From positions 21,714,001-21,778,000 of the forward strand of contig NC_080581.1 in assembly GCF_029962835.1 (NCBI RefSeq): a stretch of DNA of 64,000 nucleotides. Direction: 5' to 3'. This DNA is from Magnolia sinica. Taxonomy: Eukaryota; Streptophyta; Magnoliopsida; Magnoliales; Magnoliaceae. The notes beneath the pieces are model-generated. The model did not search any database, was not told the origin of the DNA, and saw only the letters and a program-made list of their open reading frames with translations. The position numbers and the translations under genes were made by a program. Positions 1-64,000 of the stretch are shown in pieces; position 1 is the first letter of the stretch; every line of letters begins with the position of its first letter.

Positions 1-5
1 AGGAG

Positions 6-660
6 GTGAAGTTCCTTGGTCACATGGTGACGAGGGAGGGTGTCGCAGTGGACCCCTTGAAGATTGATGCAGTGCGTCAGTGGGGCCAGCCCACGAATGC
101 GTCCGTGATCTGCAGTTTTCTTGGCTTGGCAGGATATTATCGACGCTTTATTGAGGGATTCTCCCGTATCGCAGCACCACTGACCAGGTTGACCCGGAAG
201 GGCGAAGAGTTTGTGTGGGGTGATGCCTGTGAGTAGGCATTTATGGAGCTGAAGGACCACCTCATGTTCGCTCCTATCCTCACTCTTCCCTTTGGGAGTG
301 AAGGATTCGTTATATTTACCAATGCTTCGCATGTGGGTTTGGGTGCTGTCATGATGCAACATGGGAAGCTGGTAGCTTATGTGTCTCGTCAGCTCAAGGT
401 CCATGAGTTGAACTACCCCACGCATGATTTGGAGTTGGTATTAGTCATCTTAGCACTGAAGGTGTGGATGCACTATCTCTATGGGGTCAGGTTCGAGCTC
501 TTCTCTGACCACAAGAGCTTGAAGTATTTCTTCTCACAGTCTGAGTTGAACATGCAGTAGAGACGTTGGATGGAGCTCTTGAAGGACTACGATTTTGATC
601 TTCAGTACCACTCGGGCAAGGCGAACGTGGTGGCGGATGCCCTTAGCCGTCAACCATAAG
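6..660 (+). pseudogene. Ty3/gypsy (Tekay-like) reverse transcriptase C-terminus and RNase H, decayed
   Basis: This is the C-terminal part of a gypsy reverse transcriptase (FLGHMVT, SFLGLAGYYRRFIEGFS) followed by RNase H, cut by the window edge. RNase H landmarks are [29 protein letters not shown] and NVVADALSR. Two in-frame stops interrupt it (TAG after WGDACE, TAG after ELNMQ). The first RNase H catalytic aspartate (normally FTDAS) reads Asn here, so the enzyme would be dead even without the stops. The GYYRRFIEGFS wording fits the Tekay/Del chromovirus lineage; the lineage is inferred from memory of family motifs. Confidence 0.9.
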
Positions 661-899
661 GCTTGGTGGCGCACATGATGATTCGACAGTGGAAGATGCT
701 TGAGGATATGTCATCATTCAATTTCGAGATCGGCTTGTAGTCTTATATTGTGTAGTTATCGAGCCTCTCAATTCAACCCTCTCTTGTTGTAAGGGTGATC
801 CAGGCTCAGCAGGCAGATGAGTCATTGTAGAGTTATCCGGCAGAGGCAGTATCTGAGAGTCAATCAGATTGGCAGATTGGTTCTGATGGTAGACTTCTC

Positions 900-1735
900 T
901 TCAGAGGCCAGTTATGTGTCCCAGATGTTTAAGAGTTGCACAAAGATCTTAGACCAAGGCACATGAATGAGGTTTTCTGTCCACCTTAGCTCGACAAAGA
1001 TGTATTGTGATATGAAGATGTAGTATTTTTGGGCAGAGATGAAGCAAAAGATCGCCAGTTTTATAGCTAGGTGTGACACCTGCCAGCGTGTCAAAGCTGA
1101 TCATCAGAGACCCACTGGTCTATTATAACTATTGAGCTTCTTGTCGTAAAAGTGGGAGCACGTATCCATCAATTTTATCATGGGCTTGCCGAGGACTTAG
1201 TGCGGTCATGACGCTATCTGGGTTGTCATGGATCTTCTAACAAAGTCAGCACATTTTCTCGTGATTCGTGTGATTTGGCCTTTGGACCAGATTACCAGAT
1301 TGTTTATTGATGAGATTGTAAGACTACATGGTGTTCTGGTTTCGATCATTTCTGACCGAGACTCGAGGTTCACATCTTAGTTTTGAAGGAGCTTTCAAAG
1401 GGCAATGGGGTTTGCCTCATAGTTCAGTACCGCGTATCATCCACATACCAATGGGCAGACCGAGAGGGTTAACAAGATTCTTGAGGATATGCTTAGATCT
1501 TACGTGATCGACTCTCAGGTAAATGGGATGAGCATTTGCGATTGGCTGAGTTCACATATAATAACAGCTATCGAGCGACTATCGGTATGGTTCCCTTTGA
1601 GGCCTTGTATAGCAGGCCATATAAATCTCCTAGTTGTTGTGCCGAGGTTGAAGAGCACCGTCTCCTAGGTTTCGAGCTTGTGCAACAAACGTCAGAGGTT
1701 ATTGACATCATCAGACAGGATGTACACAACTTGTA
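900..1735 (+). pseudogene. Tekay-like integrase core, decayed
   Basis: This continues the gypsy pol. Integrase signatures are spread over several frames: WVVMDLLTKSAHFL, LHGVLVSIISDRDSRFTS, STAYHPHTNGQTERVNKILED and LAEFTYNNSYRATIGMVPFE. The second Asp (ISDRDSRF) and the Glu (GQTERVN) of the DDE triad are present. The first Asp, normally in a SMDFVSGLP-type motif, reads Asn (SINFIMGLP). Several in-frame stops and at least one frame change separate the pieces. Between the RNase H end and this domain (661-900) there is only linker sequence with stops. Confidence 0.85.
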
Positions 1736-1773
1736 GTCGGTATAAGAGTTTCGCTAATCGCTAGCGTTGTCCC

Positions 1774-2130
1774 TTGGAATTCGCTGTTAGGGACAGAGTG
1801 TATCTCAAGGTCTCGCCCATGAAGGGTATGGTTCGATTTGAAGTGAAGAGAAACATTGCCTTGAGATTTATTGTACCTTTTGAGATCACTGGGCACATTG
1901 GCACCGTGGCCTATAGGCTTGCCTTACCTTCTCAGTTGTCTATCATTCACAACGTTTTCCATGTTTTGATGTTACGGAAGTATGGGTCAAGTACTGTTCC
2001 CGTGATTGATTGACAGCCTCTCAAGATCCGTAAGGATGCTTCCTCCATTGAGCAACTAGTTCGCATCCTTGATCGGAAGGAGGAGGCTAAGATTATAGAG
2101 TGTTATCCCCATCTTTTTATAGATTGATTG
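1774..2130 (+). pseudogene. Tekay-like integrase C-terminus with chromodomain remnant
   Basis: The readable stretch contains RDRVYLKVSPMKGMVRF, GTVAYRLALPSQLSIIHNVF and HVLMLRKYG, the usual integrase GPF/GPY-type tail of chromoviruses. After a stop the frame reads LVRILDRKEEAKIIECYP. The LVRILDRKE part is the usual start of the Tekay chromodomain, but the aromatic cage and the rest of the fold are missing. Just downstream comes the polypurine tract, so this is the true 3' end of the coding region. Confidence 0.75.
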
Positions 2131-2245
2131 TGCTTGTATCATGCTTTATATTATATTGATTGATATATCTATATATGCAAGGCCATGTTTTCTCTTCCTT
2201 TTTTTGTTCTCTGTGATAGTAAATTTCGAGGACGAAATTTTTATT

Positions 2246-2258
2246 AGGAGGGGAGAGC
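2246..2258 (+). other. Polypurine tract of Tekay-like element
   Basis: A purine run (AGGAGGGGAGAG) sits directly before TGTTAGGCC, with the usual upstream TTTCGAGGACGAAAT phrase of these elements. It is the plus-strand primer site for retrotransposon cDNA synthesis and fixes the LTR start at 2259. Confidence 0.75.
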
Positions 2259-2900
2259 TGTTAGGCCTGTGTCTTCATTTCTTATGATCCCATGATCCAC
2301 CCTACCAAATTCTAGCAACTTGCGACCCGTAGATAGCATTTGCTCGCGACCCTAACTCATATCATATAAACTCGAGTCGATTCAACCCAAGACCCATGCC
2401 ATTGCGACCGTACCTTCACTGAAGTTTCGACGTCATGACTCGTGCACCAATCCGACACTTAGATCATAATATGTGGCTTGTGCATTATAATGGCCGTGGA
2501 CCGCATGTTGCGAGACCCACCTATCCAGATATCATGTTTCCCTAGCAAGTAATCATGATGGTGACATCACCCTAGCCTACTTCGGGTAGAATGATGTCAC
2601 CCTATCCCATGATTACTTACAAGCAATGATTCCTTTCTCTTCCCCATGACTTACACAAGTCATCATTACCTTACAACAATCATTTCCTTTCTCCCTCTTA
2701 TCTCTCTCTCTCTCTTTCTCCCATTCTCCATTGCTAGAGGATGCTTGGACCTAAATGGAATGTAAAATGAGTATTACTTTTGCCTATGAATAATCATATA
2801 ATTGAATGAGTTAAGTATATAATATATGAGTTACGACTTGAAACTTGGACATGAGGGTGCACAATTTGTACTTGAATTTCAGGGTGTGATAGTTCATACC
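2259..2900 (+). repeat. 3' LTR (start certain, end uncertain) of Tekay-like element
   Basis: It begins TGTTAGGCCTG right after the polypurine tract. A CT-rich run (TCTCTCTC) lies near 2700. No second LTR copy of this family is in the window, so the 3' limit cannot be set by comparison; about 2900 is a guess based on the change of sequence character. Confidence 0.5.
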
Positions 2901-3720
2901 CCTCAATTATTTCATATAGTGTAAGAAACTCTCAACGTGATACCTTCATGATATAACACCCAATGTGCTTATCTCTTACGCGCACAGACAATGGATAAAC
3001 CTAACACCAAGAGCTAGTGTTTTGTATGCCTAGTTAAAGAAAAAGGAAAAGATTATTATTATTTTTAAATTCTATATGGGACACTTGCTGTGGGAATGAG
3101 ATTGTGTTTAAAAAACCAGGAAACAATCCTTTATGTAGACATAGGGAGTGGTCCTTATAAAAAGGGTCTCATTCGTGAATGGTTAGACCTTTTCAGTTGC
3201 AATGATGGGCCAAAGCATTAATTATGAAACATGTTTCTCACCATGAAAATGATCCAATCATTATTGGCTCATTACGTGACACATTGCACAATAACTTATA
3301 ATCAAAATATGGACATTTTCTTTCATAAGAGAGAATACTCTTGTAGGTAGTTTCAATGGTTCACTTCTCTCCTTTAATTTCTTAAGAAGTTTTACGAATC
3401 AGTGGGTTTTATGGCATCCTTTCCAATGCTTTTCCACTCTCGTGTCTTCTACCTTTTTCATTGAAATGACAAAACAATAGTGTTTTCGCTGCTCTTATAT
3501 TTTAGTGGCTATATGAGGTGGCTTGAAATAAACACTTCTATATGTTTGTACTATTCCTCATTGACATTTGAGGTGGTCTAAAGACATGTAGTCCAATTTT
3601 TAATAGCTATTCCTCACAACAATCCAAAGGCTTGAGTGGTATACACTTTGCTGTGCTCATGCAATGTCAAGAAATATAGTTCCATGATTTTTTTGGCTTT
3701 CCATAGTGCATAACTCAACA
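2900..3720 (+). other. Non-coding stretch, possible copia 5' LTR end with degenerate Met-tRNA primer site
   Basis: No coding signal was seen. Near the right end, 3723-3730 reads TGGTATCA, the core of the initiator-Met tRNA primer-binding site of copia elements, after ATAACTCAACA. The following bases diverge from the usual GAGC. It may be the end of an old plus-strand LTR; the evidence is weak. Confidence 0.3.
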
Positions 3721-3839
3721 AGTGGTATCAAAATCAAGTATGTTTCACAATTCAATTGTTTGAATAAGAAATGTTCACTAAGTAGTACTTTATTTCATAA
3801 AAAACAGTGCTTTAAATCAATCCATGGTTAATCGTGATA

Positions 3840-4276
3840 TACTTATATTGCGGAATTAACGGATCGTCTATGCATTAACAATGGAGATTCAAAATCATAA
3901 ACTGAAAGCATACCTGATTGGGAAGACATTCCGCCGATAGGAATCTTGATTTTCCGCACCTTACACCTTTAGGAGAACCTTCAATGGAACTAGGGTTTTC
4001 TCTCTTGTATTGGTGAGGGGACCAAGACATCTATATACATAAGAAAGAGGGCCACAAGCTTACCCATCACACTTCTCCCTCTAGGGTCTCCACACCGTAG
4101 GTTTCCATATCTAGCTTAATAATCGAGTATAGGAACAATGGTTCAAGCGTCCCGCCCCAAACCTATATACAATGATCAAAACTATAGTGGGGCCCATTGA
4201 ATCGCTCAATCTGAATAATCCAACGGTCAAATTTAAATCGATGATCATATGTGGCCCACCTGATAGGAGTCTTACA
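3840..4276 (-). repeat. 3' LTR of minus-strand copia element
   Basis: Read on the minus strand it begins TGTAAGACTCC directly after a purine run and contains a TATA-like motif (plus-strand CTATATACAT at 4031-4040) in the expected place. The distal end (about 3840) is uncertain. It belongs with the copia RNase H remnant just to its right. Confidence 0.55.
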
Positions 4277-4290
4277 TTCTCCCCTTAGGC
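4277..4290 (-). other. Polypurine tract of minus-strand copia element
   Basis: On the minus strand this reads CCTAAGGGGAGAA immediately before TGTAAGAC, which sets the LTR boundary. Between it and the RNase H stop (4291-4787) I see only non-coding internal sequence. Confidence 0.6.
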
Positions 4291-4787
4291 TACACTGATC
4301 TTTGAAGGAAAAAAATATTTTATTTTAATTGTGAAAACAGTTTAAAAAAATGTATTTGCTTTCAAAAGTTCCTAATGGGTGCCCTATTGAATTTCAAAAC
4401 AATACCGTTGGATAATTATGAGCAACGCTTGTCAGATCTGGTCCATCAAGACTATAGATATTGAATCGTGGTAGTCAGCATAACATTTATACATTTCGAA
4501 GTGTGAAGAATTACGGTAATGAATACCAATAGCCTCAGTGACATGGATCAAGGATATATGTTGTGGTATGAAGATCGCACATTTAATGTGATCATGCATG
4601 CCTATCTTCAAGTGGTCCATCTGAACGTGTCACCAAGACACAAACCAAAGTCTTGCTTACTCAAAACTAAAAGTGCACACTGAAGGAGAAGCAAGATATA
4701 AACTGAATAGCAGAATCATCAATGCATATAAAAGAGATCTCTGAAATTTCTGTACATAATCGAATCAAAACTGAAAAAAAACTCTCA

Positions 4788-4912
4788 CTACTGAAATACA
4801 TCCTTGGGATCTACAACTCCCATAGACGTCACATGTTCCTTAAATAGCGTAATAGGAAGACCTTTAGTGAGAGGATCCACTATCATCTTGTAAGTGTTGT
4901 GTTGTATATTAA
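4788..4912 (-). pseudogene. Copia RNase H C-terminal fragment
   Basis: On the minus strand this reads MIVDPLTKGLP, LFKEHVTSMGV and a stop shortly after. This is the standard end of a Ty1/copia pol polyprotein of the Tork/TAR type. It is cut off abruptly at about 4912, where the SIRE-like LTR begins, so the rest of this element was lost or replaced by the SIRE insertion. Confidence 0.8.
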
Positions 4913-4920
4913 GCACCCTT

Positions 4921-5115
4921 TGTTGTCAAATTTTATTGAGACAAACCACTTTAGAATGATGGACTTGTTCAAAGATGGAAAGTTCACCATCAAGTGAAGA
5001 ATGATGGAAAGTTGACCTTCATATGAAGATGTGCTACAACGCTCAAGGCCAAGTTCAAGTGCTACTTTAAGTTCAAGTACAAAACCAAGTTCAAGTGCTA
5101 CTTCTAGTTCAAGTG
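4921..5115 (+). repeat. 5' LTR of SIRE-like element, left piece
   Basis: TGTTGTCAAATTTT matches ATTGTCAAATTTTG near the start of the 3' LTR (12857), and both copies have the CAAGTTCAAG-rich stretch. The first ~28 bases present in the 3' LTR are missing, and most of the LTR middle, including its palindrome cluster, is absent here. Confidence 0.65.
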
Positions 5116-5724
5116 CAAGTTGTTCACAACCCCAAGTGTAGGGTCGCGATGTAGTAATTATCTTGGTAAGACCGAGGTCGAATCCATAAGAACTGAACCT
5201 TGTACATATTCTGAAAGTAACCAGAACTAGAACTAGAAGAAGATGTAATCTAAATCAAGAGGATGTAGGAGAATAATGGTGAATTATTTAACTAAAACTT
5301 GTAAAATTCAAAGGTGGGAAACTAAGGTTTCTAAGGATCCACTTGTAGATATTAGGGAGATCTATGCTTGGTTCACAAACACAACTGGAATCAGAGTCCC
5401 ATCTTCATCCAATTGAAAGATAATTCATTAAAAATCAAATATGAACTTCCTTTGATCTAATTTTCAATGAATGATAGGTATGAGAACTAGAAGTAACTCC
5501 ATCACTAAACCATGCCCATGAGACAAAGCAAACAACAAAATTTTACTAATCCATAACCAATCTGAGAGAATTATGAAATTCAGGGAGGGTTCCATCATCC
5601 AACCATGCCCAGGAGATAATGATGAACAACAAGATTTCCCAAAATCACAAATCTCAATAATGAAAAGAACATACCCAAAGCTTTCGCAGATCCATTGTAA
5701 TTTTAGTCACAATAAACCATTAAA
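5116..5724. repeat. Foreign insert or rearrangement inside the SIRE 5' LTR
   Basis: This segment has no counterpart in the 3' LTR. It carries GAGGTCGAATCCATAAGAAC, a phrase resembling the GGGTCGATCCCACAAGGAG seen near 62820, which is common in plant retroelement non-coding regions. It holds a duplicated phrase, CCATGCCCATGAGA and CCATGCCCAGGAGA, near 5510 and 5603. No gene is seen; the ORF at 5573-5773 crosses the junction and has no recognisable domain. Confidence 0.5.
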
Positions 5725-6001
5725 AACTATTCCTTTGTATTGGTTTGGGATTTTGATTCACAGACCGTTCTAAAAATCAGGTTGTCCTACCATAAGCCAT
5801 TGGTTTTTGGTGTAAGTTTGTCCTTGGAACAACATCTGTATCAACCTCTCAATACTTATGCATTTGAGGTTGCTATTCATTTCTGCTATTTGAATTGATA
5901 AGTGCTATCATTGTTTATTTCTTTGTTATTCCGCATTTATATTTTTAATTTGGCATAGTCCTATTCACCCCCCCTCTAGGACTCTTTGCTCGGCCTTTTC
6001 A
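5725..6001 (+). repeat. 5' LTR of SIRE-like element, right end
   Basis: It aligns closely along its length to 14415-14681 of the 3' LTR (TGTATTGGTTTGGGATTTTG, GGTTGCTATTCATTTCTGC, CTCGGCCTTTT). It ends just before the primer-binding site. A CACCCCCCCTCTAGG stretch here is replaced in the 3' LTR by a copy of the nearby TTTGAATTGATAAG phrase. Confidence 0.85.
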
Positions 6002-6003
6002 AG

Positions 6004-6015
6004 TGGTATTAGAGC
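6004..6015 (+). other. Primer-binding site, initiator Met-tRNA
   Basis: TGGTATTAGAGC matches the copia consensus TGGTATCAGAGC at 11 of 12 positions and lies 2 bases after the LTR end, where minus-strand synthesis is primed. Confidence 0.85.
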
Positions 6016-6081
6016 CTAATAGCTCATTTTATTTTTGTTATTTGGATTAAATTCCTGAGCTAACCGATCTGAGCTTTTTAA

Positions 6082-7660
6082 GATGTCAAATTTTGATAGC
6101 CTTTCAGTCACTAGGCCTTCACCATTTGATGGCTCTAATTATGCCTATTAGAAAGCCAGAATGAGGATTTTTTTAAAAAAAAATCCATGGATGAGAGCGT
6201 GTGGCAAGCTACAATGACAAATTGGACCCCTCCTACCATTGAAGTAACTAGTACTGATGGATCTGTAACTGTAAAAGTTTCACCTCATTTTACCTGGACC
6301 AATATTCAGAAAAGTGAGAGTAGTGCCAATGCAAAGGCTCTAAATGCAATTACTTACGCACTATCGCTAGATGAATTCAAGAGAATTATATCCTGTGAAA
6401 TTGCAAAGCTAGCCTAGGATATTTTAGAAATAACACACGAGGGTACAACAATTGTCAAGAAATCTAAAGTTCAAATCCTCACAACCAAATTTGAGGAAAT
6501 ACATATGGAAGAAAGTGAAACTTTCATCGACCTCTATATAAGATTGAATGACATTGTCAACTCTATGTGGGGTCTTGGTAATAGGATCCCAGAAAGTAAA
6601 CTCTGTGCAAAGATACTGTGCTCATTACCTGAACGGTTCAATTCTAAAGTGACCACGATACAGGAACTTCGTGATACGGATAATATAAGGGTCGAAGAGT
6701 TAATTGGGTCTCTTCAAACCTATAAATTAAATTTTAAGGCACATAAAGGTAAGTCAATCACCCTGAAGTCTTCTAAAATTATTTCTCATGAAAATAGTAA
6801 TGAGTCTGATTTATAAATTTCTGAAGATGATATGACTCTTTTAGCTAAAAAGTATTACAAGATTTTTAAAAGTAAAAAGTAGGTTGATTTACAAAAACCT
6901 ATTGAAAAGAAAAAACCTAGATCGAAGAATTGAAAATCTTTAAAAAACACCTAATGTTTCAACTGCCATGAATTCGGGCATCTAGTAAACAAATGTCCTA
7001 AGAAGGACATGTCAAAAAAGAAAGGTATGTTGGCTATATGGGATGAATCTTCCTGCTCTGAAGTTTCTTCTGAGTCAAATGATTCTGAAACCGAGTTGGC
7101 TAATGATGTTAAAGCCCTAATGACTCTAGCTAAGTTTACTTTCTCAGATAATGATGATTCAACCGGTGAAGAAAATCTGAATAGTGATAATGAAAATGAA
7201 GAAGGCCTTCAAGATGCTTATGATGCCCTATATAGGGAAAGTTGTAAAATTGTTGTAAAGTTAAAACTTCAGAAAGAAAATTTTTTAAAACTAAAAGAGA
7301 AATTTGATAATCTAATCTTAGAAAAATCACACGTTTCAGATTGCTTTGAAAAAACAGTGCGACTTAGATTTCAAAACGTCCCAAGTTGAACAATTAAAAT
7401 ATGAAAATGAAAAGCTAAAACTAGAAGTCTCTTCGCTTTTGAGTTTGAAGGACACATGGACGTATACCCAAGGTGATCCTAAATTAGAAAAACTTTTATC
7501 CGGATCTAGAAAATGTGGCGATCGATTTGGATTGGGCTATGATAAAAGTAATCCTCCTAAATATAAGAATACTCCACCTAAATTTGTTAAAGGGGAGTCT
7601 TCTAACTTAAAACGGAAAAGTCTGAATCAAAATAATTTTAAAAATTCTAAAACTTTTTAA
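6082..7660 (+). pseudogene. SIRE-like gag (UBN2-type capsid, zinc knuckle)
   Basis: The start ATG gives MSNFDSLSVTRPSPFDGSNY, a typical copia gag beginning. A Trp codon is replaced by TAG soon after, and another TAG follows at 6415. The capsid region (ESVWQATMTNWTPP, IYRL-like LYIRLNDIVNSMWGLG) stays in one frame. A CX2CX4HX4C zinc knuckle (CFNCHEFGHLVNKC) lies at 6955-6996. Further on is an acidic, Lys-rich coiled-coil stretch. The frame shifts by one base between 7345 and 7389. Gag would coat RNA in virus-like particles. Confidence 0.88.
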
Positions 7661-7858
7661 ACTTTTAAACCTAAAAGCAATCATATCAACTATAGAAATC
7701 AGAATCGTAATCCTTTGGCTGAAAAAATTGTTGACTTACTTAAGGAGATCTTAAAATCTAACTCAGTGGGTAAGACTTATAACAACTATAAACATAAGAA
7801 GACCAACTATACTCCTAAACCCAAACTAGTAATGAAATGAGTCCCTAAGGTTACCTGT

Positions 7859-8254
7859 TTGGTTGCCCACACCACTTTCAAAGCTTCGAGCTATTCAAAG
7901 TGGTACCTAGATAGTGGTTGCTCTAGACATATGACAGGTGACAAAGGTCTGTTCACCAGTTTTAAAGACATGACTGATGGTTCAGTCACATTCGGTGATG
8001 GTAGCAACTGCAAAATTGTTGGCCAAGGTAACCTCCCTCTATTTGAGAATGTTTTATATGTAAAAGGTTTAAAGCATAGTCTATTAAACATTTCTCAAAT
8101 ATGTGATAATAATCATAGTGTGAAATTCACCAACCAAGGGTGTGAAATTTTAAATAAGAATGGTTTTGTAATATTAACTGGTCGCAGAACTTCTGAGAAC
8201 TGCTACATTGTTTGTGATTCAAGCTCATCTACACTATCGTGTTACATGGTCTAA
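7859..8254 (+). pseudogene. SIRE-like aspartic protease and GAG-pre-integrase start
   Basis: WYLDSGCSRHMTG is the copia protease active site and the catalytic DSG is intact. LFENVLYVKGLKHSLLNIS follows, the usual linker to the pre-integrase domain. The frame is the same as the end of gag. A TAA codon at 8252 breaks it before the integrase zinc region. Confidence 0.9.
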
Positions 8255-9130
8255 ATCGATGAGACCGAATTATGGCATAAGCGCCTAGGACATGTACACT
8301 ACCGCAACTTGTATAGATTGAGGAAAAGAGAATTGGTAAGAGGTCTACCCAAAGTAAAGAAAGTGGATAAAATATATGGTGAGTGCCAAATTGGTAAACA
8401 AACCAGGAGTGCTCACAAAAAGGTGAACTCTAAAGCCACATCAAAACCACTTAAACTTCTCCACATGGATCTTATTGGACCAACTAGAACGGAGAGTCGA
8501 GGTGGCAAGAAGTATATTCTGGTGATTGTTGATGACTTTATCTGGTATACTTGGGTAGTCTTCTTAAGAGAGAAATCAGAAACTCTTGATGAAGTAAAAA
8601 GGGTACTTAAACGTATCCAATCTGAAAATGAATCACAAGTCACTAAGATCCATAGTGATCATGGTTCTGAGTTTGAAAATAGCAGCTTTGAGAAATTTTG
8701 CAATGATCAGGGAATATCACATGAATATTCTGTGCCCAAAACGCCACAACAAAATGGTGTAGTGGAAAGGAAAAATAGAGTGCTTCAAGAAATGACAAAT
8801 GTAATGCTAAATAGTATGAAGCTTCCTAAAAGTCTTTGGGCTGAAACGGTAAATACTGCTTGTTATATAATTAACCGTGTTTATACTAGAAAATCAAATA
8901 GTAAAATGACTTATGAAATGTGGTTTGATAAGAAGCCTACTGTCAAATACTTTCGAGTTTTCGGCAGCAAGTGCTACATTTTATGTGATTGAGAAAATCT
9001 GGGTAAATTTGAAACCAAAAGTGATGAAGAGATATTTTTAAGGTATGCTTTGAATAGTCGTGCATATCGGGTTCTTAACAAGAGGACTGGTGTAATTTAA
9101 CAGTCCATTAATGTGGTTATAGATGATCAT
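8255..9130 (+). pseudogene. SIRE-like integrase
   Basis: The pre-integrase zinc motif begins WHKRLGHVHYRNL and ends YGECQIGKQ; the first Cys of the usual CGEC pair is Tyr, so the zinc site is broken. The DDE catalytic core is readable over 227 codons: HMDLIGPTRTE, IHSDHGSEFEN and NGVVERKNR hold all three acidic residues. A TGA after SKCYILCD (8990) ends the open stretch; the following in-frame sequence (LGKFETKSDE, YRVLNKRTG) is the integrase tail. Confidence 0.9.
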
Positions 9131-9289
9131 TTGAATACACCTGTCTCAAGTTCTGAAAATGATAAAGTCTTTTTATTTGATAAACCAGACTCTTTATCTA
9201 GCCAAAATAACATTAAACTGAGGACAGTCAAAGACCATCCTTCTAACTAAATCCTTGAAAACCCTCTCACTAGTGTGCGCACTCATAAA

Positions 9290-10200
9290 CAATTAGAAGA
9301 TATGTGCAACTACATGTGCTTTACATCTCAGATAGAACTGACTAATGTAAAAGAATCCCTTACTAACGAAAATTGGATTGTAGCAATGCAACAAGAGCTC
9401 AATCAGTTTGTTAGAAATTATGTTTAGTACTTAGTTTTAAGACCAAAAGATAAACACATTATTAGAACAAAATAAATTTTTAAAAATAAGTCTGATAAAC
9501 TTAGAAATATTATCAGAAACAAGGCTAGGCTGGTTGTACAAGGGTACACTCAAATTGAAGGCATTGATTATGATGAGACCTTTGCCCCAGTAACTCGTCT
9601 TGAATCAATCAAACTATTTATATCCATTGTATGCTTTAAAAAATTCAAAATATACCAAATGAATGTAAAGAGTACGTTCTTAAATGGCGATTTGCTTGAA
9701 GAAGTATATGTTGAACAACCAACAACTTTTAAAGACCCTAAGCATGCTAATTATGTCTATCGCCTGAAAAGGGCACTCTATGGATTGAAACAAGCTCCCA
9801 GGGCATGGTACGAAAAGTTGACTAAGTTTTTACTAAATCATAACTTTATAATGAGAAGTGTTGATAAAATATTGTTTGTAAAGAAACATAATGATCACAT
9901 TCTAATAGTGTAAATCTATGTTGATGACATTATCTATGGATCTACTTGTGCTAACAAGACTGTCGAGTTTGCAGATCTTATGAAGTCTAAATTTGAAATG
10001 AGCATGGTTGGAGAACCAAACTATTTCCTAGGGTTGTAAGTCAAACAGCTCCTTGATGGTTTCTCTATCTCTCAAACCAAATATGATCTAAACTTAGTTA
10101 AAAAGTTCAGATTTGGGAGTGGGAAAATTTTTGATAATCCAATGAGTACTACTTTAAAACTCTTTATGGATTCAACAGGTAAGAGTGTGGATCCTAAGTT
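9290..10200 (+). pseudogene. SIRE-like reverse transcriptase
   Basis: The readable order is [83 protein letters not shown] and YVDDIIYGST. The catalytic YVDD is intact. TAG, TAA and TAA codons interrupt it (for example before YLVLRPKDKH, where copia proteins have Trp, and just before IYVDDI). Confidence 0.9.
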
Positions 10201-10736
10201 AATCGTAGTATGATAGGTAGTTTACTTTATTTAACTGTGAGCCGACCTGATATTGCTTTTAGCGTAGGAATTTGTGCTAGATATCAGTCGGACCCTAAAA
10301 AGTCACATCTGATTGTTGTTAAGCGCATTTTATGATATGTTGATAGTTCAATTAATCTTGGTCCCTGGTATCCACATGATATTATTGTGTAATTAGCTAA
10401 TTTCACAAATGTTGATTGGGATGGTAACAATGATGATCGTAAATCAACCAGCGGTGTTGTTTCTATGTCGGGAACTGTTTGGTTTCTTGGCAAAGTAAGA
10501 AACAAATTTCTGTATCGCTCTCCACAGCTGAGGCTAAATATATTGCTGCAGGCAATGCATGTACTCAGCTTATGTGGATGAAGAAAATGCTAAGTGATTA
10601 CGGAATTACGCAAGAATCCATGGTTTTATATTGTGATAATTCAAGCGCAATTAATATCTCTAAAAATCCAATTCAGCATTCAAGAACCAAGCATATTGAT
10701 ATGAAATTTGATCTTGGTATATGCCATATGAACTGA
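10201..10736 (+). pseudogene. SIRE-like RNase H
   Basis: IGSLLYLTVSRPDIAFSVG and the RNase H core follow RT. The frame changes near 10475, after which WQSKKQISVSLSTAEAKYIA, LYCDNSSAINISKNP and HSRTKHIDMKFD are read. Acidic residues in the TAEAKYIA and CDNSSAI motifs are present. The usual C-terminal HHFIR-type tail is replaced by an early stop at 10734. Confidence 0.88.
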
Positions 10737-10827
10737 TGTTTTGTGTCTATTTGTATCATAATGTATATATTTATTATTTTATAAATTTTAAAATTTAAAT
10801 AAGATGCAAAATTGCACATTTTCAGGG

Positions 10828-10905
10828 GTGCACGACCAGTCGAGTACACACTGGACCAGTCGTGGCTCGACCGGTCGAGTATGTACTTGACCAGTCGTGA
10901 ATCTC
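10828..10905 (+). repeat. Palindromic CGACC-(A/G)GTCG cluster, copy 1
   Basis: Four near-palindromes follow each other: CACGACCAGTCGAG, CTGGACCAGTCGTG, the perfect 14-bp palindrome CTCGACCGGTCGAG, and CTTGACCAGTCGTG. They lie just after the RNase H end and before the env-like region. The same motif forms a second cluster in the 3' LTR. Confidence 0.8.
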
Positions 10906-11189
10906 AGGTTTGGCCTATTATTTGGGAAAATCACTTTTTTTTTTCATTTAGTTCTTCTTCTCCAACAAGACCTACCACGACCGATCGAACCCATCTTCGA
11001 TTCCTTAATGGTTAGTGCATTATTTTCAATTTCCTTATATATTTAAGTCCTTTGCACTTCCTTTTCTTCATTTGTGTGGTTTATTTCAAGTTTTATGATT
11101 GTTTTGTGGATTTTCTATTAAAAAATCTGATGTACTAGAAACCCTTCTTGCCTCTTTTACAATGTTTTTATTCCTTGATTTTTTTGTTG

Positions 11190-12321
11190 CAATGGAAAGT
11201 AGAAGCAAGAAGAAAGGATCTCATGGTCCCTCTTCTTCTCATTCGGCTTCTATCACGGTGCGCCATCTTTGGTCACCCGAGGAAGATCCCGAGTTTGTGT
11301 GGGATATTCGCTTACGTAACGTGATAGTAGAACAGACTGTTAACATTGATCATTTAGCACTTTTTGGTATCCTTCCTCTTCTTTAATCTATATGATGGGA
11401 TAACATTTTACTTTGGGGTGGACCGGCATTCCGCTCTATTGCGTAAGCCATATATGCTTGTATTTCTGACTTCTCTATTGAGAATCTTATGTTTACAATT
11501 TCTACTAGAGAAGGTCCAATTGATGTGGAACGTCACCTCATTTCTAGATTAATGGATATTCTAGTCAATGATGAAGGTATTCCCATCAATAATCTTATAG
11601 CAAAACCTTCTGAATCTGAGAAGAGAATGCTCACTAGAGTTTTATGTAATATGGATGCGGAATGGAGTACTAGGAATGTGCTCACTTCAAAGTTTATGTT
11701 ACCCAGATACAGGGTTCTTCATAGGATTTTCATTTCTAATGTCTATCTTAGATCTGGTAACAAAACCGAGCTTACTACATTCATGGTTCGTATTCTTCAT
11801 TCATTATTACAGGAGTCTCTGTATATCTTCCATCACTTATCTGTTATATCATGATTTAGTTCTGTCTCCATCCAAGTCACAATGATATACCCTTTGCTTA
11901 TCTTATGACTGTATTAGCCACCCATAGTCTAGTGGTTAAGCCTGTTGGAGAAGCTCCCATTAACCATCTTCCTTTCAATAACTCAAATATAAATAAGATG
12001 AATTTAAAGTTGGCTCCAGGCCAAGTTGATGAGGGTGCTAGTGGAGTAGCTGAAGCAAATGTAGAGGCCGGTGCTTTGCCTCCAGATGATGTCAATATGG
12101 ATGACATCTTTGATGAGATTGAATCTGACTCTACAGCGGATCCTGATTTTCAACCGTCTAATTTTGATGAACGTTTACGTTCTCTTGAGGAAAAAGTTGA
12201 AGGTATGCATGTGTCCCAAGAAACTCAATTTAAATACATGCACAAATATCTGAGGCGCATTAACAAGGGACTGCATCAAATTGATCCTTCCATACCTGCT
12301 CCTTCGTCTGGTTCAGATTAG
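11190..12321 (+). pseudogene. SIRE env-like region (putative plant transposon protein domain, coiled-coil tail)
   Basis: Three frames must be followed. The N-terminal part (from the ATG at 11190) is Ser/Lys-rich and contains WSPEEDPEFVWDIRLR. Next comes WDNILLWGGPAFRSIA and ENLMFTISTREGPIDVERH, which resemble the putative plant transposon protein domain found after pol in SIRE-type elements. The last piece (11905-12321) is acidic with a short coiled coil (RLRSLEEKVEGMH) near its end. Function in these elements is unknown; membrane fusion activity is not shown by anything here. Confidence 0.7.
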
Positions 12322-12814
12322 TTTTAACTTTCTGATATGCAATAACTTTTATACTTGGATTTCTTTATATGCTTGGACATATTGTGGACTTGTTTTAATG
12401 ATTATCTTGTAATATTTATGTTCTCTAGACCTTACTTCTCTCTATCATTACTCCTTACTCTTTTGTTTCCATCCTCATTTATAGGTTCTTTTCTTTGTCA
12501 TATTGTGACAAAAAGGGGGAGAATTTGTGTTGATATGCCTATTTCATGCCTATTTCATAATGATATTGGATTCTATAGAGTGGATGTATGTTAAATATGT
12601 GGAGAAGTGGTTAGGTACAAATTTGTAAAAATTTCTTCCTAATTTTCTCCTCTTGGATTCTATGAAGCAATATTTTGAGGGGGAGTATTGGTGCATGATT
12701 CTTTGACCAGGTTGTAACTGGTGCATGAACTAGCCCATGATTCTTTATTGAGCATATATGATTTACTATGTGTATTATGCATCATTTTATTCATTTGGTT
12801 TTGTCACAAATTTA
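12322..12814 (+). other. SIRE 3' non-coding spacer with accessory purine tracts
   Basis: There is no coding signal. Purine runs AAAAAGGGGGAGAA (about 12510) and GAGGGGGAGT (about 12675) resemble the true polypurine tract further down; repeated tracts of this kind are common before SIRE 3' LTRs. Confidence 0.6.
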
Positions 12815-12827
12815 ACAAAGGGGGAAA
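12815..12827 (+). other. Polypurine tract of SIRE-like element
   Basis: ACAAAGGGGGAAA lies directly before TGTAAATGC, the inferred start of the 3' LTR. Confidence 0.75.
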
Positions 12828-12828
12828 T

Positions 12829-14681
12829 TGTAAATGCTATCTTATCTAGCTCCTAGGATTGTCAAATTTTGTAGTGTCAAAACCTCTTAGAATTTATATC
12901 TTATATAGTTCAACTTTATATCATCCTTTGCCTACACTCAAGTACAAGTTCAAGAAGTTTAAATTCAAGTTCAAGCATCTAAAGTACAAGATCTAGAAGT
13001 TCATGAACAAGAAGCTCAAGTACTAGATCAAGTTTTCAAGTTTCAAATATATCAAGACAGTGTGCATTATTCAAGCTGAAACTCAAGTCTCAAGTTCAAG
13101 CTCATCTTCATATATACATTGATAAGCTTCAAAGTACTTCAAGATGACAAGCTTCAAGTACTTCATGATAATCTATCGACAGAAGCGAATAATGTTTCGA
13201 TGTTCAAATTTCACCTATAAGCTATGAATGACCCTAGATTAACCATAGGTTAGGTCATTATATAATTTTATAGGCTTATTCTTGACTAGTCTTAGCTTAT
13301 GTTCGACTAGTCCAAGTACTGGCTTGACTAGTCTAAGATTTTTCTCGACTAGTCTAAGGTTTGTTGTGCTTTTTTAGAATTTTAGTTGGACCTTCGACTA
13401 GTCCTGGAGACTGCTCGACCAGTTAAGTGAACAGTGGTCGACCAGTCGAGCAAGCTTGACTCAAATGTCCAGCAACCATTCTGGGTCCCACTCGACCGGT
13501 TGAGCAGGCCACTCGACCGGTTGAGCAGGACACTCGACCAGTCGAGGATTAATCTTATCTTATCATGTCCAAAATTTTAAATTCTTGTTGGTCCTTCGAC
13601 CAGTCGAACTGACCTTTGGGCCAGTCGAGTGAACAGTATTTGTGCCTATAAATTGAGGATGATTTTCAGAGTTTTTTATTCCATTCCAAGATATTCAAGT
13701 GACTACTTTGAGAAAACTTGTCCCCATATTTGAGAAGCAAATTGGTTAGTATTTAAGATTCTTTTAATGTTTTTTGTATTTGATTTTGTGATCTTTATTA
13801 AATTCTAATTTATTTTAAAAGGGAATATTGATTTTACCCTTTTTGAGATCGAAATCAAATCAAGTGAGCCCATGTTAATTTAATCTAAAAATCATTTAGA
13901 TCTAAGAACCCTTTCATATGTGAGTTTGTACATTGAACAACTACATCGAATAAGTTCAACTGGGCTTCATGAAAAGAAGAATCTTCAGATAAGTACATTC
14001 CAATTTTCTGTATTTGGTTTGTAAGATTGTCAGGAAATCTTTCATTTTTGGTTTGTCTGAGGTGATCCAAAAAATCTCAGAGTGTAAGGTTTTTGAATTG
14101 TGTAAGCCCACTTGAAAGATACAATTGTGAAGGTTTTAGGTAAACCTTGGAAAACTTATTTCATAGTGAAAGTCGATATCCCGAGAGAGAGGATATTGGG
14201 AGTGGAGTAGTTGTGTGGCTGTTTTCTAATAGTTGATGTACACACAAGCGACCACTATAATTGCTGGTGTTGTGGTGGATGGTTGAATGTGGTTGAATGA
14301 TTGAATGTTGTAATTAATTTTTCAGCATTTGTGGTGAATGATTGTAATTTACTTTTTGCACATGTAGTGAATGTTATAATAGCAGTAGAAATTTATTTCT
14401 ATTTTATTCTTTATTCGTCTGTATTGGTTTGGGATTTTGATACACAAACCGTTCTAGAAATCACGTTGTCCTACTATAAGTCATTTGTTTTTGGTGTAAG
14501 GTTGTCCTTAGAACAACATCTGTATTAACCACTCAATACTTATGCATTTGAGGTTGCTATTCATTTCTGCTATTTGAATTGATAAGTGCTATCATTGTTT
14601 ATTTCTTTATTATTTTGCATTTATATTTTTAATTTGGCATAGTCCTATTTGAATTGATAAGACTCTTTGCTCGGCCTTTTA
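12829..14681 (+). repeat. 3' LTR of SIRE-like element
   Basis: It starts TGTAAATGCT after the polypurine tract and ends CTCGGCCTTTT, matching the end of the 5' LTR. It includes a CAAGTTCAAG-rich part (12950-13170), a cluster of CGACC-(A/G)GTCG palindromes (13270-13630) and the terminal ~260 bases shared with the 5' copy. The right junction runs straight into Tat gag-like sequence. Confidence 0.8.
13270..13630 (+). repeat. Palindromic CGACTAGTC / CGACCAGTCG cluster, copy 2
   Basis: At least ten related half- or full palindromes are seen, for example TTGACTAGTC, CTCGACTAGTC, GTCGACCAGTCGAGC, CTCGACCGGTTGAGCAGG (twice) and CTCGACCAGTCGAGG. They are spaced roughly 20-40 bases apart within the 3' LTR. 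Confidence 0.75.
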
Positions 14682-14689
14682 AGTAAGGA

Positions 14690-15578
14690 GCATATACGAC
14701 AATATGTGAAGGAGGAAAAGCAACCTCGGAAGGACGAATCCTCGAGCCAAGCAGTAGTTGAGGCTATCGAGATTCGGGCAATATATGGGGGCTTGTCAGG
14801 AGGTGGAGATTCGAATCAGGCCAGGAAGGCCCAAGCTCGGAGTACCGACCCAGAGCACTATGTTCACCTCGCTAAAAGGCCGAGCAAAGAGCATCAGATG
14901 TGTCCGTGTAGCTTAACGTTCACGGAGGATGACACGTGAGGAATTCAACATCCTCATGACGACGCATTGGTGGTCACTATGACCATAGCTAATCGTAAGG
15001 TGTATAGAATCCTGGTTGATATTGAAAGCTCAGCCGATATCCTCTACTCCAAACCCTTCGACAAAATAGGGATCGATAGATCACATCTCCAACCTGTCCA
15101 AACTCCTCTACACAGTTTTGTTGGCGATAAGGTGATCTAGGAAGGAGTGATCTCCCTACTGGTCACCAATGGAGAAGGTCAGAATCAGGTCACCTTGTTG
15201 GTCGATTTCCTAGTAGTGAATACCCCCTCAGCCTACAATGCAATCCTTGGCCGATCATCTCTTAATTCCATGAGGGCAGTGGTATCTACGTACCATTTGA
15301 TGATGAAATTCCCTGCGTTAAGAGGGGTCAGATACCTCCTAGGAGATCAGTGGGAGGCACAACGCTACTACTCGGTGGTAGTCAGGAAGGGCGCAGTAAA
15401 GCAGGCCCTTATAGTTAACATGCTCGACCTCAGAGAGGATGCTTCCGAGGGCTCCTCAATGGAAGACCTTGTGGTCCTTCCTCTTGATGACCTGGAGCCG
15501 ACTAAGACAGTTCAGCTCAGATCATCATTGTCTGACGACCAGCGATCCTTGATGCTCAACTTCCTTAAGCAACATTAA
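14690..15578 (+). pseudogene. Tat gag C-terminus and aspartic protease
   Basis: Gag ends with KEHIRQYVKEEKQPRKDES and IRAIYGGLSGGGDSNQARK, a well-conserved Tat phrase. The protease active site, usually DTGSSADIL, reads DIESSADILY: the Asp remains but the Gly is Glu, consistent with a GGA-to-GAA change. Stops (TGA at 14937, TAG at 15138) interrupt the frame. The 143-codon open stretch from 15147 contains TPSAYNAILGRSSLNSM, the usual protease C-terminal motif, then the linker to RT. Confidence 0.85.
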
Positions 15579-16350
15579 GACGTCTTCGCTTGGACTCATC
15601 AAGATATGTCAGGAATTCCTCCTAAGGTGATCATCAACAGGCTGAGCGTAAAGCCTGAGCACAAGCCAATGAAGCAGAAGAGAAGGGGCTTTGAGTTAGA
15701 GAGGTACACTGTAACTGCCGTTGAAGTCTCCAAACTCCTCGGTGTTGGCTTCATTGAAGAGATCCATTACCCGGACTAGATTGCGAATGTAGTGCTAGTA
15801 AAGAAGGCCAACAGGAAATGGTAGGTCTGTGTAGATTACTCTGACCTGAACAAAGCATGCCTAAAGGATAGTTTTCCCCTTCCTTGGATCGACCAGTTGG
15901 TTGATAGCACAGCTGGGCACGAGCTCTTTACTTTCATAGACACATACTCTGGCTATAATCAGATAATGATGTATCCACCTGACAAACGGAAGATGACCTT
16001 CGTCACTGACAAGGGGCTCTACTGTTACCGGGTCATGTCTTTTGGCTTGAAAAATGCTTGGGCGACATATCAGAGGTTGGTAAACCAAATGTTCGCCAAA
16101 CTAATTGGTAGGACTATGGAAGTCTACATCGATGACATGCTCATTAAGATCATCAAAGCTTCCGACCACATCTCAGACCTCAGAGAAACTTTCTCTATTC
16201 TACGGAAGTATTGTATGAAGCTAAACATGGCCAAATGTGCTTTTGGTGTGGGCTCAGGTAAATTTCTCGATTTCCAAGTTAGCTAGAGAGGCATTAAAGC
16301 AAACCCTGACAAGATTAGGGCCCTACTCAACATGAGTTCGCCTCTCAGAC
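15579..16350 (+). pseudogene. Tat reverse transcriptase
   Basis: In frame with the protease: VFAWTHQDMSGIP, VGFIEEIHYPD, VCVDYSDLNKACLKDSFP, FIDTYSGYNQIMM, FVTDKGLYCYRVMSFGLKNA and VYIDDMLIKI. The catalytic YIDD is intact. Stops lie before VFAW, after HYPD, after NRKW and after DFQVS (16284). The frame then shifts near 16340. Confidence 0.9.
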
Positions 16351-17430
16351 AATGAAGGAAATCCAGTGTCTCACCGGAAGGGTCACCGCACTCATCCGGT
16401 TCATCTCTAGAGCCACTGATAAGTGCCTCCCTTTTTTCTAGCAACTGAAGGGCCATAAGAAGGCTGAATGGACCTCGGACTGTGAGTAGGCCTTCCAACA
16501 GCTAAAGCAATATTAGGGATGACCACCACTTTTATCCAAGCTGGAGGAAGGGGAGCCCTTGTTCCTCTACTTAGCGGTTTTCGCCTCAGCCGTCAGCTCG
16601 GCTCTTATCAAAGAAACTGGAGGCAAGCAACATCCTGTCTATTACACCAATAAAGCCCTAGTCCCAGTAGAAACAAGGTATCCAAGCATGAAAAACTTAG
16701 CATTAAGTCTAATTGTCTCTGCACGGAGGCTGCGACCGTACTTCCAAGCACATTTCATCATAGTCATCACAAATTCACCACTTCGGCAAGTGCTCCAAAA
16801 AACCGAAGGTGTCTGGATGATTGACCAAATGGGTTGTTGAACTCAGAGAATTCGACATACAATATCGGCCAAGGACAACGATCAAAGGCCTAGTAGTGGC
16901 CAATTTTATAGTTGAATTCACTACTCTGAATGGCAAGTTCGGAGGAGTCAGCTCCAAAGCTCCAACAGATTCATCGGTTATCCCTGTCGTCCCCCCAGTC
17001 CCTTTGCCTCGTGAGGACACTGGAGCACAGATGAGGTCACAAAGATGGACCTTATTTGTGGATGGGTTATCCAATTCGAAGCGAGGATGAGCAGTGGTAG
17101 TCCTGGTCGCGCTCGACGTTGCCACCATCTAGTATGCGATCAGACTCGGCTTTAAAGTGTCCCACAATGAGGCATAATATGAAGCTTTGATAGCTGGGCT
17201 TAGATTAGCTATCATCTTGGGAGTTTAGCTCATTAATGTCTGGTGCGACTCTCAGCTTATTGTGAAACAAGTGTCGACCGAGTACGAAGTAAAAAAAAAA
17301 AAGAAGAAGCAAGAATGATAGCTTACTTGAGCGAAACACGAAAAGTAATGGAGAAATTCAAGGACTGCGTCATGAGTCAAATACCGAGGGCTGAGAACTC
17401 TTAGGCCGATGCCCTTGCAAAATTGGCCTC
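16351..17430 (+). pseudogene. Tat RNase H and archaeal-type RNase H
   Basis: After a frameshift the thumb/connection region reads CLTGRVTALIRFISRATDKC, then RNase H (ASAVSSALIKETGGKQHPVYY, YPSMKNLALSLIVSARRLRPYF). A second shift near 16815 leads to the linker ELREFDIQYRPRTTIKG. The extra RNase H follows: FVDGLSNSKRG with its Asp, then NEA-stop-YEALIAGL, where the catalytic Glu codon has become TAA, and WCDSQLIVKQV. DALAKLAS ends it. The dual RNase H is the hallmark of Tat elements. A run of A at 17291 adds Lys codons. Confidence 0.87.
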
Positions 17431-17439
17431 GATGACGGA

Positions 17440-18773
17440 AGGGAATATCCAGAGGATCGTTCCTGTGGAGTTCTTAGATAAGCCGAGTATTGAACGAGTC
17501 AGCCAAGAAACTATCAACCCAGTGTAAGTAACAACGAGCTAGATGGATCCTATCATCAAATACCTCACAAGTGGCAAGGTTCCGCATGATAAGTTGGAAG
17601 CTTGGCGTTTAAGGGTCCGAGCAGCACGATATACTATCCTGGGCGACACGTTGCATAAAAAAGGGTACTCCTAGCAGTACCTCAAATTCCTCCGACCAGA
17701 TAAAGCGGATTACGTGATCCGAGAAATTCATGAAGGAATTTATGGAAATCACTCTAGGGATTGTGCATTGGCCTAGAAGATACTACGTCAGGGTACTTCT
17801 GGCCAACTATTTAAGAAGATGTCAAAGGTTTCGTACAAAGGTGTGACAAGTGTCAGAGGTTTGTTGTCGTCCCGAGGTAGCCAACAGAAGAACTGAACCC
17901 TATGAGTGGTCCGTGGCCGTTTGCCCAGTGAGGGATCGACATCATCGGACCTCTGCCTTAGCGCAAAGGGCAGACTAAATTCATGATCGTAGCGGTGGAT
18001 TATTTCACCAAGTGGACGGAGGCAAAGCCTATGGCAAAGATCACTGAGCAAAAAGTAATAGATTTCATTTGGAAGAATGTTATCTGCTGGTTCGGCATCC
18101 CGCACACATTTGTATTGGATAACAGGAAGCTGTTTGGTAACGACAGATTTAGAGGTGTGTGTCGAAGGCTCGGCATCGTCAATGCCTACTCATCCCCCCA
18201 ACACCCTCAGCCAATGGCCAAGTGGAATCAGTGAATAAAATCATCAAGAGCCACCTCAAGACGAAGTTAGAGTGAGCTAAGGGCAATTGGACTGAGGAAC
18301 TTCCATTCGTCTTGTGGGCATATAGGACTACTACTCAAACAACCATAGGAGAAACTCCGTTCTCCCTTTCATATGGTTCAAAAGCTGTCATTCTAGTCGA
18401 GATTGGGCTTCCCACTGCTCGGATACGCGCCTATCAAGATGAGCATAATACTGAACTGATCTCGACAAGTCTTGACTTGCTCGAAGAATTACGAAACACG
18501 ACAGAACTGCGGGCCGCGGCTCGGCAGCAACAAGTTGCACATTTCTACAATTCTCGAGTCAGGACAAGGCGATTCCGACGTGGTGACCTTGTCCTTCACT
18601 GTGTGTTTCAGAACACTGCAGAGCCTGAAGTGGGGTCCCTTAGACCAAATTGGGAAGGACCATACCGAGTAGTTTGCTCGGCCAAACCAGGGTCTTACCA
18701 CCTAGAAGATTTACAAAGCCGACCATTACCACATCCTTGGAATGCCGAGCACCTGAAGATCTACTACCCGTAA
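17440..18773 (+). pseudogene. Tat integrase
   Basis: The zinc region has HEGIYGNH and CDKCQRF. The core has GIDIIGPLP with the first Asp, a second-Asp motif reading VLDNRKLFGN (normally TDNGTQF) and the Glu in NGQVESVNKIIK. The frame changes by one base at about 18191-18200, at a run of C in the CATCCCCCCA stretch. The last 153 codons are open to the natural stop (YRTTTQTTIGETPFSLSYG, VLHCVFQNT, GPYRV, AEHLKIYYP). No chromodomain is present, as expected for Tat. Confidence 0.9.
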
Positions 18774-19145
18774 AGGGAATAAAGTATGGGTCGGAGTTAC
18801 CTCTAGTGACGACATTGCTAATAACGAGTTGTTTTCTACGTAATATTGTTCTACATTGTTCTACATGGGGTTCCCTCCAAGGAACATAATCCTGGTGATG
18901 AGCCGATCATTTAAGAAGGTTCGCCTCATCGCCTCAGCGCGCTATAGAGGGCCATTTCTCATGTGCAGGAATGAGACCCTCAGACAAGTCGGCTCTTATA
19001 GAAGAGGTAGGCTTGTCATTCGACAATCTCACAAATCTAACAATGCATTCACAAAGTAAATCATCATCCAAAAAGATAGATATTATAAAGCTTCAACGTT
19101 TTACTACAACTTTTACATATGTAAACAAAAAAGGAGAGAAAACAA
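18774..19145 (+). other. Tat spacer between integrase and antisense ORF
   Basis: This is non-coding in both directions as far as I can tell. It links the integrase stop to the C-terminal end of the minus-strand ORF. Confidence 0.5.
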
Positions 19146-21490
19146 TCATTCCCCCCGAGGAGCAGGGTTGGCCGCAAGTTGGGAAGGTTCAGCTTCGGCC
19201 GCTATTAGAGCATTCTCTGCCTCGGCAGCTTCGGGAGTGTCCTCGGCATCGTTCGTCACCAAAGAGTCAAGGTTCAAATCCGGATGGATACCCTGGATGT
19301 CGCCCAAGCATGCGTTATAGGCAGCATTATAGGCGAAGTAATAGACTCTGTCCAATTCAACGGACTGCTCCTCGACTTGAACTCTTCCACAACCGCGATG
19401 ACTTGAGAAGCGGCCAAAGCTTTGAGCTCGAAGCATTGTTTGGCCAACTCCTCAGCAGCTTCACGCTTAGCTACCCCGAGCTCGATAGCCAGCCACGCGT
19501 TGTCCTCTTCCACACTCCTGAGGAGAGCTTTTGAGTTGGCCAGCTCGGACTCAGCTGAATCCACTCGAGATTGAAGCTCATTAACTTCTCCTTGAAGCAT
19601 CAGCTCCCTTAGTTGGCCTTCACCCACTTGGCCCTTCAGCTTCTCCTGCTCCTCAGCCGAGGCTTTCAAGAGCCTCTCAAGCTCGGCCTTCTCTCCCTCC
19701 ATCCGAGTCATCGCCCTTAGCCTTTCCCTGATCCGAACAAACATCGACAGTACCTGAAGAAGTAAAGGGTTAGAGAGTAAAATCGGCAATCGGAGTTAAC
19801 AAATAAGAATTAACAAATAACATTAGAAGTGTACCGTGTAGCAAACCGAGGCAAAGTCGTTTACTACTAACTCGGGGAGGCATGTGAGAGTAATGGCAAT
19901 TAATGCCTCGGTCACGTGCTTGGTTGCCCAATCATTTAATAAGGACATGTGGTAGCCAGGCGCGTAAATCTCCTGTCCCTAAGGAGGGACCGGGCTAGCG
20001 GTTCAACCGATACAGCTAGCAGCTAAGGCCTGAGGCTTGTCCTTAGGCACAACAGAACCTCCGACTAATGCGTCAGTTCTACCGGCCAAAAAATCCACCT
20101 TCGCGATAGTGAGCACGATGTTCCCGGGGTCACCTGAGACATTGTGGGAGAAATTCACCGTGGCAGTTTCTCCTACTGCCTCCCTCTGAATCCCGGGAGG
20201 TGGATGTGATGTTGAATGAGCCTTGGAGGCTGGAATGGGGGCTACAACTACTTCAACTACAACCGGCTCAACTGCAGCAGGCTCGACCGCAGGAGTAGTG
20301 GTCTTCTTCTTCCTCGCCATGATTTTAACACGGGGCTCAGACACCATAATGACGCTAAGAGGAGGACATGCCATCACCCCCCTTTTTCTTTTGGAGCCTG
20401 ATGCCTCGGCCATACCTGATCATATGAGTTTGGGTCAAATCTGTCTACCAAGGGAAACCAAAACTATGCATGAAGTCACGAAGCTTACCTAAGGCAGTAG
20501 GGAGAGGCTTAAATCTACTAAAACCGGACTGGATAAGATTGTCCGGACTGATGAGGCTATGTCAGACACAATCCTCTTCCTTAAGCAGTCGAGCCTTGGC
20601 CACTTGGGCTCGGAGGAAAGAGGATAATTCTAGAGGACCTCTTAAATAATCTATAGGCAGGAGACAAAGTGTAGAATAAAGGACGAGCCAAGGAAATAAA
20701 AAGCGATACAGATCTTAAAGGAGTCTACTTGGGTTAGCGAACTTTGTGGGCACTCTGGCCTGTAGATTTTTGAGGTCAGACGCCGAGGCATTCCATTCTC
20801 CTGAAGCCCAAAACCATTTCCCCTTCCAATCCTTGTTAGAAGAGGGGAGTCTGGCGACGAGGCCCGGAGTACATTGGGCTCTCGCGAAGAAATATTACCA
20901 GCACGACTCGCCTGAGTCATGTTTGGTTTGATACATAGCCAGGAATTCATCTGGTGAAAAATCTTGGTTCTTTAGCTGTCGCCAGATGATGTAGGAAGAA
21001 ACCAATATTTGTCAGGCATCCGAGACGAGCTGACCCGGCGCCAGCTTCAGAGGTATCATTAGCATGTGCACGAAGGGATAAACGGGAAATTGGAGCCCGC
21101 ACTGGAGAGCACAGATGAAGATTGCCACTTCTCCATCAACTGGATCTCTGGGAGTGTCGAGAGTGGAAGGGGCTCTGATGTGTACAGAGTTAGGAATTTG
21201 GTACTCGGCACGGATCTAGGCCATCTGAGACTCGACTAGAACCAAGCCTCCAGGGACAGCTACATCGGACCGACCTCCTAAAGGCCTGGTCACGGCCCTT
21301 CCAGACGGATCCCGAAGTATCCTCCTTGATCCTTTGGTATGGCCTTTAACCTCCATTTGGCGGTCTTCTTTGCTGGAGGGTGGAGAGGAATAGCCTCAAA
21401 GGGACCTTCCGAGTCCCAACGTTTGGAGTCTGTGCTCCCCGGCTCAGACTTGTCCTCAACTACCCGAACCTCATCCAAGTCATTTGACAT
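19146..21490 (-). pseudogene. Tat antisense ORF (gypsy-type transposon domain, coiled coil), broken
   Basis: On the minus strand from ATG at 21490 the protein begins MSNDLDEVRVVEDKSEPG. After stops, a conserved region reads LPSSNKDWKGKWFWASGEW and FSPDEFLAMYQ, resembling the putative gypsy-type transposon domain found in antisense ORFs of Tat elements. Next is a low-complexity Ala/Val/Pro part with a basic patch (KRKRG, ARKKK) and a long heptad coiled coil (19300-19700: ERLLKASAEEQEKL, ESELANSKALL, Glu/Ala-rich), ending NPAPRGE. Stops and shifts fragment it. Its role is unknown. Transcription would start in or near the 3' LTR. Confidence 0.75.
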
Positions 21491-21539
21491 GGCAAGAATG
21501 GAAATTGAAGTAAGAGATAAGGGATACTCACAGTAAACT

Positions 21540-22053
21540 TCTCTCCGGGAAAACTTCTCGCAGTACAAACACTCTCAAGAAAAAAATGAAAGAACTTAAA
21601 TGCGGGTGAGTTCAAATGAAAGAGTGGGGGAGTTTATATAGCTAGGTCAACCATCTGCAATCATGATGGACAGCTATCTCTGAAGCTGAAGTGGCTATGT
21701 TCCAAGCCTGACCGTATACGTGGCGGCACATAATTCGTCCGATCTGACATCCACCGAGCCCTACGCAGTCAGAACTGAACAACATTCAATGCGTAGACGG
21801 CTATTCACCTCTTGAAGTCCATGTAGCGTCATCCGATTCACTCAGCCAATTCGGCTTCTCGCTTGAGGCCACGTGTTTGATGTCCAGTGGCTCATACATA
21901 AGAAATGGCTGCCGTTGTACCATGCCCGGATCACGAAGAGTCATCATTGTGACTGTTCGCCTCGGCCTTAATGGCTAGTCATCATGAGGTGAGCGGCGGT
22001 TCATTTTCCAAGGTAATTACTCTCCGAGTCCGAACTCAGACCCAGATAGTATG
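21540..22053 (+). repeat. Tat 3' LTR, left part (start uncertain)
   Basis: This sequence, including the target-site bases GTATG at its right edge, continues in the same style at 26150 after the inserted solo LTR. The exact LTR start between 21540 and 21900 could not be fixed because the 5' LTR is absent. Confidence 0.5.
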
Positions 22054-25039
22054 TGTCACGCCCCAAACTCGGAAACCGGGCTCACAAAATTTTCCATCGC
22101 CGAATCTAGCGCAGACAGCCTCCGTAGTACCCCATTCTCGGCTCCCGGCACCCATACACCAGGTTCCGATCCTGGGATGCTACAAGGAGGATTTCAAATC
22201 ATCAGTTTAATTGTAATGAGTATAACCAAAAGCATAACCCATGAACAATAAACACAAGAACAACATCACAAAATCCACTATGATAAAAAACTTTAAGTAC
22301 AATGCGTCTGAAAGGAAATACAAGATAATGCGAATAACAAAAACTCCAAAGGCTCGACCGCACACTCCTACTGCTGTTATGCTACGGCTGCGACCTGGCG
22401 TCACCTGCACGCATCAATCGTGCATAAGCTTATAGAAATCTTAGAGGGTTGTGTAAGTGTGTGCGTAATATGAGCGTGCTCAGGATGCAAGGTCAGAAAA
22501 ATGTGGGATCATGCTGATGAACACATGCATGCAATCAGCCATACCAAGGCCATGCTATGCAGAATGCAAGTCAAGCATATCAATCCTCATCCACATATCA
22601 ATGCAGCTCCTCACTAGAGCATCAAATAGTACGGTTCTCAGTATGGATAATCATCGGGGTCAAGTACATTCTACGCCAGCTTGCCGCCCCTATCCGGACG
22701 CACAACTGGGAGGGTGGAAGAGACCTCACTATTCGCCTGCCAATATCAGGCCCAGCTCGTCGATAGCGGACCGATTCCTCAAGCTGGTCAAACTCAACCT
22801 AGAAATTGCCCCCTCACTCAGGCGGGTAAGGTCACACCCCTTTCCAACCGACCATGACACAGTGGGAGATGCGGCCTACTGGTAAACGGCCCTCGCGCGC
22901 TCGTGTATCCACTCGGTCTTGACGTTAGAGTCATCCTCTGGTACCATCGGGTTTAGGAATTTTCACCCAGGGACATCTATGGCGCCCGTATGCTAGAACT
23001 AAATATTTTCGGTATCCAATCCTGCCATCCACGATGTGTCTGTGGAGGTTATGGCCCTGATGTCGCTAGGGCATACAGTAACTACAATCACACAAATGCA
23101 AGTGCATAAGTCACACTATCAGTCATGCAACAGTCCTGCGTGTACCATGCACTTATATGGGGCAACTCCGCCTATCAGGGAGCCCATAAACCATCTACCC
23201 GAAGGCATGTGCAATGATCAATCAATCCTTACATCAGGCATACATATGATGCGTATGATCATGAATCATGAATCTATACTAAGCATGTTATGTGGTGATG
23301 GGCTCTGATCAAAACGAATATGGGCCTAGACGGCCTACACATTACATGTATGAGCCTATTAATGGGCCGTAGGGAGAGTGACAATGCGGACCTTTAACCA
23401 ACATTGTACTTGCAATGTGGACGTCAAACCAACATTGTTCCCAAGGCATGGCCCACTACCATAGTCAACACATGAACCATGGTAGAATCACGTTGTAATA
23501 GGCCTTATATAGATCTTGTTGGGCCTCGACCCAAGGGCCCAAATACATCAAATGGGCCTCAAACCATGGGCTCATAAATCTCAAGTGGGTCTTAGTGGGC
23601 AAGCCACAAATACATCAAGTTGGGCCTATTCACACGAGCCTTACATACTTCACAATGGGCCTCATAATATGGGCCTTATACAAGTCAAGGTAGGCCTCAA
23701 CAAGGACCACCAATACATCAAGATGGGCCTCAACAATGGGCCTTAAATTATCTCCAAAATGGTTAGACAGTTGGATGAAACACATGCATCATGATGGAGC
23801 CCGACTAATGGAATGTGTGGATTACAATACATACATAGGTGGGTTCTAAGTAGGACTCACCATAATGATTATTCTTCACCCAGCCTAGGGCCCAACATAA
23901 TGTTTATTTTCCACCCAACTTAGGGCCCAACATAATGTTTATTTTCCACCCAACTGTTCATAAAGCCACATGGACCAAGGTAGGGCCCACTGTAATATTT
24001 ATTTGCAATCCAATCTATTCATAAGGTCACGTGGACCTTGGATAGGGCCCACTGTGATGTTTGTCTACCATACAACCTTTTCATGAGGTCACGTGGACCT
24101 TGGGCCCACCGTGATATTTATCTGTCATCCAATCTGTTTATAAGGTCACGTGGACCAGGGCCCACGGTAATGTTCATTTGCCATTCAAACTGTTGATGAG
24201 GCCACCCAAACCTGGGGCCCACCGTGATGTGGTCCACAGATCCAGCCCACCCATTATCTGAGTCCCACTTGGCTGACCGTTCAGACCAAGTTTCAGCTGC
24301 ATCCAAATTTCAGGTAGGCCCCACCAACTGATTTTATATGTTTCAGCATGTCTTCACATGATTTTAAATGGTGTGGTCCACCTGAGTTCCATATACGTCT
24401 GATCTTTGGGGTGACCACCTGTTCCGTGGGGACCCATCAAATGCATGGTGTTGATGGCCGAAACGCATCACGATGGGGGCCCACAGTTGGAGCCGTGAGG
24501 CCCAGCCGGTCGTCCGCCGTCAGCCAGTGCAGGCGCTGCTTGCGCCTTCTATCAGTGGCAGCAATTGCTGCTGCTGCTTTGTTTGTTTTTTTTTTTTGAA
24601 AATGTTATTTTTCTGCAGTTTTTCCCAGGCAGGGCCCACTTCAGCAAGATCCACACCAGCCATTGGTCCCTGTGGCTCGATACAAACCTATCAAGACCAA
24701 TATTGAATGGTTTTGTGATGTACAACAACATCAGAGTATATTTCAATGGTAGGAAACTTGTTTGCTATGCTATGGCCCACCATAAATTCGGATTGAGATC
24801 ATTTCTCGGCTCAACGCCTAAAACGACCTGGGAAATAAGATGGTCGGCTTAGATTGCATAAAAACATCAAGGTGGGGCCTGCATGAGTGGCCCACCTCTC
24901 CCTTCTCTTTGGCTAGCTTGGTAGTACACTCCCATGTCAGTTAATACTTCACTGTTGCCAACGTCCAGCGTCCAGGGACGCTGGACGACTTCCATAAACA
25001 CATCATTGTGGTGGGTCCCACGTGGATGTGGCCCACCAA

Positions 25040-25145
25040 CATATATATATATATACATATAATATATATCTTATATTATATATATATATATAATACATAT
25101 TATATTATATTATATATATATATATGTATATATTATATAAAATAT
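25040..25145. repeat. AT-rich TA microsatellite in solo LTR 1
   Basis: Broken runs of TA and ATATT extend over about 100 bases. Not coding. Confidence 0.9.
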
Positions 25146-25627
25146 AACATATAGAAGGAAGGATGTATTGGGCCCATCCAAACAGTGGATGGTGTGGATC
25201 ATCACCTGCAATAGGGTGGGCCACACTATCTAATGTAGATGGACGGGTAGATATAACACATATTGGTGGGATCCACACCATCACAAAGAAAGAGAGAGAG
25301 AGAGAGAGGAAAAAAAAATATACGGTGAGATAGAGGGACCCCGCCACTATGGGCCCCTCTTGATTAAATCACATACATCCAAATGGGTCCCACCAACAAG
25401 TGGGCCCTAAAATTGAAAGTAACGGTAAATTACTCACCTTATCTTCCTTCTTCTTAGTCCCTTAGACTCCAATGCTCCCTAACTTGCCTTTTGATGGAGG
25501 TTGATGGGAGATTGATGGTGTGGATGAGAGATGAGAGGGTGTAGATGGAAGATGAGAAGGTGGATCACACTTGTGGTTTGGGAGAGAGGGGTTGGACGTG
25601 TGAGGCTTGAGTTGCTTGGGAGATTTG

Positions 25628-25629
25628 AG

Positions 25630-25680
<51 letters not shown>
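25628..25680. repeat. (GA)n microsatellite in solo LTR 1
   Basis: About 25 consecutive GA units. A shorter (GA)n at 25287 has a counterpart at 41949 in the related LTR fragment, each just before GGGACCCCGCCACTAT. Confidence 0.95.
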
Positions 25681-25683
<3 letters not shown>

Positions 25684-26555
25684 GGATGGGTGAGGTGTGA
25701 TGGGTGATGGGTTGGGTTGAAAATTTGTAAAAGTGGTATGGTTGTGGTTGAAATTTGGAAAAAGAGGAGTGGTGAGGTGGAAAGAGAGTGGACTTTTGCA
25801 AAAGTAGGGATGGGTTGATGTACTTGAGGTAAGGCTTGGACTTGACATTGATTGATGGGACATATCATAGAGATTCCCTCGAGATTCGCAACGCGCGGCG
25901 TTTCTTCAGAATAAACGCAGACCGACATCTTCTAGCCTGGGTATTGGTTCGGTGTGCGAGTCGCGGTGTTAGAACCGCGGCGACGACGCGGTCGCTATGA
26001 TACAAGTTTCAATTAGAACCGACTTTGGTATGCGGGACCTGGTTTAGGATCGCGCGTAATCGTCGGATACGGTGCAAAGGTTGCCGAAATTTGACCGGAA
26101 GGACCACGGAAGCTAATGGAATGGTACAGACTAGGATACATGTCTTACAGTATGGGGTTTCTGTTATGGGTAAATCTGAGCCGAGCCATACCAAGGCTGA
26201 CTTAGAGATATCAACAAGCGAAGCTTCGGATTGGTAACTTCTGACTCGACCCGATTCTAAGTTCTTTTGTAGAACGTTAGCACCGACCTGGAACCCGGAA
26301 GAAGGCATCACACATCCGACCCATAGAATCCGACCAGGATAAGTTCGCTCATGAGTTTAGACAGCCATGAGTAAAGCTCAGCTCGGATGAGAACATGGCC
26401 GAAGATTATGCTAAGTGATTAACTTCTGTAACACATATCTGGTGCGTCATCCAGGGTACGATCTCCGGATAATGGCCGACAATAGCGCGCACGTAGCTCT
26501 CATGTGATGGCAGATACTGTGCCGAGCTTATCTAACATGTTCATTTCAATTCGAA

Positions 26556-26566
26556 TGTATATATAG
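26556..26566 (+). promoter_or_regulatory. TATA box of Tat LTR
   Basis: TGTATATATAG lies in the LTR, about 30 bases before the likely RNA start, and has the correct orientation for sense transcription of the element. Confidence 0.5.
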
Positions 26567-26685
26567 GGGACATTACAACAGAGAAAGATAAGCAATATCT
26601 CGCACCCTAAACCTACTCTACTCAACTTAGACTCAAATTCCTAACCTGACTTTAGCATCGGAGGGTTCCTTACTCTAGCCAGGAT

Positions 26686-26816
26686 CTCCTTTATCTTCCT
26701 TTTATGTAGGACATGGGATTCGATCTATGTACCAGAGCTCGGTGAAGAATGTGGCTCCTTTATCTTCCTTTTATGTAGGACATGGGATTCGATCTATGTA
26801 CCAGAGCTCGGTGAAG
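26686..26816 (+). repeat. Tandem duplication, 69-bp period, at end of Tat LTR
   Basis: Two copies start CTCCTTTATCTTCCTTTTAT at 26686 and 26755. The first 62 bases are identical; the copies diverge after GGTGAAG (AATGTGG against GATGAGC). Confidence 0.95.
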
Positions 26817-26829
26817 GATGAGCCACATT

Positions 26830-28003
26830 TTGGCATCACATTATGTGTGTTAGATGTGTCCCGGGTTGTAAAGTACTTTTATCGGGCTTTTATTGGGCAG
26901 TAACAAAATTGGATTATGCTGATTTGACGTAACGGCAGGACGATAGCAGTTATGAAGGCGATGTCCATGAGCGTATTCCTGATCGTCAACCGTGGTGAAA
27001 GGTGTAAAAAGTGCCACAACGCTGGAGTAGTAAAATACGTGGACCCAATGATGCTTGTGTCTGACGCAATAAATGGGGCTGTGCGGTGCACCTGTTGTAG
27101 CAACCTGATGCAGCACACAGCAATACAAAATTTGAACTTTTCACAAGAAATTCAATATATAATATCTATATTTTCAAAATCTTGGCAAATTTTAGAATAA
27201 CTGGCGTTTCTCATAATATTAACTTGAAAAATAGTTAAAAACATCAATGAATTTATTATTTGAATATAAATTCAAATTTTAAATTTATTTTATAATTTAT
27301 AATAAATATTTTTATTTTAGAAAAGCTTTTTCTGATAGTATCTCAAGAAAAACTTCAAATTTTGCAAATATCCTGCAAACATTTTGTGGGTGATAAATTA
27401 CTAAGAACCAGATTTGTCACCGTGAAGGACAATGGCTTCCACTAGTCCATTCATATTTATAATAAATAATTTTATTTTTAGGCAAGATTTTTCTGATAGT
27501 TTCCCAAGAAAAACTTCAAAAGTTGAAATACCGTGAAAAGAATTTGAGGGTGACAAATTGCTTAGAACTAGATTTGTCCCCATGGAGGGCAGTAGCTTCC
27601 ACTAGTCCATTCAAGAAACATACGCTGGAGCAAGAAGAAATAAAAAAGGATAGAGCCATTTCTTCACAGGATGGTTGTAAGGTATAGGTTGATGAATCCC
27701 AAGCACGGGAAATTTACTTGGCTTCAGGTGCGTTCGCTGTTGTTCAGCGTAAGAGCCTGACAGAGAATCTTTGGATTATTTATTTGTTTTCGGTGAGCTG
27801 GCGGCTAAGTGCGGAGTCATTTCAGTATAACCTTTGATATTTCTGTTATGGAGGGCCAAACAGTGGCTGTGCGTGCTTCCCAATGGTGGCATGCTTCATC
27901 CACCATGGATTGTTTCGATTCCATGCGTGGTTTCCTCCCGTACCTTATCTTCGGGGAAGTCTGGAATGAAATGAATAGCAGCCGATGTGAAGGTGGGTTT
28001 GCT
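26830..28003. other. No recognisable gene; 159-bp tandem duplication inside
   Basis: An 82-codon plus-strand ORF at 26952-27200 has CKKC and CTCC pairs but no family I recognise. Most of 27225-27613 is AT-rich. No splice-supported gene was found. Confidence 0.5.
27296..27613. repeat. Tandem duplication, 159-bp period
   Basis: Copies start ATTTATAATAAAT at 27296 and 27455 and both end CTTCCACTAGTCCATTCA. Between them there are scattered substitutions (for example GTCACCGTGAAGG against GTCCCCATGGAGG), so the duplication is not recent. Confidence 0.92.
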
Positions 28004-28535
28004 GGGAAGCGGATTGGCTACTCCCCCTGCCAGCAGCACCTTGGCTGTGATCGGTGCTCTGTGGGGCTCACCATGATGTTTGTGTTTAATTCATTCCGTT
28101 CATCCATTTTATAGATCATTTTAGGGCTTTACCTCAAAAAATGAGAGGGATATAAATCTGAGGTGGACCACACCACAGGAAACCAATAGTGATTGGATAT
28201 CCACCATTTAAATCCTCCAAGGCCCAATTTACTGTTTATTTGACATCCAATCTGTTGATTAGGTCATACAGACCCGGATTAAGGGAAAAAAACAAAGATC
28301 AGCTTGATCCAAAACTTTTATAGCCCCTAAAAAGTTTTTAATGGTCTACGTTCACTCAGCACTGTTTCCTTTAATGTGGTTCACTTGAGACTGAGATATA
28401 TCTCATTTTTTGTCTCATACCATAAAATGATCTACAAAAATAGATGTACAACATAGATGAAACACATACATCATGGTGAGGCCCACAAAGCACCAGCCAT
28501 TGGCTGGTAGCAGGGGGAGTAGCCAATCCGTTTCC
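28004..28535. mobile_element. MULE-type foldback MITE 1
   Basis: Long inverted ends (GGATTGGCTACTCCCCCTG and its complement, continuing inward through GTGGGGCTCACCATGATG) bound 532 bases. A perfect 9-bp target duplication GGGTTTGCT flanks it (27995-28003, 28536-28544). A 9-bp duplication with long terminal inverted repeats indicates a Mutator-like non-autonomous element. There is no coding content. Confidence 0.9.
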
Positions 28536-28776
28536 GGGTTTGCTGTTTAGGCATACGAATTGCTGATCTGATGGACCCCACATTGTAGCTGCCCAATGTT
28601 TAGCTTTTCTGTCACGTTGAACGTGGGCTATACGCTGGATTATTTACTGCATTATTTTTTTGGGGGTTAGCCAACTTGGACCATAAAGGCAATGGTCATA
28701 ATAGTCCTGCCGTATGATCCTCTTCTTTTTTGTTTTTTTTTTTTTTTCTCTAGAAGGGCACCTAGCTAGGTACATC

Positions 28777-29502
28777 TAGGGTGGAAAGTTGGGCGGGTTC
28801 AACCCAACCGACCTGTGACCAACCCCGTCATTGGGTTGGGCTCGGGTAGGATATTTCGAATCTGATCTTAAGCTTGGGCTATAGAAACACCAACCCGATA
28901 AAACTTGGGTTGGGCTTGGGTTGAGGTCTTGGGTTGCCCGATCCAACCCGAACCCGATCAATATATAAGTTACTTATAAATTATAATTGAGTGTGGATCG
29001 TTTGTGTCGAAGGTACACTAGTGATGTCGAGTTTCATTTGTCCACATCATTTCCGAGGACTCGAGTTAACAAGATATGCCAGATTTCTCTCTCCCAAATA
29101 GACTTCATGCTATGCTACATGACTTTTAAAGGAATAATTGTCTTATATTTCAGCTTATTTTTTTAAAGAAAAAAAAATGAAGTTCTTTATAATGAATAAT
29201 CACATATATAATTAATAAAATTATAAATATAAAAAATAAGTCTTATATTGAAATATAATAAACTAATATAATAACGAAAATATTAGCACGTATATAACCG
29301 ACCAACCTGATCAACTCAACCGAGCCCGATTGGGTTGGGCTTGGGTTAAGAATTCCCAACCCGAGATTGGGTTGGGTTGGGTTAAGAATTCCCAGCCCGA
29401 GATTGGGTTGGGTTGGGTTAGGTTAGGGTTGAGGTATAGGAGCCTTGGGTTGGGTTAGGGTTGAGCACCAACCCGGCCCAATCTGCTTGACTTTCAGCCC
29501 TA
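28777..29502. mobile_element. hAT-type MITE with GGGTTGGG repeats
   Basis: Ends TAGGGTGGAAAG and CTTTCAGCCCTA are imperfect inverted repeats. A perfect 8-bp duplication GGTACATC flanks (28769-28776, 29503-29510). Short ends of the TAGGG-TG-AAA type and an 8-bp duplication fit hAT. Both subterminal regions are built from GGGTTGGG and its complement CCCAACCC. The middle is AT-rich and non-coding. Confidence 0.88.
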
Positions 29503-29516
29503 GGTACATCCACTGC

Positions 29517-30076
29517 GGACGCGGATTGCGTACAGACAACAACGTCAGTAGCGAGGTGGCTACTGACGATACTCTGTAGGCCCCGCATGGTGTATGTGTA
29601 TTTTATCCAAGCCGTCCATATATTTTTCCAGATCATTATAGTATATCATAGGAAAAAAGAGGGCTATCAAAATCTTCAGTGGACCACACCACAAGAAAAA
29701 GGTGGAGATTGAATGCCCACCATTAAAAACTTCCTAAGGTCCACTGTATTGTTTATTTGTCATCAAACCTGTTGATTAGGTCACTTGAACCTGGATGGAG
29801 ATTAAAAAAAAAAAAAAAAAAAAAACACGAATATAAGTTTAATCTAAAACTTTTGTGGCCCTTGTGAAGTTTTTAATAGTGAGTGTTCAATCACCACCCT
29901 TTCCTGTGGTGTGGTACATATGAGATTTTGATCCGCCTCGTTTATGGGTTTATGCAATAAAATAGTCTTAAAAAGTAGATGGATGGCATGGATAGGACAC
30001 ATACATTATGATAGGCCCATAGAGCATTGTCAGTAGCCACCTTGCCACTGACGCTGTCAGCTCACAATCCGCGTCC
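29517..30076. mobile_element. MULE-type foldback MITE 2
   Basis: It begins GGACGCGGATTG and ends CAATCCGCGTCC, with further pairing inward (GTCAGTAGCGAGGTGGC with GCCACCTTGCCACTGAC). The flanks are ATCCACTGC and ATCCACCGC, a 9-bp duplication with one mismatch. Its left duplication overlaps the hAT element's right duplication by three bases. Confidence 0.87.
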
Positions 30077-30889
30077 ATCCACCGCACAGAAAGGGACCTG
30101 GGCAGAACTTTCCTGAAATCCTTGCCGTCCATCTTCCTCAAAGAACCCAAAATATCATGACCATAAAAGAACTTGGGTTGGCCCCACCTTAAGAAAAGAT
30201 TAGAATGAAATGCCCACTGTTAATTTTACCTAAGGCCCACTGTAGTGTTTATATGCCGTCTGATCGTCAGAAAAATAAAATAAAATAATAATAAACTAAA
30301 ATAATCACACTAGTCCAAAAGTCAGGTGGGCGATGCCACATAAAATTAGAGTCCTTTTAAAGTGTAATTTTATGAGTTCCTCTCCTAAGTTTTGAATCGG
30401 TCTTGGCATTTGGTATCAAGGCTAAATAGGGGTGATGGACCTGATGGACAGCATGGATTTCATGCAAATTAATTCTTTTCCTGGTAGGTACCTATGGCAG
30501 TTAGGCAGCATTTTCCTTATAAAAATATCATTTAATATTGTATCTGAGTCAGAAGTCACGATGGACTTCGAGATGACTCGGTTTTCAAAACATGCGTCCG
30601 GTACATCATGGATTGGAGACTGCCGCTCAGACCGACTCAGTGGCTCCTGAGTTGGTTCGAGACTGGGCTGAGTCAGACCTAATCATGCATATTTTCAATG
30701 CTACCTTGTGGTGCCCAATGGAATCAGACTGCATCGAGTCCAAGTCAATTTGGACGAGTAGCATCCAACTACGACGATTGCCAGTCCATGACGTGGAGTC
30801 ACAGAATTCCAGTTGAGCTACAAATTTGGTCCCGTTCTACCTTCATAGCAAAAGTAATTGGTGGTGATAAGCCACTTCATTTGGGTGGG
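30077..30889. other. No gene seen
   Basis: Only short ORFs without recognisable domains. A GGCCCACTGTAGTGTTTA phrase near 30235 is probably an old fragment of the same MITE family. Confidence 0.5.
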
Positions 30890-31390
30890 TAGTAATCTTC
30901 CTGGGTGACCGGATTTCGTGGAGTCTGCCGTGATGCTTGTGTTTTATTTACATGGTTCATCTGTTTTGGCAACATATTTTTGGATATGAGCCCATAATTG
31001 AAGTATATTTAGAATATGCCCCGGGAAACAGTGGGGATTGAACTCAATGCCATTAGAATTTTCTTGGGACTACAAAAGTTCATGACCATGCTGGTATTTC
31101 TGTTTTCCCTTCATGCAGGTCAGAGTGACCCTTGTAAACTGGTTTCAACAGTCCCTCCATGCAGGTCAGTGTGACCTTATAAACAGGTTTCAACAGTTGA
31201 TGTCATTATCCTCACTTTTTCCTGTGGTGTGGTTAACTTTAACTTTGGATATACTTTTATTTTGGGCTCATGCCCTAAAATGAACTCGCATAATGTATAG
31301 AAGACATGGATAAAACACATGCATCAAAGTCTGATCACAGATATATGGGTGGTGTTGAGGTCACCAGCCAATCTGCTTCCAGCTAAAAGA
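30890..31390. mobile_element. Decayed MULE-type foldback MITE
   Basis: The left part (GATGCTTGTGTTTTAT) and the right part (AAAACACATGCATCA) pair as in the intact copies, and the internal GTGACCTTATAAACAGG phrases match. A phrase around CCATGCAGGTCAG-GTGACC is duplicated at 31110 and 31155. Ends and target duplication could not be defined. Confidence 0.5.
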
Positions 31391-31576
31391 ATATTGTTGT
31401 TGGTAATTTGGGTCTTCATTTAAATGTGTCCCACAATTAGCATTTGTCACAAATAGACTGACAAATAGCTATTTTGACCCTACAATCTTACTAAGGTTAG
31501 GTAAAAGTGACCACTAGCTAGAATCGCCGCTACGGTTCATGTGGCTCGTGCTTCCAAAGAAAGTAATCAACTAGTC

Positions 31577-32104
31577 GGACGGGGATTGCATCCTACACCC
31601 GGACAGTAATCCGTCCGGGTAGGGCTCCGTGGGGCCCACCATGATGTAAGTTTTTTATCAACGCCGTTCATCGCTTTTCTCATATCATTTTAAGGTTTTG
31701 TCTTAAAAATTAGGCAGGTCAACAGCTCTAGTGGACCACACCAAAGGAAGCTGCGGTGATAATGACACTCACCGTTGAAACCTTTCTAAGGGCCACCATA
31801 ATGTTTTTTTTTTTCCATCCAACCTATTCATAAGATCATGTAGACATGGATGAAGTGAAAACACAAGTATAAGCTTGATCCGAAACTTCGTCAGCTCCGA
31901 AGAAGCTTTTAATGGTAGATGTTCAATCCCCACTTTGTGGTTTACTTGAGCCTGGACCTGCCTCAGTTTTTGTACAATATCTTTAAATGATTTGAGGAAA
32001 ATGAGGAACAGGGTGGATAAAAATCTTACATCACCGTGGGCCCAACAGAGCCCTGCCCGGATGGATTACCGTCCGGGCGGGGTTAGGACGCAATCTGCGC
32101 GTCC
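31577..32104. mobile_element. MULE-type foldback MITE 3
   Basis: It starts GGACGGGGATTGCATCCTA and ends in the complement (TAGGACGCAATCTGCGCGTCC). Inner arms contain CCCGGACAGTAATCCGTCCG, itself a small hairpin. The 9-bp duplication CAACTAGTC flanks it perfectly (31568-31576, 32105-32113). Confidence 0.9.
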
Positions 32105-32244
32105 CAACTAGTCGACTCTCTTGTTAGTATGAGGTGTGATTGTCTTTAAGATATTGTTTTTTTCCGGGATCTAGTCTTCCATCATAGGCCCAGTCAGCTT
32201 GCTCTGTAAGTCAATAAGCAGTTGCGTGATGTGTAACTCAGTAC

Positions 32245-32687
32245 GGAAGCGGATTGAATATTGTTCCTCACAGGAGCTATATAGCTGCTGTATTGTATCG
32301 AGGTCAGCAAATTCTATGGGTCTAATCATGAGGCATGTGTTATATCCACTCTTAATTCAGGTTTTCGTGACCTTATAAACAGATTGTATGGAAATTAAAC
32401 AATATGGTTGCCCTACGAATTCTTTAACAGTGAAAGTCATCATCTCCGCTGCTATTTGTGGTGTGGTCTAGGTGATCTTTGGATATGATTCATTTTTTGG
32501 ATAATGCTTTAAAATGATTTGTAAAAATAAATAAACAATGTAGATATAATAAATACATTACTGTGGGGCTCACTTAACTTTGATCTCCTTTGAACCGTTC
32601 CTAAACTGGGAGCTCTTACGTCTTCGCACAACACGTACCTACAGCAGCTATATAGCTGGTGTGTGGTACATCATCCAATCCGCTTCC
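32245..32687. mobile_element. MULE-type foldback MITE 4
   Basis: Ends are GGAAGCGGATTG and CAATCCGCTTCC with inner arms around AGCTATATAGCTGCTG. The 9-bp duplication ACTCAGTAC is perfect (32236-32244, 32688-32696). It seems to have landed in the left arm of an older element (32220-33130). Confidence 0.9.
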
Positions 32688-32696
32688 ACTCAGTAC

Positions 32697-33130
32697 ACTG
32701 GTACTGAGTAAACTCTATGTGGCTATCATGGATATCAGTGTATTAGGCACACCATCCATACGTTTTCTCATATCATTTGAAGGCATGAATTCAAAATTTT
32801 AACATATCAGAAGCTCAAGTGCGGTCATTGTTGAAATCTTCTCTGGGCCCACAATTCATGAGGTCACGCAGTCATAGATGAAGGGAAAACGACCAAAACA
32901 CGGGGAAAACATAAATACAGCTTTATCCAAAACCTGTCCCCCAGGAAGTTTTCAATGATAGGTGTTTCCTGTGGTGTGGTCCATTTGAGCTTTGAACATG
33001 TTTCATTTTTCTGCTCATGTCCTAAAATAAGCTGGTAAAATCGATGGATGGCATGGATAAGACAATACATTACATTGGGCCCCACAGAGTTTATTAAGCC
33101 TTCTCAGTTACTCAGTACGCAATCTGCTGA
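32697..33130. mobile_element. Older foldback MITE, host of MITE 4
   Basis: The right end (GGGCCCCACAGAGTTTATTAAG, then GTACGCAATCTGCTGAC) pairs with the left (ACTGAGTAAACTCTATGTGG), and ACCATCCATACG pairs with CGATGGATGGC. The left tip lies before 32236, cut by MITE 4. No clean target duplication. Confidence 0.55.
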
Positions 33131-33397
33131 CGGTGTTTAAAGACTCCGACTCGCTGGAAATCCAGTAGAGTGGAATAGACGTACGAGTGACTGGAACGAG
33201 TCACGTTGTGAATTATTGGAGAGAAGGAGAGACGGATAGGATTGTGTTTCGTCTCCTTTGTCCACCAACTTCAGATATTGTAATGAACTATCACCACAGT
33301 TTTCCTCTTGAATAGTCAATGAGAATGGCCGTCCAAAATCTTATTTATGCATGTCCTCACATTTTCAATGGCCCGTTGATCACCCTCCAAAAAACCC
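33131..33397 (+). promoter_or_regulatory. Upstream region of DUF247 gene
   Basis: This unique sequence lies between the last MITE and the ATG. No convincing TATA box; TTATTTATGC at about 33341 is the best AT-rich candidate. The promoter must either fit here or use MITE sequence. Confidence 0.35.
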
Positions 33398-35044
33398 ATG
33401 GCCTCAGAGGAACAGGCCTTGGATTCACCTCAATGGAGGCATGATCACAAGTGGGTCGAGCAGATCGGTCGAAGCATTGAGGCAGAATTCGAAGACAGTG
33501 AAGGAATACCGGTCAGCATCTTTACCATCCCCAAAGCCCTGGCATCCGCTAAAGTGGAGGCTTATGCTCCTCAACAAGTCGCCCTAGGTCCTTACCATCA
33601 CCGTCGATCAGACCTCTTTGACATGGAGCGATACAAGCTCTCTTCGGCGCGAAGAACCGAGACACGACTCAATGTTGGCAAGTTCCGGGATCTTGTGGCC
33701 CGCTTCATGGAGCATGAAAGCCTAATCCGGGCTAACTACTACAAATACTTGGATTTCGACGGAGAAACCCTAGCATGGATGTTGGCGGTCGATGCTGCAT
33801 TCTTGTTAGAGTACCTACAGACAGTCAACACGGAGATGGGGGCATCACTCACTACAATTTCTTCAAATATGTCGCATATGATTGATTACACAGGACGGAA
33901 ATTAGCCTGTCGTGCAATCCTCAGAGACATTATCATGTTGGAGAACCAGATTCCTCTCTTTCTACTTAGAGAGCTCCTTGGATTTCACCAACATGAAAAC
34001 CCAAATAAGGTGCTGGCCATGATGGTGAAGGGCTTGTACAAAGTTCTTTCTCCCATCAAAGCAATGGATGATTTCCCTTCAAACGAAGAAGAATTTCTTG
34101 GTAGAGGTCATCACCTGCTGGAGCTTCTGTATTACACGCTCGTGCCTGCAACAAACCGAGGAGGATCAATCACGATCTCTATTGAGATTGAGGACCAAGT
34201 GGAAAAACAAGAACAAGAGAAAGAAGGATGTTTAAGGGAAGCCTTCACATCTATCTCGAATGCATTACCATGTCTTTGCTCGGCTCCCACTGGATGCATA
34301 AGATGGTTTTCAAGGTTGAAAGGAATGAAGGTCATGCTGAAACTCCCATTGCAAATTATCGGAAGGATCCGCGGCGTTGCCACAAAAAACAGGCTTCAAA
34401 ATCTAATAGCATTGGTGGAAGAAGTAGCGGAAGATGTAGATTCGTCACCCTCTCAGATGGACAAGACGCCTCTTGTAGAAGAACTCACCATCCCCAGCGT
34501 AACCCAACTCTCCAATGCCGGCATCAAGTTCCATCCTTCCAAGGGTGGCCTCAGCACCATTGAATTCGACCTCCCGTCCACCACATTCTATCTACCGACT
34601 ATCGATTTGGACGAGAACACGGAGGTCGTGATGCGGAATCTCATTTCATATGAGGCGTCAGTCGGTCCGGAGGAGATGGCACTCACGCGGTATACGGATT
34701 TGATGAAGGGGATCATCGACACTGAGGAGGACGTGAAGTTGCTGAGGGAGGCAGGAATCGTCTTGAATCATCTGAAGAGCGACACAGATGTCGTGATGCT
34801 TTGGGACAGCATGAGCAAATGCGCGATGGCGACCAAGGTACCGGTCTTCGACAAAGCGATCAACGACATCAATAAATACTACGAAGCAAGATGGGATGTT
34901 AGGGCTAAGAGGTTTGTAAAGAAGTATCTTTTTGGCTCATGGGCACTTCTCACCTTCTTAGCAGCTAACATTCTGTTGCTACTGACTGCTTTGGAAACCT
35001 TTTGTTTCATGTACAATTGTAGCCGTCGGATTTCCTCTGTGTAA
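33398..35044 (+). CDS. DUF247 (UPF0481) family protein, intact, single exon
   Basis: The 548-residue reading frame starts in a good context (AAACCCATGGCC). DUF247 landmarks in order: IFTIPKALASAKVEAYAPQQ with GPYHHR (residues 41-69), FDGETLAWMLAVDAAFLLEY (about 120-139), IIMLENQIPLFLLREL (178-193), NLISYEASVGP (414-423), YTDLMKGIIDTEEDVKLLREAGIV (432-455) and one C-terminal transmembrane helix (about 512-538) with a short basic tail. Residues about 255-365 are a variable, Glu/Lys-rich linker. Length, domain order and the lack of introns are normal for the family. DUF247 proteins are plant-specific, probably membrane-anchored; some grass members act in self-incompatibility, most have no known function. 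It is the only undamaged gene here, with MITEs ending within 270 bases of the ATG. Confidence 0.95.
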   Translation: MASEEQALDSPQWRHDHKWVEQIGRSIEAEFEDSEGIPVSIFTIPKALASAKVEAYAPQQVALGPYHHRRSDLFDMERYKLSSARRTETRLNVGKFRDLVARFMEHESLIRANYYKYLDFDGETLAWMLAVDAAFLLEYLQTVNTEMGASLTTISSNMSHMIDYTGRKLACRAILRDIIMLENQIPLFLLRELLGFHQHENPNKVLAMMVKGLYKVLSPIKAMDDFPSNEEEFLGRGHHLLELLYYTLVPATNRGGSITISIEIEDQVEKQEQEKEGCLREAFTSISNALPCLCSAPTGCIRWFSRLKGMKVMLKLPLQIIGRIRGVATKNRLQNLIALVEEVAEDVDSSPSQMDKTPLVEELTIPSVTQLSNAGIKFHPSKGGLSTIEFDLPSTTFYLPTIDLDENTEVVMRNLISYEASVGPEEMALTRYTDLMKGIIDTEEDVKLLREAGIVLNHLKSDTDVVMLWDSMSKCAMATKVPVFDKAINDINKYYEARWDVRAKRFVKKYLFGSWALLTFLAANILLLLTALETFCFMYNCSRRISSV

Positions 35045-36120
35045 ATCTAACTTGAAATGTAGACTATCAGTCTGGTGCAATTTGTTCGTGGACAAGTACA
35101 GCTCTATGAACGTTGGCCTTTAAATGGAGGATTAGAATCATCTGATCTGGATGATTTAAATATGGCCCATCTGCAGATTGACCTACTAAGTGGGAAGTCT
35201 GGATTTATGGGCATAATTGTCTTGTGGGCCAGTAAATTTGTTTGGATGCTGTTGTGGCACAAGGCTTGTATCATATTCTCAATTTTTGTATTATATTCAT
35301 TGAAGTCTGTATTTAGATTCAGTTTTTGTAGGTGTGCCCCATTGTTTAGTCATCCAAACCACTGGTCCGATGCCAGCCACCATTTGCAGGCAGTTCTTCA
35401 GTATCCTCAAACATTGGAAGATTCTACAAAAGAATCACTGACTTATATATTTCGGTTGAATGTGGACCGTCCCTGTACTCTTCTCAACCGTTTATCTCCT
35501 AGTTACGGATTGAGTATTAGATTGCCCTATAAGGATTTTTTGGGCATGATCATCATCCTTGTTGGGCCCAAGGGATAAACGGTTCGAATTATTGACCCAA
35601 TGGACCACTTGTACGAACAGAGGCCCCAGCATTCTGTGAATATCTTCGAATTATTGAACCATTGGCCCACTTGAAGACAATGAAATTTTCTTTTCTTCTG
35701 TCCCTTTGTTTTTTTTTTAAAAAAAGTCTTGTTGCATTCGATTTAGTGACCGCTCGTGATTTCAGCTTGTTAGTGGATGCCATCTTACGTACGGAGGGTT
35801 TTGTGGCTGTGGTCTATCTTCAACAATCTAGATAAGGAAAGACTAACGTTTGGATATCATCCAGAGAAATGCTCCAGTACTCTCTGAGCCCAATAAATTA
35901 TAATTGATCTCCTAGTTGCATTGGGACCCTTATTCAATCCAATTGATTGATCTGAACTGTCCATTAAGTTCAGAACACATATCATATGGTACCGTGCAAA
36001 AATCACACGATTAGGACGATCCAATTCATCCTTGATTGGGCCTTGTTTTCTACAGCTGCCACTTTTCATGCAACAGATGGAATTGTTACAATTGCCTAAC
36101 AAAAGTAGGGGTCATTATTC
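35045..36120 (+). other. 3' side of DUF247 gene; no other gene seen
   Basis: A plus-strand open frame at 35075-35578 has no recognisable domain and starts only 30 bases after the DUF247 stop; I treat it as 3' UTR or repeat. Phrases such as ATGGCCCATCTGCAGATT resemble decayed MITE. Confidence 0.5.
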
Positions 36121-36124
36121 TTGC

Positions 36125-36240
36125 CCTGGTGGTAAACTCACAAGAGTTTCAACAACTGGTCAAGGGTTTGACAACCCATAGGTGGTGAAATCTCACTACC
36201 GCGTGAGCGTGTGGGGTGTGTGTCCGTGTGAAAAAAAAAA
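36125..36240 (+). mobile_element. tRNA-derived SINE, copy A
   Basis: The head CTTGCCCTGGTGGTAAA resembles a pol III A box and AAGGGTTTGACAACCC a degenerate B box. GGTGGTGAAATCTCACTACC, GTGAGCGTGTGGGGTGTGTG and an A tail follow. The whole unit aligns with copy B on the opposite strand 800 bases away. No clear target duplication. Confidence 0.72.
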
Positions 36241-36937
36241 AGACTAAAAAATCCAGAAAAGTCCCTGACAAGTAGATGGTTCAAACTGTTGATTGGTATT
36301 TTTTGGTATAAAAACTCATGACCGTTCATATTAGAGACCATTGATCAAATGGTTAATGTTTTTTAAACCGGTACCATGTTTTCGTGTGATCCCATGGAAA
36401 ATTTCCCGAACTAACCATAGTCTAGATCCAGGACTTCCTTCATGATTGCCAGATACGGGAACTGCGCCCAAGCCAATCCAGCGTCCCTGGCCTCCCCTGC
36501 GTCCCTAGCCTCTCCCCTATGGAAGAGCATCCAAGCCTAGCTCCCTCGAATTAAGGCCAATGCGCAGTGGCTGGTTGGTTCAGGAAACCTCATTGTGTGG
36601 TCTGAAAATTGGACAGGGCTTGGTCCGCTGAAAATGGTTGCTGTTAAGCGGATCCCGAACTCTTACTTATATTCCTTGACATGAACCTAACTATTGGGAA
36701 TGATCTCCATGTAATAGACCAAGCCATCTAACTGTTGATTTTAAGATGAGATCATCATCATGTGATTTGACGTACGTACCTTTTCTTGACCGAACTGGCA
36801 GATAGCTCCCTACCCGTAATGAACCAGATGTGAGTCCGCTTACAAGAATTGTTTAGAAAGGTGCATATAGCTACGTAGAACCATTAGATTTCACAAAATT
36901 CTTAGACTAGCAATAATTATGAAAATGCCACTAACCT
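36241..36937. other. No gene seen
   Basis: Unique-looking non-coding sequence with a short duplicated phrase (GCGTCCCTGGCCTCCCC / GCGTCCCTAGCCTCTCCCC at about 36480-36515). Confidence 0.5.
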
Positions 36938-37086
36938 TTTTTTAAAAAAGTTATTTATTTTTTACATACGCACCCACCACACACCCACGCACGCCGTAGT
37001 GGGATTTCAATACCTATAGGTTTCGAACCCAAGACCTCCTGTTGAAATTCCTCAGATTCTACCACTCGGGCAAAGACTGGAACCTA
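36938..37086 (-). mobile_element. tRNA-derived SINE, copy B
   Basis: On the minus strand: A box TTGCCCGAGTGGTAGAAT, B box GGGTTCGAAACC (full consensus), then TATTGAAATCCCACTACGGC, a GTGTG-rich part and an A/T tail. A perfect 17-bp duplication GAAAATGCCACTAACCT flanks it (36921-36937, 37087-37103), the mark of LINE-driven target-primed insertion. Confidence 0.9.
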
Positions 37087-37103
37087 GAAAATGCCACTAA
37101 CCT

Positions 37104-38690
37104 AAACCCCTAAATTCTAGATTATATGATTCCCACTATCCACTTAATGTGAAATTTTATACCATGCTTAATTATCATAAATTAACCATACACGTCGAGT
37201 TTCAGCCCTTAGATTATAGTAGACTAACTACTTGACCCTTACTTCCGTTCGTACACTTATCAGATCAAGATTCTGATCCGTTTATCTTGTTCACCCCATA
37301 TGAATATGTTTAACTCATCATTAGAATTGCAATCAGAGGAACTTACACATGTGAACAAGTCACTCGAATCTAACGGTATACATGCTCTACCCCTAATCAC
37401 TCCAGAAATCTACTTTGTGTTTATCAATTTATAAAACTAATTATAAATCCACCCATATACATGGTCAGATTGTTAACAATAAAGTTTTCTTATTTTAACA
37501 AGTCATCTGACCATCTATCAGGTTTGCATCTGCCAAATGGGTCGTCCGAATATTAGGATAAATCAGTCGTTATGAAGATTTTCGGGTTTAAGTTTAAAAT
37601 ACCGAGCAGCTCATCAATTAAATACATACAAATAATATTTTGAATTTCAAAGTAAGTAAGCCATCAAAAAAGCATCTTGGTCATCCTTTACAAATCGGGG
37701 CTCAAATTTAACCGGTTGAGAGATCTCGAGAAATAAGGATTGGCGGTAAAGTTTCACTCCTTTTAGACAGTGCAGTAGGGAGGAACGGATGATAGAAGTA
37801 ACCGAAAAGGAAAATGGAAAATTTGTAAATACCAAGTGCATGAAAAACCCGTATGAAGAAGGATTGGGTTATACGGTGAATACTACCCCATGCATTAGCG
37901 GATCATGTGGCCCACTTGGAGATTAGATCTGATTCAAACTTGGGGCCATTGCCTACCACGATGTGCAGAAGATGGTGGAAGGCATGGATCCCCCGGAAGA
38001 CCATAGTAAGTGGACCCCACTAATTCCCAACAACCATACGGAACGTCTGCCAGTGGGCGGTGAAAACGCTAAAACAAAGGGATCCATCCCATCTTCCCAT
38101 CCCTAATGTGGGCCATCCGATAGTCGGATCCACCCCAAACTTTAGCCACAACGTAGCGCCCTCACACAAAACAAATGAACAGTATGGATCTGCCCAAGGA
38201 CTGCCACAAGTGGGCCCCACCAACTCCAACTAATCAAACTAAGGTCGGCATCTCTCTCTTCTCGCTGTAACAGCGTCCGAAGAAGACTCGACCACAAGAC
38301 TTCTTTGCACCTAGGATCTCTCACGCATCCCTCTACCCTATCCTAGCCATCCAAACTGCCCCATGATGGATACCGACCAAACCAGTGAACCCCATCCACT
38401 CCCAAAGCACGCAGAGATGGACGACGTTACGTCATTTGAAAGAAGATAGCGTGCAGGAGTTCTTCTATCCAAGAAATCCAACCGGAATGAAATAAGTTCC
38501 CTTCTCGGGAACTCCAGATCTGATGCAATTCGAACCGTCCACTCCTTAAGAACGGGAGTTCCAACCAATCCCACGTCGGCAGGAGAGGAAGGAAAGAAGA
38601 GGAGAGAATGTCGTCTAGCCGTGCGCAAGAGGATTCGCACGACTGCGTAACTAGAGTTGGAAACCTTCTTCAACGCATAAACCCCTGCCA
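37104..38690. other. No gene seen; probable LTR or other repeat on the right
   Basis: Short ORFs only. From about 37870 the TGTGGCCCACTTGG / GTGGGCCCCACCAACTCC phrases point to retroelement or MITE sequence leading to the TATA motif at 38697. Confidence 0.4.
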
Positions 38691-38696
38691 GCCCCT

Positions 38697-38704
38697 ATAT
38701 AAAC
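38697..38704 (+). promoter_or_regulatory. TATA box, probably of an LTR
   Basis: CCCCTATATAAACGTG is a strong plant TATA box. It is followed within ~30 bases by CATCCAGTAAC and then purine-rich sequence, but no gene follows, so an LTR or a dead promoter is the best reading. Confidence 0.45.
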
Positions 38705-38934
38705 GTGTCCTCCAAGTCATCCAGTAACAAAAAAAAAAAAAAAAGTGAGAGAAGAAAGCAACAAGAAGGAGAAAGGAGATAGCAAAGTAAAGAGAGAGAA
38801 CTCCAACGCCGGCGATCTGCCGTCCACAGAAAGAAAGAACGGAAAAGAGACATGAGAGAAAGAGAGGGGCGAGATTGCTGTTGCTACTGTCGCTGGGTTC
38901 CGGCCTGATTGAGTTGCTGGACCGAGTCCAGCCA

Positions 38935-39098
38935 CACTGTCTGGTCAAGAGAAAGAGAAAAAGAAAGAAAAAAAGAAAGAAAAAAAGAAAAAAAAAAAAA
39001 AGTAAGAAAGAAAGAAGGAAAGAAGGAGAAATAGAAAAAAAAAATAAATTAAGAAAGAAAGAAGGAAAGAAAGAGAAATAGAGAAAAAGAAAAAAAAA
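38935..39098 (+). repeat. Purine-only GAAA/GGAA simple repeat
   Basis: About 160 bases almost free of pyrimidines on the plus strand, with a repeated AAGAAAGAAAGAAGGAAAGA phrase (39004 and 39051). The Lys-rich ORF over it is an artefact. Confidence 0.9.
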
Positions 39099-39329
39099 AA
39101 GGGAAATTCACCATACTAGCCTCAATGTATGGTCGAATTCCCTAAAAAGATTAAACGTTTTAAATATTCCAAAGGTAGCCTTTTGACAAGCTTCTGAAAA
39201 TTACTTGGACCAAAATTCTCTTTGTCCTTGGTTAATTAGTTGTACGGTTTTGCAATGAACAAGAAGTTATGTTGTATTTAATGACGTGTACTGAACCCTT
39301 TTTTAGGCATGGCAAGGACCAACTCGTGG

Positions 39330-41410
39330 TGCCGGGTGTATAATCCATGCCACCCATCCTTCTTGCCATGTCATTTTGGGGCTAAGGCCCAAATATCAGC
39401 CTGATCCAGAGCTATTGTCGGCCACATAATAGAAAATAATAATGATAGTGCCACCCATTGTTGATACTTTCCAGGCTCAGCATAATATTTATTAGAAGTG
39501 CACACTGAAAAGGTCGGACTTTTTGGACCCACAGCGAGCTGGCCGACAAGGTGGATGAAACAGACCACCTTATTGTGGGCCTTAGGCTATAATACCAATG
39601 GCTAGCATTTCATTTGGTAGTAAAGGACATGAACATGTGACAACAATGACCCATATAACATGACAACCACAACTCATATAACATGACAACTACGACCCAT
39701 GCAAACCATGACACATATGGGCCCACATTGATGTATGTATATAATCCATGTCGACCATCCTTTTTGCCTTGTCATTTTAGGGCGAGGGCCTAAATATCGG
39801 CCTCATCTTGTGCTCGTGTGGGCCACATAATAGAAAATAATGGTGACTGTTGAAACTTTCCAGGCTCACTGTGATATTTGTTAAAAGTGGACACTACCCA
39901 AGTCAGGACTTTTTGGGCCTACGGCGAGCTGGCCAACAAGGTGGATGGATCGGATCACTCCATCATGTGCCTTAAGCTATGGTAACAGTGGCTAGATGGT
40001 AAAGAAAGTGAACACGTGAAAACCACAATCCATTTAACATGACAGCCACGATACATATAACATGACAACTACGACCCATGCAAACCACGACACATATGGG
40101 CCCACATTGATGTATGAGTATAATCCATGCCACCCATCCTTTTTGCCTTGTCATTTTAGCGCTAGAGCCTAAGTATCAGCCTGATCCAGTGCTCGTGTGT
40201 GCCACATAATAGAAAATAATATCAACTGTTGAAACTTTTCAGGCTTACTGTGATGTTTGTTAGAAGTGGACACTGCCCAAGTCAGGACTTTTTGGGCCCA
40301 CGCTGAGCTGGCCGACAAGGTGGATGGATCGGATCACCCCATCGTGAGCCTTAAGCTATGGAACCAGTGGCTAAATAGTAAAGGAAGTGAACATGTAAAA
40401 ACCAAGATTCATTTAACATGACAACCACTATCTATATAATATGACAACTACGACCCATGCAAATCACGACTCATATGGGCCCACATTGATGTATGTGTAT
40501 AATCCATACTGCCCATCCTTTTTACCTTGTCATTTTAGGGCCAGGGCCCAAGTATCAGCATGATCCAGTGCTCGTGTGGGCCACATAATAGAAAATAATT
40601 ATGTTTGTTAAAACTCTACAGGCTCACTGTGATGGTTGTTAGAAGTGGACATTGCCCAAGTTAGAACTTTTTCGGCCCACGGCAAGCTGGCCGACAAGGT
40701 CGATGGATTAGATCACCCCATTGTGGGTCATAAGCTATGGCAGCTGTGGCTAGATAGTAAAGGAAGTGAACACATGAAAACCACGATTCATATAATATGA
40801 CAACTACGACCCATGCAAACCACAACCCATATGGGCCCACATGAATGTATGTGTATAATCCATGCGCCCATCCCTTTGACCTTGTCATTTTAGGGCTAGG
40901 GGCCAAGTATCAGCCTGATCTAGTGCTCGTGTGGGCGACATAACAGAAAATAATGGTGACTGTTAAAACTTTCCAGGCTCACTATGATGTTTGTTAAAAG
41001 TGGACACTGTCCAAGTCAGGACTTTTTGGGCCCACGGTGAGCTGGCCGATAAAGTGGATGGATCAGATCACCCTATCGTGGGCCATAAGCTATGGTACCG
41101 ATGGCTAGATAGTAAAGGAAGTAAACACGTAAAAACCAAGATCCATTTAACATGACAACCACAATCCATATAACATGACAACTACAACCCATGCAAACCA
41201 CGACCCATATGGGCCCACATTGATGTATGTGTATAATCCATGTCGCCCATCCTTTTTACCTTGTCATTTTAGGGCTAGGGCGAAAGTATCAGCCTGATCC
41301 GATGCTCGTGTGCGCCACATAATAGAAAATAATGGTGATTGTTGAAACTTTCCAGGCTCATTGTGATGTTTATTAGAAGTGGACACTGCCTAACTCAGGA
41401 ATTTTTTGGG
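39330..41410 (+). repeat. Tandem array, six ~380-bp units
   Basis: The anchor TAATCCATG occurs at 39341, 39742, 40121, 40500 (as TAATCCATA), 40856 and 41234: spacings of 401, 379, 379, 356 and 378. Each unit holds GGGCCCACATTGATGTATGT, CCTTGTCATTTTAGGGC, GGCCACATAATAGAAAATAA, GACTTTTTGGGCC and GAGCTGGCCGACAAGGTGGA. Most also hold an inner repeat of AACATGACAAC-ACGA. Units differ by scattered changes. The first unit is partial and the last ends near 41410. Confidence 0.92.
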
Positions 41411-41880
41411 CTTAAAAAGCTTGCCCAACTTAGCATATGGCGATAGAATCTGGCCACGAGAGAAGAAGAGTCATATATAAGGGCTCCCACAGCCATACCT
41501 AAGGAGGAGCACGACCCAAGTATGAGGCACAGACGGGCAAAAAAGCAGAAAAGAAAGGAAGATAGAGCAGAAAATACCTGAAGAACATGCAGCAGCCCCT
41601 GAGAATGCGAGTTTGTCTGAGTGAACACTCAGACAAACCCAAAAACAGCTCTACCAGCATTATCGAAACAATACTCCGATGGGCCAAGACATAGCCAAAA
41701 ACGTCGAACAAAACTGCTATCGCCACCTGAAAAATAGCAGCTCCGCCAAGACACAGAAGATCAGTGCATTCAAGCACTGAAGCTGACAGTCGGATCTAGG
41801 GGCCCCTCGAGCGGTCGATCACCGATCGTAAAGCAGCTCAAGTGAGAACTCATCAACTCTGCTCTCCATAGTGGGGAATA
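41411..41880. other. Non-coding sequence with TATA-like motif and hairpin
   Basis: TCATATATAAGGGC at about 41472 looks like a promoter TATA. The following leader-like sequence has no long ORF on the plus strand. A perfect hairpin is listed separately. Probably part of an LTR; family unknown. Confidence 0.4.
41611..41638. other. Perfect 13-bp inverted repeat, 2-base spacer
   Basis: GTTTGTCTGAGTG and CACTCAGACAAAC are separated by AA. No T-run follows, so it is not a simple terminator. Confidence 0.85.
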
Positions 41881-42785
41881 TAATACATTCTTCATGGCGG
41901 GCCACACACACACACACATAAGTAGGCCACACACCTCTACATCATACAAGAGAGAGAGAGAGAGAGACGTGAAGGGGAGGGACCCCGCCACTATTGGGCC
42001 CTCCCTATACAATGTATACATCAAGTGGGTCCCACAACAAGTGGGCCCTTAAAATAGAAATCAACGGTGGATCACCCACCTATCGGTCTCCTTCTTTAGC
42101 TCCTTGGACTCCTATGTTCCTTGCCTTCAATTTTGATGGAGGTAGATGATGAATGAATGGTTGAGATGGGAGATGAGAGAGTGGGAAAGTGGGCCACACT
42201 TGGCTTGGGAGACTTGGAGAGCTTTGGACATTGGAAATCTCTTGGGAGTTAGGGGAATTGTTAGAGAATGAGAGAGAAAGAGAGGTGATGAGTTGATATG
42301 GGATGGGTGGAATGGGTGTTGTAAGAAAGGGGATGGAGAGGTATGGGTTTGTTTGAAATTTTGGTAAAAGAGGGATGAGTAGGGAGAGAGAGAGAGAGAG
42401 TTGACTTGTGGAAAAGAGGGAGTGGGTATTTATACTTGGGATAGGGTGATGTGGCATGGGGGTATAGGTGGTGTACTTAACTTGATTTAATGTGACGGTC
42501 CATAGAGATTCTCTCGAAATTCACAACGCATGGCGTTTTCCTCAAGATGAACACGGGCCCACATCTTCTGGTCTGGGTATTAGATCAGTGTGCGAGTCAT
42601 GACATTGGAACCGTGGTGACGGCGTGGTCACTAGGGTATAAGTTTCGGGTCGAGCCAACTTTGGTTTGCAGGACTCGGCTTAGGATCGCATGTAAACGTC
42701 TTATACAAGTCAAGGGTTGCAAGAATTCGATCGGGAGGACTACAGAGGCCTACGAAATGGTACGGGGTAGGATACGGGTCTTATA
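41880..42785 (+). repeat. TGTCACGCCCC-family LTR, 5'-truncated fragment
   Basis: It aligns to the 3' ~900 bases of solo LTR 1: (GA)n, GGGACCCCGCCACTAT, AAGTGGGCCCT, GGACTCC-ATG, TTTGATGGAGGT, CATAGAGATTC-CTCG and GGTGTGCGAGTC-type phrases. It ends GGGTCTTATA where the intact copies have TCTTACA or TCTCACA. The 5' limit is approximate. Confidence 0.75.
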
Positions 42786-44250
42786 ATAGAAAACAATGAG
42801 GAGAGTGATTCCCAGCCTTGAAACTATATTAAGGCCCATCATAATGTTTATTTGAAATCCAACCTATTCAAAAGTTTAAAAAATACACTAAATAAGGGAA
42901 AACACAAATATCATCTTGATATAAAACTTTTGTTGCCTTTAGAAGTTTTTAATGGTGGGCGTTACTGTCCCAATTTTTTTGTGCTAGGGTCCACTGGGGC
43001 TTTGGATTTAACTCGTTCTTTGGATATTTCCCTAAAATGATCTCTCCAAATGGATGGAAGGTGTGGATATAAAACATACATCATGGTGGGGCCCAAAAAT
43101 AAGAGGTATATAAATATCAGGTGGACCACACCACATGAAAACAATAGTGATTGGATATCCATCATTTAAATCCTCATAAGGTCCACTATACCATTTATTT
43201 GGCATCCAATCTGTTTATTAGGTCATACAGGCCTAGATGAAGGGGAAGAACAAAAATCATCTCGATCCAAAACTTTTATGGCCCCCAAAATGTTTTAAAT
43301 GGTTGCGCTCATTCAACACTGTTACCTGTAATATGGCCCATTTTAGATTGGGATATGCCTCATTTTTGGTCTCATGCCATAAGATGACCTTTAAAAATAG
43401 ATCGACGGCATGGATTAAACACATACATCATGGTGTGGCCCGGCCATAGATCACCAACCACCAGCCATCGGATGGTGTCAGGGGGAGTAGCTAATTTGTT
43501 CCCCTTATTAGTGGTGTGGTCCATTTAATCTTTGGATATGATTCATTTTTTGGATAATTCTCTAAAATGATCTTGAAGAATGGATGAATGGTGTGGGTTG
43601 ATCCCAAATTTATAAGTAAATCCAAAACTCAACTGTACCATGCCACGCAAAATAGTGTGGAATAATGATTTCCACCATTGACATATACCTTCCTTGGGCC
43701 CACAATAATGTTTATTTGACATCTAACATGTTCAGAATATCAAAAAGATATGAATTAAGAGAAAACACAAACATGAGCTTGATCCAAAACTTCTATGAAT
43801 GTTATTTTTAATGGTGGACGTTCAATACCCACTTTGTCGGGACTTTTTTTAAAATCCATCTTGGCTTTGGAAGTATCCGTGACCCATGATCCATTCGGTT
43901 CATTAGACAATAAATCATATTTTCACCATGAATGTTAAATTTCATTCCAATATAATAGTTATGTAGATCACATCACAGTGAAAAGTGTGAAATCATGTAT
44001 AAAACATCTAAATTCACATTTTTGCACACATGAACATTTGAATACAATTGATTTTAGGAAACTCAATCTTCATTTTGTCTAGGATCAAATGAATAGAGTG
44101 GATTGCGTGTATATAGTAAGGTGATCCTACACACAATTAAGAAGATTTTAACAGATTTCTAATCTCATTTTTTCCCATTATGTAGAGAATCGGAACGTTG
44201 AATCCCTCTGATTTTTAATTCCCAATATAAATACATGGTGGGCCACCTTA
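42786..44250. mobile_element. Overlapping decayed foldback MITEs
   Basis: It contains several half-elements: CATCATGGTGGGGCCC at 43078, GTGGACCACACCACATG at 43121, CATCATGGTGTGGCCC at 43426, then GGATGGTGTCAGGGGGAGTA, the end motif of MITE 1. Interiors show AATGTTTATTTG-CATC and GATCCAAAACTTTTATGG. At least two elements seem nested; complete ends were not resolved. No gene. Confidence 0.55.
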
Positions 44251-44449
44251 TAGACGGGTTAGATCTTATCCATATGAATCCATCCTGAACAAACTAGCAA
44301 ATGTAACACGTTCATCCATACGAAAGTAACACTGGAAAATTTTGTATATTTAATTACTATTGATTGATCCATCATCAGCGAATGCAGGCTTTTTAAGCGA
44401 GCGGATTAGATGTCACCTCAATCTCATCCAACATGGTGCCATCCTGATT

Positions 44450-44860
44450 GTGGGGCCCATATTGATAAATGTATTTTGTATCCACGCCGTCCATCCGTGT
44501 TTTCAGCTCATTAATTCTAGAGTTAGATCCCAAAACTAAAGCATATCCAAATCTCAAGTTGACCACACCACAAGAAAAGTGGGAATTTGAATCAAGCTAA
44601 TATCTTCGTTTTTCCTTCATCGACATCTTTCTGACCTTATCAACAAGTTGGATGAAAAAAAAAACATCACTGCAGGCCCTAGTAAGGTTTCAACTATGAA
44701 CATTATTATTCCCACAGTTTTTTGTTGCGTCGTCTATTAAAAGCTTGGATATACTTTTTTTTTTCTTTTAACCTAAAATGAGCTGAAAAAATAGATGAAC
44801 AACATCGATTAAACACATAAATTAAGTTGGGCTACAAATTGTCCATACACGTGGTGAGAA
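44450..44860. mobile_element. Foldback MITE, moderately decayed
   Basis: TGTGGGGCCCATATTGATAA on the left pairs loosely with the right part (ATTAAACACATAAATTAAG), and the usual centre GACCACACCACAAGAAA and GACCTTATCAACAAG is present. No target duplication was identified. Confidence 0.5.
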
Positions 44861-44869
44861 CGGAAACAT

Positions 44870-45184
44870 TAACCATTGAAATCTTCTCGGGGATTGCCAA
44901 GATGTTTTATTATAAAATATTTCAAAAAAAATTTTAAATACAAATTCTGAATTTTCATTTTTAAAATCTCAAAAATTTCTCATATTTTAATTTTTTTTTC
45001 CTCAAAAATTTCAAAATGCTGATTTTTTTTTTTTTTTCGAAAGCATCATTTTGTTTTCAAAATTTTTCTCAAACATTGTTAAAAAATTTTAACTTCACAA
45101 TATTCTTTTTCATGTGATATTACAAATCATTTAAATATTACTTTTTAATTATATATAAAAAAATTTCCACTCATATAATTTCAA

Positions 45185-45187
<3 letters not shown>
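44870..45187. other. AT-rich non-coding sequence
   Basis: A/T runs without a gene. Confidence 0.6.

Positions 45188-45246
<59 letters not shown>
45188..45246. repeat. (TA)n microsatellite
   Basis: About 29 consecutive TA units. Confidence 0.97.
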
Positions 45247-45249
<3 letters not shown>

Positions 45250-45252
<3 letters not shown>

Positions 45253-46225
45253 AAATAGAGGATTATTACCGACGGTTTTGTACGTTGGTAAAAACAATTA
45301 GCGACGGTTTTCAGCCGTCGGGAAAAATTTTCATATTTATTTTTGGTGATGAAATTAATCATTGGTAAAAACACTTTTATTAAAAGTGAGTTTTCGGACG
45401 GGGTGGGAATTTTTAGTCCGTGGCGGGAACCTTTCCCCGATGGTTTTAGTTCGTCGGGAAAAGCACTTTTACCGATGAAGATAGGTTTCATTGGTAAAAA
45501 CATAGTACCAGATTTTTTCCGACAATTTAGGTCCGTCAGGAAAAGCACTCGTATCGACAAAAATAGTTTTCGTCGATAATAGCATTGTATCGGATTTTTG
45601 CTGACGGTTTATGTCTGTCGGGAAAATAGTTTTACCTACGAAATCAAAATTTTGTTGGTAAAAGTAAAATTTTCGATTTCTTATTCTTTTCAAAAAATCA
45701 AAACAACCATTACCGATGAAAATTTTCTTCGATAAAAATGGATTTTACCTACGAAATTATAATTACATTGGTAAAAGTAAACTTTTCAATTTTTTTTTCA
45801 AAAATTCAAAACAACCATTATCGACGAAAATTTTCATCGGTCAAAAAGACTTTTACCTATGAAATTATAATTTTGTCGGGAAAAGTAATTTTTCCAATTT
45901 TTTTTTCAAAAATTCAAAAGAGCCATTACCGACGAAAATTTTCGTCAGTAAAAAGGAATTTTACCTACGAAAGTATAACTTCATCAGTAAAAGTAAATTT
46001 TTTCTTTTTTTTTTTTCAAAAATTCAAAATAGCCATTATCGAAAAAAATGTTCATCGGTAAAAAGGACTTTTACCTACGAAATTATAATTTTGTTGGTAA
46101 AAGTAAATTTTCAAAATTTTTTTTTCAAAAATTCAAAACAGCCATTGTTGACAAAAATTTTCATTGGAAAAAGGACTTTTACCTACAAAATTAGAATTTC
46201 GTCGGTAAAAAAACATATTTCTTGT
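45250..46225. mobile_element. CACTA-like subterminal repeat array (CGTCGGTAAAA), non-autonomous
   Basis: The first part has ACCGACGGTTTTGTACGTTGG and related CCGTCGGGAAAA phrases. From about 45650 there are five ~109-bp tandem units (anchor CCATT at 45707, 45815, 45923, 46033, 46142) containing CGACGAAAATTTTCGTCGG-type palindromes and TTTACCTACGAAATTATAA. The left edge (ACAGAAAAATAGAGG) and right edge (ATTTCTTGTA) look like worn CACTA ends (CACTACAAGAAAA). Such motifs are typical CACTA subterminal repeats; the assignment is an inference. Confidence 0.5.
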
Positions 46226-46231
46226 ACGGCT

Positions 46232-46815
46232 AAAAGTCTACATTTAAGAATATTGAAAAAAATTATGAATCTTGAAAGAATAATTTTTAAAATTTTTGAC
46301 AATTGTGAAAAAATTGAGAATTTTGATAAAAAATTGAGTTTTGAAAAAGATTTGAATTTTGAATTTTATAAGAACTAAGAATTTTTTTAAATTTCGAGAA
46401 CTTTTAAAAAGTTAGGAATTGTTTTTTTTGAAAAATTAAGAATAAAAAAATGATAATTATGAAAAAGTATAATTTTTTTTTAAAATTAAGAATTTTAAAA
46501 AAAATTAAGAAATTTGAAATTTTTGAAAAAAAAATAAGAATTTTGAATTTGAGAATCTTGAAACAAATTGGAAAATTTTAAAAAATTGAGAAATTTCAAA
46601 TAATTGAAAATTCTGAAAAATAAAATAAAAATTAAGAATTGATTTTTTTTTTTTAAATTTTTAAAAAACTGAGATTTTTAAATTTTTTTGATAAATTTCT
46701 ACAAATTTATATTCTTGAAAAAATTTAGAATTAAAAAAAAAATTTAAGAATCTTGATTTTTTTTCTTTTGAGAATTTTCGTAAAATTGATAAAATTAAGA
46801 ATTAATTTTAGTGCA
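46232..46815. other. A/T-rich low-complexity DNA
   Basis: Variations of AATTAAGAATTTTGAAAAAA. No gene. Confidence 0.75.
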
Positions 46816-47135
46816 GGAACCCAAAAATGAAATATATCCAAATCTCATTTTGGGCCTTGCAAATGAACGAACTCGATTTCCGCATTGACTACCACATGTA
46901 TTTTAGAGAGATATAGAGAGATGAGTATACCATATTTTGTTTCTTACGGATCCAATATATCATCTCCGTGGCTTTTATTCATTTTGGAACTTGGAAGCTC
47001 GAAGCAGAGCTCTCTCTTAAAATCCCTAAGCTCCGAAAGGGAAACAAAGTGAAATCGCGTTTTACTTTTACAATTCTATCTGTCAAAATCCCCAGGCTCT
47101 GAAAGGAAAACAGATCGAAATCGTGTTTAACTTCT

Positions 47136-50100
47136 TGTAACATCTCGAAAAAATTCGTACAAAGACCCGAGTACCCCCTCAGGCAGAAATCATTAATGAG
47201 TGAATCCTTTAGTAATTAGATGAAGATTAATTAAGTACTAAACTCAAGCACCGATGGAATTAGCTTAAACTATTTTCTATACGAACTACAAGACCCAAAA
47301 CCATTGGAATCGCTAACCCAACATTACCTAAAAACCTAGGATAAATCTCAAAACCCATTTGCTCTCGGGATCACACTGAAACTCCGTATTGGACCTGGAC
47401 CACGCGTCGAAAGTCCGATGACCGCGAAACTATACGGTTATGACCGCCTTACTGGGCTTGACAAGTGTCATAGGAATCGAATCCGAATAGTATCTAGAAA
47501 CGCACAACTTGAGCCCGGAGCGAAGTATGTGAGAAACGCGAATATCTTTAAAAAATGAACTCAAACTTAAGTAATCTGGGCTATTTACTTGCAGGCCAAA
47601 TTTAAGGTTTCTGACCATCAGAATCTAACCCAACTACACCCTTGGATCAGAGAAATTTCCCTACACATGTCAGTGTACTTGTGGCCTTAATCGAGTAACG
47701 ATAGCCGTTGAACTGAAACTGGTCCTCCTTAGTCAATCCACAAATTTGATCGGACCAAAATCTTAGCCTGGCATAGATCCATCATCAGGGAACTTTCTCC
47801 AGACCGTATGCAGGTAATGGGCCTCCAGATGAGCTCCATTGGCCCGAAACAGCCACTTTTAGGCTATAACCTAAGTATACCATGACCCTAGGGCCATTAA
47901 CTTCACTTCTGAGCCTATATAAGACCCTTAACCCACCCCTCTCTCATTTCATACGAATTCCCTAAACCCTAGGAGAGAGAAGAGAGAAAGAGAAGGAAAG
48001 AGTGAGGAGAAGTGAGAGAGAGTTGTGGTTTGTTGCTGGGATTCATTCCCGCTACTCCATATGCTGAATCCCCTCTTCCATGTCGCTATACCAGCGATTT
48101 TGACTCCATTTTTGGGTAAAAAATCCTAAGCCTAATCTGTTTTAGGTATCCAAATAGGTAGATCGGTGAAATAGCTAACCTATTTAATGCTATAAGTAGT
48201 CATTGTGTCGTAAACAAAGGCATAGTGTACGAATCGAGTTCGTAATCGGCGTACCGATGAAAAGTGCAGACTATAAACGTTTAGGTTATGGTTTTCAAGG
48301 CTTTCAATGTCAGTTAATGATTTATGACTGACTTGATTGCTGTCACATATACTTAAATGCGATGTTTTCCATGTATTATACATATATATGAACTATGTTA
48401 AATATAATGCATCTCATGTATTTGTTGAAATGTTTGAATAAATATAGAATCATGATTTGTGCTTGCCATGATTATTGATTGAGAATACATGATTGTTGTA
48501 TGTGTGACAACTCCTTTGTGAAAGGATTTGCTACAATATATGTTATGACAAATTTATTACATGTATGATGATATGTGTAGTCTAAGTGTTTGATAAAATG
48601 CTTGAATGAGAAAATACTGATTTAAATGTATTTTATAAGGGTGTTGAGATAAGATTCTAAACTACCTTAGCTACAGGTATAGATTCCTTCTTGTAACCTA
48701 AATCTAATTACATGATTTATGTATGAAATGCATGTGTATGATGTCATGTTCACTATGGGTTATATAAAATGCTCAAATGGTTGCAATGCTTGAATTGTTT
48801 GTTCAATATTGTTATGACTATCATATGTGAGTGTTATTGCTTTGGAGTGTGATTGGGGCTACAATGTAGTCCAGGCAATCGGTAACGACTTCTGATCGAG
48901 TGGCTGAATCAGTTTTGCCACCACAGACACGTTCGAAGAATCCGAGTCCTACGGTGATTATCAACAGTGGTTAGGCCACAAGGAGTGTGTATGCACTCCA
49001 TGTGATCAGTTTATCGTGCGCTCGTACCAATTAAACCTATCAAGTAACCCGATTGACCTAATGTATATTCACCATGTATGACCTAATGTATGTTCACCAT
49101 GTATGGTCATTACTAGTACCACTTACCACTGAAAAACCCGTTTAACCTTGGTACAGCGATCCGCTAAGACTCATGAGCCGGGCATGATGGTATGGGACAC
49201 CATGGTCGAGCTGTTGGCCTACATTGGCATGACAAGTCTCCCCGTAGTGTCCAGTGAGCAACCCAAACTCGTGATCTGAATACGCTGGTATGGGACACTG
49301 TGTTCGAGTTGTCGGCCTACGTTAAGGTGACGAACCTTTCCTGTAGTGACCTCGAGTATAAACTAGGCCTACACTAAGGTGACAAGCCCTTCGTAGACTT
49401 GAAGTTGCCTATCAACTGCTTTATAAATCAAGGGTGATGTTGCCCTATAACTTGCCTATCGTATGTAACTAACTAGGATTGAAAACCCTAGATGGATCCT
49501 TGTTTGGGTAAATGATGTAAAGGGAGGTACATTGGCTTCCTGAATATGCTGTATAAATAGGTCTAATTAAGAACTTGGCTAACACGACCATGCACTGCAT
49601 TGCATGTGCCTTTGGCATGGGTGTTGATCACAGTGAGAGTTTAGCATGTGCAACCGTGAGATGATGTCATAGAGGGAGTGCAGGCGAGGGCATACATCAT
49701 TAATACATACCATTCTTGCATTAACAAGAGTACTTAGGACATGATTGTTGTACTGCTTTATCATTACTGCTTGACTGAATTGATAACATGTTAACCTTTA
49801 CCTTATAGCTCCACTAAGTTGATCACTCACTTTCACTATGGGACGGTGTTTTAAAACACCAAGCAGACTCTTTTGTAGTTTCAGATGATGGCGAGGCTTA
49901 CGAGTTGGAGCTGGTCTTTTATGACGATGAGGAGGAGTTCTCCTACATGCAACTCTCTGACGGGTCTATGTAGACATAGAGTTGCGTCGTAGGGATCGCA
50001 GGGATACAGACTAGTTGAACATTATACTTGATCATTTTGTATAATTTTGGAACTATATATGTAATTATTTAACCTGGTGACATATTCATACTCTAGTGAC

Positions 50101-50314
50101 TTACAACCACTTATATGTTTTATATATTTATCAGTCTTCCGCTTGCGTAATCTAATTGTCTCTGGAGTACGATGTGCTGATTTAGTGTAATCCCATTCAT
50201 GTTTAACGCACTAATATGAACAACATTTAATCATCATTATCTATGTTGTATAAGTGATGCGTTGGAGCTCGAGAGCTGAGCTTCTACTCAACCCTCGATT
50301 TTTGGGGCGTTACA
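47136..50314 (+). mobile_element. Solo LTR, TGTAACATCTCG family, 3.2 kb
   Basis: It begins TGTAACATCTCGAAAAAATT, ends TTTTTGGGGCGTTACA and is flanked by perfect CTTCT (47131-47135, 50315-50319). There is a TATA box (CCTATATAAGACCC, about 47913-47926) followed by a GA-rich leader. Inner partial repeats near 49190-49390 (TGGTATGGGACAC, TCGGCCTAC) are non-coding. The start and end wording resembles Tekay-type LTRs, unlike the TGTCACGCCCC family. Confidence 0.88.
47916..47923 (+). promoter_or_regulatory. TATA box of solo LTR 3
   Basis: GCCTATATAAGACCC in an LTR that is otherwise intact. It could start transcription rightward toward the captured exon mosaic, since the LTR has the same orientation. 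Confidence 0.5.
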
Positions 50315-50319
50315 CTTCT

Positions 50320-50390
50320 GCAATTCGATCATTTACAATGCCTAGAAACGTCGATTTTGTCACACCAGTAATCTCTTCGCCAATTTCAGG
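50320..50390 (+). pseudogene. Possible captured 5' leader exon of unknown gene
   Basis: ATG at 50339 reads MPRNVDFVTPVISSPIS, then TTTCAG-GTACTCG, a possible splice donor. I do not recognise the protein. It continues the leader-like sequence left of solo LTR 3. Confidence 0.35.
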
Positions 50391-51430
50391 TACTCGTTCT
50401 AACTTTTTTTCTACTAATTTCTCAACTGATATCCTTTCGAAAATCAGGAATCAGGGCAGAAATCTCTCATTTTTGTGCATTTTCCCCATTTGGTCGTTTA
50501 AAATCCAATTTTTGCATTTTTTGGTTCGATCTGAGGAGGTTTTTTTTTGCTGATTTCACTGAAATCTTGCTCGGGAAGTGGAAAATCCTGTCGTTTCTAG
50601 CTCATTTGCTGGATTTGAGCAGTTTCTGCATTGCAATATCAACGATTAGGGTTTGGTGTTCAATCTGAGAGTAAAACCTTGTTCTTTGCTACGAAACCTA
50701 CTCCATTACCGATTTTCGTGCAGGCTAGATAGACAAGGGGAATATACAATGATTGCAGCTCCTCACCGAACCGAACCCTAGCTCTTCTCTCCGTCTTCTC
50801 CAATATTTCTCTTATCTTTGTTATATCTACCATCTCTCTCTCTCTCTCTTTCTCTCTCCGATCATCATATCCTCAAAAGATAGTGGTTACACCTACAACC
50901 CACAAAGAACAGATGCCTAAGCATCTAGATCAGATAGAGCACGGATGACAGAGCAAATAACAGAGCAGATGATGGCATAAATGAGAGATACTATAAACTC
51001 AATGGCAGCAGTGGCCCTAACTTCGAGAAATGTACTAAATGTAGAGACTATTCAAGTATCCACTCCTAGGGATATACCTGAGGTTGAGGGACCTCAGTTG
51101 AAGAGGTCGATAAATCAATAGGTAATTTTTTGTTGGGATTCATTTATGTGTGATCTTTTACATACATATTTATGTTTTGTTACATTTCACTAGCCATTTA
51201 TTAAATACTCTTCAAATGTTTTCTTGTGCATTTAATAGCCATGCTTAATTTGTTGCTAGCTATAGGTTTTGTGATCCCTTCATTTTTGTAGTTCACCATC
51301 ATTTAATAGTTGGTCCCTATTTATTTTTTTCAAGTCAAGTCATATTTTTGTGTATTTATGTGTTTAACACAAAAGAATCCAAGAACTGACTCTCTTTTGC
51401 ATGCTAAGATCAATCCAAGGCCATGACAAT
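50391..51430 (+). other. Intron-like or element-internal sequence of the mosaic
   Basis: T-rich, with a CT microsatellite near 50830 and a Met/Ala/Thr-rich short stretch (50940-51120) that I cannot assign. No intact gene. Confidence 0.4.
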
Positions 51431-51444
51431 GCCAAGAACAACCA

Positions 51445-51534
51445 CCTAGTGACTTCTCTATTGCTTAGTTCCGGTTTCTGGAGCGACTACTTGTCATCCA
51501 TGGGCACTGGTGCTATAAAAGGATTTCCCAAATG
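51445..51534 (+). pseudogene. Captured exon: P4-type ATPase (phospholipid flippase)
   Basis: The frame reads SDFSIA, a TAG in place of the usual Gln, then [20 protein letters not shown] and QM, directly followed by a GTAAGA splice donor. This is the strongly conserved stretch before the last membrane helices of aminophospholipid flippases (ALA proteins). Only one exon end is present and nothing else of the ~1,100-residue protein. The premature stop makes it non-functional. Confidence 0.82.
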
Positions 51535-51684
51535 GTAAGAACTACAAAATCCCTTCTTTCTCTGCTTTCACTCAATACAAAATTGTATATTTATATGGGT
51601 TACATGGCTAATTCATACTTGTAGAAACTACATTAATTGCATTCAAATCTATTATTTCTTTTATAAGAATATTTTATTTTGCAG

Positions 51685-51760
51685 TGATTTTATTGTGAGT
51701 AGGCGACTCATGAGCAACTGTAATGACTGGTATTCCAAATTCCGAACTCAACTTGCTGCA
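51685..51760 (+). pseudogene. Captured exon of unidentified gene
   Basis: It lies between a good acceptor (TATTTTGCAG) and a donor (GTAAGC). One open frame of 25 codons reads SRRLMSNCNDWYSKFRTQL in its middle. I cannot name the family. Splice sites and position argue that it is another transduplicated exon. Confidence 0.5.
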
Positions 51761-51917
51761 GTAAGCATTTTGGATATTGTAAGTTCTTTATAATAGACTG
51801 GGAATGTACATGAATGTTCTTATTACATATTTTCCCTTGAGCATCAAGTAGCCCTGTTCCCTATCTTATTTCTTTCCTAGACCTGTAGTTGTAATATAAT
51901 CTGTTTGTGCTGTGTAG

Positions 51918-52200
51918 TTTGTTCAATATGGGAATGAGGGAAGCATTGTACTGCTCCAAGCCTACTTAGATCAAGTGAAATTTCAGAGCGAAGACTTTCA
52001 GTCAAATCCAGATCTTCTATCAGCTATCTTTAGATACTTTTTGGGTAGACCAAATTTCACCACAGTTTTCTATGAAGCACTGAGAAGTAAATTGATGAGT
52101 GAAGGATTTCTAGAAGGTCTCTCCAAGCAATTGCATTTGTCTACACCCAAGAATATTGTTGTTGGTCTTGCTCTGTCAGATTCAGGAAATACGGATTTCA
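51918..52200 (+). pseudogene. Captured exon: CCR4-NOT scaffold NOT1 (N-terminal region)
   Basis: After an acceptor (CTGTGTAG) the frame reads FVQYGNEGSIVLLQAYLDQV, then FRYFLGRPNFTTVFYEALRS, GFLEGLSKQLHLS and VVGLALSDSGNTDF. This matches the N-terminal region of plant NOT1, the large scaffold of the CCR4-NOT deadenylase, as I remember it (…YGNEGSILLLQ…, …RPNFSTVFCE…, …IGLALSDSEN…). The frame stays open to 52365 but similarity ends near 52200. There is no sign of the other ~2,200 residues. Confidence 0.75.
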
Positions 52201-52383
52201 TAATCAGAGATGAGTTGCTTGGAGGAATGTATCACACGCTCCATGAATTACATGGTGCATTTGTCCACTGTGACACCAGTGTATTTTTTCCATTTCTCTT
52301 TCATTTCATAGATCAGATGCACTTATTCCTGCATCATATTCTATTGCATTGTCTTTTGGTTTTCTAATTGATTTTGGTGATAG

Positions 52384-52591
52384 GGAAGATGATCCATGTC
52401 CCGAGCAAAAATGAGCATGCTCTTGATATGGCTACTGCAGTTCATCATCAATTAGGAGATACTAATGAGCTAAATGATGGCAATGCCTCAATGAAGAAGA
52501 GAACTAATGTGTTACTTCTTGGTGATCGCCTTGGAGATCTAGGAATGTCTGATGGTTTGAACTATGAGAACCAAATTGTTGTTGGATTCTT
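52384..52591 (+). pseudogene. Captured exon: HAD-type cytosolic 5'-nucleotidase (UMPH-1 / m7GMP nucleotidase-like)
   Basis: It is bounded by an acceptor (TTGGTGATAG) and a perfect donor (GTAAGTAA). The frame reads KMIHVPSKNEHALDMA, then NVLLLGDRLGDLGMSDGLNY and ENQIVVGFL. LLGD-LGDL-MSDG is the HAD motif with the metal-binding aspartates of pyrimidine/7-methylguanosine 5'-nucleotidases. The frame is undamaged through the exon, but the rest of the enzyme (about 300 residues) is missing. Confidence 0.85.
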
Positions 52592-53438
52592 GTAAGTAAA
52601 TCACTGCCTTTCTGTCTTTTATAGTTATAAATTGTCAGTTTTCCTTTTTCCTATGAACCGTTACTTGTAGATAACTAGTCTTAGTTGAATTTGTTGGGGT
52701 TATGTTTCAAAAGCTTGTTCCATCAGCAGAATTCCAACCAAAATGTCATATGCTACCCTAAAATTAGTTAGAATATTTCCCAGTTTCAAATGAAGTTGTA
52801 GATAACTAAATAAAAGAAGTCCTAGGAATTTTATGTTGATAGGAACAAAGCCTCGATTGCATGATCTCCCCCTGGCTTGGAAGAACTTGGCTATGTCGAG
52901 TCTAATTTAATTTACTGCACCTAGAGTTCTGAGTTGATGTGCTAATGATCTTCAGTGGAGATCCGTGTGCATTCAGACCTTGGTCAACCTTTTCATTTCA
53001 CCAGACATAATTTGTGCTGCAATTTTTTCATTAAAATTCAACCAGGTTACTTGATTATTAGTTTTTTTTTTGTAACTTTTGATAAAAGAATCTATTGATT
53101 AAGTCTAGTTTCTATTTTCGCATATACCTCTCATTTACGGCGACAATAGCAAATCACTCAAATTTAGTTTTCTGTGTGAAAGTTGTTTGGTTGAAAACAT
53201 TACACATTCTCATGTAATATCTCCACTGTATTAAATGATTCACCTTAGGAGACCATTTCAAAGGAAAGAGACCTGCTTGTTTGTTGTATTTGCCATCGCA
53301 AACACGGTGTCTGCATAAAGGTTTGGCTTGCTTAATCATTTGTTTTCTTCTTTAAAATTCTGTAGGTTTCACTCCAAAAATGAGAGGTAGACTTTATGTT
53401 GTTTGCTTTGCTTCACCCTACCTTCAATTGTCCTACAG

Positions 53439-53582
53439 TGTAATCATGAAGACTGTCAAACTGCATTTCATCCTACTTGTGTTAAACGTGCTAGCCTGCA
53501 CATGGATGTGAAGACTGATAGAGGCAAGTTTTTTCAGCACAAGGCTTATTGTGAAAAGCATAGCTTGTATCAGAAAAAGAAG
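53439..53582 (+). pseudogene. Captured exon: extended PHD finger of a chromatin protein
   Basis: It is exactly 144 bases (48 codons, phase 0 at both ends) between an acceptor (GTCCTACAG) and a GT donor. The frame reads CNHEDCQTAFHPTCVKRASL, then HKAYCEKHSLYQKKK: the second half of an extended PHD domain with its Cys and His zinc ligands (C..C…FHPTC…AYC..H). The first half of the zinc finger is missing. The parent is a PHD-finger protein that I cannot name further. Confidence 0.78.
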
Positions 53583-53982
53583 GTCATATCAATTGCTTTT
53601 GAAGAATGAACATCTTATGATGCATTGTCTTTCATACGATAAAAGTCTTATGTCACAATGCATAAGTTTATTTCCCCTACTTCATCTTGGTTTTTATCAA
53701 TTTCTACGGCTAAGAGTCTGCAACATGGACTTGATGAGGTCCGCTGCATTAACCAAATCCGGGTTAGTGAGAATGTACTACAATCCACATCTTGTTTGTT
53801 TTCTCATTCATTATCGGATCCTCCTTTTGGGTTTCCTTTCCAGCACTTCCAACTCTCAATTCTACTCTCCTTCCTTTCCCTACACACAGCCATCTGCATT
53901 TCATTTCTTGTTTGAGAGTTTCCATTTCCAGAAAAATGGAGTGATTTGAAACGAATTTCTTTCTTTGTGAAAATAAATTCAG
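53583..53982 (+). other. Intron-like spacer in the mosaic
   Basis: Short ORFs only; a readable stretch near 53720 (HGLDEVRCINQIRVSENV) is not recognised. It ends in a splice acceptor (AATAAATTCAG). Confidence 0.4.
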
Positions 53983-56900
53983 GTGCAGGCATGGGTATTT
54001 CCATGTGGTGAACTGTCACGCCCCAGACTTGGTAACCGGATTCACAAGGAACCCGATGGCTGGTTCTGGCTGCAACAGCCTCCGTAGTACCCCATTCTCG
54101 GCTCCTGAAGCAGGTTCCGATCCTGGGATCCTACAAGGAGGATTTTCATAACAATATAACCATTTCCAATACGAGCATACCCAAGATCATAACAAGTAAA
54201 TCTGAGAATAAAAAAAGGCACATATCACAAAATCCACTATGAATTTGAACTTTTACAAGTTTACATAAGGTCCAAAAGGACATACATAAGATAATAAAAG
54301 AAAGAAAGGAAGGATGCAATACTGGGTCCTCAAGCTCAGCTCTAATCCAAACTCTGCCACTGCGACACCTGCCTAGGATCTCCTGCACGCATCAATCGTG
54401 CATAAGCTTATAGAAGCTTAGAGGGTGGTGTAAGTGTGTGATAATAGTGTACAGAAGAATAATAGGAGATACAGGAAGGAGACATGCTCAATGAGAATAT
54501 CACTAGCCTTACCAAGGCTTATCATGAATATGATGTAATGAGTACTGGACGCCATACCAAGGCAATGCATGAAGGGGCTTACATAACCAATACAAATACG
54601 ATGCAAGTAATGCTAGTGCTCATAACCAAACCGTATGTCAAGTATATTTCCAATCATAAGGAAATCACCGGGGTCCATTACATTGCTGGATGACTGCCGC
54701 TCTACAGACCCCGCACAGTCAAACGAGCGTAAGAGACCTCACTACCCGCCTGTGGACAACCAATCACCAGCAAGGCCTGACGGTAGCGGACCCATTCATG
54801 AGCTGGTCAGACTCAGCCTAGCAATGCCCTCTTACATCAGGCGAGTAAGGCCACACCCCTATCCAACCGACTACATGACAGTGGGAGTCGCGGCCTAATG
54901 GTATAAGGCCCTCGTGCACTCATATATTCCACCCGGTCACGGCGTTGGAGCAGATCCTTGGTAGCATGAAAGTTTTGGAAATTTCACCCATGGGCATCCT
55001 ATGCACCCAGTATGCTCAAGTAACATTTTCGGTGTCTAAACATGGCCATCCACGATGTATCTGTGGAGGCTACAACCCTGATGAAGCAAGGGTGATAATG
55101 CTCATATTATGCAATGCCAGATGCATGAATCACACAATCAACTATGCATCAATTCCAAGCATCCAACATGCTCAAGAGGGAATATTACGTCCCTCGGGAA
55201 GACATCATGCAATGCCCAATGGCACAATCATAACCACACACACAGTGTCATCCAAGCATACAATGATGCACATGGGCCATGAAGATGGGTCTAGGCGCAT
55301 TATGCGGCGATATACAAAGTAAATTACATTCCTCCTATCCAAGAAGGAATCAAGACTAGGTACTTAGACAATATCTATAAGGAATCCCACCTCTAGTGGG
55401 GGCCCATTTACCTGGGGTAGCCCATAAGACTAAGCATACAACTACGAGTCTAAGTAATATAGAAATGAGCCTAGCAACTGTCTAAGATAAGTATCCAATC
55501 ACTTTTAAATACAATCAGACCTAGAGGGGTCCATAATGGGGACATTTAACCACCATTCCCCAAAAAGGCACATCTACCATGAACTATATGGATAAAAGGC
55601 CCAAGGCTTACATTTAAGATAAAAATAAAAGTAACCACATACATATATTCCTCATAATAAGCCATAAAAAGATATAATACCACTTTTAACAACATGGCTC
55701 TAAGAGGGAAATTAAGACCCAAGGCCCAATTCCCAATGGCCATAGAATCCATGCATTAAGTTGGACTTGGTGAGCAGCCCGCGTACACAATATACGGCCC
55801 AAAAATAGGTTTAAGTTTGGATGAAATGGGCCCCACTACATCAGCCCAATAATTAGCAATTTAAGTAGGCAACTGAGGGCCCAATACTATCCTTACCTCA
55901 GCCCACAAGTCCATCAAAATGGTGGAAGTCGGCCCAATGTATGGTTGGGCTAAGCTGGGATGTCCCTGCCCAATCTGGGCTCACTGGATGTCCCAAAATT
56001 CTGATCTTAAGATGGGGTCCTCATAAGATCACTAAAAGTGACCCAAAAGAATGCACTGATTAAGCCCAAGGATTATAAGAAAGCATAAGCATGTAACACG
56101 TACACAAGTTCTCAATATGGTGAGCCCCACAGCCAAATAAAGTTGTAACCATAAAATTGTACATCGAAGGCCCTTTGATAAACTTTTGGCCCATTTGACT
56201 TCCTGGGCCTGCTAAGGTCCAGAAATTAGTTGAGTATGTGGAAATGATCTCATGAAGGCCAACTATACTCACTGGGGGACCCCACCAGATGGAGAGTGTG
56301 TATATATCATGAAAAGATCAAGTGGGCCTGCTACTGGATTGTGAGTCCAGCAGTAACCCAAGGCAGAGAGTGCTTCCACAATCGGGTGATCCAAGGCTTG
56401 GACGGCCTGGACCAAACATGCATTAAGGTAGGTTCCACATACATGCACATTGAGCCTTAAATAAATAGCCTAAGGTCTATGGTGGGCCTTTAACCACCTA
56501 TAGAGAAACCTATGAGCTTACCTTAGGATCACCCAGGAGGACATAAAACCTCAACTGGTTTCCAAGAGGTAGCTCACCACTACCCATATAATGAAAGATC
56601 TAAGGCCTAAGCAATGTGTGGACTAGTAGGCCATACACCAAGCCCAACTCATAAGCCATATAGTGGGCCCTCAAGTAAGGTTTGGGCCCAACCACAAAGG
56701 TCATAATTCCACATATTGTGGTGGGCTTCATGGGCAGCCCAATAATTCATTTACATGGGCAAGTTTCACATTTAACACAAGTGAGTTAGGCCTCACTTTT
56801 GGCCTAAGTACAGGGTCGGTTTAATGGGCAGCCAAGGGCTCGACTTCTTGTGTATCATTGCCCCTAAGCCCATCACAATAGATAGGAGAGTATAGGCTCA

Positions 56901-59900
56901 AGATCAATGGGCCTATCCAAAAGAACTGAGTCCACAAGGCCTACTTGCTAACACAAACATGCATATACTATATCACATAATGGGCCCTAAAGAAATGGCC
57001 CAAAACAAAAGTCATCCAATTCATACATTATGGTGGGCTTGAGTGCAGCTCAAAAATCCAAGAATACACATAGGCAAGGCCTATACTGATAGTGTGAGCC
57101 TTACCACATCAGCCCAAAGACTTAGCAAGGCCCTCCACACTATACATTTATGTGGGCCCCGCAAGTCAGCCCATAATTAAGCATTTCATGAGGGCATCAC
57201 GGCTAATAAATACACACGGTCAGCCTGTAGACGGCCCGTTGGGCCCGTGAAATAATAAGGTCTGGCCCTGCACGATCTTGGGCTCAAGAAATAGGTTTCC
57301 AGCCCATTGGGCCTATAAACTACCAAAAATCTGGTTAAGGCTAACCCCCAACATCACCACAAAGGTGGGCCTTAAGAGGAACTAATTATGCCCAAAAATG
57401 TCTAAGGAAATAAGGCAAGGAGTGTGTGCAATACTCCCTTAAATATGGTGGGCCACAACAGCTCCAAAACAATCAACTATGGAGCAAATTTGGGCCCCTT
57501 ACTGGAATTTCAGCCCACCCACTTCCTGGGCCTGCTGGAATCCAGAAATTTATGTAATTCCAGATGGGTTACTAGCCCATGGTGACCCACACATATTACA
57601 GTGGGTCCCACCGGATGAGAGGGGAATGCACAACACATATTAGAAGTGGGCCATGCCGCTGGAATACAGGCCCAACAACAGCCCAAGGTAGGGGCATCCC
57701 GTGATGGGTAGTCCTACGGGCCTGAGTATCTGGACCAAAACTGACCCAAGTTTGCAGGCCACACCACGATCAGTACAGGGGCCCGATGGCCATGAAAATT
57801 TACAAGATGGTCCTCCCATAGGTGGACCACGAATCCTCAAAATTTTGTGATTTTTGGAGGGTCAGAAGTATTTTAATTAATTTAAATAAAACAGACCATC
57901 AAGAAAATCTGGTGAATCGGGACACCTGAACGTGGTGAGCCATTCTATCACTTGTCACGGTGTACACAGGGCTCCATTGGCCCCAAAAAATTTTAGGTGA
58001 TTCCCACCATGGGTGGACCACCTCTCTGTAAATTTTCATAATTTTAGGATATTCAAAAGTATTTAAATTAATTTAAATAATACAATCTATCCAGGGTGAA
58101 ATATTGCTGGAATATAACTGTCTTGAATTTGGGCCATCCAATGGGTGGGTTCTGGGCCTCCAAAATTCCTGAAATTTGGACCCAAGGTCCCTCATCAAGA
58201 CTAAAACAATTTGGCATCCAGAAATATGGCCCACTTTCTTAGAAATTATTTTTTTAATATTATTTTTATGGGACTATGCTGCTGGACTGCACAGCAGAAA
58301 TTTCTGGCAGTCCAGTATGTTGGCCCACCCTTTTGGATGCCCAAATAGGATTACTTGGCCCTGAAATTGTGTGAATAGGTCCTACCATGGGTGGGACACC
58401 TCCCTACAAAAATTTAGGATTTTTGGGATAGTAAAAATATTTTATTTAACTCATGCAATTTATGGACAGCAAGGTCCAGATTTTTATTTTCCTGCTCCAG
58501 CAATGCTGCGGTCCTTGACTTTAGCACCCCATTTGAGTGGGCCCAGGTCTATGTAAATTTGGAAAAATGTAAGGCCAACCTTCCCATACAAGTATACAGT
58601 AAGGTGGGGTCCACAAAGGTGGCCCAACATTTCAAAATCAGGCTGATATTTATGATTTTCCAGCAAACAGTGTAGCTGGACAATCCAGAAAAATCTGGAC
58701 CGTCCACCCTCCTTGGCCCACCCTTTTGGGTGATCAAATAGGGACATTTGAAGGTGAGGTTTAGCATACTTTTAGATGGGGTCCACACCTCAAAGAGAAG
58801 TCTAAGAAATCAGGAAAAAGGAGACCACAAACAAGGCCTACAACCCATACATTACAGGATAAAAAAAAAATTCCAGCAATCTGGATAGCAACATGTTGCT
58901 GTCTAGATCAGCCCAAAAAATTTAATAAATGGGAAATAAATCATAGATTCCACAAGGTGGGGTCCACCCTGATGTGTCACACAACTCCCAAGCCCAGTCC
59001 CTCCCCAAGAAAATCTATAAAATCAGGCCCAAAGGCTTTCCAAATCAAGCAGCAAAACTAGGCAGCACAGTTGGGCCTGGGTGTCCAACAACTTGGGCCT
59101 GGATGTCCCAAAAATTTAAAAATTCTGGTTGCATGGCACATCAGGTGGGCCACATAATCATTACATCTAAACCATAGAAAGTGGAGAAGAGAAGAATAAA
59201 GGAAATCTCATCAAGATGGGGTCCATGGAGAATGGCCTCATCAAGATCACATGCATGCAAGTGATGGCTAAAAAGACCTTATTCAAGGAGTGGTGGACCT
59301 TCACCATTGATGTGGTGAGTCCTACACTCTCCATATGAAGCAACAAAAGATCTATGAAAATAAGAATCATGCAATCTATCCTACATACTCACCCACTTGT
59401 TGGATCTTCAAGATTCTTCAATCACCATGCTCCTTAAGCTTCAAGGAAGGAGGTTCAATGGTGATGATGGATCTTTGATGGTTAGATCTAGGGGGAAAGA
59501 AGAGGAAAGAGGGCTGGAAAAGTTCAGCAATGGAGGACATTGGAGGGCATTTGCAAAGAGGATAAGAGAGAAATGAAGAAAGAGAGAGGGAGATGAGAGA
59601 GTTTTTAAAGTTGAAATGATTGCTTTCTTAGAAAAAGATGAGTTTTGAAAAGAGAAAATAATCATTGCTCATGGGATAGGGTGGCTCATCATTGCCTAGA
59701 GAAGCTAATCTCATCATGGTTTTCTTGAGAAAAGAAGCCATCATTGCTAGGCTAAAGGTGGCTTACATGGGGAATAGTGCACATGGGGAAATGTGCAATC
59801 AGGTGGGTCCCACCAAAAATGCAATCAACGGTCCAAATAATGCGCGGCCCATAACTTTTGATGGACACGCTGGATTTACGCATGAGACGCGGCACTGGAA

Positions 59901-60217
59901 CCGCGGCGACGATGCGGTCGCAATGGCATAGGTCTTGGGTCAATCCGAGTCGGGTCTACGTGACCAAACTCGAGGGTGACTGCAATCACTATCCGAAGGT
60001 CGCGGGTCGCCGAAATTTGACCGGTAGGACCGCGGGACCAAAATACACGAGATGCATACTCACACACACACATACACACATGCGAACTCGGGTTAGGTCT
60101 CACATGAACAATGACTACACTCATTGGGAGATGTATGCGATTGGCAGAAGTGCAAATCCCACCATCAACAGCCAGGGCAACAAGTTTCTTGCCCCGACGA
60201 ATTGCTTTGCCAAGGAG
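53983..60217 (+). pseudogene. Captured pectate lyase exon, split by solo LTR 2
   Basis: The left piece (53983-54013) follows an acceptor and reads CRHGYFHVVN. The right piece (60110-60217) reads [20 protein letters not shown], then [16 protein letters not shown], and ends at a GTAATG donor. The two pieces fit in the same frame once the 6.1 kb insertion and one TGAAC copy are set aside. They are the well-conserved core of PL1 pectate lyases, cell-wall enzymes that cleave pectate. The exon was about 139 bases long; no other part of the gene is near. Confidence 0.88.
54014..60104 (+). mobile_element. Solo LTR, TGTCACGCCCC family, 6.1 kb (copy 2)
   Basis: It begins TGTCACGCCCCAGACTTGG, ends TTAGGTCTCACA and is flanked by perfect TGAAC (54009-54013, 60105-60109). 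The first ~1 kb aligns with copy 1 (CAGCCTCCGTAGTACCCCAT, GATCCTGGGATCCTACAAGG, CACGCATCAATCGTGCATAA) and so does the last ~230 bases (ATGAGACGCGGCACTGGAAC). The middle (55380-58800) is about 2 kb longer than in copy 1 and full of TGGGCC/GGCCCA phrases. No ORF with a recognisable domain. Confidence 0.9.
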
Positions 60218-60531
60218 GTAATGTAACAGTAACAATTGAATTCTCTAACATCTCCACTACCATAAACTACATCTACAAATTGAAAAATGATATGAGCAAG
60301 CTCTATTAGAGTAGATTCCCACCACTAATCCTAGTATATTTGAAATATTTGTTATAGATTAGATTATATTAGATTTTAGGTTACCTTTAGTATATAAACA
60401 TGTCATTGCCAATGGAATAATTCACCGAAGATCTTCACAATGTAGTTGCTAAAATGTAAGAACTCAGTGATTTGGTCCTTAGTACAAGCTAAATGTATGT
60501 TATCTCATCTAGTGAGGTTGTCACATTTCAG
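60218..60531 (+). other. Intron-like spacer in the mosaic
   Basis: A short readable stretch near 60400 (EDLHNVVAKM before GTAAGA) may be one more exon piece; not identified. It ends in TCACATTTCAG, the acceptor of the next exon. Confidence 0.4.
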
Positions 60532-60627
60532 GCACTTGTGGTGAAGCTAAGGGAAGGCACCGGGCCAAATGCTAATACTGGTGTTGTCACTAGAGTTCTT
60601 GCAACTGTTGGGGAGCTTGCTAGGGTG
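60532..60627 (+). pseudogene. TOR: Captured exon: TOR kinase HEAT-repeat region, part 1
   Basis: It is exactly 96 bases (32 codons) between an AG acceptor and a GTAGGT donor. It reads ALVVKLREGTGPNANTGVVT and RVLATVGELARV. It fits the N-terminal HEAT repeats of plant TARGET OF RAPAMYCIN, with ALV-KL and VGELARV as I recall them, and the neighbouring exon makes the call stronger. The frame is intact here, but it is only ~1% of TOR. Confidence 0.75.
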
Positions 60628-61023
60628 GTAGGTTTACTTCCCTATTTTTTGGGTTATATTTTGTATCATGTAGTGTGCTGGTACAAGTTCCAATTTCATC
60701 AAGTCTGATACTTTAAATTAGCTTGCCTTTTATGTGGGTGGTATGAAAAGGAATGGTGAAAAGGTTCTATTTTGATGCTAAATTGTCGAAGCATTGCTCT
60801 AGGAGTTTTTGCTTGTTTACTTTAATTTGTAATAAGTAGTGATCATGTTGTCATTTTGGTATCTACCTCCTTTCATAGAGGCTAGCATACTTGCTTGCTG
60901 CATTACACTTTGGGGACCACATGATGTGAGGATAATCACTTACCAGTTATGTTTTCACATGGATGTTTTTTCTCTATTAGCAATGGTGTGATCTTAATTC
61001 GTTTGTTGTGGTCCTTGTTATAG

Positions 61024-61154
61024 GGAGGTTTTGGAATGAAGCAATATCTTGGTGAACTAATGCAAGTAATTGTTGAAGCCCTCTTGGATGGAGCTGCTAT
61101 TATAAAGTGGGAAGTGGCTGTCGCAACTCTTAGTCAAGTTGTACAGAGCACTAG
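61024..61154 (+). pseudogene. TOR: Captured exon: TOR kinase HEAT-repeat region, part 2
   Basis: 131 bases between an acceptor (GTTATAG) and a GT donor. It reads GGFGMKQYLGELMQVIVEAL, then LDGAAIIKWEVAVATLSQVV and QST. This corresponds to the plant TOR segment GGFAMRQYI-ELMPLIVEALLDGAA-KREVAVSTLGQVVQSTG. It follows part 1 in the order expected in the parent gene, and the ~400-base intron between them is kept, which shows DNA-level copying. No kinase domain is present. Confidence 0.85.
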
Positions 61155-61329
61155 GTATTGTGTTCTCATTGCTAGTCCAAGCTAGAATAAAGAAGGATGG
61201 TTATGTCAGCCTATCAGGTTGGCAGCCAGCATTAAATTGGGCTGATGTTTTTATCATGAATCCTGACAACTTTGAGATTTTTTTTTTATTTTAGAAAATT
61301 AAGAATGGGTCCTGATTGAGCATGTGCAG

Positions 61330-61690
61330 GTTCGGGGGCTCCCTTGTGCCCACAATTTCCAAGTGGAATGCATTGACGAGTGGCTCCAGCTGAATGTGAA
61401 GTGCCCCCATTGCCACTACTCCATCTTCCCTAACCTCGACCTCAGCGCCCTCTCCAACCTTCACGCTGACTCTGGGCGTCCCTCTACTAGTGTTTTGACG
61501 GCCACACACTACGTGCACATGCAACCAGTAGGCCAGAGCTACCTGTTGAGGTTGTAGGGCCTGCTATGCACAATCCGAATGGAGAATGCTGGTGGAGGCA
61601 ATGATGATGCTAGCCTGGAAGCAGCAGAAGATGGATGGGCAGTGTTATCTCAGGGTCTACCAAGCACAACGGCACCGGTGATGACGGGCA
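61330..61690 (+). pseudogene. SIS3: Captured last exon: RING-H2 E3 ligase SIS3-like
   Basis: After an acceptor (GCATGTGCAG) it reads VRGLPCAHNFQVECIDEWLQ, LNVKCPHCHYSIFPNLDLSA, LSNL. This is the second half of the RING-H2 domain and the tail of the membrane E3 ligase SIS3 (sugar-insensitive 3). The second zinc-binding His of the H2 pair is Gln (HNFQ for HNFH). A TAG at 61555 replaces a Gln codon; tail similarity (ENAGGGNDDASLEAAEDGW) continues beyond it. The first RING half and all membrane segments are absent. Confidence 0.87.
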
Positions 61691-61867
61691 TGACCATGAC
61701 TTTGTATTATTTGTGGAACCTAATGTTGTGTAACAATTTGATTAAGTTAAACTTTAAATCGACTATTGTTAACTATTTTGTAGGTATTGTGGCATTCATG
61801 ATTGATTGCTTCATGAGTGGATTGAATGAATGGATTAGTAGTTTAAATAAATATTTTAAAAAATAAA
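61691..61867 (+). other. CACTA internal sequence
   Basis: AT-rich bridge between the SIS3 fragment and the subterminal repeats. No gene. Confidence 0.45.
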
Positions 61868-62309
61868 TATTTTTAGCCTCAATTTGTAACTGAGGCTTGG
61901 ATTTAGCCTCGGTCGTTGGGAACCAAGGTTGAAATTCCTGTGGCTAAAGGCTTTAGCCTCGGTTGTTAAGAACCGATGTTAAAAATAGATTTAGCTTCAA
62001 TTGGAGGCAATTGAGGCTGAAATTTGGATTTAGTCTCAGTTAGAAACAATGGAGGCTAAAATTTTGATTTAGCCTCATTTCAAGAAAACTGAAGCTAAAA
62101 AGGTTCTTTTAGCTTCACTTGAAGAACCGAGGCTATAAAAGTCATTTTAGCCTTGGTTGCTGAAACTGAGGCTAAAGTCTTTAGCCATGGGGGTTTCAAC
62201 CTCAGTTTGGATAACTGAGGCAAAACTGAGGCTAAAGCTTTTAACCTCAGTTTTTAACCTTTTTAACCACAGTTTTGAACCGAGGTTAAAGCCCCCTTTT
62301 CTTGTAGTG
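61868..62309 (+). mobile_element. CACTA transposon end: subterminal repeats and terminal CACTACAAGAAAA
   Basis: TTTAGCCTC(A/G)GTT and its complement AAC(C/T)GAGGCTAAA alternate more than ten times. The stretch closes with CCCCTTTTCTTGTAGTG, the complement of CACTACAAGAAAA, the classic plant CACTA terminus. TTG (62310-62312) would be the 3-bp target duplication. It lies inside an Athila-like pol fragment whose coding sequence stops exactly here. The matching left end was not found in the window. Confidence 0.88.
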
Positions 62310-62312
62310 TTG

Positions 62313-62760
62313 CATAATGAATAACGTAGGGCTTCTTTTCTTCTTTCTGGCCTAACATCGCCCCAATAGCATAGTCAGACACATTACACATAAGTTCAAA
62401 AGGAATGCTTCAATCGGATGGCTGCATGATAGGTGTGGTAGTTAACATGCCATTGAGCTTAGAGAAAGTTTCTTCGCATTGCTCAGTCCACTCATATCGT
62501 ACATCCTTTTGAAGTAAATTACATAAAGGATGAGAGAGGTGACTAAAGTCCTTTATGAATCTTTTGTAAAACCCAGTGTGTCCTAAGAAGGATTGCACGT
62601 CTCGTATGCTTTTGGGTGGAGGTAAGGTAGAGATAAGATCAATTTTAGCTTTATCTATCTCAATTCCCTTAGACAAGATAGATGATATGTCCAAGAACAA
62701 TTCCCTTATGAACCATGAAATGACACTTCTCCCAATTTAGTACCAAATTCTTTTCCTCAC
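62313..62760 (-). pseudogene. Athila-like Ty3/gypsy RT/RNase H fragment
   Basis: Minus strand, read leftward: LVLNWEKCHFMVHKGIVLGH, then STLPPPKSIRDVQSFLGHTG, FYKRFIKDFSHLSHPLC, WTEQCEETFSKLN and FELMCNVSDYAIGAMLGQ. Typical of the Athila group. The first RNase H Asp (MCDASDYAIG) is Asn here. The coding part ends abruptly at the CACTA terminus on the left and at another repeat on the right (about 62760). Confidence 0.85.
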
Positions 62761-62764
62761 TTTG

Positions 62765-64000
62765 CTTAATGATTGCTTGCCTCTAAGTGCAGAGGTTCGT
62801 AAGTAGTATCCTGTGAATACAGGGTCGATCCCACAAGGAGATGAATTGTGAGAAGGAAAAAAATCAAATGCAAAACAAACTAAGTAATAAAACCTAAACT
62901 GATGATTTGATTTTGAGATTTTTGAATGGATGTAATTCAACTGAATAAAATAACACCCAAGCTTCAAAGTTCCACACATAGGTTAATGTTCCAAAATTAT
63001 GATGACTTGGATAACACAACTAGGATCTGAGCACTATGGTTAGCCTAATCGGAAAATAAAACAGTTTAAATATTTTAATAAATGATATAAAAGATTAGAA
63101 AATAATGGATTTGCACCATTGACATATATTCTCAAGCGCCAGTGATTTTAAGTATTCAATATCTATAGGATAATGAATATCAAAGAAATATAATAGGTTG
63201 AGAGCCTCTCCCATCTAGGAAATCTGATTGATCTAGGGTAAGCCTATCCATCAATGTGGATCTCATATGATGGAAACATATGGATCTCATAAGAGGATAA
63301 AAAATAAAACCTAAATAATAGATAACATGCATACACCATTCTTCTCATCATTAAAATAATCAATCATCATAACTTAAAGAATTATTAAACCCATGTGCTT
63401 CCCTTTTAGCTTGGGCTAGAAAGAACTTAGAAAAATATAATTAAATTACAGAAATAAAAAGCAACAAGAAATAAAGAAAAAAATATAAATAGAAAAAATC
63501 TAAAAAAAAAACAACTTATAAAGCTTTAATAAAACTAAAAACTCTTTAAAAACCTTAAATTTTACTTTGGGATGCCTTGAATAATGTTTAGGAATGCCCT
63601 AGGAAGCCCTATTTATAAGTAAGGAACTCCAATTTCGTATAAAGTTGAAAAACCCTAGAAACCTTCTAAAATATACGTATTTTTCCAAAATAGACTTCTC
63701 GCTACATAGTTCATTTAAAACAGACTTTCTGCTGCGTAGTTTTCTAAAATAGACTTCAGAGCTTTAGTATACACTTTTCAGGACGATTTTCGGATTCTTC
63801 ACTTCAAATCTTCGATTCTTTTCATTCCTCACTTGGCTTTCTTGGATCTTTGGCATGTGAATTCTTCAATCTTGGTCTCCTAAGATCCATCCCTTGCCTT
63901 GGTGATTTTTGAGCATCAAATTCTTACTTTTTAGCACCATTTTTCAATCCAAGCTCTTAAATTCACCTTGCAACACATACATGAGTAAAAGAAAGTATTA
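62765..64000 (-). repeat. Minus-strand LTR-like sequence
   Basis: It starts with AGGGTCGATCCCACAAGGAG (about 62820), a phrase related to the one in the insert at 5160. Near 63611-63617 ATTTATA on plus gives a TATA box (ACTTATAAATAGGGC) on the minus strand. A CTTCTCGCTACATAGTTCATT / CTTTCTGCTGCGTAGTTTTC / ATAGACTTCAGAGC series lies at 63690-63770. No coding region; runs off the window end. Confidence 0.45.

Follow-up and report, generated by a model that had tools for sequence, protein, structure and literature searches.

CACTA elements and Helitrons that carry fragments of several unrelated genes are well documented (PMC1947982, PMC8903248, PMC3288121). The closest precedent for the locus described here is Tgm-Express1, a 5.7-kb soybean CACTA element of the wp allele that contains pieces of five unrelated host genes (PMC1947982). 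The mosaic that we find in a 64-kb stretch of Magnolia sinica DNA (the whole stretch analysed, hereafter the window) resembles Tgm-Express1 in holding exon and intron pieces of unrelated genes; the introns of Tgm-Express1, in the portion of the report cited, have canonical splice sites. However, Tgm-Express1 has known inverted-repeat ends, sits in an expressed gene and was shown to yield chimeric RNAs, whereas the Magnolia mosaic has one end, involves other genes and is read from DNA alone (PMC1947982). The Pack-CACTA and other Pack-TYPE elements of Arabidopsis, maize and rice likewise combine captured coding DNA with a CACTA-type end, but, in the sections cited, they were annotated from termini at both ends, from target duplications and from copies that form clusters, whereas the Magnolia mosaic is known from one locus and one end (PMC8903248). 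CACTA-like elements of Chenopodium also enclose host gene fragments, which the cited part of that work places beside transposase-domain genes in the 5′ region of the element (PMC8978399); in Magnolia, no transposase match was obtained among the scanned pieces, the left part of the putative element being missing. No literature joining Pack-TYPE elements with Magnolia was found, which in itself says little.

Our analysis suggests that the locus is probably a decayed, non-autonomous Pack-CACTA-type transposon that carries fragments of seven or more unrelated plant genes; the name Pack-CACTA is a candidate assignment, the best reading of the mosaic together with its right end. Between 50315 and 61698 lie pieces from seven named plant genes (a P4-ATPase flippase, NOT1, a UMPH-1 5′-nucleotidase, an extended-PHD protein, pectate lyase, TOR and SIS3) and three unnamed pieces, as follows.

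50315 to 50389, plus strand: unnamed first-exon-like piece with ATG, MPRNVDFVTPVISSPIS; donor GT at 50390; no database match
51430 to 51534, plus strand: exon piece of a P4-ATPase flippase with an approximate left edge and a TAG in frame (51466-51468)
51685 to 51778, plus strand: unnamed exon with AG/GT edges
51918 to 52208, plus strand: NOT1 exon piece, stop-free, corresponding to the Magnolia protein from residue 34 onward
52209 to 52278, plus strand: unnamed piece that continues the NOT1 frame without a stop (DELLGGMYHTLHELHGAFVHCDT), its right edge placed by a GT
52384 to 52591, plus strand: UMPH-1 pyrimidine 5′-nucleotidase exon
53249 to 53320, plus strand: extended-PHD piece, probable first exon, its start inferred from AG; reading frame only
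53439 to 53582, plus strand: extended-PHD piece, second exon
53983 to 54013, plus strand: pectate lyase exon, left part, terminating in the left copy of a TGAAC duplication
60110 to 60217, plus strand: pectate lyase exon, right part, preceded by the right TGAAC copy (60105-60109)
60532 to 60627, plus strand: TOR exon 1 of 2, matching human mTOR, with splice edges
61024 to 61154, plus strand: TOR exon 2 of 2, matching human mTOR, with splice edges
61330 to 61698, plus strand: piece of the last exon of SIS3 with a TAG in frame (61555-61557)

The sequence-only reading had proposed pieces of at least seven unrelated genes in one orientation, and protein comparison bears this out for all seven, each on the plus strand. 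The flippase piece matches PF16212 (Pfam, E 1.5e-13) and, in the PDB, a flippase at best 8.5e-7; the NOT1 piece matches a Magnolia sinica NOT1-type protein (E 1.9e-42 in a joined query; 84.8% identity over 99 aligned residues in an alignment reaching 52214), with no match in PDB or Pfam; the UMPH-1 exon matches PF05822 (Pfam, E 1.9e-13), with weak PDB matches (best 0.001); and the second extended-PHD exon matches PF13771 (Pfam, E 3.8e-7) and Jade-3 (2.7e-4). A 22-aa peptide from another frame of 53249-53320 had no Pfam match. The pectate lyase piece is similar to Jun a 1 (E 3.2e-8) and the TOR pieces to human mTOR (E 6.8e-11); the Pfam scan of the pectate lyase and both TOR pieces gave no match. 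The SIS3 piece contains a RING match (PF13639, Pfam, 1.3e-6) and is 79.2% identical to a Magnolia sinica SIS3-like protein over 125 columns. A joined query of the SIS3, UMPH-1, pectate lyase and unnamed pieces returned this protein at 5.5e-33 and, as best among the matches listed, one from Asimina triloba at 1.5e-34; SIS3-type proteins crowd the best 120 of its 826 matches, and the query judges SIS3 alone. The closest proteins to the genes of the window are magnoliid.

For the unnamed exons, Pfam, PDB and the protein database gave no convincing match within the lengths searched, and similarity to NOT1 fades across 52209-52278, a piece that itself has no database match. To the single unnamed exon recognised earlier (51685-51778) we add the exon ending at 50389 and the piece at 52209-52278. 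The left border, previously put at 50320, is less firm: the mosaic may begin further left because DNA left of 47136 adjoined 50320 before an LTR-like insert separated them. Introns are kept, and the expected splice sites are present, with AG or GT at the eight acceptors and nine donors examined, several edges having been placed by seeking these dinucleotides. When 10 of the 74 open stretches on the minus strand that reach 28 aa were scanned against Pfam, no antisense gene piece scored above cut-off (sub-cut-off scores: Apyrase E 0.004, K-box 0.045, DUF3981 0.065, XAF1_C 0.13), and given that coverage the claim of one orientation rests on the named pieces. Nine additional plus-strand stretches gave only a Colipase-like score (0.041), and Rfam returned nothing at gathering score across 43500-64000.

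That the pieces came together by capture, and not by simple segmental duplication of a region with neighbouring parents, is suggested by the fact that every gene is represented by just one or two exons. The sequence-only reading had named neighbouring parents in the same order as a finding that would speak against it. NOT1 and SIS3 relatives lie on separate contigs both in Magnolia sinica (sizes 105460429 vs. 77824990) and in Persea (62867237 vs. 48947417), which argues against simple segmental duplication for those two genes, the two that the comparison covers; we consider such a duplication extremely improbable.

To the right of SIS3 the mosaic gives way to a CACTA-type end and an interrupted retrotransposon.

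61872 to 62290, no strand assigned: CACTA-type subterminal repeats (TTTAGCCTCGGTT and its reverse complement), inverted arms also seen
62297 to 62309, minus strand: CACTA terminus CACTACAAGAAAA, with TTG next to its outer end at 62309
62310 to 62760, minus strand: Ty3/gypsy-type pol running from the end of RT into RNase H, interrupted at the CACTA end

The subterminal repeats and terminus described earlier are thereby upheld: allowing up to two mismatches, 15 of the 18 matches to TTTAGCCTCGGTT in the window fall within 61872-62290, against a chance level of 1.1 (mean of 20 random sequences), the motif having been derived from that same region. The pol segment resembles positions 27-281 of the window (E 9.5e-16), its RT_RNaseH_2 match reaching just E 0.058. 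We infer that mosaic and right end belong to one element from their adjacency and from the fact that no boundary is seen between SIS3 and the repeats: the similarity to SIS3 ends 173 bp before the repeats, with no second CACTA terminus seen between. Those 173 bp are of no named origin, and they would suit a mosaic of separate origin (by another route of capture, or by insertions and deletions) that a truncated CACTA end came to abut after a deletion near 61699-61871. The failure to find a left CACTA end or left subterminal repeats in the window also favours a separate origin; on the other side, no boundary is visible, and seven named pieces co-oriented within about 5.3 kb (insert b, below, excluded) look like a single capture product. 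On balance we regard a separate origin as unlikely.

The left side of the putative element was sought throughout the window. The earlier reading had anticipated there an end with a TTG duplication and the matching retrotransposon half; neither was found in the window, and there is no left TTG to compare. The search for the pol half (tblastn with the window's own pol peptides) would miss distant relatives. TTG is thus a putative target duplication, and the Pack-CACTA assignment draws on the right terminus, the dense right-side repeats and, provided that the gene pieces belong to the element, the captured coding DNA. Plus-strand matches to the 19-base end exceed chance at up to four mismatches (two, at 29687 and 44566, vs. 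0.05 expected); the same two appear at up to five (0.85 expected), and six at up to six (5.8 expected). Both sites (CACTACAAGAAA with one mismatch) start with CACCA, are preceded by CCA and lie within a dispersed repeat, and they were rejected as left ends. A minus-strand candidate at 49337-49348 (one mismatch) was set aside as lying inside insert a, and a CACTA-like remnant with ACCGACG repeats (~45250-46230) was rejected for its different repeat motif and for a visible end that points toward the mosaic. None of the 25 longest of 158 inverted pairs flanks the mosaic on both sides; they belong to the two repeat clusters, to AT-rich tracts, to insert b (56214/59367) and to the dispersed repeat (43531/46805). 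Should the left end be found, the locus would be a magnoliid Pack-CACTA that drew on seven or more genes, and it would allow tests of stepwise capture and of whether capture preserves reading direction.

Maize Helitrons also hold many gene fragments (0 to 12 in helA) and, according to the passages cited, acquired them stepwise (PMC3288121). It is conceivable that a Helitron took up the pieces in one orientation and that the CACTA end derives from another element, but the terminus in Magnolia is of CACTA type, and no 3′-end hairpin followed by CTRRT was found on either strand of 43501-62400 in a strict scan that required perfect stems of 7 or more, which an aged end could escape (random sequences give 0.1 per strand). 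We therefore consider a Helitron origin quite improbable.

Returning to the Pack-CACTA reading, mosaic and CACTA end look like a decayed relic, since two of the seven named pieces (flippase and SIS3) hold nonsense codons. In the spliced model, the NOT1 and UMPH-1 exons form a single open frame with the unnamed exon at 51685-51778, each in its native reading frame. The model's longest open frame has 293 codons and lies partly beyond this trio of exons; frames equally long arise in 82 of 2000 random exon orders. This joined frame lends weak support to a chimeric gene, and it is very doubtful that the mosaic is transcribed from left to right and spliced into such a gene, with small RNAs or protein acting on TOR, NOT1 or SIS3 in this magnoliid. 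The regulatory effects on the parent genes raised in the sequence-only reading (chimeric RNA, siRNA) draw no support from the DNA. We expect the relic to be silent: at most it would be transcribed into a chimeric spliced RNA or one associated with silencing, and it would otherwise have no function today.

We propose that a CACTA element would have taken up genomic DNA, exons together with introns, from seven or more unrelated genes before inserting into the Ty3/gypsy retrotransposon, possibly in several steps in which adjacent compatible CACTA ends moved jointly with the intervening DNA. Two LTR retrotransposons may later have entered the element, and both probably recombined to leave solo LTRs; the left part of the element would have been lost or lie beyond the window. 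The two LTR-like inserts are as follows.

47131 to 47135, no strand assigned: CTTCT, left target duplication copy of insert a
47136 to 50314, minus strand (inferred from an end resembling TGTAACGCCCC): LTR-like insert a, 3179 bp, TGTAAC...GTTACA
54014 to 60104, no strand assigned: LTR-like insert b, 6091 bp, TGTCACGCCCC...TCTCACA

In agreement with the LTR inserts recognised earlier, both are bounded by perfect 5-bp duplications: CTTCT for insert a (right copy at 50315-50319) and TGAAC for insert b, which interrupts the pectate lyase exon. At an E threshold of 1e-3, insert a, which we read as a putative solo LTR, resembles nothing else in the window. Insert b has no internal repeat pair of LTR size; it contains a 70-nt family in three copies, 70-73% alike, and shows 70-76% similarity to portions of 22054-23071.

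Between 50315 and 61698 of the window (GC 0.41, no N), the plus strand carries a series of short exon pieces, a mosaic interrupted by two LTR-like inserts as follows.

Gene pieces of the mosaic, in order, and the LTR-like inserts
50315-61698, plus strand, first part: unnamed first-exon-like piece, P4-ATPase flippase, second unnamed exon, NOT1
Same stretch, plus strand, middle: third unnamed piece adjoining the 3' side of NOT1, UMPH-1 nucleotidase, extended-PHD
Same stretch, plus strand, last part: one pectate lyase exon, TOR (two exons), SIS3 last-exon piece
47136-50314, 3179 bp: insert a, LTR-like, CTTCT on both flanks
54014-60104, 6091 bp: insert b, LTR-like, TGAAC on both flanks

All seven genes named in the sequence-only reading (flippase, NOT1, 5'-nucleotidase, PHD, pectate lyase, TOR and SIS3) are represented on the plus strand. 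The UMPH-1 identity is based on Pfam, its best PDB match reaching only E 0.001; the NOT1 piece has no match in Pfam or PDB and is identified by a protein-database match to a Magnolia sinica protein. The extended-PHD piece probably comprises two exons: the second has a family match, and the first is assigned by its reading frame and its place ahead of the second.

The mosaic is followed by the CACTA subterminal repeats and terminus that had been claimed. The end is CACTACAAGAAAA reversed, with its outer end at 62309 and then TTG; 15 of the window's 18 matches to TTTAGCCTCGGTT (at most two mismatches) lie at 61872-62290, compared with a mean of 1.1 matches in 20 first-order random sequences, a count that describes the cluster and tests no prior one because the motif was picked from the same region. 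To the right of the CACTA, a Ty3/gypsy-type pol on the minus strand stops abruptly at the CACTA end. The expectation that a left end and a matching retrotransposon half would lie leftward was not borne out within the window: neither a left CACTA terminus, nor a left repeat cluster, nor the left half of the broken pol was found there, and we therefore keep Pack-CACTA as a candidate name. The element may reach past the window, or its left part may have been lost.

Before insert a arrived, position 50320 adjoined the DNA left of 47136, part of which may belong to the mosaic, although 46805-46842 already matches a dispersed repeat. Joining the flanks of insert b leaves the pectate lyase frame unbroken. 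Because no LTR-size repeat pair was seen within insert b, its simplest reading from sequence is a solo LTR, though at 6.1 kb a long one; it contains three copies of a 70-nt family (70-73% alike). A relative of insert b at 22054-23071, which begins TGTCACGCCCC, is 70-76% identical to it across two stretches.

The closest protein matches are magnoliid, which suggests that the DNA comes from a member of the Magnoliales, probably close to Magnolia. The NOT1 piece shares 84.8% identity with a protein of Magnolia sinica and 61% with one of Persea; for the SIS3 piece, identity is 79.2% over 125 columns with Magnolia sinica and 73.4% over 109 with Asimina, although an Asimina protein ranks first among the matches listed. 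A segmental duplication would require the parents to be neighbours; the NOT1 and SIS3 relatives sit on separate contigs in Magnolia sinica and likewise in Persea, so that, assuming one assembly per species, these two of the seven parents are not neighbours in either. The pieces may instead have been captured when adjacent elements were mobilised together, as passages of PMC13317346 and PMC8903248 propose for Pack-CACTA. Introns are retained in the mosaic, which suggests capture from DNA and not from spliced RNA. AG precedes eight exon starts and GT follows nine exon ends (those where the first-exon and flippase pieces begin are not among them); this agreement is a matter of consistency and no test, because several edges were placed by seeking AG or GT.

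In-frame stops interrupt the flippase piece (51466-51468) and the SIS3 piece (61555-61557), and the other five of the seven named genes have pieces that are open throughout the recognised stretch. With the exons spliced in order and insert b removed, the longest open frame has 293 codons. It passes through the second unnamed exon, NOT1 and UMPH-1, each in its own frame, and through parts of adjacent exons that are read in a different frame; when the exon order was randomised 2000 times, 82 orders attained this length. The frame starting at the ATG of the first piece has 23 codons. We see no sign that the mosaic functions. An siRNA effect of the mosaic would have its precedent in gene capture by maize Helitrons, Pack-MULEs and Sirevirus elements, CACTA not being among them in the passage of PMC13317346. 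According to passages of the respective papers, Tgm-Express1 carries five unrelated gene fragments and yields chimeric transcripts (PMC1947982, whose searched passages contain no statement on fragment orientation), maize helA Helitrons carry 0 to 12 fragments each (PMC3288121), and Chenopodium CACTA elements likewise carry gene fragments (PMC8978399); such a mosaic is therefore of a known kind.

Elsewhere in the window, a second CACTA-like remnant at ~45250-46230 has ACCGACG/CGTCGGT repeats, 108-110 bp tandem units and a degenerate end, TTTCTTGTACGG. Diverged copies of a dispersed repeat lie at 28137-44597, in some of which CACCACAAGAAA mimics a CACTA end, and a tandem array at 39336-41543 has five to six matching copies at 355-401 bp spacing. 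Direct repeats of 238 bp at 5728-5965 and 14412-14649 (93% identical, separated by 8.7 kb) are perhaps an LTR pair, and an integrase frame (8255-8989) sits between them. An open frame of 554 aa at 33380-35044 matches DUF247 (PF03140, E 4.4e-93).
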